Source of the DNA: Thiocapsa sp. KS1
GTDB lineage: Bacteria > Pseudomonadota > Gammaproteobacteria > Chromatiales > Chromatiaceae
Assembly (NCBI RefSeq): GCF_001499735.1
Contig: NZ_LN848260.1
Coordinates: 1-41,921 of the forward strand
DNA length: 41,921 bases
Direction: 5' to 3'
Shown here: positions 1-41,921 of the stretch, in pieces
Layout: every line of letters starts with the position of its first letter
Numbering within the stretch: the stretch's first letter is position 1
Translations under genes and position numbers: made by a program
Notes under the pieces: generated by a model
The model's input: the letters and a program-made list of their open reading frames with translations, nothing else
The model's database searches: none
Told to the model about the DNA's origin: nothing

Positions 1-31
1 CCGACGGTGCGGCCGCCCCCCGCCACCCCAA

Positions 32-59
32 ACATGTGATAATGTCCTTTATCACACAT
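32..59. other. dif-like recombination core upstream of recombinase 1
   Basis: Two inverted arms, TGTGATAA (35-42) and TTATCACA (49-56), are separated by a 6-bp centre TGTCCT. Extending each arm to 11 bp (32-42 and 49-59) gives the 11-6-11 layout of Xer dif sites, with the arms ending in ATAA and beginning with TTAT at the centre. The site lies about 23 bp upstream of the tyrosine recombinase at 82, and a similar site precedes the second recombinase at 13328. What is seen is the repeat; its use as a strand-exchange site by the adjacent enzyme is inference. A transcription-factor operator is the main alternative. Confidence 0.5.
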
Positions 60-81
60 AGACCGACAGGGCCGCCCCCCC

Positions 82-1041
82 ATGACCGCACTCGCCCTCC
101 TGCCGCCGCCCGCCGCCTGTCCCGCCCCGATCGTCGCCGCCGGCGAACGCGCGCAGCTGCGCTTTTGGGAATTCTTCACCGTCAACATCCGCAACCCGCA
201 CACCCGCCGCGCCTATGCCCGAGCCGTCGGCACGTTTCTCGACTGGTGCGCGTCGGCCGGGGTCGTTTCCGTCGCCGAGATACAGCCGTTGCACGTGGCG
301 ACCTGGATCGAGGGGCAGACGCGGAGCTTGTCCGCCCCGACGGCCAAGCAGCACCTGGCGGCCCTGCGCCACCTGTTCGATTGGCTGGTGACGGGCCAGA
401 TCATCCCCGTCAACCCGGCTGCGGCGGTGCGCGGACCGGCGCATCGCGTGACGTGCGGCAAGACCCCGGTGCTCGACGCCGCGGAGGCGCGCCACCTGCT
501 CGAGAGCATCGCCGCGGACACCCCGGCCGGGCTGCGCGACCGCGCGCTGATCGCGCTGATGGTGTATTCCTTCGCGCGCGTCGGCGCGGCCCTGGGGATG
601 CGGGTCGAGGACGTGTACACACAAAACCGTCGGTTATGGGTGCATCTGCACGAGAAGGGCGGCAAGCGCCACGCGATGCCCTGTCACCACCGGCTCGAGG
701 AGATCCTCGAGGCCTATCTCGACGGGGCGGGCCTGCGCGGGGACCCCAAAGGGTGGCTGTTTCGCACCCTCGGGCGCGGCACCGGGTGTTTGAGCGACCG
801 CCCGCTCGCCCAGGCCAATGCCCACGCGATGATCCGCCGGCGCACCGCGGCGGCCGGGATCGCCACGCCGGTGGGCAACCACAGCTTCCGCGCCACCGGC
901 ATCACCGCGTATCTGAGCCACGGCGGAACCTTGGAGCAGGCCGCGGCGCTGGCCAACCACGCCAGCACCCGCACCACCCAGCTCTACGACCGGCGCCGCG
1001 GCGACCCGACGCTCGACGAGATCGAGAAGATCCGGATCTGA
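82..1041 (+). CDS. Tyrosine recombinase, XerC/D-like (recombinase 1)
   Basis: This 319-residue site-specific recombinase would cut and rejoin DNA through a 3'-phosphotyrosine. The N-terminal SAM-like core-binding domain covers about residues 22-115 and the catalytic domain about 125-310. The active-site set is visible: Arg166 (FARVGA), Lys195 (GGKRH), His267 and Arg270 (NHSFRATG), His293 (LANHAS) and Tyr302 (QLYDRR). The length is normal for stand-alone Xer-type enzymes. It is clearly related to the protein at 13328-14317. No good Shine-Dalgarno sequence precedes the ATG at 82. A dif-like repeat lies just upstream and a hairpin at 1073-1090 just downstream. It may act as a plasmid resolvase or a cassette integrase; the sequence does not decide which. 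Confidence 0.93.
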   Translation: MTALALLPPPAACPAPIVAAGERAQLRFWEFFTVNIRNPHTRRAYARAVGTFLDWCASAGVVSVAEIQPLHVATWIEGQTRSLSAPTAKQHLAALRHLFDWLVTGQIIPVNPAAAVRGPAHRVTCGKTPVLDAAEARHLLESIAADTPAGLRDRALIALMVYSFARVGAALGMRVEDVYTQNRRLWVHLHEKGGKRHAMPCHHRLEEILEAYLDGAGLRGDPKGWLFRTLGRGTGCLSDRPLAQANAHAMIRRRTAAAGIATPVGNHSFRATGITAYLSHGGTLEQAAALANHASTRTTQLYDRRRGDPTLDEIEKIRI

Positions 1042-1072
1042 GACACCGCCCCAGCGAACTCGGAATGTCCGC

Positions 1073-1090
1073 CGGAGAGTCGGCTCTCCG
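1073..1090 (+). terminator. Hairpin downstream of recombinase 1
   Basis: A perfect 7-bp stem, CGGAGAG and CTCTCCG, with loop TCGG sits 31 bp after the recombinase stop codon. Only two T residues follow, so it is at best a weak intrinsic terminator. Confidence 0.35.
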
Positions 1091-1114
1091 TTAACATCGA
1101 CCGTCGCCGGGACG

Positions 1115-1318
1115 TTGGAAACGATCAACCGCGAGGTCGATCTGACGGATGCCCAGCTCATGGCCTCGTCGATGTGGAACAGCGCGCGCTCCCGGCCCTC
1201 GAAGCCGGGGTGCTCGGCCACTATCGGCGCCGAGATCGCCGAGCTGGAGGCCGAGGCCTCGCAGTTGGCGGAGGAGATCGATGCCTTGACCGGTGCCGAC
1301 GACCCGTTCGGCGACTAG
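1115..1318 (+). CDS. Small hypothetical protein (doubtful)
   Basis: A 67-residue reading frame starts at a TTG codon and ends in an acidic helix-prone tail (EIAELEAEASQLAEEIDAL, then GADDPFGD). I do not recognise it. The regular acidic/leucine spacing of the last 35 residues looks like real coiled-coil coding sequence, so it may be the C-terminal end of a longer, decayed gene whose start is lost. The start codon is unsupported by any ribosome binding site. From 1319 to 1620 I see nothing convincing. Confidence 0.3.
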   Translation: METINREVDLTDAQLMASSMWNSARSRPSKPGCSATIGAEIAELEAEASQLAEEIDALTGADDPFGD

Positions 1319-1648
1319 CATCGACCGTGGCCGCGGCTCCAGACCGGCCGCGGGCTAAGACCGGATGCGCTTCCCGCGTAGCGTTGGGATGTGCTCGCCG
1401 CGTCCGCGATCGCTCCATCGAAGACCGACCCGGTCCGTTTGCCCATGGCTGGGGCAACCTGCGACGACGACACGCCAAGTCGGCGCGTCGAGCTCCGCCG
1501 AGCGCACGCCCCTTGCCCAAGCCGATGTTCCTGCGATGATCGGCCGCCTCGTGACGGGACGACCAACGCGGCAGGAATTGCTGTCATGGCTTTTGTGGGT
1601 CGTTGCGCAGAGCGCTTAACATAGCTTTGATTTTAATTGTCTTTTTAT

Positions 1649-1695
1649 CTAATACTGTTATAATGCGTCCTTAGGACGCATTATAACAGTATTAG
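1649..1695. promoter_or_regulatory. Distal palindromic operator of abiE
   Basis: A perfect inverted repeat has 23-bp arms (1649-1671 and 1673-1695) around a single T. Its centre GTCCTTAGGAC is identical to that of the proximal palindrome at 1748-1790. Weaker symmetry extends outward (ATTGTCT on the left, AGACAA on the right). Known: AbiEi antitoxins repress their own operon by binding paired inverted repeats upstream of it. Inference: this is the distal one of the pair here. Confidence 0.75.
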
Positions 1696-1735
1696 GAATT
1701 ATAGACAAAGTAATTTTCTGTATTTCAAGCAAGCA

Positions 1736-1790
1736 TTGACAAATAAAGCAGTAAGCTATATATGTCCTTAGGACATATATAGCTTACTGC
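1736..1790 (+). promoter_or_regulatory. abiE promoter with overlapping palindromic operator
   Basis: A consensus -35 box TTGACA lies at 1736-1741. TATATA-type -10 candidates lie at 1757-1764, inside a perfect inverted repeat with 21-bp arms (1748-1768 and 1770-1790) around a central T. The palindrome shares the core GTCCTTAGGAC with the distal operator and ends 3 bp before the abiEi start codon. A protein bound here would block RNA polymerase directly. The predicted transcript would begin about 20 nt before the ATG, and no Shine-Dalgarno sequence is seen, so the first gene may be translated from a very short leader. Confidence 0.75.
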
Positions 1791-1793
1791 AAC

Positions 1794-2726
1794 ATGGAAA
1801 TCAGGACTGCCCTCAGCCTCGAAATCGGCCAGCTGCATCAGTCGGTCGTGACCAGCTACCAGTTTGGCTGCCTGGTCTTCAAGTTATACCGAGCAAAGGT
1901 TTATCGCGGAGAAACCTTAAAAGGCATCAAGAAAGACGTTCCCACCCGCGCTGATTTCAAGCGTCTGCTGTCCTCTCTCGTGCAAGACGGCATCCTGCAC
2001 AACAGCAAGGAGGTGCCCAACAGCGAGGTTTATGCCGTGCTGGGGCGGGCCGCCGCCGGGGCGGAAGACATTGCCTGCTGCGTCGACCCCTTCTGCTACG
2101 TTTCGCATCTGAGTGCGATGGCATATCACGGCTTCACCGACCGTCTTCCCAAACTGCTGTTCCTGACCACGCCACCCTCCACACGCTGGGGCAATCTCGC
2201 GGTCGAGCGCATGCAGAAAGACCTGGGTCCGGAGGGGTATGCGCTTTACCGCGAAGCATCCCTACCGCTCTTGCGCCGGTTGCGGCTTGCGAAGATTCAC
2301 CGCAAGACCGTCAGCAGCCATTCGAGCGTGCATTGCAACCCGGGAGCCTATGTGAACGTGCAGGAGCCCTCTCTGCGCGTATCCACGATTGGCCGCACCT
2401 TCCTCGATATGATCCGCGAGCCGGATTTGTGCGGCGGCATCTACCATGTGCTGGAGGTCTATGCCGACCACGCCAGCCGTCATCTGCGCCAGATCGTGGA
2501 CACCGTTGACCGCCACGGCAGCAAAATCGAAAAGGTACGGGTCGGTTATCTTCTCGATGAGAGGCTGGGACTGTCTCATCCGACCATCGAAACGTGGCGT
2601 GCGCTGGCGCAGCGCGGCGGTTCGCAGAAACTTTACCCCAAAGCTCCCTACAGCCCGAACTTCTCGGAAAAGTGGTGTTTATCGCTCAACATCGAAGAAA
2701 CAGACAACACCGCTGAGGAGGAATGA
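1794..2726 (+). CDS. abiEi: AbiEi-type antitoxin / autorepressor
   Basis: This 310-residue protein fits the antitoxin of an AbiE type IV toxin-antitoxin and phage-abortive-infection system. Family knowledge: an N-terminal winged helix binds the operators and the C-terminal domain counteracts the toxin. Here the N-terminal part carries charged helix-turn-helix-like sequence (KKDVPTRADFKRLLSSLVQDG), followed by YVSHLSAMAYHGFTDRLP, which resembles the conserved AbiEi stretch. The assignment rests mainly on the partner gene: it is directly followed by the nucleotidyltransferase-like toxin with no gap, and two perfect palindromes cover its promoter. The start at 1794 is the first ATG after the operator. 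Confidence 0.85.
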   Translation: MEIRTALSLEIGQLHQSVVTSYQFGCLVFKLYRAKVYRGETLKGIKKDVPTRADFKRLLSSLVQDGILHNSKEVPNSEVYAVLGRAAAGAEDIACCVDPFCYVSHLSAMAYHGFTDRLPKLLFLTTPPSTRWGNLAVERMQKDLGPEGYALYREASLPLLRRLRLAKIHRKTVSSHSSVHCNPGAYVNVQEPSLRVSTIGRTFLDMIREPDLCGGIYHVLEVYADHASRHLRQIVDTVDRHGSKIEKVRVGYLLDERLGLSHPTIETWRALAQRGGSQKLYPKAPYSPNFSEKWCLSLNIEETDNTAEEE

Positions 2727-3584
2727 TTGCAGACATCCGACATCCGGGAATGGGTCAAGCAAAATACCGACGGCCAGCCGTTCCGTCAGGCCGTCCACAC
2801 CATTCTTGCCGCCATCGCCGGCACACCCGTTCTTCAAGCCACCATGATCATGAAAGGCGGGGTGTTGCTGGCCTTGAGCTACCGCAGCACGCGCTACACC
2901 AAGGACATCGACTTCTCGACCGCCATCAGGCGCCCGGACTTCGATCCGGTGAATTTCCGGCAATGCTTCGAAGAGAGCCTGAGCGACACCGTGGAGAGCT
3001 TGGGTTACGGTCTCGATTGCCGTGTCCAGAGCTGCATTCAGCAGCCCAAAAACGATGACGCGACGTTCCCGACCTTCAAGATCCGCGTCGGCTATGCCGC
3101 CAAGGGCGCTCCAGCCCACAAACGGCTGCAAACCGGGACGGCTCCGCATGTCGTCGAGATCGACTACAGCCTGAACGAACCGGTCGAGGAGACCGATCTG
3201 TTCGAGTTGGGGGACGGCAGCGCCATCCGCACCTACAGTCTGGTGGAGATGGTGGCGGAGAAGTTTCGCGCCCTGCTCCAGCAGGAGGCCCGCAACCGCT
3301 TCCGCCGGCAGGACATCTTCGATCTGCACTACGTTTTGAGCGACCATCCGTTGCGCGAGGACGCGCCGACAAAACAGCGGATTCTGGACAGGTTGCTCGA
3401 AAAATCGCGGATCCGCGGGTTGACGATCGATCGGCTGGCCATGTCCAACCCGGAAATCCGTCGCCGGTCCAAGGCCCGCTATGATGAACTCGCCTCGGAA
3501 ATCGAAGGCGATCTGCCCCCGTTCGACAGGGTCTACGACGTCGTCGAGGCGTTCTACTGCTCCCTGCCTTGGCCGCAGGATTGA
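2727..3584 (+). CDS. abiEii: AbiEii-type nucleotidyltransferase toxin
   Basis: This 285-residue protein belongs to the AbiEii/DUF1814 nucleotidyltransferase-like toxin family. Visible landmarks are the glycine-rich loop MKGGVLLAL (about 43-51), the metal-binding acidic motif KDIDFS (about 60-65), the second acidic strand VEIDYS and the family helix MVAEKFRALLQ followed by RRQDIFDLHY. Known members modify nucleic acids or nucleotides and halt growth during phage infection. The start is TTG at 2727, chosen because AGGAGG at 2716-2721 sits 5 nt upstream. The ATG at 2723 opens a different frame. The TTG directly follows the antitoxin's TGA stop, so the two genes are translationally coupled. Confidence 0.9.
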   Translation: MQTSDIREWVKQNTDGQPFRQAVHTILAAIAGTPVLQATMIMKGGVLLALSYRSTRYTKDIDFSTAIRRPDFDPVNFRQCFEESLSDTVESLGYGLDCRVQSCIQQPKNDDATFPTFKIRVGYAAKGAPAHKRLQTGTAPHVVEIDYSLNEPVEETDLFELGDGSAIRTYSLVEMVAEKFRALLQQEARNRFRRQDIFDLHYVLSDHPLREDAPTKQRILDRLLEKSRIRGLTIDRLAMSNPEIRRRSKARYDELASEIEGDLPPFDRVYDVVEAFYCSLPWPQD

Positions 3585-3640
3585 CCGCGCGCATACGCCG
3601 CGCGGATGTTTCGGATCTGCGCGGCGAAGAACTCCGGGCA
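3575..3640 (-). pseudogene. Remnant of a third XerC/D-like recombinase
   Basis: On the minus strand about 20 codons read PEFFAAQIRNIRAAYARG. This matches the N-terminal segment LEFFAAQIRNRNTREAYLRA of the recombinase at 13328, with two residues missing. No start, catalytic domain or dif-like site survives. It lies immediately downstream of abiEii, facing recombinase 1, so the AbiE operon once lay between two oppositely oriented recombinase genes. Confidence 0.6.
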
Positions 3641-3716
3641 GGAAGCACGTGCCGGTCTGCCCCCTGCGTGGCCGTGGGACTTTTGCCCCATCGCCACGGC
3701 GGCAACACGCTCGCAC

Positions 3717-4223
3717 CTACCCGGTACGACCGACCTGCGCTGCGCTGCCCATGGACGGGGTCGCGTCTGTCCTCGCAAGACACTGCATCGTCCGAGCCCG
3801 AAACTGCAGCGGATCGCGAACCAGCGGAATCGTCATGCTCATACCGCCGACGCCCGTCACCGTGACTTGGCCGAAGTTCATCATACGACCGATGATGCCT
3901 TGCTCGACAGTGAAACCTTCCACCTTCGCGTGATCGAGTTCCATCGTATGGCGGCGAATGAATCCGAACGTGAAGATCACGCGTCTATCGGTGATCGTCA
4001 ACGCGGTGCCGATCACGTTGAGACGGGCGTCGAGGATGAACATCAAGAAGACGAGAAGCGCAAGCACTGCTCCGATCACCCCCATAGACGGCACAAGGAA
4101 GGCCAAAGCGACAATAAAGCAGATCAGCCCCATGACGACGGCATCCACGAAGATCCACCAGTGCAACGCACCGACGACCTCGACCCGTTCACCGGGATAC
4201 AACACTTGATCGATATTACTCAT
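3717..4223 (-). CDS. Membrane protein with bacterial PH domain
   Basis: The chosen start (ATG at 4223, giving MSNIDQVLYPGERV) yields 168 residues and fits the bacterial PH-domain (DUF304/bPH2) membrane family. The N-terminal LYPGE motif precedes two hydrophobic segments (about 25-45 and 47-65), followed by the PH-like region with ALTITDRRVIFTFG and KVEGFTVEQGIIGR, the usual 'new or unusual transmembrane then ITDRRV' pattern. The function of such small members is unknown. About 14 in-frame codons precede the chosen start, but they do not resemble the family. It stands alone between the AbiE operon and a gene-poor stretch. Confidence 0.85.
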   Translation of the reverse strand: MSNIDQVLYPGERVEVVGALHWWIFVDAVVMGLICFIVALAFLVPSMGVIGAVLALLVFLMFILDARLNVIGTALTITDRRVIFTFGFIRRHTMELDHAKVEGFTVEQGIIGRMMNFGQVTVTGVGGMSMTIPLVRDPLQFRARTMQCLARTDATPSMGSAAQVGRTG

Positions 4224-4333
4224 CACTATACCGCGAGAGCCCAAAATTCCGGACCTGGGAGGCACGACACACCGTTTCGATCACGGTCCGGCCGCCCGTC
4301 TCGCGACCTCCTCTTGGCTGAAGTGGAATAAGA

Positions 4334-4498
4334 ATGCCGTCGCTGATTTACGGGCCGCAAAACTTGGAAATTGCTTTTGATCATGTCGGCGACGACGCGG
4401 ATATGCGACGTAAAGAAAGAAAAGCGTTGTTTCGGTTACCCGACGACCACGTCGCCCTTTATTATCGAGGACACGTCATTCCCGAAAAACGCGCTTGA
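4334..4498 (+). CDS. Small hypothetical protein
   Basis: A 54-residue frame from ATG 4334 begins MPSLIYGPQNLEIAFDHV and ends YYRGHVIPEKRA. It is hydrophilic, rich in charged residues and free of low-complexity sequence, which is unusual for a random frame in this DNA. There is only a weak ribosome binding site (GGAATAAG). It is not recognised. It could be a small real gene or the tail of a decayed one. Confidence 0.3.
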   Translation: MPSLIYGPQNLEIAFDHVGDDADMRRKERKALFRLPDDHVALYYRGHVIPEKRA

Positions 4499-5030
4499 AA
4501 CATCCATCAATCACCAGGGAAAGTCCTCCTGATTGCTTGAGATCCGCACTCCGATTAGACGCTTGCACCTGCGCGTCTGCGGCAGTACTCTATCGCGAAA
4601 CCGTGCGGCCGGAAGTCGCGAGTAGCTGGCTCCAATCAGCGTCACGCACAGACATCCTCTGCCTCTGTGCGGGGTCCGGCACCATGTGCCGACCCATCTC
4701 CCGAACATCCGTGCGCCTATCGCTCACGCCTCCGCACATCCATCGGCCATGCCCTGGCTATCCGTCATCTCGATGCGGGTAGACACCGAGCATCCGGGCG
4801 TTATGCCCTGCACTCGCTTCCGACGATTGCCATCAACCCCGATTGACCGCGCCACCTGCCACTGCTGCAGAAGACCGGCAATCGACATCCGCTCGGCCCT
4901 GTGCCGGCGGTCGCGTCCCGCGCCTCGGCGCTAACGCGCACATCAGCAACCCGCGCCGGTCCTCGAAATGACTTGCGCGCTCGAGCAGCGAGCGCCCCCA
5001 ACCACGATCCCGGTGCTCCGACACCGCTCC

Positions 5031-5065
5031 TGCCCGTCTCTGTGCCCCCTGCACAGAGACGGGCA
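5031..5065. repeat. Perfect hairpin, 15-bp stem
   Basis: Arms TGCCCGTCTCTGTGC (5031-5045) and its exact reverse complement (5051-5065) flank the 5-nt loop CCCCT. No U-tract follows on either strand, so it is not a canonical terminator. Confidence 0.6.
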
Positions 5066-5464
5066 CAGACGACCTGCCTCCAGACCGCGCATCGCGCCGG
5101 GTCCGAAGGCTCCGGTCGCCTCAATCCTCGCGTCAATACTCGCGTCAAAACCCCGACCACAGGCGATCATGCATCCGTAAAGGACACCAGGGCGGCACCC
5201 TGGCACGCATGATCACCCGGCGGACATGACGACACGAGATCACCACGCGCGCCCCCGAGCGCGCCGCAGCAAGCACCACGCAACGACAGCCAGTCGTAGC
5301 AGCATCCCCCCGCCCAGCCCCGTTCCAGGGGAATTCGCGGATGCGGTGCCATGCATCAAATGATCCTGACTCCGGATGGAGGAGTTGCAATAGGCGCCGC
5401 GTCAGGCGCCACCCCCCACACAGCTTGCAGCGAGCTCTAGCGCTGTTATCACTTATCACCGCCA

Positions 5465-5547
5465 CGGGCGGGATCGTGGGGATGACCGGTATCGACAGAT
5501 GATCACGGGTGCAGCGTCCAAAGACGCCCGCGCCACGATCCCGCCCG
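5465..5547. repeat. Long-range inverted repeat, 15-bp arms
   Basis: CGGGCGGGATCGTGG at 5465-5479 is exactly repeated as its reverse complement at 5533-5547, with 53 bp between. It lies 50 bp before the IS200/IS605-type remnant. It could be a miniature mobile element, an integron-like attC site or an RNA structure; I see no core motif that decides. Confidence 0.5.
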
Positions 5548-5596
5548 GCGGTGAGTCGATCCCGGTCGCATGACGCATCTTTATTTTCCGAAGCAA

Positions 5597-6121
5597 GGTT
5601 AAAACCACCGTCTTTAGGCGGTCAGATCTATCGTTGAAGCCTTTTTCAAAGGTTGGTAAGAGAGATGGACTATCGGTACGTTAGCCATACGGATTCCAAA
5701 ATTCAGTACCACTTTTTTCGTTGCTAAATATCTCCATCACGTTCTGAAATGAGATGTTGCACTAAAGACCCGAGAACAGATCCACCAGACCTCCGTGACG
5801 TTAGAGATCGAGATTCTCATGGGTGTCGTCAGCACGGACCCTATCCATATCGTGGTGTCAGCGCCCCGAATCCGGATCCGAACAAGATCATGAGACGCAT
5901 CAAAGGGCGCACCTCGACCAAACTGCTTGTGACGTTTCCCGAGTTGAAAATGCGTTACCGAGGTAGGCACTTTTGGGCTCGTGGCTACATTAAATCGATC
6001 ATCATTTTGAGACCAAGACAGACGACCATTTCCGAACGGAGTCACCCTAAACGGGTTTATTCGACCGGTATCCGGACTTTCGGTTCGTAACTTCAACCCA
6101 TCAGCTTTCGCTGGTGGTTGA
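5597..6121 (+). mobile_element. IS200/IS605-family remnant
   Basis: The element starts near a subterminal hairpin (ACCG...CGGT around 5607-5622, in the context AAAACCACCG), contains a broken tnpA, and ends with a second hairpin at 6094-6120 (arms around loop CTTTCG, with one bulge). Subterminal hairpins rather than inverted terminal repeats are the hallmark of this single-strand-transposing family. No tnpB is present. The integrase gene at 6121 begins exactly at the right hairpin. Confidence 0.65.
5665..6090 (+). pseudogene. Decayed IS200-type Y1 transposase (tnpA)
   Basis: The N-terminal part reads MDYRYVSHTDSKIQYHFF and then meets a stop codon. The C-terminal part, IMRRIKGRTSTKLLVTFPEL then FWARGY, matches the IS200 TnpA consensus. 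Between them the HUH region is found only in another frame, as GVVSTDPIHIVVSAP, where the usual DHVH has become DPIH. A premature stop, frameshifts and a mutated HUH motif make it inactive. Confidence 0.75.
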
Positions 6122-7107
6122 TGAGCATGTACGCAGAAGTCGAATACGAGGAGACCATGGGAAAATACGGAGGGATGAGTGGCAAAAACCACGGCTATGG
6201 CCGAAACATGGCCTATGCAGGGACCCAGGTCCTGCAGGCACGATTCGGCGGCGGTCATTTTTCCAGCGTGGCCAGTCACGGCGATCGTTGGAATTCCTTT
6301 TCGGCATGGGCCAAGCAATCCGCAGGAGTGAAGGATATGCGCGATATCAACAAAGAGACAGTCGTCCAATACGGAGCCTATTTGCGCGAACAGGGACTCG
6401 CCGCTGCCACTGTCCAAAACCGAATCAGCACCATCAATGTCGTCATGTCCCACGCACGGGAAGGGCAATGGGAGAAGCTCTCGCCCCGAGAGCTTGCAGG
6501 CCGTTCGAGATCGACCGTCAGAACGGAAACCCCGAAATCGTATACAGCCGAGCGATACACTGCCGCCCATTCGGCGATGACATCGGCAGGCCTTGCGCGT
6601 GCGGCAGCAGTCTTCGGATTGGCGCGTGAATTCGGGATGAGGTCGGAAGAGGCGTCAAAAGCCAATCTGGATCGCTTGGACAAAGAAATGCGTCAGCGCG
6701 GGGAAATCAATATCGTCGACGGGACCAAAGGGGGGCGCACTGCACCGCGCTGGGTCGCGGTCACGCCGGCAGGCCGCGAGGCTCTCGCGGCGGCGCTCGC
6801 GGCCCGCCCGGAGGGCTCGAACAATATGCTGCGGCAAAATGAGACCTACAAAAGCTGGCGAGGCGGGGAATTGCGAGCCGGACGCGAAATCCTTCACGAC
6901 CACGGTATACGCGGCTATCACGACGCGCGCGCCGCATATGCGTGCGCACGCTATGCCGAGCTGACCGGCCATGCGGCGCCTGCCGTCTCGGGGGGGCGCC
7001 GTACGGTGGACCGAGCGACCGATCAGGCTGCGCGCCGCACGATCTCCACGGAGCTCGGCCATGGGCGCACCGACGTCGTCGCCGCCTATGTCGGAAGCGC
7101 ACGATGA
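6121..7107 (+). CDS. Prophage/island-type tyrosine integrase
   Basis: This 328-residue integrase appears to match the Phage_int_SAM_2 plus Integrase_1 architecture of proteobacterial islands. The core-binding domain covers about residues 50-115 and the catalytic domain about 135-325. Active-site residues, numbered from ATG 6121, are Arg174 (EFGMRSEE), Lys203 (GTKGG), His267 and Arg270 (GYHDARAAYA), His314 (ELGHG) and Tyr323 (AAYVGS). It is unrelated in detail to the two Xer-like recombinases of this window. The start is uncertain: ATG 6121 abuts the IS200-type end, and ATG 6157 has GAGGAG only 3 nt upstream. Its stop overlaps the next start (ATGA), so the two genes are coupled. Confidence 0.85.
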   Translation: MSMYAEVEYEETMGKYGGMSGKNHGYGRNMAYAGTQVLQARFGGGHFSSVASHGDRWNSFSAWAKQSAGVKDMRDINKETVVQYGAYLREQGLAAATVQNRISTINVVMSHAREGQWEKLSPRELAGRSRSTVRTETPKSYTAERYTAAHSAMTSAGLARAAAVFGLAREFGMRSEEASKANLDRLDKEMRQRGEINIVDGTKGGRTAPRWVAVTPAGREALAAALAARPEGSNNMLRQNETYKSWRGGELRAGREILHDHGIRGYHDARAAYACARYAELTGHAAPAVSGGRRTVDRATDQAARRTISTELGHGRTDVVAAYVGSAR

Positions 7108-7472
7108 GCGCGATCCGGCGCCTCCTGGCGCGCGCGCAGCCCGGCAGCAGCGGTGGTGTCGCGCAGCATATCCGCCGCGGCGAACGGCTCGCGGCGCTTA
7201 TCAAAGACAGGTGGGGGATCAACCGACCCGAACAATGGCGCTCGAAGCATGCGCGGTGGGCGATTGAGCATGGACTCGCGGACGCCAGCCCGGCGACGCG
7301 CTACCACTACTACCGCACGATCCGCGTCCTCGCCGCCGCCATGGGGCATTGGCCGAACTGGGAGCCGCATCTACGGGGTGCGTGGACAACGCCGACCGGG
7401 ACGGGCACGCGCGCGTCCGCCGACCGCGGCGGACGCCCTCCGAAACTAGCCCAGCGCGGTGCCCACCGCTAA
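7104..7472 (+). CDS. Small integrase-coupled protein
   Basis: This 122-residue protein starts at an ATG that overlaps the integrase stop codon (ATGA). Residues about 20-90 are helical and basic-aromatic (ALIKDRWGINRPEQW, then ATRYHYYRTIRVLAAAMGHW) and look like a core-binding (SAM-like) domain of a tyrosine recombinase without a catalytic domain. The C-terminus is basic and disordered. The overlap implies co-translation with the integrase. A directionality factor or DNA-architecture subunit is a reasonable guess, but I do not recognise the family. Confidence 0.65.
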   Translation: MSAIRRLLARAQPGSSGGVAQHIRRGERLAALIKDRWGINRPEQWRSKHARWAIEHGLADASPATRYHYYRTIRVLAAAMGHWPNWEPHLRGAWTTPTGTGTRASADRGGRPPKLAQRGAHR

Positions 7473-7926
7473 GCGTTTGTGCTCCCCAGGTCTGGGCGTG
7501 GCTTATGGCGACCCCCGGGCGATCACCGCAGGCGTATTCTTCGCGGCGTTCACCTTCTTCTTGATCGCGCGCTACCATTACATCGCGGTCCTCGACTGCT
7601 CGTTGTGGCGTGACTACGACCGCTATGTTCTGGACCACCCCGATTTCTTTTGGTGGAGACGCGATGCCCCACCCCGGCAGCGGGCGAGGTCGCGCCCGAA
7701 CGCCAAAGGCAGGCGCGATGCCGTTCACGAGGGGGAGTTTTTCGATGGACCCGCGGATCCGCTGACGGTTGGTATCGGGGATTCCCACCACGCCTATCAG
7801 ATCGCCGGAGACGACGACTTTTGGGGGCCGCGCTACGGCTCGAGCACGCTCTTTTTCGATGATCGCCCCTGGGGGCTCTACGGTGAAGACACCTTCGGGG
7901 ATAATGATCGGGGCTTCGCGAGTTGA
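7459..7926 (+). CDS. Hypothetical single-pass membrane protein
   Basis: The frame opens with GTG at 7459, overlapping the preceding gene by 14 bp. GTG 7498 is an alternative start. One hydrophobic segment (AITAGVFFAAFTFFLIARYH, about residues 21-40) is followed by a soluble, acidic and aromatic-rich tail with several FFDD/FDGP-type turns. The family is not recognised. The position suggests it is the third gene of the integrase operon, but it could be an independent cargo gene. Confidence 0.55.
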   Translation: MPTAKRLCSPGLGVAYGDPRAITAGVFFAAFTFFLIARYHYIAVLDCSLWRDYDRYVLDHPDFFWWRRDAPPRQRARSRPNAKGRRDAVHEGEFFDGPADPLTVGIGDSHHAYQIAGDDDFWGPRYGSSTLFFDDRPWGLYGEDTFGDNDRGFAS

Positions 7927-7980
7927 GTTAGCACCACCGACAACCGGGGGTGACGGCATCCTGCCGTTACCCCCGGCGCT

Positions 7981-9003
7981 TCACGCGTTGCCGTAGCGCG
8001 CCATCCGAAAGCCGTCTTTCGTCTTCTGACCCACCACCACCTGCAGCGCACCGCCCGGATCTCCGGGCATGGCACCGCTCAGCACGAAATACCACCCCAC
8101 CGGAATCTCGTCCTGGAGCTTCTCGAGCAACGCCCAGGCGGCGAGGTTTCCGCCGAGATCGGGATAACGCGTGAGGTCCGCAAAGTTCACTCTCACGAAC
8201 GGGTCGTCTTGTGCCGTCACGGTGCCCGTCAATGCGACCATGCCGAAGTCCTTCTTGATGCTTTCCGTCGCCTTCGGAGAGGGATACGCAAAGACCAGGT
8301 TGCGGGCTTTATTTTCGGGATCATCTTTCAAGCACGAGTACCCGCGACTGCGAAGCACGTTCGGATGCCACGTAGAGGCCCCGTCGGTCGAGACCAACTC
8401 ACCGCGCAGCGTCGTTTGATGCTTCCACTTGGCCGAGGGTTCGCACCCAAACGGAGCCGCGCGCATCAGCGCATCGCCCTTGGCGAACAGCGTGTCGAGC
8501 TTCGCGCCGTAGGCGGGTGTGCCCAGCGCCGCGCTATCCGCGTCCTCGACACCCACCAGCATCAGGCTCGGTTTGCTGAGAAACGTTTTCCCTCCCAGGT
8601 AGCCGTTTTTCGCCATCTCCTCGGTGGTGTGCACGCCCATGCTGAGGAACACCATCCACGGCGGCTCCAGCATCAACGACTTGTCGAACGCGTAAGCACC
8701 GAGACTGGCGATCTCGAGCGTGCGCATGATCGGGCTGCCGAGCGGATCCGCATCCACCGCTTCGGCTTGTCCGCTCGCGAATGCCGTCACGTAAAGCAAT
8801 GCCGCATCGGCGGCGACCGCGGGATCCGTTTGGCGATAGTTCCTGATCGCCGTTTTCGGAGACAGATCGACGCGCTCGGCTTCGTTGATCTTCGCCTCGC
8901 TGAGTTCCCCGTTACCGGAACCGGCGACGGGCTGGCCCGCACATCCACCGAGCACAATCGCGGCACCGAGCGTGCAACAAGCAAACAGCATCCCTCTATA
9001 CAT
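7981..9003 (-). CDS. Putative lipoprotein (340 aa)
   Basis: The start is ATG 9003 because GGGGAG lies 7 nt upstream and the product then begins with a textbook lipoprotein signal (MYRGMLFACCTLGAAIVLGG followed by the lipidated Cys21). The mature protein is mixed alpha/beta and contains no motif I know; KTFLSKPSLMLVGVEDAD and IPVGWYFVLSGAMPGDPGG are the best-defined stretches. Position +2 after the cysteine is Gly rather than Asp, consistent with outer-membrane sorting. It lies in the same orientation as two other exported proteins upstream (9728 and 10362), suggesting an envelope-related operon of unknown function. Confidence 0.8.
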   Translation of the reverse strand: MYRGMLFACCTLGAAIVLGGCAGQPVAGSGNGELSEAKINEAERVDLSPKTAIRNYRQTDPAVAADAALLYVTAFASGQAEAVDADPLGSPIMRTLEIASLGAYAFDKSLMLEPPWMVFLSMGVHTTEEMAKNGYLGGKTFLSKPSLMLVGVEDADSAALGTPAYGAKLDTLFAKGDALMRAAPFGCEPSAKWKHQTTLRGELVSTDGASTWHPNVLRSRGYSCLKDDPENKARNLVFAYPSPKATESIKKDFGMVALTGTVTAQDDPFVRVNFADLTRYPDLGGNLAAWALLEKLQDEIPVGWYFVLSGAMPGDPGGALQVVVGQKTKDGFRMARYGNA

Positions 9004-9227
9004 CCAACTCTCCCCTGCCATGCGGAAAAAGAACGTTGAGCTACCCGGCCGCAGCCACCGCCCGCGCGGTTCGCACGAGCCGCTTCGGCCCCGGAGAGTC
9101 CCTGGCCGTTTGCGAGCCCCTTGGGGGCTCAGGAAGCCTCGAACCAATCTCCAGGTGGGGCCTGCGATGACCGAGCAAGCCGACGGTGGCGACGAGCTGC
9201 TCGGCGCACGATCAATCTACGGGTGCT

Positions 9228-9728
9228 CTAAAGCCCCGGCACTGCCATCCCGGTGCCACCCTGAATCATATCGATGCGCCCCATCATCATCTGATGACCG
9301 ACCACCTGCTCGCCGATACCGAGCAGGATGTTCTGCGGTTTCATGGCTTCCGCCTGTTGTTGCCGCCGACTTTCCTTCGCCATTGCATCGAGGTTCTGCA
9401 CGTTCATCGCCAGCGCCGTCATTTTTTCAGCGGAGGCTTTGAGGCGTGCGCAATCGGCTTCCGAGAGGTTCTCCTTCACGCAGCTCTCGTCGGCTTTGGC
9501 AAGAATCGCATCCCCGCTGATGGCCGCCTCCTCCTCCTCCTTCTCGTCTTGCCCGAGCAGCGCACCCATTGCCGCGCCTGCACCATACCCCGCAAGCTCG
9601 ACACCTTTCTGCGTCACCGGGACGATGAGGGAGTTAGGGCCGATCCCTCCACCGCTCGACACACATCCCCCGAGCACGGGGACACCCGACAGAGTCACCA
9701 CAACCACACCAGCCGCATAGGTCTTCAT
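9228..9728 (-). CDS. Putative lipoprotein (166 aa)
   Basis: The start ATG 9728 has AAGG 8 nt upstream and gives MKTYAAGVVVVTLSGVPVLG then a lipidated Cys (GGC). Upstream ATGs at 9734, 9746 and 9770 are in frame but less well placed. The mature part has a Gly/Ser linker, an AGYGAGAAMGALLG glycine-zipper-like segment, an acidic run (DEKEEEEA) and a helical, Gln/Met-rich C-terminus. The glycine-zipper hints at membrane insertion. The function is unknown; it is the middle gene of three minus-strand exported proteins. Confidence 0.75.
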   Translation of the reverse strand: MKTYAAGVVVVTLSGVPVLGGCVSSGGGIGPNSLIVPVTQKGVELAGYGAGAAMGALLGQDEKEEEEAAISGDAILAKADESCVKENLSEADCARLKASAEKMTALAMNVQNLDAMAKESRRQQQAEAMKPQNILLGIGEQVVGHQMMMGRIDMIQGGTGMAVPGL

Positions 9729-9831
9729 CGCCATCGCCTTCACCATCTCCGTTGTTTTCGTTAAATCCATGCTAAATCGCGACCGGGCGTTGTCCAGCGA
9801 GCGCGTGGATACCCGCCCGCGAGCCTGCCCG

Positions 9832-10362
9832 TCATTGCGGCTGTTTCCAAACGACACCATCGCAGCGCAACGCATCGAGCGCTGCACGGCTGCCGTCGAG
9901 GGTGAAGCGGTACCGCTCTGCACCGTTCGTGATCACCGCGATGCGGCCCTCTTTCATCGCCGCGACGAGATCCGCATCAGCCGTGCCCATCTGATATCCC
10001 ATCAGGCGCCCGTTGAGCTCGATCGTCTCGGCTGTTGTCCTCAACGCCGCGTCGGGGCGATCGTCGACCGCGATACCGAGCACGACAACCAATCCGTTGA
10101 TTTTCCTGGCCTCATCGAAGGTGGTGTGCCCGGTCATGTCCGTCCCCAGCGCCATCAGTCCATCGCACCCGATAAACAACATGATGTTTTTTGCGTCATC
10201 CGCCCAGGTCAACGCCAGCCTGCCGTCGCGACTCACCTCCCACGAGCCCGCCGAGACCGTGGCTGTCGCCACGACCAACGCCAACAGCAGCCCCGTTCCG
10301 AGAAGCCGCCGGCGCGTGCCGAGACCGCCATCGACTGAGCGTTTCCAACGTTCGCAAAACAT
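9832..10362 (-). CDS. Putative periplasmic or membrane-anchored protein (176 aa)
   Basis: The start ATG 10362 has AGGAG 10 nt upstream. A basic N-terminus (RRRLLGTG) and hydrophobic segment LLLALVVATATVSA form a signal peptide or anchor, followed by SWEVSRDGRLALTWADD. The C-terminal RYRFTLDGSRAALDAL resembles the end of small periplasmic proteins of the DUF1176/invasion-associated-B type, but this is only a resemblance. It is the first gene of the exported trio reading toward 7981. The family assignment is uncertain. Confidence 0.7.
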   Translation of the reverse strand: MFCERWKRSVDGGLGTRRRLLGTGLLLALVVATATVSAGSWEVSRDGRLALTWADDAKNIMLFIGCDGLMALGTDMTGHTTFDEARKINGLVVVLGIAVDDRPDAALRTTAETIELNGRLMGYQMGTADADLVAAMKEGRIAVITNGAERYRFTLDGSRAALDALRCDGVVWKQPQ

Positions 10363-10404
10363 CACTGCAGCACTCCTGAGCGGATGAAAAAAGAGCCCGA
10401 TGTC

Positions 10405-10476
10405 CAATCACCGGAGCGGTGTCGGTGCTGTTCGCGACGGAGAACTACAGAGCCTTCTCGCCGCCGGGGGAAAAGA
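10405..10476 (-). pseudogene. Remnant of a DUF3991/Toprim gene
   Basis: About 72 bp closely match part of the intact Toprim gene near 35920-35990. On the minus strand the remnant reads PPGGEKAL, a stop codon, then FSVANSTDTAPVI, against APGGEKGLWFSAANSTDTALVI in the intact protein. It marks an old duplication or exchange with plasmid backbone DNA. Confidence 0.65.
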
Positions 10477-10645
10477 AGGTTATGCCTACCGACGGGGGCG
10501 GGGATCATATGTCGATAGACAAGGGTCGTGCGAATCGGGAGCGAGACGCGCCGTTTATCCAACGGCGGAGCAGCGAAGCTGCAACGGAGGCTGAGCGTAG
10601 GGTGCGCGACGATGCAGACGACGGCCAGTGACATGACTGCTTGCT

Positions 10646-11043
10646 CTACCCCAACAACACGAGTGCGTTCTCGACGGACTCGGGCCAGCCTTGCCGGTCG
10701 GCCAGGTTCGCCAACACGGTCGCGGCGAGACGCCCGTCGTCCCGGTGATCGAGGATGACCCGGGCATCCTCGGGATCCAGATCGGCCCCGCCACGAGACG
10801 CACATGGCCGTTGTTCTCGACGAGGGCGGAGAAGCCTTGGGAGGCCGCGGCCAGAGAGGTGGAGCGGAAATACCCCGCCACCCGGTCGTAGCGCACGCTC
10901 GCGCACAGGGCCGGGATGTAGAAGTCGTGCAGGACGTCGCCGGTGGTGCTGCGGCAGCGCGGCTGCCAGTCGCATTGCCGGAACGACGCCGACCGTTTGA
11001 TGTGCTCCATGCCTAGGATCTCCGAATTGGCATTCGCCGTCAT
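10646..11043 (-). pseudogene. N-terminal fragment of an HKD/PLD-like helicase, frameshifted
   Basis: From ATG 11043 the frame reads DVLHDFYIPALCASVRYDRV, AGYFRSTSLAAASQGF and VRLVAG. The continuation ADLDPEDARVILDHRDDGRL is in the next frame. The break falls in the C-run near 10784-10788 (one base missing), and the frame ends at 10646. This N-terminal pattern is typical of phospholipase-D-like domains placed in front of large SNF2-type helicases found in defence loci. Only about 130 of the expected 900 or more residues remain. The ATG overlaps the stop of the vapC remnant (ATGA). Confidence 0.65.
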
Positions 11044-11096
11044 GCACTCTCGCGTTGCACGTCCGACACGACATCGGTGTCGAGAAGGACCCTCAC
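11040..11096 (-). pseudogene. Truncated vapC (PIN toxin) remnant
   Basis: The frame starts GTG at 11096, overlapping the upstream antitoxin stop (GTGA), and encodes MRVLLDTDVVSD then VQRESA and a stop. The first 12 residues match the start of the intact PIN toxin at 40675 (MRFLLDTNVVSE), including the first catalytic aspartate of PIN domains. Everything after residue 12 has been replaced by unrelated sequence. Confidence 0.75.
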
Positions 11097-11350
11097 GGAT
11101 CCAGATCCCGTTCGCGATCCCGGCCCTCGCCACGCTGTCCGGCCGCCTGACTCAGCAACCCGAGCCCCCGCTCGGCTTTGCCCTGTCCCCGTCGAGCTCG
11201 GGCACGAAAGCGGGCCTCGGCGTCCGACTCCGCGACCATCAGGGCCGCCATCTCCTCGAAGAGCCGATCGATACTGGTGCCGCGCAAGCGCGCGATCTCG
11301 TCCAGGCGCCGGTAGGTCTCGTCGGGCAAGCTGACTGTCACCGAGGTCAC
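11093..11350 (-). CDS. Ribbon-helix-helix antitoxin (VapB/CopG-like)
   Basis: This 85-residue protein begins MTSVTVSLPDETYRRLDEIA, a classic ribbon-helix-helix start: a beta strand with alternating hydrophobics, then a helix. LRGTSIDRLFEEMAALMV forms the second helix. The C-terminal half is basic and disordered, as expected for a toxin-binding tail. The start is GTG at 11350. Its toxin is reduced to the 18-codon fragment at 11096-11040, so it is an orphan antitoxin. The last 60 bp or so and the junction to vapC resemble the Phd/PIN locus at 40.67 kb, implying exchange between the two loci. Confidence 0.8.
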   Translation of the reverse strand: MTSVTVSLPDETYRRLDEIARLRGTSIDRLFEEMAALMVAESDAEARFRARARRGQGKAERGLGLLSQAAGQRGEGRDRERDLDP

Positions 11351-11493
11351 GTCTGCAACTCCTTCAGGAAGTCCTCGGAGCTGACCGCAGCTCCATGTAC
11401 GAAAAGTCGCGGAGGCTGCGCGTCACGCTCTTCGGCAGTGAGTCGGGTGCGCATGAACGCGATCTCGCAGCGGGCGTGCCCATTGAGGAGGGA
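11347..11493 (-). pseudogene. C-terminal gene fragment upstream of the RHH antitoxin
   Basis: An open frame of 48 codons (…AFMRTRLTAEERD, FVHGAAVSSEDFLKELQT) ends in a TGA that overlaps the antitoxin GTG start. The tight overlap suggests a once-coupled gene. Nothing recognisable remains upstream of the in-frame stop at 11494. It might instead be a 36-residue gene from an internal ATG. Confidence 0.25.
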
Positions 11494-11629
11494 TCAGTCT
11501 TTGCGTGCGTCGGATGGGGGCAGGCACTGCGTCTGCACGAGCTGGCCGAGACAATACGTGGTCGGCGCAGGTCAGCAAGGCGGGCGATCAACACTCGGAT
11601 CGCCGCGGATGCCGTGTCGACGCGGCATG

Positions 11630-11654
11630 GCGGCTGGTGACACGACTGTTGGGT
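11630..11654 (+). repeat. Solo Tn3-type terminal repeat remnant
   Basis: Twenty-five bp (starting GGCGGCTGGTGACACGACTG) are identical to the right end of the 10.1-kb transposon at 33844-33868. After position 11654 the match breaks down (GACCT instead of TACCC). No transposase sequence adjoins, so this is an end remnant. Confidence 0.65.
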
Positions 11655-11705
11655 CGACCTCAGTTGCTCGGGGGTGGGGTCACCGCAGAACCGAAAGGTA
11701 CCCGG

Positions 11706-11960
11706 TCAAGGCCGGACGGACGCGGGAGCGTCCCCGCCATCCAGGGTCAACAACCAGGCCGCCGACACGTCGCCGAGTGCTCCGGCGAGGGCCTCGGCCT
11801 CCTCGATGCCCGGACGGCGCAGACCGCTCTCGTAGTTGGCAAGGCGCGAGGCGCTGATCGCCCCGTCGGTCAGCGCGGCCAACGCCTTGTGACTGAGGCT
11901 GCAACGTTCACGCGCCGTGCGAATGCGCTCCCCTATTTGACGGTTCCTTGTCGGTTCCAT
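11706..11960 (-). CDS. XRE-family helix-turn-helix regulator
   Basis: This 84-residue protein fits the lambda-Cro/XRE fold: IGERIRTARERCSLSHKALA (helices 1-2), LTDGAISASRLANYESG with the recognition helix, then RRPGIEEAEALAGALGDVSA. The sequence GIEEAEALAGAL is the usual fifth-helix signature. AGGA lies 9 nt before the ATG. No obvious partner gene adjoins. It could regulate itself, the adjacent orphan antitoxin locus or the hypothetical gene at 13052. Confidence 0.85.
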   Translation of the reverse strand: MEPTRNRQIGERIRTARERCSLSHKALAALTDGAISASRLANYESGLRRPGIEEAEALAGALGDVSAAWLLTLDGGDAPASVRP

Positions 11961-12176
11961 GGGCTTTTATCCTATCGATATGTGTTCGGAACGCATGAGA
12001 CTAGCAAAACAGGGCAGCCCATCGCCATCGTTTATAGCGATGGTTTCTGCCGCGTTCGTCGTTTTTTTGGTGCGAACAAGCCGTCGACCCCGCGGCGACC
12101 GCAAGCCAACCTAAAGTCCGCCAAAAGCCGCCCGATTCCGGACCGGCACAGGTCTCGATGCAGAAACCGAGGACGC

Positions 12177-13052
12177 CTATTGCGTCAATTCCGAGGCAAA
12201 CCGAACATTCGTCCGCGCCTTGCGTATTGATTTCCCGGTCGGGGTCTCGATCACCACCTGTTTTTCTGAAAAATACAGCTTAGCCTCTCCCACTTCGATC
12301 ACGACTTTCTTTCTTTTTTTGTCTTTTCCGGTCCCGACCGATACCCATTCATCGTATTCCAGTCCCGACACCTGCACCATAGGCAATCGTCGATACGCAG
12401 GAGGCGCTTTCACCTTCGGTGGTGGTGGTGCTTCCCGCACCTGCAAAGCCGTTCTTGCTTGCCTTCTGCGCTGGTCTTCAATTTCATTTACTATTTTCTT
12501 TTCACGCTCTATTCGGTCCAAGATGTCGAGCGCTGGCCGAAAGCAATCACCCCAGAACTGCTGCGCGTCGGGCCAAACACCATTGCCGACGACCTTCGGC
12601 CAAGTCTTCCTCTTCAGGATGCGCTCACGTAGCGTCTTCTTTATCATCCAGCGCGGCAAATGAGGTACACCATCGTGCTCTAGGAGCATGCTACGGGGGA
12701 CGGTGATGGTGTGTTCTGTAATCTCCTCATCCACACTACGCGGATACAGTTCCGCTTTGACTCGCACGCGGATCGATTTTTCTGTTTTTCCCGGTCCCGC
12801 AACGGCTACGGGAATAAACGCACCATCTCCTCGGGTCACCATCAGGGAAAATGACGCGAAGGCCTTTTCCAAGTGTTCCTTATATACATACGTCTTACGC
12901 CATCGCGATGACCACTCCGCCCAAGACTTGGTAGGCACGGAAACCGTCAGCGCGCCAGGCAACAGCAGGTGTGTTTCAATTCCGACTGTTCGCTCTTCCT
13001 CTATATCCCAGAACCAGATTTCCTTGCTATCGTTAAAGAATGAGATGCGCAT
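12177..13052 (-). CDS. Hypothetical protein (291 aa)
   Basis: A full-length, well-formed frame starting MRISFFNDSKEIWFWDIEEE. The N-terminal half is beta-rich with conserved-looking tryptophans (TKSWAEWSSRWRKTYVY). The middle has WMIKKTLRERILKRKTWPKV and an Arg/Glu-rich helix (DRIEREKKIVNEIEDQRRRQ). A proline linker leads to a basic C-terminus (KDKKRKKVVIEVGEAKLYF). Lysine/glutamate and A/T-rich codons are more frequent than in neighbours, suggesting separate transfer. No signal peptide, membrane segment or catalytic motif is seen, and the start has no Shine-Dalgarno sequence. The family is not recognised. Confidence 0.7.
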   Translation of the reverse strand: MRISFFNDSKEIWFWDIEEERTVGIETHLLLPGALTVSVPTKSWAEWSSRWRKTYVYKEHLEKAFASFSLMVTRGDGAFIPVAVAGPGKTEKSIRVRVKAELYPRSVDEEITEHTITVPRSMLLEHDGVPHLPRWMIKKTLRERILKRKTWPKVVGNGVWPDAQQFWGDCFRPALDILDRIEREKKIVNEIEDQRRRQARTALQVREAPPPPKVKAPPAYRRLPMVQVSGLEYDEWVSVGTGKDKKRKKVVIEVGEAKLYFSEKQVVIETPTGKSIRKARTNVRFASELTQ

Positions 13053-13251
13053 GTTTCAACCGATGATTGTGAGATTGCCTCGATAACCATGCTGACATGT
13101 TTTTGCGCCAGGCAAGTGGCGGCTCATGACAGATGTGCTGGACCCCGCATTGTTAGGGTGCGTAGACGATGACATGCCGATACTCGACGAGGATTTGGAA
13201 AACAGGGCTTTTTAGGCCTCTTTTCCAAATCGATGCGCGAATTCCCAGCCA

Positions 13252-13278
13252 TTCGGCTAGTTCGGCTAGTTCGGCTAG
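13252..13278. repeat. Three tandem TTCGGCTAG repeats
   Basis: Three exact 9-bp direct repeats stand 6 bp before the dif-like inverted repeat. Such accessory repeats next to a recombination core could bind an auxiliary factor; alternatively this is simple slippage. Confidence 0.7.
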
Positions 13279-13284
13279 TTTTTA

Positions 13285-13310
13285 TAGTACATAAAGGAGG
13301 TTATGTACTA
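13285..13310. other. dif-like recombination core upstream of recombinase 2
   Basis: Perfect 10-bp arms TAGTACATAA (13285-13294) and TTATGTACTA (13301-13310) flank the 6-bp centre AGGAGG. The layout and the inner ends CATAA and TTATG are those of Xer dif sites. It lies 17 bp before the recombinase start at 13328. The central AGGAGG could also be read as a ribosome binding site, but it is too far from that ATG. The recombination role is inferred. Confidence 0.6.
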
Positions 13311-13327
13311 CTGACGGGGGCGGGAAC

Positions 13328-14317
13328 ATGGGCGAGCTGGTGAGGGCAACATCCGGGGTTCTGGAAAGCGCGGGCGGTGCCTCGGGGATGCCGGCGCTGA
13401 TCGTGCGCGCCGGCGGTCAGGCCGAAAAACGCTTCCTGGAGTTCTTCGCCGCGCAGATCAGGAACCGCAACACGCGCGAGGCGTATCTGCGGGCCGTGCG
13501 CGACTTCCTCGATTGGGCCGAGTCCGTCGGCGTCGGCGAGCTCCTCGACATCGAGCCGATGCACGTCGCCACCTGGGTCGAGCTCAAGATGCGCGGCTAC
13601 GAGGCGCAAAGCGTCAAGCAGCAGCTCGCCGCCCTGCGGCATTTCTTCGACTGGCTGGTCATGGGTCAAGTCCTGACCATCAACCCGGCGGGCTTCGTCC
13701 GGGGTCCGAAATTCTCCTGCGCGGTGGGCAAAACCCCGATCCTCTCCCCGAACGAGACCAGGCAGCTAATCCGCGCGATCCCGACCGATACGCTCGTCGG
13801 CCTGCGCGACCGCGCCCTGATCGGGCTCATGGTCTATACCTTCGCCCGCGTCTCCGCCGCCGTCGGCATGAACGTGAAGGATGTCTTCCCGAAACAGGAT
13901 GCCCTCTGGGTCCGCCTGCACGAGAAAGGCGGCAAGCGCCACGAGATGCCCTGCCAGCACAATCTGAAAGACTGGCTGCGGGAGTACATCGAGGCCGCCG
14001 GGATCGCCGAGGACGGGAACGGTCCCCTCTTCCGCACGGTGGACCGCAAGACCAAAACGCTCGGCACAACCCGGCTCGACCGGCAACGCGCCTGGGCGAT
14101 GGTCAAGCGCCGGGCGCACGAAGCCGGAATCGATGCGCCGGGCATCTGCAACCACACCTTTCGGGGAACCGGCATCACAGCCTATCTGGAGAACCCCGAG
14201 GCCAAGCTGGAGCACGCGCAGCGCATGGCCGCGCACGCGGACCCTAAGACCACGCGGCTCTATGACCGGCGCGGGGATCAGGTCTCCCTCGATGAGGTCG
14301 AGCGGATCGGAATCTAA
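13328..14317 (+). CDS. Tyrosine recombinase, XerC/D-like (recombinase 2)
   Basis: This 329-residue paralogue of the enzyme at 82-1041 has the same domain order: core-binding domain about 32-125 and catalytic domain about 135-325. The catalytic residues are Arg174 (FARVSA), Lys203 (GGKRH), His276 and Arg279 (NHTFRGTG), His303 (AAHADP) and Tyr312 (LYDRR), so it should be active. Both proteins share extended identity around HEKGGKRH and DRALIxLMVY. The ATG has no strong Shine-Dalgarno sequence. A dif-like site and triple 9-bp repeat lie immediately upstream. The CHAT gene is convergent downstream, so the pair may be a recombinase with its cargo. Confidence 0.93.
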   Translation: MGELVRATSGVLESAGGASGMPALIVRAGGQAEKRFLEFFAAQIRNRNTREAYLRAVRDFLDWAESVGVGELLDIEPMHVATWVELKMRGYEAQSVKQQLAALRHFFDWLVMGQVLTINPAGFVRGPKFSCAVGKTPILSPNETRQLIRAIPTDTLVGLRDRALIGLMVYTFARVSAAVGMNVKDVFPKQDALWVRLHEKGGKRHEMPCQHNLKDWLREYIEAAGIAEDGNGPLFRTVDRKTKTLGTTRLDRQRAWAMVKRRAHEAGIDAPGICNHTFRGTGITAYLENPEAKLEHAQRMAAHADPKTTRLYDRRGDQVSLDEVERIGI

Positions 14318-14435
14318 ATTGGACCTTCCCCCGCACGTCCTAAATAGGAACTATTCCGGCCATTCTGGGATACCCGCAGAGGGACACGTCGGTAGCTCAA
14401 GCTTTCTGTGTCTCGTGCCAAGGCATCTTTGTTCG

Positions 14436-17400
14436 TCATGCCCGGCAAAGCCCAGGATTACCAAAGACCGTCATAGCCAGTCCCCTTGCTGGGTCTTGGG
14501 AAAATCTTTGATCGACGACTTGATTGGCCGCGAAGTTCGCCTCGATCAGGCTCGCGCCGTCCGACCAGCGTTTCAGGAATTCTGGCAGCCAATGCGAGGG
14601 CACACGAGCGTCGAGCGGCCATGGTGAAGCGACGACGGCAGCACAGCCACGATCCAAGGTCTGCTTGGCGAGCCCCAGCGTGGTGGTTGCATCCGGATGC
14701 TTATCAGCTCGGCCGCCGCTGCAAACAAATAGAATTACGACGCCGACGTTTCGAAGGGCATCGGCTAGATCTCTCCCTGTGACTCGCAGGCCACCCTCAT
14801 CCGAAACCACATGGAAGTAGCGTCCCTCTGGGTGAATCCCTCCGTGAGCAGAGATGATCGCCATGCTTGCGCCTGAGAATGTTGAGGGAAGCGTCGAGCC
14901 ATTGTCGACGATGACCTCGTACTGGGCGAAGGTCGACTCAAGACGTTGCGCGATCATCGGAAGTGTCTGGCTTTCGGTTTCTCCCCCCACGGTCGAGATC
15001 CAGGCGCAGAGTCGCCCGTCGCCGATCATTCCTTTGGCGCGGGCAGCTTTCAGCCAGGAGAGCGACGGTGCGGCGGCCATCGGTCGCGACCTGCCAGCGA
15101 ACTGGTCATCGACGTAGAATAGATTTGGTGGAAACGTCTGGAAACGAGCATCCGCAACGACAACAACCGGCCCCTCAGGCAGGCTCGACAGGCGTAATTC
15201 CTCTGTCGTCGTATAGAACAGGTTCGCCGTGGTCTCGTCGATGCCATATGCATAGGGATACTCGGCCGCCCAACGCTGGAAGCGCTCTTCGTTCATGACA
15301 TCGTCTGGTTCTCGTCGGGGAGAATCAAGGCGACCGCCGATGGCATCGACTCTGACGAGCCTGCCAAAGGTGTCGAAGCCCGCCTGTACGACGCTTAGAC
15401 CCTCCCGTGCAATTGAGCAGGCAATCTCCGCTGGTTCTTCGACGCAGTTGGGAGCGGCCGGCGGCTTAGCAGCTTCGTCCCAGCCCGGCACTGCCACACC
15501 CTGATCAGAAAGGAGTTCCAGGGCGAACGACGTGTCCACCGCATCGCTGATGTAATTGTCGCTCGCCAGCGAGCGTTCTGCGGCAAGGGCTAAGTTCCGC
15601 ATGTCGAAGCCTACGTCATCGGAGAAGCGTGCAACGCTGCTCGCCTTGAGAAGGGCCAGCAGCCCCTCTGCCGATGGCACGGTTGCGGACATTGTTGCAA
15701 TCAGCGACTTTAGGTTTCCCCTCGCGTAACGGCACAGCTTGTCGAATATTTCATGGGCTTCCGGCGGAATGGTCGCACCAGATTCCCTTGCTTGACGCAG
15801 CAATTGGCCCAGCACCGCAGCGACCGGTTCGGTCTGCTCCTGTTGATCAAGGACCGCCATCGCGTTCTGGACGACGTCCGAAAGCAGCGCTTGGAGCCCC
15901 TCGTTGTCCGCTCCCGCGGATCGCAAGCTCACCTGGCGAACCTGGAGTTCTAGCGTATCCAGACGATGGGAATAGGTATCTGACAGCGCCATGCGCGCGA
16001 GAATATCCCGAGCCTTCTCTATGAACAAACGAGACTGGTCGAAAAGCCCGCAGTCACGGAGCATTCGGGCCGCGCAGGTGACTTCCTGCCAGATCTGTTC
16101 CTCGTCCCCAGCATCGTCCGCAGCGAGAGTGCACGCGATGGCGAGAAGCCCCTCCCGGAGCATGTGGCAGCGGTGATAGACGTCCGCCATGGCGAACCAG
16201 CTCAGCCTTCGGCGCCGAGGCGTATCTCCGCTGATAAGGAGTGCCTGCTCTGCCAGGTCCCTTGCTTGTTGCTTGTAACCCGAGTCAGCCAGCCTGCCAG
16301 CCGCCAGCCGAATCAAAGATAGGTCGACGTCGGGGTCAGATGCGTGTGGCGACACCGACGAGGCAAGCGCCAACCAACGTAGTAGAGCGTCGTGGTCTTC
16401 GCCGGTCTCAAGCGGAGCGTTGATTAGATAATGGGTGATCGCAGATACCACCTCTCCCGCTGGTTCTGTCAGTAGAGATATCGGAATAACCGACCTGCCG
16501 ATCACCACGGGCTCCTCTTGCGCCAGCCACTCAAACGCCGAGTTCAGAAACGGTTTGCGCTTGAGGAGCCAGTCGGCGCCCTCCTTTCCGACCGGGCGCA
16601 ATTGCTGGAGACTGATTCCACGCGAGGCAATGTCGAGCAACAGGTAGACCATCAAAGCGAGACCAGTCGTTCCTGAGACATAAGGTTGGATCAGCTCAGC
16701 CAAGCCGACTCGGAGCCTTTGTTCACCCGGATTTGCTGCGAGGTGATCGATGAGCGAGAGCATCGCGGATCTAATCCGCTCGTGCGACTCTGGAACGCTT
16801 CCAGCCTCTCGATCGTGGAGGAAGATGCCCTCTAGGGTCCGTAAGAGGAGCATCGCGCCTTGCCCCGACTGAGCTTGTGTCGTTGGGATCGGCATCGCAA
16901 GTTCGAGCGCATGAAAGACAAGCTTCCGTGAAAGCGCATCACGCACACATGCCATCCGATTGGCATCGGCCCAGGAGTTGCCGCCCTCGGTTAAGGCGAC
17001 AAACCCGGAATAGTCGGGAACGTCGGGCCCAGATAGGAAGCGCGCGAGTCTGTCGTAGAACTCGGCGTCGGCCTGACCGTCCGGCTCCTCGGTCGCCATG
17101 GCGGCGAGACCTGCATAGTCGCGTGCCGCGAGCAGGGCGCGTTGCTGACGCTGCTTCAGCCCAGGACTCCCCGGATACATCCGCGCAAGCCGCTCGGCGA
17201 TCTTATTTTCGAGGAGTTCCGAGCCAACGCCGTGCGCTGTGGCAAGGGCGCTTTCGAGGTCTTCCCGATTGCTCAAGTCGTCCACCACGGGCGCCAAGAT
17301 CTCGGACGCCAATCTTGCCGCATTGGCGTCCTGTGCTATCCAGGCGAGCTTAACCCGCGATGATGCATCGAGTTCTCTGTTTAGCGCGATTGCCACATGG

Positions 17401-18314
17401 ATTTCTTCCAGCGCTTGCACAGAAAACCCAGCTTTGTAGAGCACCTGGATGCGGAGATAGGGTTTGTTGGCATCGAGTTTGGCCGGAAGTTGCTCGATGT
17501 CGCTGAGGGTGCGGCCGAGACGCCCTTCCCGAATCCAGACATCCCATTGATCGACCCGCGCTGCCAAGATGCTCTCGGGATCGTCCGCGCTACTCGATCC
17601 CAGTACGCCGCATCCGTCAATCGAGAGCAGTAGGTCAGACAATGCCTCGCGGCGAGGGCTGGGCTGGTTCGCGTCAAGCGCAACATACAACATCCGCTGG
17701 CGCGCTAGCTCGATTGCTGCAGCTGCCAAAGCGTGCAACTGCGGAGCCCAAATGTCCGCAGGTTGAAGCGGCGCCGAAGCGCCCGGAGTGACATAGGGAT
17801 AAATATCGTCGTCCCGATAGCTAGCCGCGTCCACCACGATCACTGCTGTTCGCTCCGCTTGCACCGCTATGACGTCTAGCACCGACCGGCTCCGCCGGTC
17901 ACGTGAAGCGACTAACCGAAAGCGAGCCTTAAACCAAGCCTGCGCGGATGGCTCCATCTCCCGTCCGGAAAGAAGACGGAAGTTTGCGATCATCTCTTTC
18001 CAAACCTGCGCTTCACATTCTTCCGCTTTCCATCCAGCGGGTACGACGACCAAGAAATTTTGAACGGCCGGCCTCCCTACGTCAGAAAGGCCTGTGAGAA
18101 CCGCGACGAGCAGTCCCGCGCGAGACAGAGTATCCCGCGAGCCGAGATTGTAGATATCCGCAGCGCCGAAGACGTTCGGATTTTTGGCGATCGACTCCTG
18201 AATAACCTCTGCGAGGCGATCGTGTTCGCTGGTTCGTCCGTTTGAGGGCTGTGGCGCGCCAGCGTCATCCGACTTGCCATACAATTCTGAGTGATCGTCT
18301 TGGTCTACAGTCAT
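14436..18314 (-). CDS. Large protein with C-terminal CHAT caspase-like protease domain
   Basis: This 1292-residue protein has a C-terminal CHAT domain (about 1010-1290). The catalytic pair is visible as His1157 in AIISAHGG and Cys1198 in ILFVCSGG, followed by GCAAVVASPWPLDA, the usual CHAT substrate-pocket region. About residues 260-900 form a helical solenoid with TPR-like pairs (for example YKQQARDLAEQALLISGD and FDQSRLFIEKARDIL). The N-terminal 220 residues are an unrecognised alpha/beta domain. Known: TPR-CHAT proteases act as activated cell-suicide or processing enzymes, for example with type III-E CRISPR effectors. The start ATG 18314 has GGAG at about 5 nt. It is divergent from a WGR gene 46 bp away. 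An orphan anti-phage protease is my inference. Confidence 0.85.
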   Translation of the reverse strand: MTVDQDDHSELYGKSDDAGAPQPSNGRTSEHDRLAEVIQESIAKNPNVFGAADIYNLGSRDTLSRAGLLVAVLTGLSDVGRPAVQNFLVVVPAGWKAEECEAQVWKEMIANFRLLSGREMEPSAQAWFKARFRLVASRDRRSRSVLDVIAVQAERTAVIVVDAASYRDDDIYPYVTPGASAPLQPADIWAPQLHALAAAAIELARQRMLYVALDANQPSPRREALSDLLLSIDGCGVLGSSSADDPESILAARVDQWDVWIREGRLGRTLSDIEQLPAKLDANKPYLRIQVLYKAGFSVQALEEIHVAIALNRELDASSRVKLAWIAQDANAARLASEILAPVVDDLSNREDLESALATAHGVGSELLENKIAERLARMYPGSPGLKQRQQRALLAARDYAGLAAMATEEPDGQADAEFYDRLARFLSGPDVPDYSGFVALTEGGNSWADANRMACVRDALSRKLVFHALELAMPIPTTQAQSGQGAMLLLRTLEGIFLHDREAGSVPESHERIRSAMLSLIDHLAANPGEQRLRVGLAELIQPYVSGTTGLALMVYLLLDIASRGISLQQLRPVGKEGADWLLKRKPFLNSAFEWLAQEEPVVIGRSVIPISLLTEPAGEVVSAITHYLINAPLETGEDHDALLRWLALASSVSPHASDPDVDLSLIRLAAGRLADSGYKQQARDLAEQALLISGDTPRRRRLSWFAMADVYHRCHMLREGLLAIACTLAADDAGDEEQIWQEVTCAARMLRDCGLFDQSRLFIEKARDILARMALSDTYSHRLDTLELQVRQVSLRSAGADNEGLQALLSDVVQNAMAVLDQQEQTEPVAAVLGQLLRQARESGATIPPEAHEIFDKLCRYARGNLKSLIATMSATVPSAEGLLALLKASSVARFSDDVGFDMRNLALAAERSLASDNYISDAVDTSFALELLSDQGVAVPGWDEAAKPPAAPNCVEEPAEIACSIAREGLSVVQAGFDTFGRLVRVDAIGGRLDSPRREPDDVMNEERFQRWAAEYPYAYGIDETTANLFYTTTEELRLSSLPEGPVVVVADARFQTFPPNLFYVDDQFAGRSRPMAAAPSLSWLKAARAKGMIGDGRLCAWISTVGGETESQTLPMIAQRLESTFAQYEVIVDNGSTLPSTFSGASMAIISAHGGIHPEGRYFHVVSDEGGLRVTGRDLADALRNVGVVILFVCSGGRADKHPDATTTLGLAKQTLDRGCAAVVASPWPLDARVPSHWLPEFLKRWSDGASLIEANFAANQVVDQRFSQDPARGLAMTVFGNPGLCRA

Positions 18315-18360
18315 TCGTTCTCCGGCCCTCAGTCACGGACTCGCCAGGTGAGCCCGCGGG

Positions 18361-18621
18361 ATGTCTATGCTGTGCGTCATGGCCCCTTCCGCGACACAAC
18401 GCTCCTGGATCAACCCCGAGAAGGCCCGCTACTACCAGGTCTTCCTCGACCAGGATCTGTTCGGCGACTGGACCCTGATCAAGGTCTGGGGCGGCATCGG
18501 CTCGAACCGTGGCCGGATGCACAGCACCGGTGTTGCATCCTACGAGGCCGGCGTCGAGCAGATCGGCGAGATCGCTCGGCGCCGGGCTCAGCAAGGGTAC
18601 GCAAACGTGACCCCGGGATGA
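18361..18621 (+). CDS. WGR-domain protein
   Basis: This 86-residue protein is essentially one WGR domain: RYYQVFLDQDLFGDWTLIK, the signature Trp-Gly with the final Arg in VWGGIGSNRGR, then an alpha helix GVEQIGEIARRRAQQGY. WGR domains bind nucleic acid ends in PARPs and occur alone in many plasmids and islands. An internal ATG at 18379 is the alternative start; neither has a clear ribosome binding site. It shares a 46-bp divergent intergenic region with the CHAT gene and is followed by helicase remnants, so it may be part of the same defence region. Confidence 0.85.
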   Translation: MSMLCVMAPSATQRSWINPEKARYYQVFLDQDLFGDWTLIKVWGGIGSNRGRMHSTGVASYEAGVEQIGEIARRRAQQGYANVTPG

Positions 18622-18633
18622 CGCTACGCAAGC

Positions 18634-18768
18634 TCAGGTCTCCCGAACCGCACCGATACCATCGAGCTGCCCGAGCACCGCAGACTTGGCTCCGACCGGG
18701 ATGACCCAGTTACGGTACGGCGCCCCTTTATAGCGGCCCCCGAAGGACTTGGCGATAGCCTTCAACAT
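18634..18768 (-). pseudogene. C-terminal fragment of an unidentified protein
   Basis: A 44-codon frame, with homology-like sequence continuing upstream of its ATG (YNERVNP), reads MLKAIAKSFGGRYKGAPYRN and then WVIPVGAKSAVLGQL. The pattern 'fold over, GGRYxxxYRNW, P' is typical of a C-terminal module in DNA-processing proteins of mobile elements, but I cannot name the family. It is joined directly to the truncated helicase at 18773, as if a deletion fused two genes. Confidence 0.4.
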
Positions 18769-18772
18769 GGGA

Positions 18773-19363
18773 TTAACCCGCTCGTTGTAGGGCCACCGAG
18801 ATCTGATCGAGGAGTGTCGCGTAGACGTGAAAATCCAGCCCGAACTTCTCGTACAGCTCGTCGCGCCACTGCTCGACCAGGCTCCCCGGAGCCACGATCA
18901 GGATGCGGTGGGCATCCGCGCGCATGATGAGCTCGCGGATGTAGAGCCCGGCCATGATGGTCTTGCCCGCGCCGGGATCATCGGCCAGCACGTAGCGCAG
19001 CGGCTGGCGTGGCAGCAGGGCTTCGTAGACCGCCGTGATCTGATGCGGCAGCGGATCGACGTTCGAGCTGTGCACGGCCATCATGGGGTCGAAGAGAAAC
19101 GCGAGGTCGATGCGCTTGGCCTCGCAGGCAAGCTGGAAGGCCTCGCCGTCGCCGTCGAAGGCGAACGGGCGCTCGGCGGTGGCGATCGCGACCGTGGCCT
19201 CGTCGTCCCGCGCGAGCAGGCGCTCCTTGATCGCGCCGTCGGGGGTCTTGTAGATGAGCTGAAGCGCCCCGTCCCCGTGCGAGACCGTCGCCATGACCGA
19301 TACGATCTGGCTGGGCTCGATGCCGGTCAGGCTTTGCCCCGGTGCGATGTCTTCGAGTTTCAT
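18773..19363 (-). pseudogene. N-terminal fragment of an SNF2-type helicase
   Basis: From ATG 19363 ([20 protein letters not shown]) about 196 codons remain. They include the Q-like motif [14 protein letters not shown] and Walker [14 protein letters not shown], then [17 protein letters not shown] (motif Ia) and FGLDFHVY. This start matches the large RapA/SNF2-like helicases found in DISARM-type and similar defence loci, which are usually near 1000 residues. Motifs II-VI are missing and the frame ends in unrelated sequence, so it should be inactive as a helicase. Confidence 0.75.
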
Positions 19364-19399
19364 GGATCCTTTCCCCGATTCCCTTCCCGAGAGCCCCAT

Positions 19400-19950
19400 C
19401 CAAAGCGCGGAACATCATTCTCCGGGAACCATATTGCACAGAACGTGATGACCGGCAAGGAGCGAAGCATTCACTTCCCGACCGGCCATAACCGGCACTC
19501 TCCGAAACGACTCGACCGGAAACCCCGCCACGGATCGGCTTCCCCGGCCCACCGTCATCGCCGGCCTCGGGCTGAGGTCCGGATAGACGCGGTGCAGAGA
19601 GCGATCATACAGGGGAGCAAGACGAGCCATGCCGGGCGCCGGGTGGATTGGAGCATTGAAGAGCACGGCATCGAGGAGGGCCTGCAGGACGGCGTTCGGA
19701 TCGTTCGAGATCCGCGATCAGGGCAGGGCGATCCGTTACGGGGGGACGGTCAAGACGGCCATTCTCTTGCAAGGCAAGGGTCTTGATCATCGTCTCGCCC
19801 AAAACCCTATTCCAAGGATAGGCCATCACCACGCATGGCTTTGTATTTCAGAGTGTTACTTCCGGATGCCGCCCAATTTTCCCGCAGGTGGCCAAATCGA
19901 TGATCAAGGCTCTTGCAAACAACGCTCGCAGCGATTAATTTTATTTGGCG
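19400..19950. other. Gene-free stretch with decayed sequence
   Basis: Short frames on both strands overlap and none matches a family I know. An 11-bp inverted repeat CTTGATCATCG/CGATGATCAAG lies near 19781-19791 and 19899-19909. Probably a graveyard of small remnants between the helicase fragment and the tandem repeats. Confidence 0.4.
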
Positions 19951-19956
19951 TTTGAG

Positions 19957-20151
19957 CAGACGAAGGCTTGCGATTGCCGCCGGGATTCCGGCGGCCTGGA
20001 AAAAGCCACAGTTAGTTCTTCCTCGTCGCTCAGACGATGGGCTTGTGATTGCCGCCGGCAAATTCGGCGGCCTGAAAAAGTGTACAGTCTCTACGCCATC
20101 GTCGCTCAGACGACAGGCTTGTGATTGCCGCCGGGGTTCCGGCGGCTTGAC
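19957..20151. repeat. Tandem array, 74-76-bp period, about 2.6 copies
   Basis: Units start at 19957, 20031 and 20107. Each begins CAGACGA, continues GGCTTGTGATTGCCGCCGG, and holds a GC-rich hairpin (GCCGCCGG paired with CGGCGGC). The inter-hairpin segments of units 1 and 2 are themselves similar (AAAAAG, ACAGT, CGTCGCTCA), so the whole 75 bp is the repeat unit. Centromere-like, iteron-like or tandem structured-RNA roles are all possible; no adjacent gene explains it. Confidence 0.75.
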
Positions 20152-20218
20152 AACTGCGTGCTCAGGTATATCCCAGCGATTTCCCACGACGTGCACGCAT
20201 TCCTGTCCTTGATGACCT

Positions 20219-20365
20219 TTACGGCACGCCCTCTCCTTCCGCCCGCCTATACCGATCCCGGATCCTGATGAGCGTACGCAGCGCCTCGACATGGGTAGTG
20301 CGCTCGGTCAAGGTTGCGATCTCGATGCGCAAGGTGTTCACCGCCTGTTCTGCCTCGGCACCCTC
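20219..20365 (-). pseudogene. C-terminal remnant of a KfrA-like protein
   Basis: The minus strand reads EGAEAEQAVNTLRIEIATLT, ERTTHVEALRTLIRIRDRYR and ends at 20219. This matches the tail of the intact KfrA at 34518 (VQVAQLTERTAHFDDLRALI) and of the remnant at 33897. The rest of the gene is gone and Tn3 transposase sequence lies next to it. Confidence 0.6.
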
Positions 20366-20461
20366 AGGCCAGGAATGGCCGCCGGGCGGGAGCAATAAAG
20401 ATCGGCCGCCAATCGGCTCGGCTTCGCCCTGCATCGGCAGCTTCCTGCCGAACCCCGTCGC

Positions 20462-20965
20462 GATCCCGCCCCCGTGGTCGAGCATGTGGTCCAGCAACTG
20501 GGCATCGCAGAGATTGGATGGATGTCCCGTTACCTGGAGCGCAAGCCGACACGCCATGTGCACCGCGCAGAGATCCAGGCGCACTACGGTTACCGCGACT
20601 TCAGTGAACCGCCCTGATCCTTCCGGCTCGGTCGCCGAATACAATGCAAGGTGTTGTTGCCCGGTGTCATGACCCTGCCCCGTCTGGTCGCCCGCGTCCG
20701 TGACCGATCGGCTAGCCGCCTGTGGCGGCGGCTCTCGGCCTTGCCATCGGCGGCGCAGCAGGAGCGGCTCGGATGCGTTGATCCTGGTCCCGGAGGGGAC
20801 GCGTTACAGCCACCTGGATCGGATGCGCCACGCCCCACCACGCGCGTCAGTGCGCCGGCCTTGATCGGCGTGCTGCAGCGGCATCACGAATTGCATGAGT
20901 TGGGCATCGGCATGCTGGATCTAACGCTTCCACCAGGTCGCAGCGGTTCTCGCCGCCGCTGACAT
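20462..20965 (+). pseudogene. N-terminal Tn3-family transposase remnant
   Basis: Three blocks in shifting frames match Tn3-type TnpA N-terminal regions: VVEHVVQQLGIAEIGWMSRY with TRHVHRAEIQAHYGYRDFSE; KVLLPGVMTLPRLVARVRDR with SRLWRRLSALPSAAQQERL; then DALILVPEGTRYSHLDRMRH and PALIGVLQRHHELHELGIG. An internal deletion after SEPP and at least two frameshifts are visible. It may belong to the same transposase whose C-terminal ends occur at 23.84 and 33.5-33.84 kb. Confidence 0.75.
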
Positions 20966-21148
20966 AGCGCCGCGGCGGCTGCTTCGGGAAGGTATACCGT
21001 ATACCCCCATTTTAAAGGTCCGTGGACAACGCCCACAGGGTTACTCGCGCATCGATCCCGGTGCTGATACGCGCCCAGCAGGAGCATCGCCAAAAAACGC
21101 CAGGGCTCACATGGACAATGTAGGGAAACAGAGAGATAATTTGGCAAG

Positions 21149-21174
21149 GTGCAGGGTAAAAAAAACCCGGCACC
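21149..21174 (+). terminator. Hairpin with A-rich loop
   Basis: GGTGC-A-GGGT and ACCC-G-GCACC pair around a loop of six A residues. It is a possible terminator for decayed upstream genes or part of the alpA leader. No T-run follows on the plus strand. Confidence 0.3.
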
Positions 21175-21333
21175 ATAATCGATGTTCACCCACCATGTGC
21201 TGCAGCATCGGGATTAATCGGTGGCCTAGTGACCCGCCGAAGATGACATACACAGTACGCCACTGGTACTGCGACCGCCCCATCCCCCATGAATCGCGAC
21301 GTTGCGAGCCCCGGACGAACCGGAGTTTGTTGC

Positions 21334-21591
21334 ATGTCTGCGCAAAAATCTTGTTACACCACTTACACCACCGACCCTCTCCTTCGCGCCGATGAGGTGT
21401 TGCCGCTGGTCGGCCTCAGGACCCGCCAGGGGCTGCGCAACTGGATCGCGTCCGGCAGATTCCCGCAAGGGTTGCGGATCGGTACACGCGGCCGTGTCTG
21501 GCGCCTGAGTACGGTTGAGGCGTGGCGATCTGGGCTCTCGGCCGAGCGGCCGCCTTTTTCGGAGCCGGATCCCGAAAAAACCAGCCCCTAA
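21334..21591 (+). CDS. AlpA-like helix-turn-helix regulator
   Basis: This 85-residue protein resembles AlpA/MerR-type excisionase-like regulators: PLLRADEVLPLVGLRTRQGL then RNWIASGRFPQGLRIGTRGR and VWRLSTVEAW, which follows the 'LRxxEVxxxxGxxxxxxxxWxxxGxFPxxxxxGxRxxxW' pattern. Such proteins control prophage and satellite excision or replication genes. The start ATG 21334 has GGAG 9 nt upstream; longer in-frame starts lack this. A stem-loop at 21598-21628 directly follows the stop. It precedes a small gene and a RepA-like helicase in the same direction. Confidence 0.8.
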   Translation: MSAQKSCYTTYTTDPLLRADEVLPLVGLRTRQGLRNWIASGRFPQGLRIGTRGRVWRLSTVEAWRSGLSAERPPFSEPDPEKTSP

Positions 21592-21597
21592 AAAAAT

Positions 21598-21628
21598 AGC
21601 CCCGGACCGGAGAAAACCGGCTGGGGCT
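21598..21628 (+). terminator. Stem-loop after alpA-like gene
   Basis: AGCCCC and GGGGCT, then CCGG and CCGG, pair around AGAAAA with a small internal loop. The stem is strong but no T-run follows, so it may attenuate rather than fully terminate. Confidence 0.45.
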
Positions 21629-21874
21629 GGGCTGTACAGAGTGTTTCAAAACCTTACAGAAAATCACAACCACGAGATCAGATGAATCGACCACGGACTA
21701 GCCGGTCATGGGTCGCCACACTGATCTCCCGGCACGACCACACATACCCCATGGCATCGTGCGAGGCGCCTGCCAGCGCCTCCGATGAACGCCACCTGCC
21801 CGGCCTGCCCAGCCGGACCAGATCGATATGCGATCGGGCATCGCATGTGCCGCTACCTGCGAGAGGTAACACGC

Positions 21875-22036
21875 ATGCGTAATTATAGCCTTTTGACCGC
21901 GCCCGCGCTCGCTCGCGGCCAATGGCCAGAGATCCTGACCGGCCTCGAAATTGACCATCATCACCTGACCTTTCAGGATGATCGCGTGCTCGGGTTGAAT
22001 GTTGCACCGGTCTTGCCGGAGGCCGCACATGCCTAA
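21875..22036 (+). CDS. Small protein coupled to the RepA-like helicase
   Basis: This 53-residue protein starts at ATG 21875, chosen because GAGAGGT lies about 8 nt upstream. Its sequence (MRNYSLLTAPALARGQWPEI and then HHHLTFQDDRVLGLNV) has no motif I know. The stop overlaps the start of the helicase gene by 8 bp, so the two are translationally coupled. A regulatory or replication accessory role is inferred from that position only. Confidence 0.6.
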   Translation: MRNYSLLTAPALARGQWPEILTGLEIDHHHLTFQDDRVLGLNVAPVLPEAAHA

Positions 22037-23114
22037 AGTCGCATCCTTGCATCACGGGGCTTTCGGCAACGATCCCGGCAAACCGGCGAACGAGACTCGA
22101 TCGCACCTGGACAAGTACGTGACCGCGGCCGAGGTGGACCAGGCCGAATGGTCCCGCACCTGGGTGGTGAATCAGCTACTCGACGCCGGGCGTCTCTATG
22201 AAATCTATGGCAAATGGAAAACCGGAAAGAGCCTCGCGGGGCTGGATCTCGGGGCACACCTGTCGTGCGGCATGCCCTGGTGCGGTCGCGCCGTGATCCC
22301 TTGCGTCGTCATCTACGTAGCAGGTGAGGCGGTAGACGAGACCTTAGCCCGACTCGCCTCGTGGCGCATGCGCAAGCGCGTGGCCGGGGGTATGCCCTTC
22401 TACGTGCGTAAAGTCCCGACCGGGCTCGGGATCGTCGCACTCGCCGAAGAGTTCGCGGCCGAGGTGCGGGAGATCTCGGACAGACACCCAGACCTGCACC
22501 CGGTCATCATCATCGACACCCTGGCCCGCAACCTTGGCCCGGGGCTGAAGGAAGACGGTGAGGGGATGGGTGCCTTCGGAAACAACTTGCAGGATCTCCT
22601 CGTTAAGCCGATCGGATGCACCGCGTTCGTGATTCATCATTCGGGGCACGCGGAGGGTGATCGCTCCCGTGGGGCGAGTCAATGGCATGCCGTGATCGAC
22701 GGCAGCATGCGGATCGGGAAGACGCCAGACGGCATCGTCACGATGGATGCGGGATTTATGCGCTCGGGCGCCGGGGGCGATCGTTTTGCCTGGAAAATCG
22801 AGGTCCAGCAACTTCCGGGCGCCGACAATTTCGGCGCGCCGATCGAGCACCCTGTTCTCTATTCCCTCGACCCGCCTGCAACGCGCGCCAAAGCGCCAAG
22901 CGCAAACGAGCGGATCGTGATGGAGATCGTTGCGGCCCTGGAAGCGGAGGGCGCCCGCAACATCGCGAGCGAAACCATACGCGCACGCTGGCGAGATCGA
23001 GGGTACCCGCACGACAAGAATTGCGCTCGCACCTTGAGTTCCTGCGTCGATAAGGGGCACCTGCACCGATCTGGCGGGGGCTGGATTTCCACACCTTCGC
23101 TCGACACGGATTGA
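22029..23114 (+). CDS. RepA-like hexameric replicative helicase (AAA_25)
   Basis: This 361-residue protein fits the RSF1010-RepA/AAA_25 RecA-fold family. Walker A is GKWKTGKS (61-68), Walker B is VIIIDTLAR with Asp163, and the sensor histidines lie in FVIHHSGH (about 200-207). The C-terminal 80 residues (SANERIVMEIVAALEAEGAR) form a winged-helix-like tail. It would unwind DNA at an origin of this module. ATG 22029 has GGAGG 6 nt upstream. It follows alpA and a small gene, an order typical of satellite-like or integrative elements, and a long hairpin follows it at 23125. Confidence 0.85.
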   Translation: MPKVASLHHGAFGNDPGKPANETRSHLDKYVTAAEVDQAEWSRTWVVNQLLDAGRLYEIYGKWKTGKSLAGLDLGAHLSCGMPWCGRAVIPCVVIYVAGEAVDETLARLASWRMRKRVAGGMPFYVRKVPTGLGIVALAEEFAAEVREISDRHPDLHPVIIIDTLARNLGPGLKEDGEGMGAFGNNLQDLLVKPIGCTAFVIHHSGHAEGDRSRGASQWHAVIDGSMRIGKTPDGIVTMDAGFMRSGAGGDRFAWKIEVQQLPGADNFGAPIEHPVLYSLDPPATRAKAPSANERIVMEIVAALEAEGARNIASETIRARWRDRGYPHDKNCARTLSSCVDKGHLHRSGGGWISTPSLDTD

Positions 23115-23124
23115 GGCGACTCAC

Positions 23125-23173
23125 CCCGCCTCATCCGCCTCACCCTATAGGGTGGTGAGGCGGATGAGGCGGG
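23125..23173. terminator. 20-bp-stem hairpin after the helicase gene
   Basis: Arms 23125-23144 and 23154-23173 are exactly complementary (CCCGCCTCATCCGCCTCACC and its complement) with a 9-nt loop. A further partial copy GTGAGGCGGA lies at about 23189. There is no T-run. It is likely a strong bidirectional structural terminator, or a remnant of a small palindromic element. Confidence 0.6.
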
Positions 23174-23386
23174 TATTCGAGAGTCCCGTGAGGCGGATTT
23201 CTGGCTCTGTAAAACCGACCGTCCGAGCTGGCGTAGGCTGGCCACGCACCCGAACGGGACGTGGACAGACCACACAGTCACCCCACCAAACACTTCGGGT
23301 TCCTCCACTGAAGGCGTCTGTAACCTTCGAGAATATGGTTGCAATCGACTCCAAGTTTGGCTTTGGCAGCGGTTTGCTGATGGATT

Positions 23387-23653
23387 TCAGACGTGGTCCG
23401 GCCTCAATCCGGCCTCTTGCCTGCCCCGACGCTTGATGGCCTCCATGTCGAGCGGCCCCGCGGGAGCGCTGTTTTCTCCCTCGATCAAGGCTTGCCGCAA
23501 GGCTTCCAGCCTGGAGGCGGCCTCCTGTTCCTGCAGCAGTCGCAGGGAATCGCGAATCACCTCGCTGACCGAGGCATAGCGCCCGCTTTCCACGAGGGTG
23601 ACGACAAAATCGTTCCAGTGGTCGCCGAGGGTGATGGTTTGGGTTCTCGCCAT
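23387..23653 (-). CDS. ParD-like antitoxin (orphan)
   Basis: This 88-residue protein starts at ATG 23653, with AGGAGG 8 nt upstream. MARTQTITLGDHWNDFVVTL then ESGRYASVSEVIRDSLRLLQ is the ParD pattern: ribbon strand, helix, then 'GRYxSxSEVIRxxLRLL'. The C-terminal helix EQEAASRLEALRQALIEGE would bind a ParE toxin. No ParE follows; downstream sequence has no recognisable toxin, so it appears orphaned. A short palindrome at 23686-23700 in its promoter is a likely autoregulatory site. It lies just outside the left end of the 10.1-kb transposon. Confidence 0.88.
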   Translation of the reverse strand: MARTQTITLGDHWNDFVVTLVESGRYASVSEVIRDSLRLLQEQEAASRLEALRQALIEGENSAPAGPLDMEAIKRRGRQEAGLRPDHV

Positions 23654-23685
23654 GATGCGTTCCTCCTGTGTACTCCTCCTAAGTA

Positions 23686-23700
23686 TAAGACTTTGTCTTA
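23686..23700. promoter_or_regulatory. Palindromic operator of the ParD-like gene
   Basis: TAAGAC-TTT-GTCTTA, an exact inverted repeat, lies 33 bp upstream of the parD-like start. Known ParD proteins bind such repeats in their promoter. Confidence 0.5.
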
Positions 23701-23835
23701 CATGGCAAGCAATCGTTTCACCGGTGCGGAGCGCCACGGCGCGCTGATCCTGCGCGTGGGTCTCGGGGTAGACCCAACAGTCGTGTCACCAGCCGCCACT
23801 TCTCTCAAGGCAAGGCCAGGCGAGTGCTCATGTCC

Positions 23836-23889
23836 AACCCGTACGGACGGTTCGATCTTGACATGGAGAGCCGGCTCCTCCTCGACTGA
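23836..23889 (+). pseudogene. Tn3 transposase C-terminal tail (second copy)
   Basis: The plus strand reads NPYGRFDLDMESRLLLD and a stop, the C-terminal signature of Tn3 TnpA. It differs in sequence from the 33.8-kb copy ([17 protein letters not shown]), so it comes from a related but different transposon. It joins the inverted 74-bp end at 23838 and is followed by another terminal repeat at 23902-23928. Confidence 0.75.
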
Positions 23890-23901
23890 GCCAGATGGCC
23901 C

Positions 23902-23928
23902 CTGGTGACACGACTGTTGGGTCTACCC
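23902..23928 (+). repeat. Internal Tn3-type terminal repeat
   Basis: These 27 bp, starting CTGGTGACACGACTGTTGGG, are exactly complementary to 23766-23792 and direct copies of 33849-33875. With 23765-23792 they enclose a 164-bp inverted-repeat unit resembling a Tn3-derived miniature element (TIME). Confidence 0.8.
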
Positions 23929-23976
23929 TTATAACGGCATGCCGCATCGCTCCTAGTCACACTCGCGTCAGGACGA

Positions 23977-24327
23977 TTGGATCAGGAACCTGCCGGCGGC
24001 GAGCGCCTGCACCCGGGTGAGGTTGGGATGTCGATGATTACGTACGGCGAGTTGTTGCTCGGCGCGGAGAAGAGCCAGCATCCGAAACAGGTTGCGGAGC
24101 GACTGCAACGCTTCGTCGAACTTGTCCCCGTGTTGGCGCTGCCGGACAACAGTCCGTCTCACTATGCCCGCATCCGAGCTGCGCTGGAACGCGCAGGGAC
24201 ACCAATCGGGGCCAACGATCTTTGGATCGCGGCACACGCTATGGCTTCCGGCCTGATCCTGGTGAGCAACAATTTGCGGGGGTTCGGTCGGGTAGCTGGG
24301 CTCACAACGGAGAACTGGGCACACTGA
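23977..24327 (+). pseudogene. 5'-truncated vapC (PIN-domain toxin)
   Basis: From about 24004 the frame reads PGEVGMSMITYGELLLGAEK, and later AGTPIGANDLWIAAHAMASG and LILVSNNLRGFGRVAGLTTE NW, the middle and C-terminal parts of a VapC PIN nuclease including the Asp in ANDLWIAAHA. The N-terminal strand with the first catalytic aspartate is missing; the sequence upstream is Tn3-derived. The break lies between the internal terminal repeat at 23928 and about 24004, so transposon activity probably removed the 5' end and its antitoxin. Confidence 0.8.
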
Positions 24328-24627
24328 CAGCGGCCTGCGCGAGCCTTAGCGTACGATATTCTCCGTTCTATGGAGTGACCCCGATGAGGCCGCCCAGGCG
24401 CTGGAGCGGGGCGACCCGCAACTGGGAACCAGACGCCCTCGTGCTCCTCAATCCTGGAAAACCGACGTCAAAGAAGGAGGTCGATTACCTGCACAACGAC
24501 ACCTGAGCGACGCGACATCTTATCTTGACAACGACCGCTCCTATCCGCGTACACCCGACACGTCTAGCGCCGCGGTCGGCTGACGAGCGCCGCCTCAACG
24601 ATTATCAGCCGGCCGTGGCAGCCGTCA
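24328..24627. other. Intergenic stretch without recognisable gene
   Basis: Frames here are short, mutually overlapping and match nothing I know. This is the gap between the vapC fragment and the luxI promoter. Confidence 0.4.
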
Positions 24628-24647
24628 AACTGACAACTCTGACAGTT
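24628..24647. promoter_or_regulatory. Candidate lux box upstream of luxI
   Basis: AACTGACAACTCTGACAGTT is a 20-bp interrupted palindrome with perfect 5-bp arms and fits the LuxR-type consensus NNCTG-N10-CAGNN. Its centre lies 74 bp before the luxI ATG, so a start site about 42 bp downstream would leave a leader of roughly 30 nt. Binding by the LuxR protein of this element is inferred. Confidence 0.65.
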
Positions 24648-24711
24648 ACCTAAGAACCTGATCTGCATTGAAATCACGCTCGTTTTCCAAGCGTGTATAG
24701 AAGGATTGGCC

Positions 24712-25284
24712 ATGGAGATGGTTTCAGGGACTCAGGCGGCTCTACCGCAAGGGGTTTATTCACAGGTTTCCTGCTATCGCCAAAAGGTGTTCGTCGAGCG
24801 CCTCGGTTGGGACTTAAGGGTGGAAAATGGAGAGGAGCGGGATCAGTTCGACCGGCCCGATACTGTCTACGTCGTCGCGCGTGACGACCATGGGCGTGTG
24901 ATCGGTTGCGCGAGGCTCCTTCCCACCACCCAGCCCTATCTGCTCGATGAGGAGTTTCCCGGACTGCTCAACGGGGTCCCTCCGCCCTCCTCGCCGGAGG
25001 TGTGGGAGCTCTCCCGCTTCGCCGCCGTGGATCTCAACCGCTCCCCCACCTCCCCAACGTATCAGTTCTCCTCACTGATCACCGTCGACCTGCTCAAGGA
25101 ATCAATCGCCTGCGCCGCTGCCTGCGGCGCCAAGCGGCTGATCACCGTCTCACCCATCGGGGTGGAGCGGTTGCTGCGGCGGGCAGGCTTCCACGCCCAC
25201 CGAGTGGGACCGCCGATGGTGGCCAAGGGGCACCCAGTGGTCGCGTGCCTGATTGAAACGGAACTGGCCACAGCGGGACTCTGA
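24712..25284 (+). CDS. LuxI-family acyl-homoserine-lactone synthase
   Basis: This 190-residue synthase would make an N-acyl-homoserine lactone from S-adenosylmethionine and an acyl donor. Invariant family residues are all present: Arg23 and Phe27 (CYRQKVF), Trp33 (LGWDL), Asp44 and Asp47 (DQFD), Arg68 (GCARLLPTT), Phe82, Glu99 and Arg102 (WELSRFA). The C-terminal acyl pocket has ITVSPIGVERLLRRAGF and HRVGPPM. ATG 24712 is preferred over TTG 24706 because AAGGA lies 6 nt upstream of it. A lux box is found at 24628. It heads the metabolic cluster, and the matching luxR is 7 kb downstream. Confidence 0.95.
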   Translation: MEMVSGTQAALPQGVYSQVSCYRQKVFVERLGWDLRVENGEERDQFDRPDTVYVVARDDHGRVIGCARLLPTTQPYLLDEEFPGLLNGVPPPSSPEVWELSRFAAVDLNRSPTSPTYQFSSLITVDLLKESIACAAACGAKRLITVSPIGVERLLRRAGFHAHRVGPPMVAKGHPVVACLIETELATAGL

Positions 25285-25345
25285 TCCGCTGTGAAAAGGC
25301 GCCTGGATGCCGAGCCGAAACAGAACATATAGGAGTATCAAGGCC

Positions 25346-26116
25346 ATGGCAGATATGGCACTGCTGTCGCTACTTTCCAAGCCGATCACCAGCGAGCCCT
25401 ATCGGGATCCGGATCACTTGGATCAATTGCGGTGCATTTTCGCGGAGCAGGGCTACGTTAAGTTGACTGGGTTCTTCGCCGAGCCCGTCTACGAGAGCTT
25501 GATGGCCGAGATCGAGGTAATACAGCGGAAGAAGCGGAAGCGCGATTTTCAGATGCCGGGCTACGCGACGCCGCGGATCATGTCGGTAGTCAGCGGTAAC
25601 GAGATCCTTGAATCGTCCGTGCTGCTGGCGGCGCTGTACGGCCACTACGAAATCAGGAAGCCACTTGCCACGATCATCGATCAGGACATCTTCGGCGTCC
25701 ATCACAGGGACGAGCTGATGGTGGTGAATCTACTCGAGAAACGCGGAGATACCCACGGCTGGCACCTCGACGATCCCCGCTATGCCTTCATCGCGGTCTT
25801 GAAGGCGACTCCCAACGATCAGGGGGGCTCGGTCGAGTACATCGTCCACTGGCGGAGCCTGTGCGTACAGCATGGGCTGGACGCGGAGCAGGATGTTGAC
25901 AAGGGGGTCGAGCTGGCGGCCAGCCTCGGCATGATACGCCGGGCCCACCACGAAGCCGGGGACTGTTACCTCCTCAATGCGGGTGAGTGCCTGCATCGCG
26001 TCACGCCGTTGACAGTCGATAGGAGCGAGCGGTGCGTATTGAACATGGCATTCGACGATCGGGCGTCCATTCCGTTCGGCGCCACCGCAGACTTGCTGTA
26101 CGGAGAGCGCGCGTGA
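25346..26116 (+). CDS. 2-Oxoglutarate/Fe(II)-dependent oxygenase
   Basis: This 256-residue enzyme probably hydroxylates or desaturates a small acid or amino-acid-like substrate with O2 and 2-oxoglutarate. The iron triad is His140 and Asp142 (GWHLDDP) with His217 (ECLHRVTP); Arg229 (SERCVLNMAF) fits the oxoglutarate carboxylate. The early segment FAEQGYVKLTGFF is the common 'G-hydrophobic-L-x-G-F' start of this fold. An aspartate rather than glycine in the HxD motif argues against a halogenase. ATG 25346 has AGGAG 10 nt upstream; the upstream in-frame ATG at 25307 does not. The following SDR gene may overlap its stop. Confidence 0.85.
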   Translation: MADMALLSLLSKPITSEPYRDPDHLDQLRCIFAEQGYVKLTGFFAEPVYESLMAEIEVIQRKKRKRDFQMPGYATPRIMSVVSGNEILESSVLLAALYGHYEIRKPLATIIDQDIFGVHHRDELMVVNLLEKRGDTHGWHLDDPRYAFIAVLKATPNDQGGSVEYIVHWRSLCVQHGLDAEQDVDKGVELAASLGMIRRAHHEAGDCYLLNAGECLHRVTPLTVDRSERCVLNMAFDDRASIPFGATADLLYGERA

Positions 26117-26145
26117 ATCTTGGGTCCGGCATCGGAGCGCCGCTC

Positions 26146-26919
26146 ATGGGCGGCGAGTTCGCTGAAAAAGTCATCCTCATCACCGGCGGGGGTCACGGGA
26201 TCGGAGCGGCTGCGGCGAGGTGCTTCGCCGAGGCGGGGGCGCGGGTCGCGTTAGCGGATATCGACGGGCAGGCCGGCCGCCGACTCGCCCAGGAGTTGAT
26301 CGAGGGTGGAGGGCAGACGCTTTTCGTGGAGGCCGACGTCTCTAAGGGCCGGGGGTGTGAATCGGCTGTCGAGCGAGCCCTCGATGCTTTCGGCGGCATC
26401 GACATCCTCTTCAATAACGTCGGAATCACCCGGCGCGCCACTGTGGTGGAGACGACCGAGGAGGAGTGGGACGCGGTGATGGACACCAACCTCAAGTCGG
26501 TGTTCCTGATGTGCAAGCGCGTTGTCCCGGTGATGGCCGCCAACGGCGGAGGCGTGATCATCAACACCGCTTCCGGCTGGGGGCTGGCTGGTGGAAAGGC
26601 GGCGGTCTCCTATTGCGCATCGAAGGGAGGCGTCGTGTTGCTGACCAAGGCGATGGCCCTGGATCACGGCAAGGAGAATATTCGCGTGAACTGCATCTGT
26701 CCCGGGGACACGCGTACCAGGATGTTGCTCGAAGAGGCGCGGCAACTGAATCTGCCCGACGATAGGCTGATCGAGGAGGGCGTCGATCGCCCCTTGGGCC
26801 GGGTCGGTGAGCCAGGCGAGATCGCCGCTTCAGTGATGTATTTGGCGTCGTCACTCGCGTCGTTCGTGACCGGCACCGCGTTGGTGGTTGATGGTGGGGG
26901 ATTGGCGGGAAGTGCGTAG
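26146..26919 (+). CDS. Short-chain dehydrogenase/reductase (SDR)
   Basis: This 257-residue classical SDR is complete: cofactor loop TGGGHGIG (13-20), Asp38 in ALADID suggesting NAD(H), FNNVG (89-93), catalytic Ser143 with Tyr156 and Lys160 (SYCASK), and the C-terminal TGTALVVDGGG. It would oxidise an alcohol or reduce a ketone, plausibly on the product of the preceding oxygenase. The start could also be GTG 26113, which overlaps the upstream TGA (GTGA) and has GGAG 7 nt before it; ATG 26146 gives the usual N-terminal length. Its TAG overlaps the next start codon by one base. Confidence 0.93.
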   Translation: MGGEFAEKVILITGGGHGIGAAAARCFAEAGARVALADIDGQAGRRLAQELIEGGGQTLFVEADVSKGRGCESAVERALDAFGGIDILFNNVGITRRATVVETTEEEWDAVMDTNLKSVFLMCKRVVPVMAANGGGVIINTASGWGLAGGKAAVSYCASKGGVVLLTKAMALDHGKENIRVNCICPGDTRTRMLLEEARQLNLPDDRLIEEGVDRPLGRVGEPGEIAASVMYLASSLASFVTGTALVVDGGGLAGSA

Positions 26920-28139
26920 TGAAGCTCACCTCTCGGAACAGGACCAAAGAGATGAATGCCATTATCACAGCGAATCCGCAGAGCGCGTCGCACCGAGTCG
27001 CTGAGCTGGCGTACCGCTACCATGGCCTCAAGCTGCCGATCGAAGACGACCCTGAGCTGGGACAGCTTCTTTCCCGAATACCGGTGACGACGAAGGCGGA
27101 CCTCGTCGCCTGCGGGAGTGAGCGTGAGGAGGAGTATCTACGCGGCGCGGTCCTGTTCAGCGAAACCTCCGGATCGACCGGCATTCCACTCCAGACACCG
27201 AGGGGCGCAAAGGATTTGCAATGGAACGTCCTCAATCAGATTGCTGCTTACAAGAGGCACCTTGAGCCGGGCGTGGACCGCATCGCGGTGATCCATCCGT
27301 CGGTGCTGAGCCCCTTCGTGGAGGCGTCCTGCCATGCGCTGACCCTGATGGGGGTCGGCTATGTCCGGCTCTTTCCGATTCCGGGGATCTGCAGCTATGA
27401 GCGGATCCATTCAGTGCTCGCTCGATATCGTATCACCGCCATCATGACCACTCCGACCTTGGCCTACAAGGTGCTCTACGAAACGAGGGACCTGCGGGCG
27501 AGCGGCGACCGGCTGCCATTGCGCAAGGTGTTGCTGACCGGTGAGCTGATCAGCCTGGAGTGCGCGGCCAACATGGAGACGATTCTCGGGCCGGGAAGCC
27601 GCGTCACGCCCTTCGTCTATGGCTCCAGCGAGACCGCAACGCTGATGATCGGCACCCACGAGGGTCGCTATCTGCCGATTCGGGAGGATTTCGTTTTCGA
27701 GGTGGAGCCTGAAGATGGCGCTGGAGCCTCCGCCGAGGGGGAGATCACTGGAAGGCTCCTGGTTACTTGGTTGCGCGACGGAATGCTGCCGATCCTGCGC
27801 TATGACACAGGCGATCGCTTCACGTGGGTGAGGACGGATGACTCGGGCTACTTTCGTTTCGAGGGACGGGTGGACGGCGGGGGCATCGATCCCGCCCGCG
27901 CGCAGATAATCGACCAGGCGGTGTTTTCGCTTCCACTCTCCGTCTACCACTATCAGTACGAGACCGAACGGAAGCGGCTCTCCATCGTGACCGGCGGGTG
28001 CAAGTGCGATGAGCGCCTGATCGAGCGGGCGCTTCTCGACGGAGGGGGGCTGGCCGCCGATACGCGGATCGTGCTCGATCCGGAAGAGAGCGATTTCTAC
28101 GGTTTCTCGCCTTTACCCAAGTTGTGGCGAATCAGCTGA
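26919..28139 (+). CDS. PaaK-like AMP-forming acyl ligase
   Basis: This 406-residue adenylate-forming enzyme resembles phenylacetate-CoA ligases. The phosphate loop is SETSGSTGIPLQTP, the second core motif is VYGSSETATL, and the hinge Asp lies in LRYDTGDRF. It would activate a carboxylate as acyl-AMP and pass it to CoA or an amine. At 406 residues it is a little short for the family, mainly in the C-terminal cap, where the usual KxxG catalytic lysine region is not obvious. No carrier protein is nearby, so transfer to CoA or directly to a nucleophile is more likely. GTG 26919 or ATG 26952 could be the start. Confidence 0.85.
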   Translation: MKLTSRNRTKEMNAIITANPQSASHRVAELAYRYHGLKLPIEDDPELGQLLSRIPVTTKADLVACGSEREEEYLRGAVLFSETSGSTGIPLQTPRGAKDLQWNVLNQIAAYKRHLEPGVDRIAVIHPSVLSPFVEASCHALTLMGVGYVRLFPIPGICSYERIHSVLARYRITAIMTTPTLAYKVLYETRDLRASGDRLPLRKVLLTGELISLECAANMETILGPGSRVTPFVYGSSETATLMIGTHEGRYLPIREDFVFEVEPEDGAGASAEGEITGRLLVTWLRDGMLPILRYDTGDRFTWVRTDDSGYFRFEGRVDGGGIDPARAQIIDQAVFSLPLSVYHYQYETERKRLSIVTGGCKCDERLIERALLDGGGLAADTRIVLDPEESDFYGFSPLPKLWRIS

Positions 28140-28245
28140 GCGAGGCGGCTTGCGGGCGGCTCGTAAAAGATAGCGGGCCGGGCGGATGTTGAATCGCGCC
28201 GCCCTCGACGCCCTATCGACAAACCACCCTTAAGAGGACTTTCCG

Positions 28246-28983
28246 ATGCCACATTGGCTTATCACCGATCTCGTCATCGTAACCATCTATGGGCTGCTGC
28301 ACACGGTGCTCACGACGAAGCCGTTGGTTGCGCTCTACAACACGTTGTTCCCCAGCTATACCTGGAATATCTCCTACAGCATCGTATCGGTCATCACCCT
28401 AGTGCTCGGGTTTCACTACTGGGAGAGCTCCGGTGTCTATCTCTTTCAGCTCACGCCCGGCAGTCTCGCCTACCACGCGAGCACCTTCGTCCTGGCGTTC
28501 TCGCTGATCGCGTTCTTCTACTTCTTCAAGTTCACCACATCGTTCTGGCAGTGGCTCGGGGTGAAGCAAGTGGTTCTGCGGGTTCGCGGCAAGGAGCAGC
28601 CCGCCTACTACCGGGTGCGCCAGGAGGGAATCAAGCGCTACATCCGTTTTCCCCACCACACCGCTCTAATCGTGCTGTTCTGGGCCCATCCGGTCATGAC
28701 CCTGGACACGCTGTTCCTAGCGGTGAGCGCGACGATCTATCTCTATCTCGGCACCTATCACCAGGATCTGCGCGGGTTAGCCGCCATTGGCCGGGAGTGG
28801 CAGGAATACCGCGCCAATACCGCCCTGCTTATCCCAGGCCCTCGGGTTATCGCGCGGATGATCCGGGACATCTATTCCGGCGACGAAGGCCGCGACTCGC
28901 CGGAAAGAAAGGCCGCTGAGAGCGGCGTGCCGGAGAGATCTCCGCAGGGCGCCACCTTCGCATCGGAAGAGTCGACCGCCTAG
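28246..28983 (+). CDS. Integral membrane protein, NnrU/isoprenylcysteine-methyltransferase-like
   Basis: This 245-residue protein has about five hydrophobic segments (about 4-25, 40-58, 70-95, 140-160 and 165-180). The C-terminal half follows the ICMT/PEMT/NnrU layout: GIKRYIRFPHHTALIVLFWA, HPVMTLDTLFLAVSATIYLY, then GREWQEYRANTALLIPGP. In ICMT this region binds S-adenosylmethionine, but NnrU members have no proven reaction. A disordered polar tail follows. AGAGGA lies 7 nt before the ATG. In this cluster it could methylate or transport a lipophilic product, or be a redox protein; I cannot decide. Confidence 0.75.
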   Translation: MPHWLITDLVIVTIYGLLHTVLTTKPLVALYNTLFPSYTWNISYSIVSVITLVLGFHYWESSGVYLFQLTPGSLAYHASTFVLAFSLIAFFYFFKFTTSFWQWLGVKQVVLRVRGKEQPAYYRVRQEGIKRYIRFPHHTALIVLFWAHPVMTLDTLFLAVSATIYLYLGTYHQDLRGLAAIGREWQEYRANTALLIPGPRVIARMIRDIYSGDEGRDSPERKAAESGVPERSPQGATFASEESTA

Positions 28984-29084
28984 CGCGGATCTCTCACCAG
29001 GATGGCAGGCCGGTGTCTAGCTCGGTGGCTCGCCGTCTGCATCGAGCCGCATCACCATTCACCAATTCACCAAGGAACCTCATT

Positions 29085-29885
29085 ATGTTCGCTGTGAAAC
29101 TGAAGGACCTGCAAACCGAGTTGGTCGAGCATCCGATCTACCATGCCGTTGAGAGCATGGATGAACTGCGCCGGTTCATGCGAATTCACGTTTTTGCCGT
29201 ATGGGATTTCATGAGTCTGGCCAAGAGCCTGCAGAATTCTCTGACCTGTACCCGGCTTCCCTGGCTTCCCCCGCCGGACGAGGCATCGGCGCGGCTGATC
29301 AACGACATCATCCTCAACGAGGAGTCCGATGTCGATTGCAACGGCGCCGCTGCGAGTCACCTGACACTCTATCTGGAGGCGATGCGCGAGGTCGGCGCAC
29401 CGACGGATCTTTTCGATGGGTTTTTGGGCCGTGTCAGGGAGGGTGCCGCTGTCGACGACGCGCTGCGCGAGGCCGGCGTTCCGCCTTACGCGCAGGAATT
29501 CGTGAGCTCGAATATTTCTCTGGCGATCCAGGGCAGCGTAGAGGAGGTCGCCAGCAGCTTTCTGTTCGGCAGGGAGGAATCCATCCCGAAGATGTTCCGT
29601 GCCCTTTTGCGGAAGTGGGGCATCCCTGCGGATGAGGCCCCCGGCATGATCTACTATCTGGAACGGCACATCGAGCTGGATAGTGAGCAGCACGGCCCCG
29701 CCGCGACGAAGATTCTGGAAAGGCTGATCGGAGATGACCACGCGCGCTATGCCAGAGCGCTGCGCAGCGCGCAGGAGGCGATCAGTGCGCGGATTCAGCT
29801 TTGGGACGGAGTGCTCGACGAGCTTTCCAGTGGCAAGGGGCGGACCGACCAAGGGTCCGCAGTTGACAAAGTGGTACACGAGTGA
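29085..29885 (+). CDS. DUF3050 protein, heme-oxygenase-like di-metal oxidase candidate
   Basis: This 266-residue protein matches the DUF3050 pattern: LVEHPIYHAV, MRIHVFAVWDFMSLAKSLQ, INDIILNEESD, ASHLTLYLEAM, FGREESIPKMF and YYLERHIELDSEQHGP. The last block gives His195, Asp199 and His203 with helical spacing, and Glu79/80, His92 and Glu164 are further candidate ligands, as in heme-oxygenase-like diiron oxidases. Such enzymes cleave C-C bonds or N-oxygenate amines in natural-product pathways. That role here is inferred from fold-level similarity. ATG 29085 has AAGGA 8 nt upstream; an in-frame start at 29013 gives an unlike N-terminus. Confidence 0.85.
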   Translation: MFAVKLKDLQTELVEHPIYHAVESMDELRRFMRIHVFAVWDFMSLAKSLQNSLTCTRLPWLPPPDEASARLINDIILNEESDVDCNGAAASHLTLYLEAMREVGAPTDLFDGFLGRVREGAAVDDALREAGVPPYAQEFVSSNISLAIQGSVEEVASSFLFGREESIPKMFRALLRKWGIPADEAPGMIYYLERHIELDSEQHGPAATKILERLIGDDHARYARALRSAQEAISARIQLWDGVLDELSSGKGRTDQGSAVDKVVHE

Positions 29886-29916
29886 GCTGGTCGTCGGCCA
29901 GAAGGAGGTGACTGAG

Positions 29917-30114
29917 ATGATGTCTATCGATGCTCTTGAGGCGAAGCGAGAAGCGGCCGAGGGTTATCCTGCCCATGCCACTGAGCGCCGTCGCGACTGG
30001 GGACGCTCGGATTTCCATGAAGGCGCGGAGACGAAGGGGGGGGCGGCTTCATCGGGAGTGGCTTTCGATGAGGGGATTACCTCTCGCTCGACCCAGCAGT
30101 CGGAGGGGATCTGA
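29917..30114 (+). CDS. 65-residue small protein with strong ribosome binding site
   Basis: GAAGGAGGTGA, nearly the full anti-16S complement, ends 6 nt before ATG 29917. The peptide (MMSIDALEAKREAAEGYPAH, ending TSRSTQQSEGI) is polar, acidic/basic balanced, and lacks cysteine, a signal peptide or a carrier-protein DSL motif. A second ATG at 29920 is equally placed. It fills the gap between the DUF3050 and Rid genes in the same direction and stops 5 bp before the Rid start. The function is unknown: a small subunit, a regulator or a modified-peptide precursor are all possible. Confidence 0.65.
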   Translation: MMSIDALEAKREAAEGYPAHATERRRDWGRSDFHEGAETKGGAASSGVAFDEGITSRSTQQSEGI

Positions 30115-30119
30115 ATAAA

Positions 30120-30503
30120 ATGGAAAAGGTCTACAGCGGCGTCCCCTGGGAGAAGACCGTGGCCTACTCCCGAGCGACCAAGGGTGGCGGTCACGTCTTC
30201 GTTTCCGGCACAACTGCAGTCGATTTGGAAGGAAGGGTGGTCGGCCCCGGAGACGTCTACACCCAGTGCAAATTCATCTTCGAGAAGATCGGAAAGACGC
30301 TCGCTGAGCTGGGCGGGGCGTTCGACGATGTGGTGCGCACCCGTACCTTCATCACCGATATCGACCGTTTCGACGATTTCGCGCGGGCCCATGCCGAAAC
30401 GTTTGTTGGGATCGATCCCGCTGCGACCTGTGTCGAGATCTCGCGTCTGGTCGATCCGGGTCTCATGGTCGAGATCGAAGTCGACGCGATCATCGAAAGG
30501 TAG
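30120..30503 (+). CDS. Rid/YjgF-family protein lacking the catalytic arginine
   Basis: This 127-residue protein has the chorismate-mutase-like Rid fold: KTVAYSRATKGGGHVFVSGT, DVYTQCKFIFEKIGKTLAEL, DDVVRTRTFITDIDRF and LVDPGLMVEIEVDAI. In canonical RidA the sequence PARSCVEV supplies the substrate-binding arginine; here it is PAATCVEI, with alanine in that position. It is therefore unlikely to be a standard imine deaminase and may bind or process a pathway intermediate instead. It follows the 65-residue gene by 5 bp and precedes the methyltransferase by 8 bp. Confidence 0.92.
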   Translation: MEKVYSGVPWEKTVAYSRATKGGGHVFVSGTTAVDLEGRVVGPGDVYTQCKFIFEKIGKTLAELGGAFDDVVRTRTFITDIDRFDDFARAHAETFVGIDPAATCVEISRLVDPGLMVEIEVDAIIER

Positions 30504-30511
30504 GTCTGGTC

Positions 30512-31333
30512 ATGGACAGACAGAGTGGCTCCTACGCCTTCGGCGAATTTGACGACACCGAGTATCAACGCCTAATCAAGCAGGGTAGCGCAACATGGTC
30601 GTTCGAGCGGGAGTTTCTGGAGTGGGCCGGGCTGAAGACCGGGGATCGGGTGGCGGACGTGGCGTGCGGTCCCGGCGTTATTTCCCGGCTCATGGCGGAA
30701 TATGTCGGCGACGACGGCTTCGTCACGGGCATTGATATCAGCAACGAGCTGTTGGAGACCGCAGAGGCGATCAAGCGTGAAAACTCCGCTTTCGAGCGGG
30801 GCTCCGTCTACGACCTTTCCGATCATCGGGAGCAGTACGACTTTGTCTATGCTCGCCTGCTCTTTCAGCACTTGGAGCGTCCGTGGGACGCGATGCGTCA
30901 GATATTCTCGATTCTCAAGCCTGGCGGTCGGATCTGCGTGCTCGACAGCGATGAGAGCGTTTTCGGGATCTTTCCGCCCCACGGAGACCTCTCCTCCCTG
31001 ATCCGGGAGAGCCAGGCGCTTCAGGCGCAGAGGGGCGGCGATCGGTTCGTCGGCGGGAAGCTCGGTTATCTGTTGCGAGGCTCAGGGTTCGAGAAGGTCG
31101 CTCCTCGAATTTTCGTGATGACCCCCGAGAACATGGGACGGGACACGTTCCTTGATGTCGTATTGAAATTCCGGCCGCAACTATTTCCAGCTGCAGTCAG
31201 GGAAGAGGCGACCGAGCGGATGCAGGCGATCTACGATCACGCGCTTGAGCATATGACATACGGCCATAACGGCTCCTTTGTGGTGAAGGCGGTGAGGCCG
31301 GTCCCTGGACCAGCGACTAGGGCGAAGGCCTGA
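30512..31333 (+). CDS. Class I SAM-dependent methyltransferase
   Basis: This 273-residue enzyme has a Rossmann methyltransferase core: motif I VADVACGPGVISRLM (about 47-61), GIDIS (acidic loop binding the ribose), YDFVYARLLFQHL (motif IV region) and LKPGGRICVLDSDE (motif VI). The lid region after residue 155 (RESQALQAQRGGDRFVGGKL) is typical of small-molecule O- or N-methyltransferases. It is the last gene of the plus-strand cluster before the IS5-type remnant and luxR. The substrate is unknown, presumably the cluster product or a precursor. Confidence 0.9.
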   Translation: MDRQSGSYAFGEFDDTEYQRLIKQGSATWSFEREFLEWAGLKTGDRVADVACGPGVISRLMAEYVGDDGFVTGIDISNELLETAEAIKRENSAFERGSVYDLSDHREQYDFVYARLLFQHLERPWDAMRQIFSILKPGGRICVLDSDESVFGIFPPHGDLSSLIRESQALQAQRGGDRFVGGKLGYLLRGSGFEKVAPRIFVMTPENMGRDTFLDVVLKFRPQLFPAAVREEATERMQAIYDHALEHMTYGHNGSFVVKAVRPVPGPATRAKA

Positions 31334-31560
31334 GCGCCTCGTCAGCCCTCCCCTATGACCCCGACGGCAATCGGCTTCAGCGCATCGATAGCCAGGCAGA
31401 ATAAGGCTTCGATGTCGCAGGAGACCCCGCGTGCGAGCCTATGCCGCTCGCTCGGCATCGCATCCTAGGGCGTGTCATCAATTCCTCGAGCGTGCCATGA
31501 TTCTCGTCCATCACGATCGAAACATTGAGGAGAGCCAAGATCGCACAACGCCGCCATACC

Positions 31561-31630
31561 CGCCCGAATCGAGCTCCCGCGTCCGTCGTCGTACATGGCT
31601 TTGATCTTGTGAATCATGACCCACCCTTGC
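31561..31630 (-). pseudogene. IS21 istA N-terminal remnant
   Basis: The minus strand reads VMIHKIKAMYDDGRGSSIRA, the beginning of IstA-type transposases up to its helix-turn-helix. The continuation is scrambled. Confidence 0.6.
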
Positions 31631-31751
31631 AAATCGTCGTCCCCCGCACTGGCCAAAAAAGTGGCGCAGCCTGGGGCATATCGGCCTAAAAATCACACCC
31701 TGTAGTGGGTCAAAATAAATGGCCGTAGGTGGATCAGTTTAGGTGGCCATT

Positions 31752-32107
31752 AACACAACCCGACGGGTTTTTATCTGACGGGAGGGCAGGCCTCGGATTT
31801 GGTCGGTGCCGATCACTTGCTGGTCGATCTGGAGGTCGAAGCACTGCTCGCGGACAAGGCCTATGATGCGGATGAGCGGGTGCTTGATGTGTTGGAAGCA
31901 TGCGGGGCGATAGCGGTGATTCCACCGAAGCGCAACCGCCTGGTCCAACGCGCCTACGACAAGGAATTGTATAAAGCGCGCCATCTGATTGAAAATTTTT
32001 CCTAGAAGATCAATTAGTTAAGAGCGATTGCTACTCGATATGACAAGCTGTCTCGCAACTTTCTCGCCGGTGTGCACTTGGCCTCAGCATGCGTCCTGCT
32101 TAATTGA
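31752..32107 (+). pseudogene. IS5-type transposase, C-terminal part, interrupted
   Basis: The frame reads NPTGFYLTGGQASDLVGADH, LLADKAYDADERV, AVIPPKRNR and LYKARHLIENF, then meets TAG and a second TAG. After these it resumes in the same frame as LRAIATRYDKLSRNFLAGVH to the normal end. Two stop codons and the lost 5' half make it a pseudogene. The DDE aspartate lies in LLADKAYD and the glutamate in HLIENF. Confidence 0.85.
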
Positions 32108-32120
32108 TGACACGCCCTAG

Positions 32121-32450
32121 AACGCCTTGCGGCGCCGCGCAATAGGCCCCATCGAATGTTATGGCACTACTTTGAGGATTGCGGTCGCCGTGTACAAAAG
32201 AATCAGCGACTTAATCGATGCTAGGAGGGCAATATCAATGGGGTACTGTTAAATGTGGGCTAGCGACCCTCTGCACATCGTCCGTTGTCTATCCCAGTTT
32301 CCGGAAAAATCCTTTATACTTGATTCTTCTGAGGGGTGTGTCCACCTAATTTGACGCTACTCAAGGGCGATCATCCCAGGTAGCGTTATATTTGTCAGGG
32401 TAGCGGCACCACACCCGAAGCGGCGGTGCCGGGCCTTCAAGGAGGGGCCG
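32121..32450. other. luxR upstream region
   Basis: This 330-bp leader has no gene. It holds an inverted repeat ACGCTAC/GTAGCGT (32354-32360 and 32380-32386), which may be an operator or leader hairpin. Promoter elements are not clear enough to place. Confidence 0.4.
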
Positions 32451-33161
32451 ATGGATAGCTGGCAGGAAGATCGGCTGCACTTGCTGCTGACAATCGACAA
32501 CGAGCGGGAGCTGCTCGACAAGCTCTCATCGGTCGCCTGCGGCCTCGGCTTCGATTATTGCGCCTACGGTCTGCGCACGCCAGTGCCGCTCTCTCGGCCG
32601 CAGATCATCATGCTCAACAACTACCCGCTCGACTGGCAGGCCCGTTACCAGGAGAAGGGGTACTTGGCCATCGACCCCACGGTGGATCACGGCGCGCGCT
32701 CCTCGCTGCCGCTGATCTGGAGCGACGAGCTCTTCGCCTCGGCCCGCGAGCTGTGGGAGGAGGCCCGCTCCTTCGGCCTGCACTTCGGCTGGGCTCAATC
32801 CAGCCGGGACGCCCAGGGTATGGGGGGCTTGTTGACGCTGGCCCGCTCCGACGAGCCGCTCTCCGACGCGGAGCTGCGCGACAAGTCCGCGAAGATGAGC
32901 TGGCTCACGCAGATCGCCCACATTGGCATGTCGCGCTGCCTGGGGTCCCGGCTGCTCCCCGATACCGAGGGCCGTCTTACTGAACGGGAGCTGACGGTGC
33001 TGCGCTGGACCGCAGACGGCAAGACCTCCGGGGAGGTTTCGACCATCCTCGGCATTTCCGAGCGCACCGTCAACTTCCACATCAACCACGCGGTGGAGAA
33101 GCTCGGAGCCGCCAACAAACTAGCCGCTGCGGTGAAGGCGGCGGTGCTTGGGATGCTCTAG
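32451..33161 (+). CDS. LuxR-family quorum-sensing regulator
   Basis: This 236-residue transcription factor has an autoinducer-binding domain and a C-terminal GerE/LuxR helix-turn-helix. Ligand-contact residues of the family are present: Trp62 and Tyr66 (DWQARYQ), Asp75 (AIDP) and Trp90 (LIWSD). The DNA-binding domain runs from LTERELTVLRWTADGKTSGE through STILGISERTVNFHINHAVE. AAGGAGG lies 5 nt before the ATG, a strong site. With luxI at 24712 and a lux box upstream of that gene, it should switch on the cluster at high cell density; that wiring is inferred. Confidence 0.95.
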   Translation: MDSWQEDRLHLLLTIDNERELLDKLSSVACGLGFDYCAYGLRTPVPLSRPQIIMLNNYPLDWQARYQEKGYLAIDPTVDHGARSSLPLIWSDELFASARELWEEARSFGLHFGWAQSSRDAQGMGGLLTLARSDEPLSDAELRDKSAKMSWLTQIAHIGMSRCLGSRLLPDTEGRLTERELTVLRWTADGKTSGEVSTILGISERTVNFHINHAVEKLGAANKLAAAVKAAVLGML

Positions 33162-33254
33162 CGGCCTGTCGGGCTTTGGCGCCTGACCACCTGTCGCTTT
33201 GCCCGAGCCCGGTAGGCGCGGTCCGCCGTCTCGTTGGGCCCCGTGCCTCGGCCC

Positions 33255-33395
33255 AACCTCCTCCTCCAGCCAGCCGAAGAAACGGCGCATGCCGTACCAA
33301 ACACCGTCCTCCCAATCGCCGTCGCCCTCAATGACCCAGGCGCGGTCGGCGTCCGTCAGGTCGCGCCAGGGCACGTCCGTCGCAATGCCGATTGC
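33255..33395 (-). pseudogene. Possible UvrA-like fragment
   Basis: The minus strand reads GIATDVPWRDLTDADRAWVI, EGDGDWEDGVWYGMRRFF and GWLEEE. It resembles a segment of mobile-element UvrA (excinuclease ABC) proteins. No ATP-binding motifs remain and the flanks are unrelated. The identification rests on this short stretch alone. Confidence 0.4.
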
Positions 33396-33509
33396 CAGCC
33401 AGCAGCTAGACGCGGAATGCCGCAGCGGCGCCACCATGCGGGTGGCGCCGTTCATCCTGCTCCGGTGTGGACGATGCGGATCTGGAATCTGCTCTGGGCT
33501 CGGTGATGA

Positions 33510-33836
33510 CGCGCGCATCGTCGCGCGATCCACGAGGACCTCAACGTCGTCGAGCAGTGGAATGGAGCCACGGACTTCGTCTTCTTTGCCCGGCGTGGCG
33601 AGATGGCCAGCAACCGTCGTGAGGACCATGAGCTCAGCATGCTGGCCCTGCACCTGATCCAGAACTGCATGGTCTACATCAACACGCTGATGATCCAAAC
33701 GTTACTGGAGAGGCCGCATTGGCAGGGACGGCTGACGCCGCGCGACTATGCGGCACTGACGCCCCTGATCTGGGAGCACGTCAACCCGTACGGCCGCTTC
33801 GAGTTGGACATGAGCACTCGCCTGGCCTTGCCTTGA
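33510..33836 (+). pseudogene. Tn3-family transposase, C-terminal fragment
   Basis: About 108 codons read [60 protein letters not shown] and [19 protein letters not shown], the end of Tn3 TnpA including the last catalytic region. The 5' part is lost at an in-frame stop (33507). The normal stop codon lies 40 bp before the transposon end at 33876. The final codons belong to the 74-bp inverted repeat. Confidence 0.88.
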
Positions 33837-33896
33837 GAGAAGTGGCGGCTGGTGACACGACTGTTGGGTCTACCCCGTCTCGGCACGGCATCGCCC

Positions 33897-34340
33897 TACC
33901 CTTGCGCCCCGCCCGACCGATCCCGGGTCCGGATGAGCGTCCGCAGCTCCTCGACATGGGCAGCGCGCTCGGCGAGGGTCGCGATGATCTCCTCCTCCTG
34001 CGCCACGCTGCGCTCCGCCCGCTCGGCGATCACCGCCTGAGCCTCGTGGAGCGCCGCATGCGCCTCCTCGTGGGTGCGTCGCTCCGTCGCAAACTCAGCG
34101 CGCAGACCCTCCGCATCGCCGCGTGCCCTGATCCAGATCCAGCTTCACCTCAAGACGCGCAGCGCCTCGAGCTCCCCGTCGAGCTTACCGATCTCGGCAA
34201 GGCACGCTCCTGCTCCAGGTCGCGGTGTGCGCGGGCGAGGGCCTCGCGCTCGCCGGTGAACTGCCCTGCACATCCTGCCAGGCGGTCCCCCGGACCTGCC
34301 GCAAGACCGGCTCGACCGCCCGGGTAAACTGATAGGTGGC
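33897..34340 (-). pseudogene. KfrA-like pseudogene
   Basis: The minus strand, in at least two frames, encodes a KfrA-like coiled-coil: FTGEREALARAHRDLEQERA, LAEIGKLDGELEALRVL, then RAEFATERRTHEEAHAALHE, AEQ-rich helices and the tail ERAAHVEELRTLIRTRDRSG. The N-terminal DNA-binding domain is missing. Upstream it keeps a degraded copy of the kfrA operator (34350-34386) and a following 60-bp stretch also found upstream of the intact gene, so it is a duplicated and decayed kfrA locus. Confidence 0.65.
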
Positions 34341-34517
34341 AATCTGTATGTAATAGTATGTTGTATTTTGTTACATATTATTTACAAAATATCTCAACGA
34401 CATAGACCTGAACCTGGAGACGACGGGTCTGCTGCCCCCCCGATGAGGTCATCGAGGTCGGGCATCGGCTGCTCGGCCTCGCCCCACTCTCCATGCCTCG
34501 CGGATCTGGGCAACCCG

Positions 34518-35438
34518 TCAGGGGGACTGGGGTTTACGGGGCGCACGCGCGCCTTTGGTCGTGCTTGGGGATTCCAGGGTCGGGATGAGTGCCCGTAGAT
34601 CGTCGAAGTGGGCGGTACGCTCCGTGAGCTGAGCCACCTGCACGCGCAGCTCACCCAACTGATCGCGCAGCTGCGCTGCTTGGTGTTCGAACTCGATCCT
34701 CGCCTTCCGCTCTGCCGTGGTCTGCTCCTTGGCGGCAGCCGCCTCCGACACTTTCAGCTTCACCTCACCTTGCAATTCGGCCAGCGCCGTCCGGGCCTGT
34801 GTGAGATCTGCCTGCAAACGTGTCCGCAGCTCCTCGGCGCTCTGCAACTGTCCATCCATTCGCCCCTTTTGCTCGCCTGCCGCGGCGAGTTCGCCACGCG
34901 CCGCGGCGAGTTCCGACTCCAGGGTCGTGACCTGACGCCCTCGCTCCTCGACCCGGGCCTCCAGCTCCCGACCTTTGGCAAGGACGCGCTCGATCTCCTG
35001 CCGAGCCTCCATCAGGTTGCGCTGTGTGTCGGCATGGGCCGACTGTTCCCGCTCCAGCGCGGCGAGGGTCTGCTCCAACTCCGCCGAGATCTGATCGGCC
35101 GCGTCCACCGCCTCGTTGCGCTCGTTTTCGTAACGGTCGTGGGCATCCTCGAGCGCTTGGCGCTCCTCGGCGAGTTTGGCTGCATGCTGAGCAGAGGCTT
35201 CCTTCCAGACCAGGCGCCCCGCTTCCTCGAAGGCCTGTTGCAGCGAAGGGGGGATGTCGATGATCTCGGCGCGGATGCGCTCCTCTTGACGGGTCTGCCG
35301 CCAAGCCTTCAACGCCTCGCTGATGGTCGTGAAGCTGCCGCCGCCGAGCGCTTTGCGGACCGACGCCATGGTCGGATTCTGACCGGCGGCGACCAGGGCG
35401 TCGGCAACCTCGATGATTTGCTCGTGGGTGATGGCCAT
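34518..35438 (-). CDS. kfrA: KfrA-like plasmid DNA-binding coiled-coil protein
   Basis: This 306-residue protein has the KfrA N-terminal DNA-binding domain (about 1-115): QIIEVADALVAAGQNPTMAS, VRKALGGGSFTTISEALKAW. A long coiled coil follows (about 70-290) rich in Glu/Ala/Gln heptads. Known: KfrA of IncP plasmids represses its own promoter and forms a multimeric scaffold aiding stable inheritance. A perfect palindrome at 35450-35484 lies 12 bp upstream of the ATG, fitting autorepression. The C-terminus is basic and disordered (TTKGARAPRKPQSP). It lies downstream of the Toprim gene on the same strand. Confidence 0.88.
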   Translation of the reverse strand: MAITHEQIIEVADALVAAGQNPTMASVRKALGGGSFTTISEALKAWRQTRQEERIRAEIIDIPPSLQQAFEEAGRLVWKEASAQHAAKLAEERQALEDAHDRYENERNEAVDAADQISAELEQTLAALEREQSAHADTQRNLMEARQEIERVLAKGRELEARVEERGRQVTTLESELAAARGELAAAGEQKGRMDGQLQSAEELRTRLQADLTQARTALAELQGEVKLKVSEAAAAKEQTTAERKARIEFEHQAAQLRDQLGELRVQVAQLTERTAHFDDLRALIPTLESPSTTKGARAPRKPQSP

Positions 35439-35449
35439 TGTCGTAAATC

Positions 35450-35484
35450 GTAGTAGTATGTTGTAAAATACAACATACTACTAC
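35450..35484. promoter_or_regulatory. Palindromic kfrA operator
   Basis: Arms GTAGTAGTATGTTGTA (35450-35465) and its exact complement (35469-35484) flank AAA. A degraded copy starting GTAATAGTATGTTGTA precedes the kfrA remnant near 34350. Position and symmetry fit a KfrA binding site. Confidence 0.8.
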
Positions 35485-35564
35485 ATACAAATCATGTCAA
35501 CGATATAGACCCGAACCTGAAGACCACGCGCCTGTACCTGCCCGACGCGGTCCTCGAGGTCTTG

Positions 35565-36542
35565 TCAAACCGCAAAGCGATCAATCAAAGGCGGATCAGG
35601 GCGGCTAGGCCGAGGTCGGCCCCCGCCCGCCCTCAGGACATCGTTCCAGTCCTGCCCTTCGCCGGGCTGGTCGCGGCAGATGACGAAGTCCTCCCGGCCC
35701 GTCTCGCGGGCGAGGGCCTCGATCCGGTCGGCGAGGGCGTGGCCGCCGGGATCGTTGTCGGTGGCGATCACGATCCGAGACCCCGGTCCCATCCGGCCGA
35801 TGGCACTGCGGAGCAACTCCGGCTGGGTGGGGTTGAGGCTGCCGCCGGTGCTCGCATAGCGGGCGGTGTCGTCCGGGTGCAGAACGGCATGGGAGAGCGC
35901 ATCGATACCGCTCTCGGCGATCACCAGAGCGGTGTCGGTGCTGTTTGCCGCGGAGAACCACAGGCCCTTCTCGCCGCCGGGGGCAAAGCCGGTGAACCCG
36001 CGGTTCTTCACCTCGTAGCCGCAGGGACCCTCCTGGTCGGCATGGGGAAAGATGGCGTTGGAGCGAAAATCCACCTTGAGCTTGCCGGCAAAGCGCGCGC
36101 TGTTGAGAAAGGACGCCGGCAGGCCCCGCTCTTCGAGGTAGCGGTGAAACAGCAGGGGTTTCATGCGGGCGAGTTCGAGCAGGACACGGGCGCGGTCGCG
36201 GGAGATTCGGGCGATCTCGCGGGCGAAGAGGTCGGGATCGGGCCGGGTGACATGGCGCGCCCCGCCCAGCCACGGGCGCAGCTCCTGCCGCACCCCGCCG
36301 AGCGAGCAGTTCCGGCGCTTCTGCACGAAGTCGATGATCGAGCCGTTGTCGAGGTCGTTCTGCACCGAGAAGTAAATCCAATGCCGATCCTCGGCTCTGG
36401 CGATCACGATCTTCTCGCCTGCCCGGGTGCGCATGACGACGGAGTTCTTCGAGCTGGCTCGGCGATCGAGGACATAGTCCTGCGCCGCGGCATACTCCGA
36501 GAGATTGATGAGTGTTTTGAAGTCGTCGAGCTCTTCGTCCAC
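35565..36542 (-). CDS. DUF3991/Toprim-domain plasmid protein
   Basis: This 325-residue protein starts at GTG 36542, with GGAGG 5 nt upstream. The N-terminal half matches DUF3991 (AAAQDYVLDRRASSKNSVVM, SIIDFVQKRRNCSLGGVRQE). The C-terminal Toprim fold has Glu in ALVIAESGIDAL and the metal pair in IVIATDNDPGG. Toprim folds occur in primases, topoisomerases and nucleases; DUF3991-Toprim proteins are common on plasmids, often next to mobilisation genes, and are thought to be primase-like. No helicase domain or zinc finger is present. A 72-bp remnant of a related gene lies at 10405-10476. Confidence 0.88.
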   Translation of the reverse strand: MDEELDDFKTLINLSEYAAAQDYVLDRRASSKNSVVMRTRAGEKIVIARAEDRHWIYFSVQNDLDNGSIIDFVQKRRNCSLGGVRQELRPWLGGARHVTRPDPDLFAREIARISRDRARVLLELARMKPLLFHRYLEERGLPASFLNSARFAGKLKVDFRSNAIFPHADQEGPCGYEVKNRGFTGFAPGGEKGLWFSAANSTDTALVIAESGIDALSHAVLHPDDTARYASTGGSLNPTQPELLRSAIGRMGPGSRIVIATDNDPGGHALADRIEALARETGREDFVICRDQPGEGQDWNDVLRAGGGRPRPSRPDPPLIDRFAV

Positions 36543-37029
36543 GTTCGCCTCCCCTCCTCCGCCTGAGCTTTTCCTGGGCCATAAACTCCGCTTATATCTT
36601 CTTTTTCCTACTGCCCAAAGTTGTGTTAGGACAGCGGGGAGGACGAAGTGTGAAGTGTGATGTTTGCCGGTCTTGGCCGACGTCAGGAGGCCTCAAGAGA
36701 AGTCCGTAGCCGAAGGCTAGGACTCCTTTTGAAGGGCACATGGATGTGCCCGCAAGGCCGCCGTAGGCGGGGCGAAGCCAGGGATGGCGAAGGGTAGGTC
36801 TTTAAGTCCGGCCGTGTGAGTGCCGTCGTTTTTTGAGTAAGCGCGAGCTTGAGAGCGTGAGGGTTGGAGGTTCGCGGCGATCGTATCGGAGGTCTGGCTG
36901 ACACTGGGAGCGTCTGTGATGGCGTGGTGAACGGCAACACCCCGAAGGGATACTTCAGGGGTCCGGCTCGCCAGCGGTTAGGAAAGGAATATAAAGGATA
37001 AAGAAGGAAAGGATAAGGCGTGAAAAAGT
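36543..37029. other. Intergenic region between the Toprim gene and oriV
   Basis: No gene is called over these 490 bp. The middle holds a run of three hairpins at 36701-36770 (see separate entry), and the right part leads into the AT-rich origin. Frames here (for example 37093-36683 on the minus strand) are shadows of the repeats. Confidence 0.5.
36701..36770. ncRNA. Three consecutive hairpins, candidate structured RNA or ssDNA signal
   Basis: In order: AGTCC-G-TAGCC-GAA-GGCTA-GGACT followed by CCTTTT; GGGCACA-TGGA-TGTGCCC (36734-36751); and CCGCC-GTA-GGCGG. All are perfect or nearly so and closely packed, near the origin. The first plus the T-run could terminate plus-strand transcription. 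Together they could be a small RNA, a single-strand initiation site or part of a transfer origin; the sequence alone does not decide. Confidence 0.35.
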
Positions 37030-37370
37030 GCCTAAAAAAATATATATAACAAAGCATTATAGAAACACTATTGCGGCTTCTGCCTACCACCATGCCCGGT
37101 ATTGCGGCTTGTGCCTACCACTTTTTTGGCCCATTGCGGCTTCTGCCTACTACATCTGCGGCGTCCACCTACCACATTTTTTAGGTATTGCGGCTTGTGC
37201 CTACCACTTTGCGACCAGTTTCTCGCCGAAAATTTATCGGGAATCACCCTCAAAAACGGCATTGCGGCGTCTGCCTACTACCTGTTGCGGCTTGTGCCTA
37301 CCAGTATTGCGGCTTGTGCCTACCACCTGTTGCTGCGTCTACTTACCACTGGGGACGGTTTTATCCACAG
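37030..37370. other. Iteron-type replication origin (oriV)
   Basis: Nine 21-bp iterons of consensus ATTGCGGCTTGTGCCTACCAC lie at 37070, 37101, 37133, 37155, 37187, 37261, 37284, 37306 and 37329; the one at 37155 is degenerate. An AT-rich tract (TATATATAACAAAGCATTAT, about 37040) is on the left. A perfect DnaA box TTATCCACA is at 37361-37369, inside the 3' end of the rep gene. This combination is the standard theta-replication origin, bound by the adjacent Rep and by DnaA. Confidence 0.9.
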
Positions 37371-38415
37371 AGGTGCGGGACAGGGCCGAGCGGGAATCCT
37401 TGAGACGGGCGTTGGCTGCTTTCACGTCCCTGATGAAGTCGGAGTGCGCGCATAACCGGTACTTGATATCGATGATCTTGCGCCCTTCCCTGCGCTCCTC
37501 CAGCCGCTCCCAGCTATGCAGTACCCGGTGTTTCAGTAATTCGTTGAAGGCTGCCTCGAGGAACTTGAGGTTGTCGTTGGTGCGCTTGTAGGTCAGCAGG
37601 CCGCTGTCGCGTTGTATGGAACTGTAGAGCGTCTGGTAGGGATCCATGAAGCTCGCGTTGGTGTAGTTGTGGGACAGGCGCTTGTGGAGCCAGCGCGCGA
37701 GCGGTGATGTCAGCGACATGAGCACGCCGTAGTTGAACTGTCGATAGGTCAGCTCGTTGACGCTCTTGGAGATCAGCGCGGGAAGGCGCGCGACCCAGGT
37801 CATTGAGCTGTCTTCGAGATACTTCTGGCGCGTCACCCGCGTGACGTCGGACAGGATGGGGGCGGAGTAGACCGGGTCGTCGGTTTCGTCAACGAACAGC
37901 GAGACGTGGGTTTTGGAGAGGATGTCGATAGAACGCTTGATCTCGTCGATGCTGCGGGTTTTGCCTCGCGCCTTGAGTTCCTTGCGGATCATCTGCACGG
38001 AAAACCGCACCCAGCTTTCAGTGTTGGCGGGATCGTGCAGGCCGCATTGCTGATCGGCGAAGATTTTGCGGATGACCTCCTCAACCAGCTCCTCGTCGGT
38101 GCTGGGATAGAAATCGATGTAGCTGCCCGCGATCTTGACTGAGGCGGGCTGGATGGCGACCCGGCAGGCGCTCTCGATCCTCTGACCGGCGCGCCGCGTG
38201 GCGTAAGCGAAGCAGTACTCATGCACCGGCAGGCGATTGTCGGCGCTGCGCAGAGCATTCTGGTTGCGGGGCGAGACGGCGTATTTCGGGATGGCGTCCC
38301 AGAGCTCGATGGTGTTGGAGAGTTCAGCGGCCTCGCCGAAAAACGTCGAGAACAGGTCGTACTGGACGCTGCGCAGCGGCTTTATCGGCGGCTTGCCTGT
38401 CAGTTGTTTCGCCAT
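37339..38415 (-). CDS. Iteron-binding replication initiation protein
   Basis: This 358-residue basic protein has the layout of TrfA/RepA-type initiators. Key stretches are LPVHEYCFAYATRRAGQRIE, the DNA-binding winged-helix parts FNYGVLMSLTSPLARWLHKR LSHN and YKRTNDNLKFLEAAFNELLK. It would bind the iterons and open the origin. The last iteron and the DnaA box overlap its final codons, placing oriV directly downstream. AGGGA precedes ATG 38415. It is read in the same direction as parA and the small partner gene, separated from them by 156 bp. I assign Rep by context plus these motifs; the incompatibility group is not determined. Confidence 0.85.
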   Translation of the reverse strand: MAKQLTGKPPIKPLRSVQYDLFSTFFGEAAELSNTIELWDAIPKYAVSPRNQNALRSADNRLPVHEYCFAYATRRAGQRIESACRVAIQPASVKIAGSYIDFYPSTDEELVEEVIRKIFADQQCGLHDPANTESWVRFSVQMIRKELKARGKTRSIDEIKRSIDILSKTHVSLFVDETDDPVYSAPILSDVTRVTRQKYLEDSSMTWVARLPALISKSVNELTYRQFNYGVLMSLTSPLARWLHKRLSHNYTNASFMDPYQTLYSSIQRDSGLLTYKRTNDNLKFLEAAFNELLKHRVLHSWERLEERREGRKIIDIKYRLCAHSDFIRDVKAANARLKDSRSALSRTSVDKTVPSGK

Positions 38416-38571
38416 GCCATTCCCTGCTCCTTGAGACTGGAAAAAATTTTTTGTTCAGTGGATTAGCCTTCCCGTCAAGGGCTCTTGCAGAGACGACCGG
38501 TAACTGAAAACACGAATCCGCCAACGTGGCAAGACGCCTGATAACGAGCCTACGTAAGCTAAATAGCCGGC

Positions 38572-38952
38572 TTATCCCTTGAGGCTTTCGACGGCCTCGA
38601 CGGCCTTGATCTTGTCTGTCGTCGGCAGTCCGTTCAGCAATAGCACCCCTGCCCTAACGATGTCGCTGCGCCCGCGCTCATAGAGGCCGCCTTGGCGGAT
38701 TTCGGCAACGAGGGTCTCGATGAGGTCGATGTCTTCCTGGAGCAGACTGTAAGTCTTTTGGCGGTAGCGCCGCTTGCGGGGATTGCCTGGGCCGCGCGTG
38801 GAGCCGGAACTGGTCATGATCTTGACCGGAGCGCTGGCGGCGACGCGGTCGGCGGCTTCGGACGGAATGTCGGGGACAGCGTTCTCGCGCGAAGCGGGTT
38901 TATTTTCCCCCTCCACAGCAACGCCGATATCAAACTTGCGGACCTTAGCCAT
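38572..38952 (-). CDS. Small ParA-partner (ParB/ParG-like) protein
   Basis: This 126-residue protein overlaps the ParA gene by 8 bp. The N-terminal half is disordered and rich in Pro/Ser/Ala. The C-terminal half has YRQKTYSLLQEDIDLIETLV and GGLYERGRSDIVRAGVLLLN, a ribbon-helix-helix-like DNA-binding fold typical of small centromere-binding partners of type Ib partition systems. It would bind centromere repeats and stimulate ParA ATPase through its flexible N-terminus. The likely centromere is the AT-rich repeat region at 39599-39740 upstream of parA. Confidence 0.8.
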   Translation of the reverse strand: MAKVRKFDIGVAVEGENKPASRENAVPDIPSEAADRVAASAPVKIMTSSGSTRGPGNPRKRRYRQKTYSLLQEDIDLIETLVAEIRQGGLYERGRSDIVRAGVLLLNGLPTTDKIKAVEAVESLKG

Positions 38953-39583
38953 TGAAGATCTCCTGGGCGAGAAGCTGCACTTCGGGCGTCGCCTTGTTGT
39001 GGGTCATCTCGACGACGCCCACGCCCTCGAAGAAAGCATCGCGGTAAATCTTGCGGTCGCGGATGACGCTGTCCGACAGGATGAGCCCCGGCACCTCCCG
39101 GAGCGCCTCACGCGCTTCCTGCGCTTCGAAGACCGAAGGGTTGGTCGAGGCGAGGGAGATCAGAGAGAACGCCTCAAGCCCTGCATTAAGAGCTTGTACA
39201 TCGGCGATCATGCCGACCATCTCGCCAACAGTCTCGAGGTCGGCCTGCGAAGGCCGCAACGGGACATAGAGTTTCTGGGCACCGAGCATGGCGCTCTTCA
39301 TCGCATCGCTCGCATGTCCGCCGGAATCGATGACGATGTGCTCGTAGCGTTTGGCGACGTCACGCACGACGTCGAAGACTCGCCCGCTCGCCTGCGCGGT
39401 GTTCACCTTCGGCGCGTCCGGGTGCTGTTCCTGTCGCCGCATGGCCCATTTGTAGGCGGATGCCTGCGGATCGACGTCGAGCAACAGGACGTCGGCTCCC
39501 TGGTTGGCGAGATAAGCGGCGAGATTGGTGGCGACGGTGCTTTTACCGGTGCCGCCCTTGATGCCTCCGATCATGACGATCAT
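38945..39583 (-). CDS. parA: ParA-type plasmid partition ATPase
   Basis: This 212-residue protein has the deviant Walker A KGGTGKST (9-16), motif LLLDVDPQASA (Walker A' with DxD), and IVIDSGGH (Walker B). The short length without an N-terminal helix-turn-helix marks the type Ib class. GGAGG lies 4 nt before ATG 39583; a second ATG at 39574 is possible. It segregates the plasmid together with the overlapping small gene. Confidence 0.95.
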   Translation of the reverse strand: MIVMIGGIKGGTGKSTVATNLAAYLANQGADVLLLDVDPQASAYKWAMRRQEQHPDAPKVNTAQASGRVFDVVRDVAKRYEHIVIDSGGHASDAMKSAMLGAQKLYVPLRPSQADLETVGEMVGMIADVQALNAGLEAFSLISLASTNPSVFEAQEAREALREVPGLILSDSVIRDRKIYRDAFFEGVGVVEMTHNKATPEVQLLAQEIFNG

Positions 39584-39598
39584 GGTTCCTCCTTAGGC

Positions 39599-39740
39599 TC
39601 GATAGGCTCCATAACAAATTTAAGCTACGTGATTCTCGTAAGCTCGTAAAGCTAATTATTTATTTAGCTTATTTAAGTTATTTTACTTACGTTACTAGAA
39701 TTGGCTAATTACGCTAATAAGCTTTACGAGGCTATCGAAG
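39599..39740. promoter_or_regulatory. AT-rich nested inverted repeats, candidate centromere/par operator
   Basis: The region upstream of parA is markedly AT-rich. CTCGTAAAGCT (39643-39653) is inverted as AGCTTTACGAG (39720-39730), and TCGATAG near 39599 as CTATCGA near 39732. Further copies of CGTAAGCT and AGCTAATT or GGCTAATT elements lie between. A related CGTAAGCT motif occurs in the gap between rep and the ParA-partner gene (near 38554). Type Ib systems place the centromere here. Confidence 0.6.
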
Positions 39741-40255
39741 CACGGCATGGGAGGCTGCGCAGGGCCCCCAGTGAAGTTTGAGCCAAGGAAGCAAACACGA
39801 TCTCGTCGAGCACCTAGTACGCCCGGCCAATCTTGCCCCCGTCGGTTGTCGGTCGAGCATCGCACGCACGAGGGATGGTGGTACTAACGATCGGTGCCGG
39901 GGAAACGGACCACCGCGGTCCGCCGCTCGGCTCCCGTTGTGGGGCTTGACCGCGCAGATCAGTGCCGGCGGGGGTTGACGGTTTGGTGGCGTCTGTCACT
40001 CACAATCAAAGGCACAGACCTATCCCTCGCAGAGCGATATCGATGGGGGATGGGGGAGGGGATGGCATCATCCTACAACGCGACCTCACGGTGATCATCG
40101 GACCTCCTTCCGTGCCGATCGCTGGCTAGCCGCAAGGCATCGAGTTCGTGGCCCTGCGGATAGGGCGCGCCTGCGCAAATCCGGTATCGCCACATCCAGG
40201 GACGCGGCAACTTGAGGAGCCGCGCCATTTGGCTCGGAAAGCCCTGGTGCACGCG
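39741..40255. other. Intergenic stretch without convincing gene
   Basis: Short frames overlap on both strands and resemble nothing I know. GC is high up to 40100 and the last 150 bp are the 3' flank of the PIN toxin gene. Confidence 0.4.
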
Positions 40256-40675
40256 TCAGCTCCACGGATTGACCAGTTTGACGCCCGTGCGCATGAAATC
40301 TTCGGTGTTCCTGGTCACCAGAATCAGGTCGCGATTCATGGCAACCGCAGCAATCAGCGTATCCATCTGCGGGAGCGGCGCCCCTGCTTTGAGGGCCGAT
40401 CCGATCATCCGCCCCCAGCGTTGCAGGTCTTCCAGCTCCAGCGGAAGGATGCGCTCCCGAAAGCGGGGTACCAAACTCGACTGCAACCAAACCTCCAACG
40501 CCCGCTGACGTTTGCCCTGCGGCATCCAGGCGATGCCTTTCTCGATTTCACCGATCGTCACGACGCTGATCGCCATCGCCCGCTCGTCGCCATGCGAGAG
40601 CCAACGCAGGACACCGGGGTTCACCTGGTCCTTGGCAAACTCGGACACGACATTGGTGTCGAGGAGGAACCTCAC
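40256..40675 (-). CDS. PIN-domain toxin (VapC/FitB-like)
   Basis: This 139-residue RNase-type toxin begins MRFLLDTNVVSEFAK with the first catalytic Asp6. The other acidic residues are in SVVTIGEIEKGIA (Glu43) and PQMDTLIAAVAM (Asp), then LVTRNTEDF, the full PIN quartet. The start is GTG at 40675, overlapping the antitoxin stop (GTGA). The partner is a Phd-type antitoxin. The start region is nearly identical to the truncated vapC at 11096. Confidence 0.92.
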   Translation of the reverse strand: MRFLLDTNVVSEFAKDQVNPGVLRWLSHGDERAMAISVVTIGEIEKGIAWMPQGKRQRALEVWLQSSLVPRFRERILPLELEDLQRWGRMIGSALKAGAPLPQMDTLIAAVAMNRDLILVTRNTEDFMRTGVKLVNPWS

Positions 40676-40917
40676 GGATCCAGATCCCGTTCGAGATCCT
40701 GGTCTCGTTCGATGCGGATGCCGCTCCGACGCAACGGCGAGTGCATCAGGAAATCCGCCAGCGTGTCGGAGGGAAGCTGCAACCGGCGGTATTCCTCGAT
40801 GGAAACGACCACGGCGGTCTCTTCGCCGTTGGCGGTAATCACCTGCGGTCCTGCGCGCAGGGCCTCTTCCACCACTTGGTTCAAGCGATCCTGTTGTTCC
40901 TGCAGCGGCCAGTTCAT
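40672..40917 (-). CDS. Phd/YefM-family antitoxin
   Basis: This 81-residue protein starts at ATG 40917 with GGAGG 5 nt upstream; the longer open frame has no such site. MNWPLQEQQDRLNQVVEEAL, RAGPQVITANGEETAVVVSI and EEYRRLQ follow the Phd/YefM pattern (N-terminal fold that binds DNA, 'G-PQ-IT-xGE-AVVVSxEEY'). The C-terminal tail (LRRSGIRIERDQDLERDLDP) would bind the PIN toxin. Its last 40 bp resemble the end of the unrelated RHH antitoxin at 11093, which suggests recombination at the shared antitoxin-toxin junction. Confidence 0.92.
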   Translation of the reverse strand: MNWPLQEQQDRLNQVVEEALRAGPQVITANGEETAVVVSIEEYRRLQLPSDTLADFLMHSPLRRSGIRIERDQDLERDLDP

Positions 40918-41203
40918 GGATGCCTCCTGTCGTTCGCAGCTTGCGGATGGACAGTCTAGCCGACACGCAGCCGGATCATCACACAAGGTTCCAAGTTCTC
41001 GACACATGTGGATGGATCGTTTGGGGGTTCGCGCAGATCGTCGCAGACCACCTTCATAACAGCCCACTCCCCACCCCCCAGCCGAAAACGTCCGCGGCAA
41101 ACGACGACGAAAAGGCCCAAAAAAAGCCCCTTTTTCGCCATCGAGCGCCCTTGCGTGGATGTCATGCTCCACCTACCCACAACTGAAACAGATAGGTAAA
41201 GCG

Positions 41204-41824
41204 ATGAATTACGCACGACTGGGCGACCTGATCGCTCTCGACGAGAGCGTTCCGGCGCACCTGGAAGGTATGGGGATCGAGCGCAGTCGGGCACGGCGCC
41301 TGTGCTCGGGCGAGGAGACGATCACGCCCGAGATCGCGCCGATCATCGAGGATCTGATCCTCGCGCACCCCGAGATCGGTCGCATACCCGGGCTGCATCG
41401 GGAGGTGTTCATCAGGCGGTATACGACCTATGTGCAGAGCCTCGATGAACTGGCGCAGTTCGCGCTGCTGATCGGGATCTCCACGATCGCTTTTGATCCG
41501 CAGATCGGCTTTTATTCAGCACACGCCGAAGACGATGATCCGAATGCGGTCTGGTGCGGCGGCATGACGAGCGCCGATACGCGCTTGATCGCCGGCGAGA
41601 TGCGCAGGATGTCGCGCACGATCATCGCCGCCGCGGAGGACGACGGCGGCGATGCCCTCGAGGCCGGCCCCGATCCGCACCGGATCCTCGAGTTCTTGGC
41701 GGCGGCGCACGCGCTGGTTGCGATCCTGGCGCAGGTCGCTTACCGGCAGGCGGAGGAGGAGGCCGAGAGCGCCTACGCCATCTATGCGGACAGCCGCGAC
41801 GCGCCCGAGGCGCCGATGACCTAA
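41204..41824 (+). CDS. Hypothetical protein (206 aa)
   Basis: ATG 41204, with AGGT 7 nt upstream, gives MNYARLGDLIALDESVPAHL. A longer in-frame start at 41159 lacks a ribosome binding site. The protein is acidic and mostly helical. Residues 25-55 (SRARRLCSGEETITPEIAPI) look like a short helix-turn-helix or dimer module. The C-terminal helices are Ala/Glu-rich (AAEDDGGDALEAG, VAYRQAEEEAESAYAIYADS). No motif assigns a function. It is the last gene in the window; the remaining 97 bp hold nothing I can call. Confidence 0.7.
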   Translation: MNYARLGDLIALDESVPAHLEGMGIERSRARRLCSGEETITPEIAPIIEDLILAHPEIGRIPGLHREVFIRRYTTYVQSLDELAQFALLIGISTIAFDPQIGFYSAHAEDDDPNAVWCGGMTSADTRLIAGEMRRMSRTIIAAAEDDGGDALEAGPDPHRILEFLAAAHALVAILAQVAYRQAEEEAESAYAIYADSRDAPEAPMT

Positions 41825-41921
41825 CGGCGTGCGCGCGCGCCCCGGCGTCCCGAGGTGCGCGCAACCGCCGCGACGGCGGCCGATCCACGCGTCATCGCTC
41901 CGGCGCCCCCGTCCTCGTGAG

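Follow-up and report, generated by a model that had tools for sequence, protein, structure and literature searches.

LuxI/LuxR signalling genes have previously been encountered as cargo of a transposon, TnTIR, which is said to belong to the Tn3 family. According to the accessible parts of the sources, spnIR, the luxI/luxR pair of Serratia marcescens SS-1, lies on TnTIR and occurs at more than one genomic place, a plasmid included (PMC6433178, PMC4122931), so that signalling genes have a precedent as transposon cargo, although the original prediction called a luxI-to-luxR operon on a transposon an unusual route of spread; PMC13113151 and PMC6930789 refer to Wei et al. (2006) for TnTIR. A second precedent is given by the TIME-COMPs, described in the available excerpts as non-autonomous units with Tn3-type ends (38 bp in Pseudomonas), no internal transposase and 5-bp duplications, whose ends may be inverted, whose sizes reach 11.4 kb and whose cargo comprises resistance genes, a plasmid replication gene and a resolvase (PMC4133298, PMC13367494).

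We analysed a 41.9-kb stretch of plasmid-like DNA from a relative of Thiocapsa (the window) in which a unit of 10,112 bp (23765-33876) is flanked by GTCTC on both sides (Table 1). Like TnTIR as far as it is portrayed in those sources, the unit carries a luxI/luxR pair as transposon cargo, but spnIR adjoins a transposase and a pinR gene, whereas in the unit neither was found and luxI heads seven further metabolic genes. Like the TIME-COMPs of the excerpts, it has no transposase inside and a duplication around its outermost repeats. TIME-COMPs are, however, bounded by two copies of a TIME, a short element with a Tn3 repeat at each of its ends, whereas the unit has a TIME-like piece on the left only and a 358-bp tnpA fragment on the right, and its cargo consists of signalling and biosynthesis genes rather than resistance, replication and resolvase genes. 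Measured against these accounts, the unit is a variant of kinds that already have precedents. Among the titles and abstract openings listed in searches of open-licence papers, no description of a Tn3-borne luxI biosynthetic operon was found.

Table 1. Features of the unit and its immediate borders (positions in the window)
Feature	Position	Strand	Remarks
Direct repeat GTCTC, left copy (5 bp)	23760-23764	.	
Left outer end: 38-bp Tn3-type inverted repeat and 36 bp of tnpA 3′ tail	23765-23838	+	tail reads leftward
Second, diverged tnpA 3′ tail	23839-23929	+	reads rightward, head to head with outer tail
PIN-domain gene lacking its N-terminal part	23977-24327	+	profile positions 29-119 of 120 matched
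Lux-box-like 20-mer	24628-24647	+	AACTGACAACTCTGACAGTT
luxI-type acyl-homoserine-lactone synthase	24706-25284	+	PF00765, 109.6 bits
Fe/2-oxoglutarate enzyme, HalD/BesD family	25307-26116	+	PF23169, HxD motif
Short-chain dehydrogenase/reductase (SDR)	26134-26919	+	
AMP-binding ligase	26919-28139	+	start probably ATG at 26952
Distant methanethiol S-methyltransferase MddA-like protein	28246-28983	+	NF045656 67.9 bits, under cut-off 270; no Pfam match
DUF3050 protein	29013-29885	+	published prediction: haem-oxygenase-like fold, potential di-iron centre
RidA-family protein	30120-30503	+	
SAM-dependent methyltransferase	30512-31333	+	
IS5-family remnant	31450-32135	.	34-bp inverted repeats 31450-31483 / 32102-32135, 82% complementary
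luxR-type receptor/regulator	32451-33161	+	PF03472 136.6 bits, PF00196 64.6 bits
tnpA 3′ remnant containing right end 33803-33876	33519-33876	+	88-91% to four relatives
Direct repeat GTCTC, right copy (5 bp)	33877-33881	.	

Ends of the unit and their Tn3-family relatives

The perfect 74-bp inverted ends and outer GTCTC copies of the original prediction were confirmed: 23765-23838 and 33803-33876 are exact reverse complements (74/74 bp), with identity dropping off outside that span. The outer ends are 38-bp inverted repeats beginning GGGG, kin to the ends of elements that encode a Tn3 TnpA. Each is part of a tnpA 3′ tail, which is why the inverted match extends over 74 bp rather than 38. At the right terminus, the tnpA 3′ end that had been claimed there matches PF01526 positions 293-389 and by homology comprises only the final 108 residues of TnpA (890-997 of 997); homology begins at 33519 at the DNA level in each of four relatives and at 33510 at the protein level. 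A minus-strand frame at 33123-33698 had no family match. No Tn3 transposase besides this C-terminal remnant was found in the host assembly, and nothing in the window matched the TnpR of the relative G079 at E<=1; neither a full tnpA nor a resolvase gene, both of which a Tn3 unit transposon carries, was thus found in the unit.

At the left terminus, no native end was found in the unit; a tnpA tail stands there instead. This nature of the left end had gone unmentioned in the original prediction. The second left-side tail terminates at 23928/23929, and its inner repeat agrees with the outer one at 32 of 38 positions, differing in the terminal base (AGGG in place of GGGG). On its sequence, the 165-bp piece made of these two head-to-head tails (23765-23929) is MITE/TIME-like. 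A second full-length copy of it was found in none of 142 genomes (best five candidates per genome), and no plasmid record covered 80% of it. The predicted Tn3-type transposon thus holds for its ends, its 5-bp duplication and its luxI-to-luxR cargo, but tnpA survives as a remnant only and neither a tnpR-like gene nor a native left end was found. Since the host also yielded no other Tn3 transposase, the locus is best described as a non-autonomous, composite-like unit.

When ends with at most 11 mismatches in 38 were accepted, two inverted pairs were possible, 23765/33876 with a duplication and 23765/23929 without one. With no matching duplication at the inner left end and an altered terminal base there, 23765/33876 is the only consistent pair. 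At the same threshold the window has no left-type end apart from 23765; the right tnpA fragment therefore lacks the second repeat that would give two TIME boundaries. The GTCTC duplication, of the 5-bp length also seen in both complete relatives described below, shows only that the outer ends inserted together, and is silent on whether the present interior lay between them.

The tnpA-side end of the unit is identical to those of relatives G079 and G002 (38/38) and close to those of G010 and G001 (34/38). The full 74-bp end recurs unchanged (74/74) in the tnpA tails of the Tn3 elements of G002 and G079, one from the same genus and one from another. The perfect 74 bp was considered as proof of recent joint movement and rejected, being common to both of these elements; identity over 74 bp is not in itself enough to link the two ends of the unit to each other. 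We scanned nine further stretches for ends and duplications, eight from relatives and one from the host chromosome. Two held complete elements with tnpA and both ends, each with a 5-bp duplication (AAGAT in G010, TAAAA in G079); in G002:C64 an end pair spanning 237 bp had no duplication, and the remaining six stretches had a single end only. The two complete elements (G079:C95, 7,754 bp; G010:C2, 6,651 bp) resemble the unit in their homologous 38-bp ends (38/38 and 37/38 matches to the unit in G079, 34/38 at both ends in G010), terminal tnpA tail and 5-bp duplication, but in contrast to it have a complete tnpA and encode a serine recombinase, and their cargo is different. Their TnpA proteins are about 1000 aa long and score above the NF033527 cut-off. 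Judged from these alignments, the ends of the unit belong to a genuine Tn3-family lineage. The cargo of the G079 element includes two genes that resemble DUF1254 on visual inspection.

Cargo genes and their relatives

The luxI and luxR genes of the unit are open frames with full domains for an AHL synthase and an AHL-binding regulator. The HalD/BesD-family enzyme is a predicted hydroxylase on account of its HxD motif, and the Burkholderia glumae relative of the ligase is annotated as coenzyme F390 synthetase-like. The transposase fragment within the IS5 remnant (31778-32005) scores 51 bits against NF033580, with a cut-off of 110. A relative of the operon, in Thiocapsa imhoffii DSM 21303 (NZ_NRSD01000043), has the same eight genes in the same order at 84% DNA identity. 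Unlike in the unit, no luxR adjoins it; the luxR relative (86% DNA identity) lies on another contig. In window coordinates the two conserved blocks span 24605-31413 (operon) and 32349-33190 (luxR), and no Tn3 ends, including those of the unit's lineage, were found beside either in the stretches read. Tn3-type remains are present on other contigs of that genome. All nine cargo genes compared with T. imhoffii had dN/dS values of 0.10-0.23 (luxI 0.20, luxR 0.18).

Among 194 family genomes, searched at the best two places per genome, the cargo DNA had a full-length match only in G006 besides itself. A core of the DUF3050, HalD-like, SDR, ligase and MddA-like proteins is present on B. glumae bglu_3p and Robbsia andropogonis p1, with no luxI or luxR relative found nearby in the stretches read.

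Upstream of luxI, the lux-box-like site shares 19 of 20 bases with T. imhoffii and is the one place in the window that fits a loose lux-box pattern composed after the site had been seen; this pattern matched at least once in 12 of 100 shuffles, and a strict scan upstream of luxI and luxR found no palindromes with two or fewer mismatched pairs. LuxR with bound AHL probably binds this putative site and activates the whole operon with positive feedback. We infer AHL control of the operon and an amino-acid-like oxidative chemistry of its product.

How the unit may have arisen

We consider it moderately probable that the locus is a non-autonomous unit, derived from Tn3 and resembling TIME-COMPs, which made a single transposition together with the luxI operon, the lux-box-like site and luxR. 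On this account 23765-33876 would have entered the plasmid in one Tn3-type transposition that left GTCTC on each side, a Tn3 transposase having recognised the 38-bp repeat at each end and linked the two to the target in a paste-and-copy reaction. The enzyme may have come in trans from an element of the G079 or G002 type, both with tnpA-side ends identical to that of the unit, or from a tnpA that was later deleted. Since no tnpR-like gene was found in the window, resolution of the cointegrate would depend on ordinary recombination, failing which the replicons would stay fused. The passenger would be the luxI-led operon (synthase, 2OG hydroxylase, SDR, AMP ligase, MddA-like protein, DUF3050 protein, RidA and methyltransferase) with the luxR gene.

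The original prediction had pointed to an empty site and a second copy of the unit as signs of joint movement. With the joined flanks (604 + 601 bp) as query, no empty site was found in 142 genomes, the host's own included (best three places per genome), nor did any of 14 plasmid records reach 80% of the unit plus flanks, leaving no second 10.1-kb unit among them. The right flank is present in G002:C64, the most similar plasmid-like contig, at 95% identity from window position 33892 onward; since the 20.3-33.9 kb portion of the window is missing entirely there, the left flank cannot be checked in that contig. Beyond the window, the left flank aligned in the 142 genomes only in part, at 74%, with G037 and otherwise as short, weak matches. 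Among plasmids it retrieved 11 records, the best covering 62% of the query, with ParD annotated in seven of the ten listed and three unannotated; the right flank retrieved no plasmid record. Because neither an empty site nor a second copy was found in these searches or in that for the cargo DNA, joint movement of all 10.1 kb with the present cargo is something that we infer, as is mobilisation in trans.

Part of the cargo may have entered after the ends, since in T. imhoffii it is divided into two blocks, with no Tn3 ends found in the stretches read. In a rival history, the outer ends would have inserted together first, as parts of a Tn3-derived element that produced the GTCTC copies, and the operon and luxR would have arrived later by recombination and IS activity while tnpA and tnpR were lost. 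The IS5 remnant between operon and luxR, the end of tnpA homology at 33519 and the truncated PIN gene beside the left end would fit such a history. We nevertheless regard it as rather unlikely: the left end is itself a tnpA tail, so the inserted element was no intact Tn3, and a former tnpR left no trace that we found. That two independent Tn3-type fragments happen to surround the operon, with a coincidental GTCTC match, is improbable. Solo Tn3-type ends do lie elsewhere in the window (11661 and a weaker one at 10652), and the 74-bp tail is shared within the lineage, but two random 5-mers of the window agree with a chance of 0.00145 at one preset pair, or about 0.003 for the two possible pairs (GTCTC itself has a frequency of 0.0008), and the match agrees in length and register with the duplications of the two intact relatives. 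An unresolved cointegrate, with operon-bearing donor DNA between two transposon copies, would suit a resolvase-less element, likewise with outer duplications, and the mosaic plasmid, but it is highly improbable and was rejected, because a cointegrate has its transposon copies as direct repeats, whereas the two outer ends here are one kind of end (tnpA tail) in inverted orientation.

Implications for the spread of signalling traits

Should the cargo have travelled inside the unit, non-autonomous ends derived from Tn3 would have mobilised a whole signal-controlled biosynthetic operon, as is known for resistance genes, and annotation that relies solely on transposase genes would overlook islands of this sort. 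The operon includes a predicted HalD-like hydroxylase, a DUF3050 enzyme, a ligase and an SDR; it stands under luxI here, and its core occurs without a nearby luxI on the Burkholderia glumae and Robbsia plasmids. We suggest only tentatively that a complete social trait, made up of synthase, receptor, putative binding site and metabolite operon, is packaged by transposase-less Tn3-derived ends and rides on the family's other Tn3 elements between plasmids, each resolvase-less move fusing replicons. If this is true, replicon fusion at each move could help to build mosaic plasmids like that of the host.

Ends and duplication of the luxI-luxR unit

Compared base by base, the inverted ends of the 10,112-bp unit are identical (74/74) and, as originally noted, GTCTC lies on both outer sides. 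Equal 5-mers arise in two random draws from the window with probability 0.00145, and allowing for two possible inverted end pairs in the finding, a chance GTCTC match has a probability of about 0.003. The observation of ends and GTCTC is real and well above chance. We scanned nine more stretches for ends, eight from relatives and one from the host chromosome. Complete elements with tnpA and both ends were present in two of the nine (G010:C2 and G079:C95, contigs of two compared genomes), and six held a single end only. At termini homologous to the window's, the first is flanked by AAGAT/AAGAT and the second by TAAAA/TAAAA; these complete elements of the lineage, with their own 5-bp duplications, are the best control for GTCTC. 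Duplications were absent at a 237-bp end pair in G002:C64 (a contig from the host's genus) and at the window's inner pair, 23765/23929.

The right end carries, as originally noted, the tnpA 3' end; of a TnpA 997 residues long, this remnant keeps the final 108. Four long tnpA matches were found among 142 genomes, host included (in G001, G002, G010 and G079), and all align with the right end from window position 33519 at 88-91% identity. A copy of this tnpA tail, not a native left end, forms the outer end on the left. Unlike the complete elements, whose own two ends share a repeat of only 39 bp, the unit's ends have 36 further tnpA bases in common beyond the repeat. Just inside the left end, a second, diverged tnpA tail runs in the opposite direction, ending at 23928/23929, with a repeat identity of 32/38 and an altered terminal base. 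These opposed tails make the left end a 165-bp MITE-like piece, of which no full-length copy was seen elsewhere in the 142 genomes; a plasmid record with 80% of its length was not found. The earlier emphasis on the perfection of the ends calls for caution: the same 74-bp tail is also 74/74 in G002 and in G079, a different genus of the family, so the perfect match reflects a circulating lineage rather than providing separate evidence of joint movement.

Features of the window
Feature	Position	Remark
Gene pair	1794-3584	second member AbiEii-type nucleotidyltransferase, first without NCBIfam match; perhaps an abortive-infection or toxin-antitoxin pair
Solo right-type Tn3 end	10652	11 mismatches/38; perhaps remains of another element of the same lineage
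Solo right-type Tn3 end	11661	5 mismatches/38; perhaps likewise
XerC/D-like recombinase gene	13328-14317	adjoins the CHAT protein gene; DNA 91% identical to gene adjoining the G010 Tn3 element
CHAT protein gene	14436-18314	1292 aa; C-terminal match PF12770, 28.9 bits (cut-off 24)
Diverged stretch	20221-20320	
ParD-family antitoxin gene	23387-23737	immediately left of unit
GTCTC, left	23760-23764	
Left 74-bp end	23765-23838	
MITE-like piece	23765-23929	
T. imhoffii operon match	24605-31413	84% over full length
T. imhoffii luxR match	32349-33190	86%
Right 74-bp end	33803-33876	
GTCTC, right	33877-33881	
Diverged stretch	33892-33985	

Flanks and relatives of the cargo

The empty site was not found by a joined-flank query of the 142 genomes with three candidate places scored per genome. 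In G002:C64, the counterparts of window 18797-20058 (96%) and 20031-20320 (85%) run straight into that of 33892-36867 (97%). Relative to this contig, 20.3-33.9 kb of the window is wholly extra, comprising the unit and a 3.4-kb stretch to its left with an AAA_25 gene and a ParD gene. Because the left flank is absent there, this contig speaks neither for nor against an empty site. The two diverged stretches flanking the extra 13.6 kb are both similar to one G002:C64 stretch, which from its position and on visual inspection is the 3' end of a KfrA-like gene; this arrangement suggests plasmid mosaicism through recombination. Visual inspection of the ORF list showed no recognisable ParE gene beside the ParD gene.

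Besides the window itself, a LuxI match exceeding 80% identity occurs in one of the 142 genomes, Thiocapsa imhoffii DSM 21303, and it alone has a LuxR match above 80% over the full protein. Its operon lies on a 9.3-kb contig and its luxR region on a separate 75-kb contig. Neither the 9.3-kb contig nor the 20 kb read around luxR showed a Tn3-type end (at most 12 mismatches in 38); Tn3 traces in this genome are an end on contig C16 and transposase matches on C34 and C10. The main rival history, in which the cargo entered after the ends were in place, we consider unlikely. The ends and GTCTC stand as originally noted, and a single Tn3-borne move of all 10.1 kb is likely but unproven.

Burkholderia glumae and Robbsia andropogonis carry the operon core without luxI on plasmids, and in a gammaproteobacterial MAG it also lacks DUF3050 in the stretch read. 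On the B. glumae and Robbsia plasmid stretches, DUF3050/HalD-like/SDR/ligase/MddA-like core and MFS transporter genes occupy L063 8093-14891 and L064 8173-17567.

Cargo genes

The unit encodes LuxI, a HalD/BesD-family 2OG enzyme, an SDR, an AMP ligase, MddA-like, DUF3050 and RidA proteins, a methyltransferase and LuxR, with an IS5-family remnant between the last two genes. All nine cargo genes set against their T. imhoffii counterparts show dN/dS values of 0.10-0.23, consistent with purifying selection. A lux-box-like 20-mer, judged against the lux-box consensus, occurs once in the window, about 60 bp upstream of luxI, and 19 of its 20 bases are identical in T. imhoffii. The site was noticed first and the pattern drawn up afterwards; shuffling gave 0.13 expected matches, with at least one in 12 of 100 shuffles.

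The HalD-like enzyme is predicted to be a hydroxylase: H153-x-D155 and H230 are kept in five of five sequences, and family halogenases have Ala or Gly at the position of that Asp. Solved structures matched by the protein (eight distinct sequences) are halogenases and lysine hydroxylases. A search of 369 genomes of the class gave matches to the protein, mostly weak, in 11, a count that includes the host itself. BesD and BesC form a known pairing, of which the DUF3050 and HalD-like pair is reminiscent. The BesC reaction is described in PMC13108848, and PMC4520260 assigns DUF3050 a haem-oxygenase-like fold that may hold a di-iron centre. A listing of seven papers that mention DUF3050 names no product of the core.

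Replicon and mobility

The host genome has 10,379,592 bases in 43 contigs, and the window is the complete contig C4 (41,921 bases). Judged by its gene content, C4 looks like a plasmid, with ParA-like, KfrA_N and Toprim genes; the top NCBIfam model for the first is ParA_partition (146.8 bits, under the cut-off of 180). No exact terminal overlap of at least 16 bases was found at the window ends.

The unit is non-autonomous. PF01526 has one match in the host assembly, the window remnant, which is also all that a full TnpA query finds there, and the window holds no relative of the G079 TnpR (E<=1). TnTIR belongs to the Tn3 family. The luxI and luxR genes do lie between the ends; signalling genes on a transposon have a precedent in spnIR on TnTIR (PMC6433178 and PMC4122931). 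TIME-COMPs, composites bounded by two short Tn3-type elements (TIMEs), are known Tn3-derived non-autonomous units that reach 11,421 bp, with 5- or 6-bp duplications taken to mark past movement (passages of PMC4133298 and PMC13367494). The unit differs in having no TIME on its right side and is thus not classed as one, but it should work like one.

Two genes of the G079 Tn3 element (L045 4089-7071) look DUF1254-like by eye, so metabolic cargo may occur in this lineage outside the window as well. Full-domain Tn3 transposases are present in G002, G010 and G079, and in G002 and G079 the ends on the tnpA side are identical to the window's, so that mobilisation of the unit in trans by a relative's transposase is plausible.
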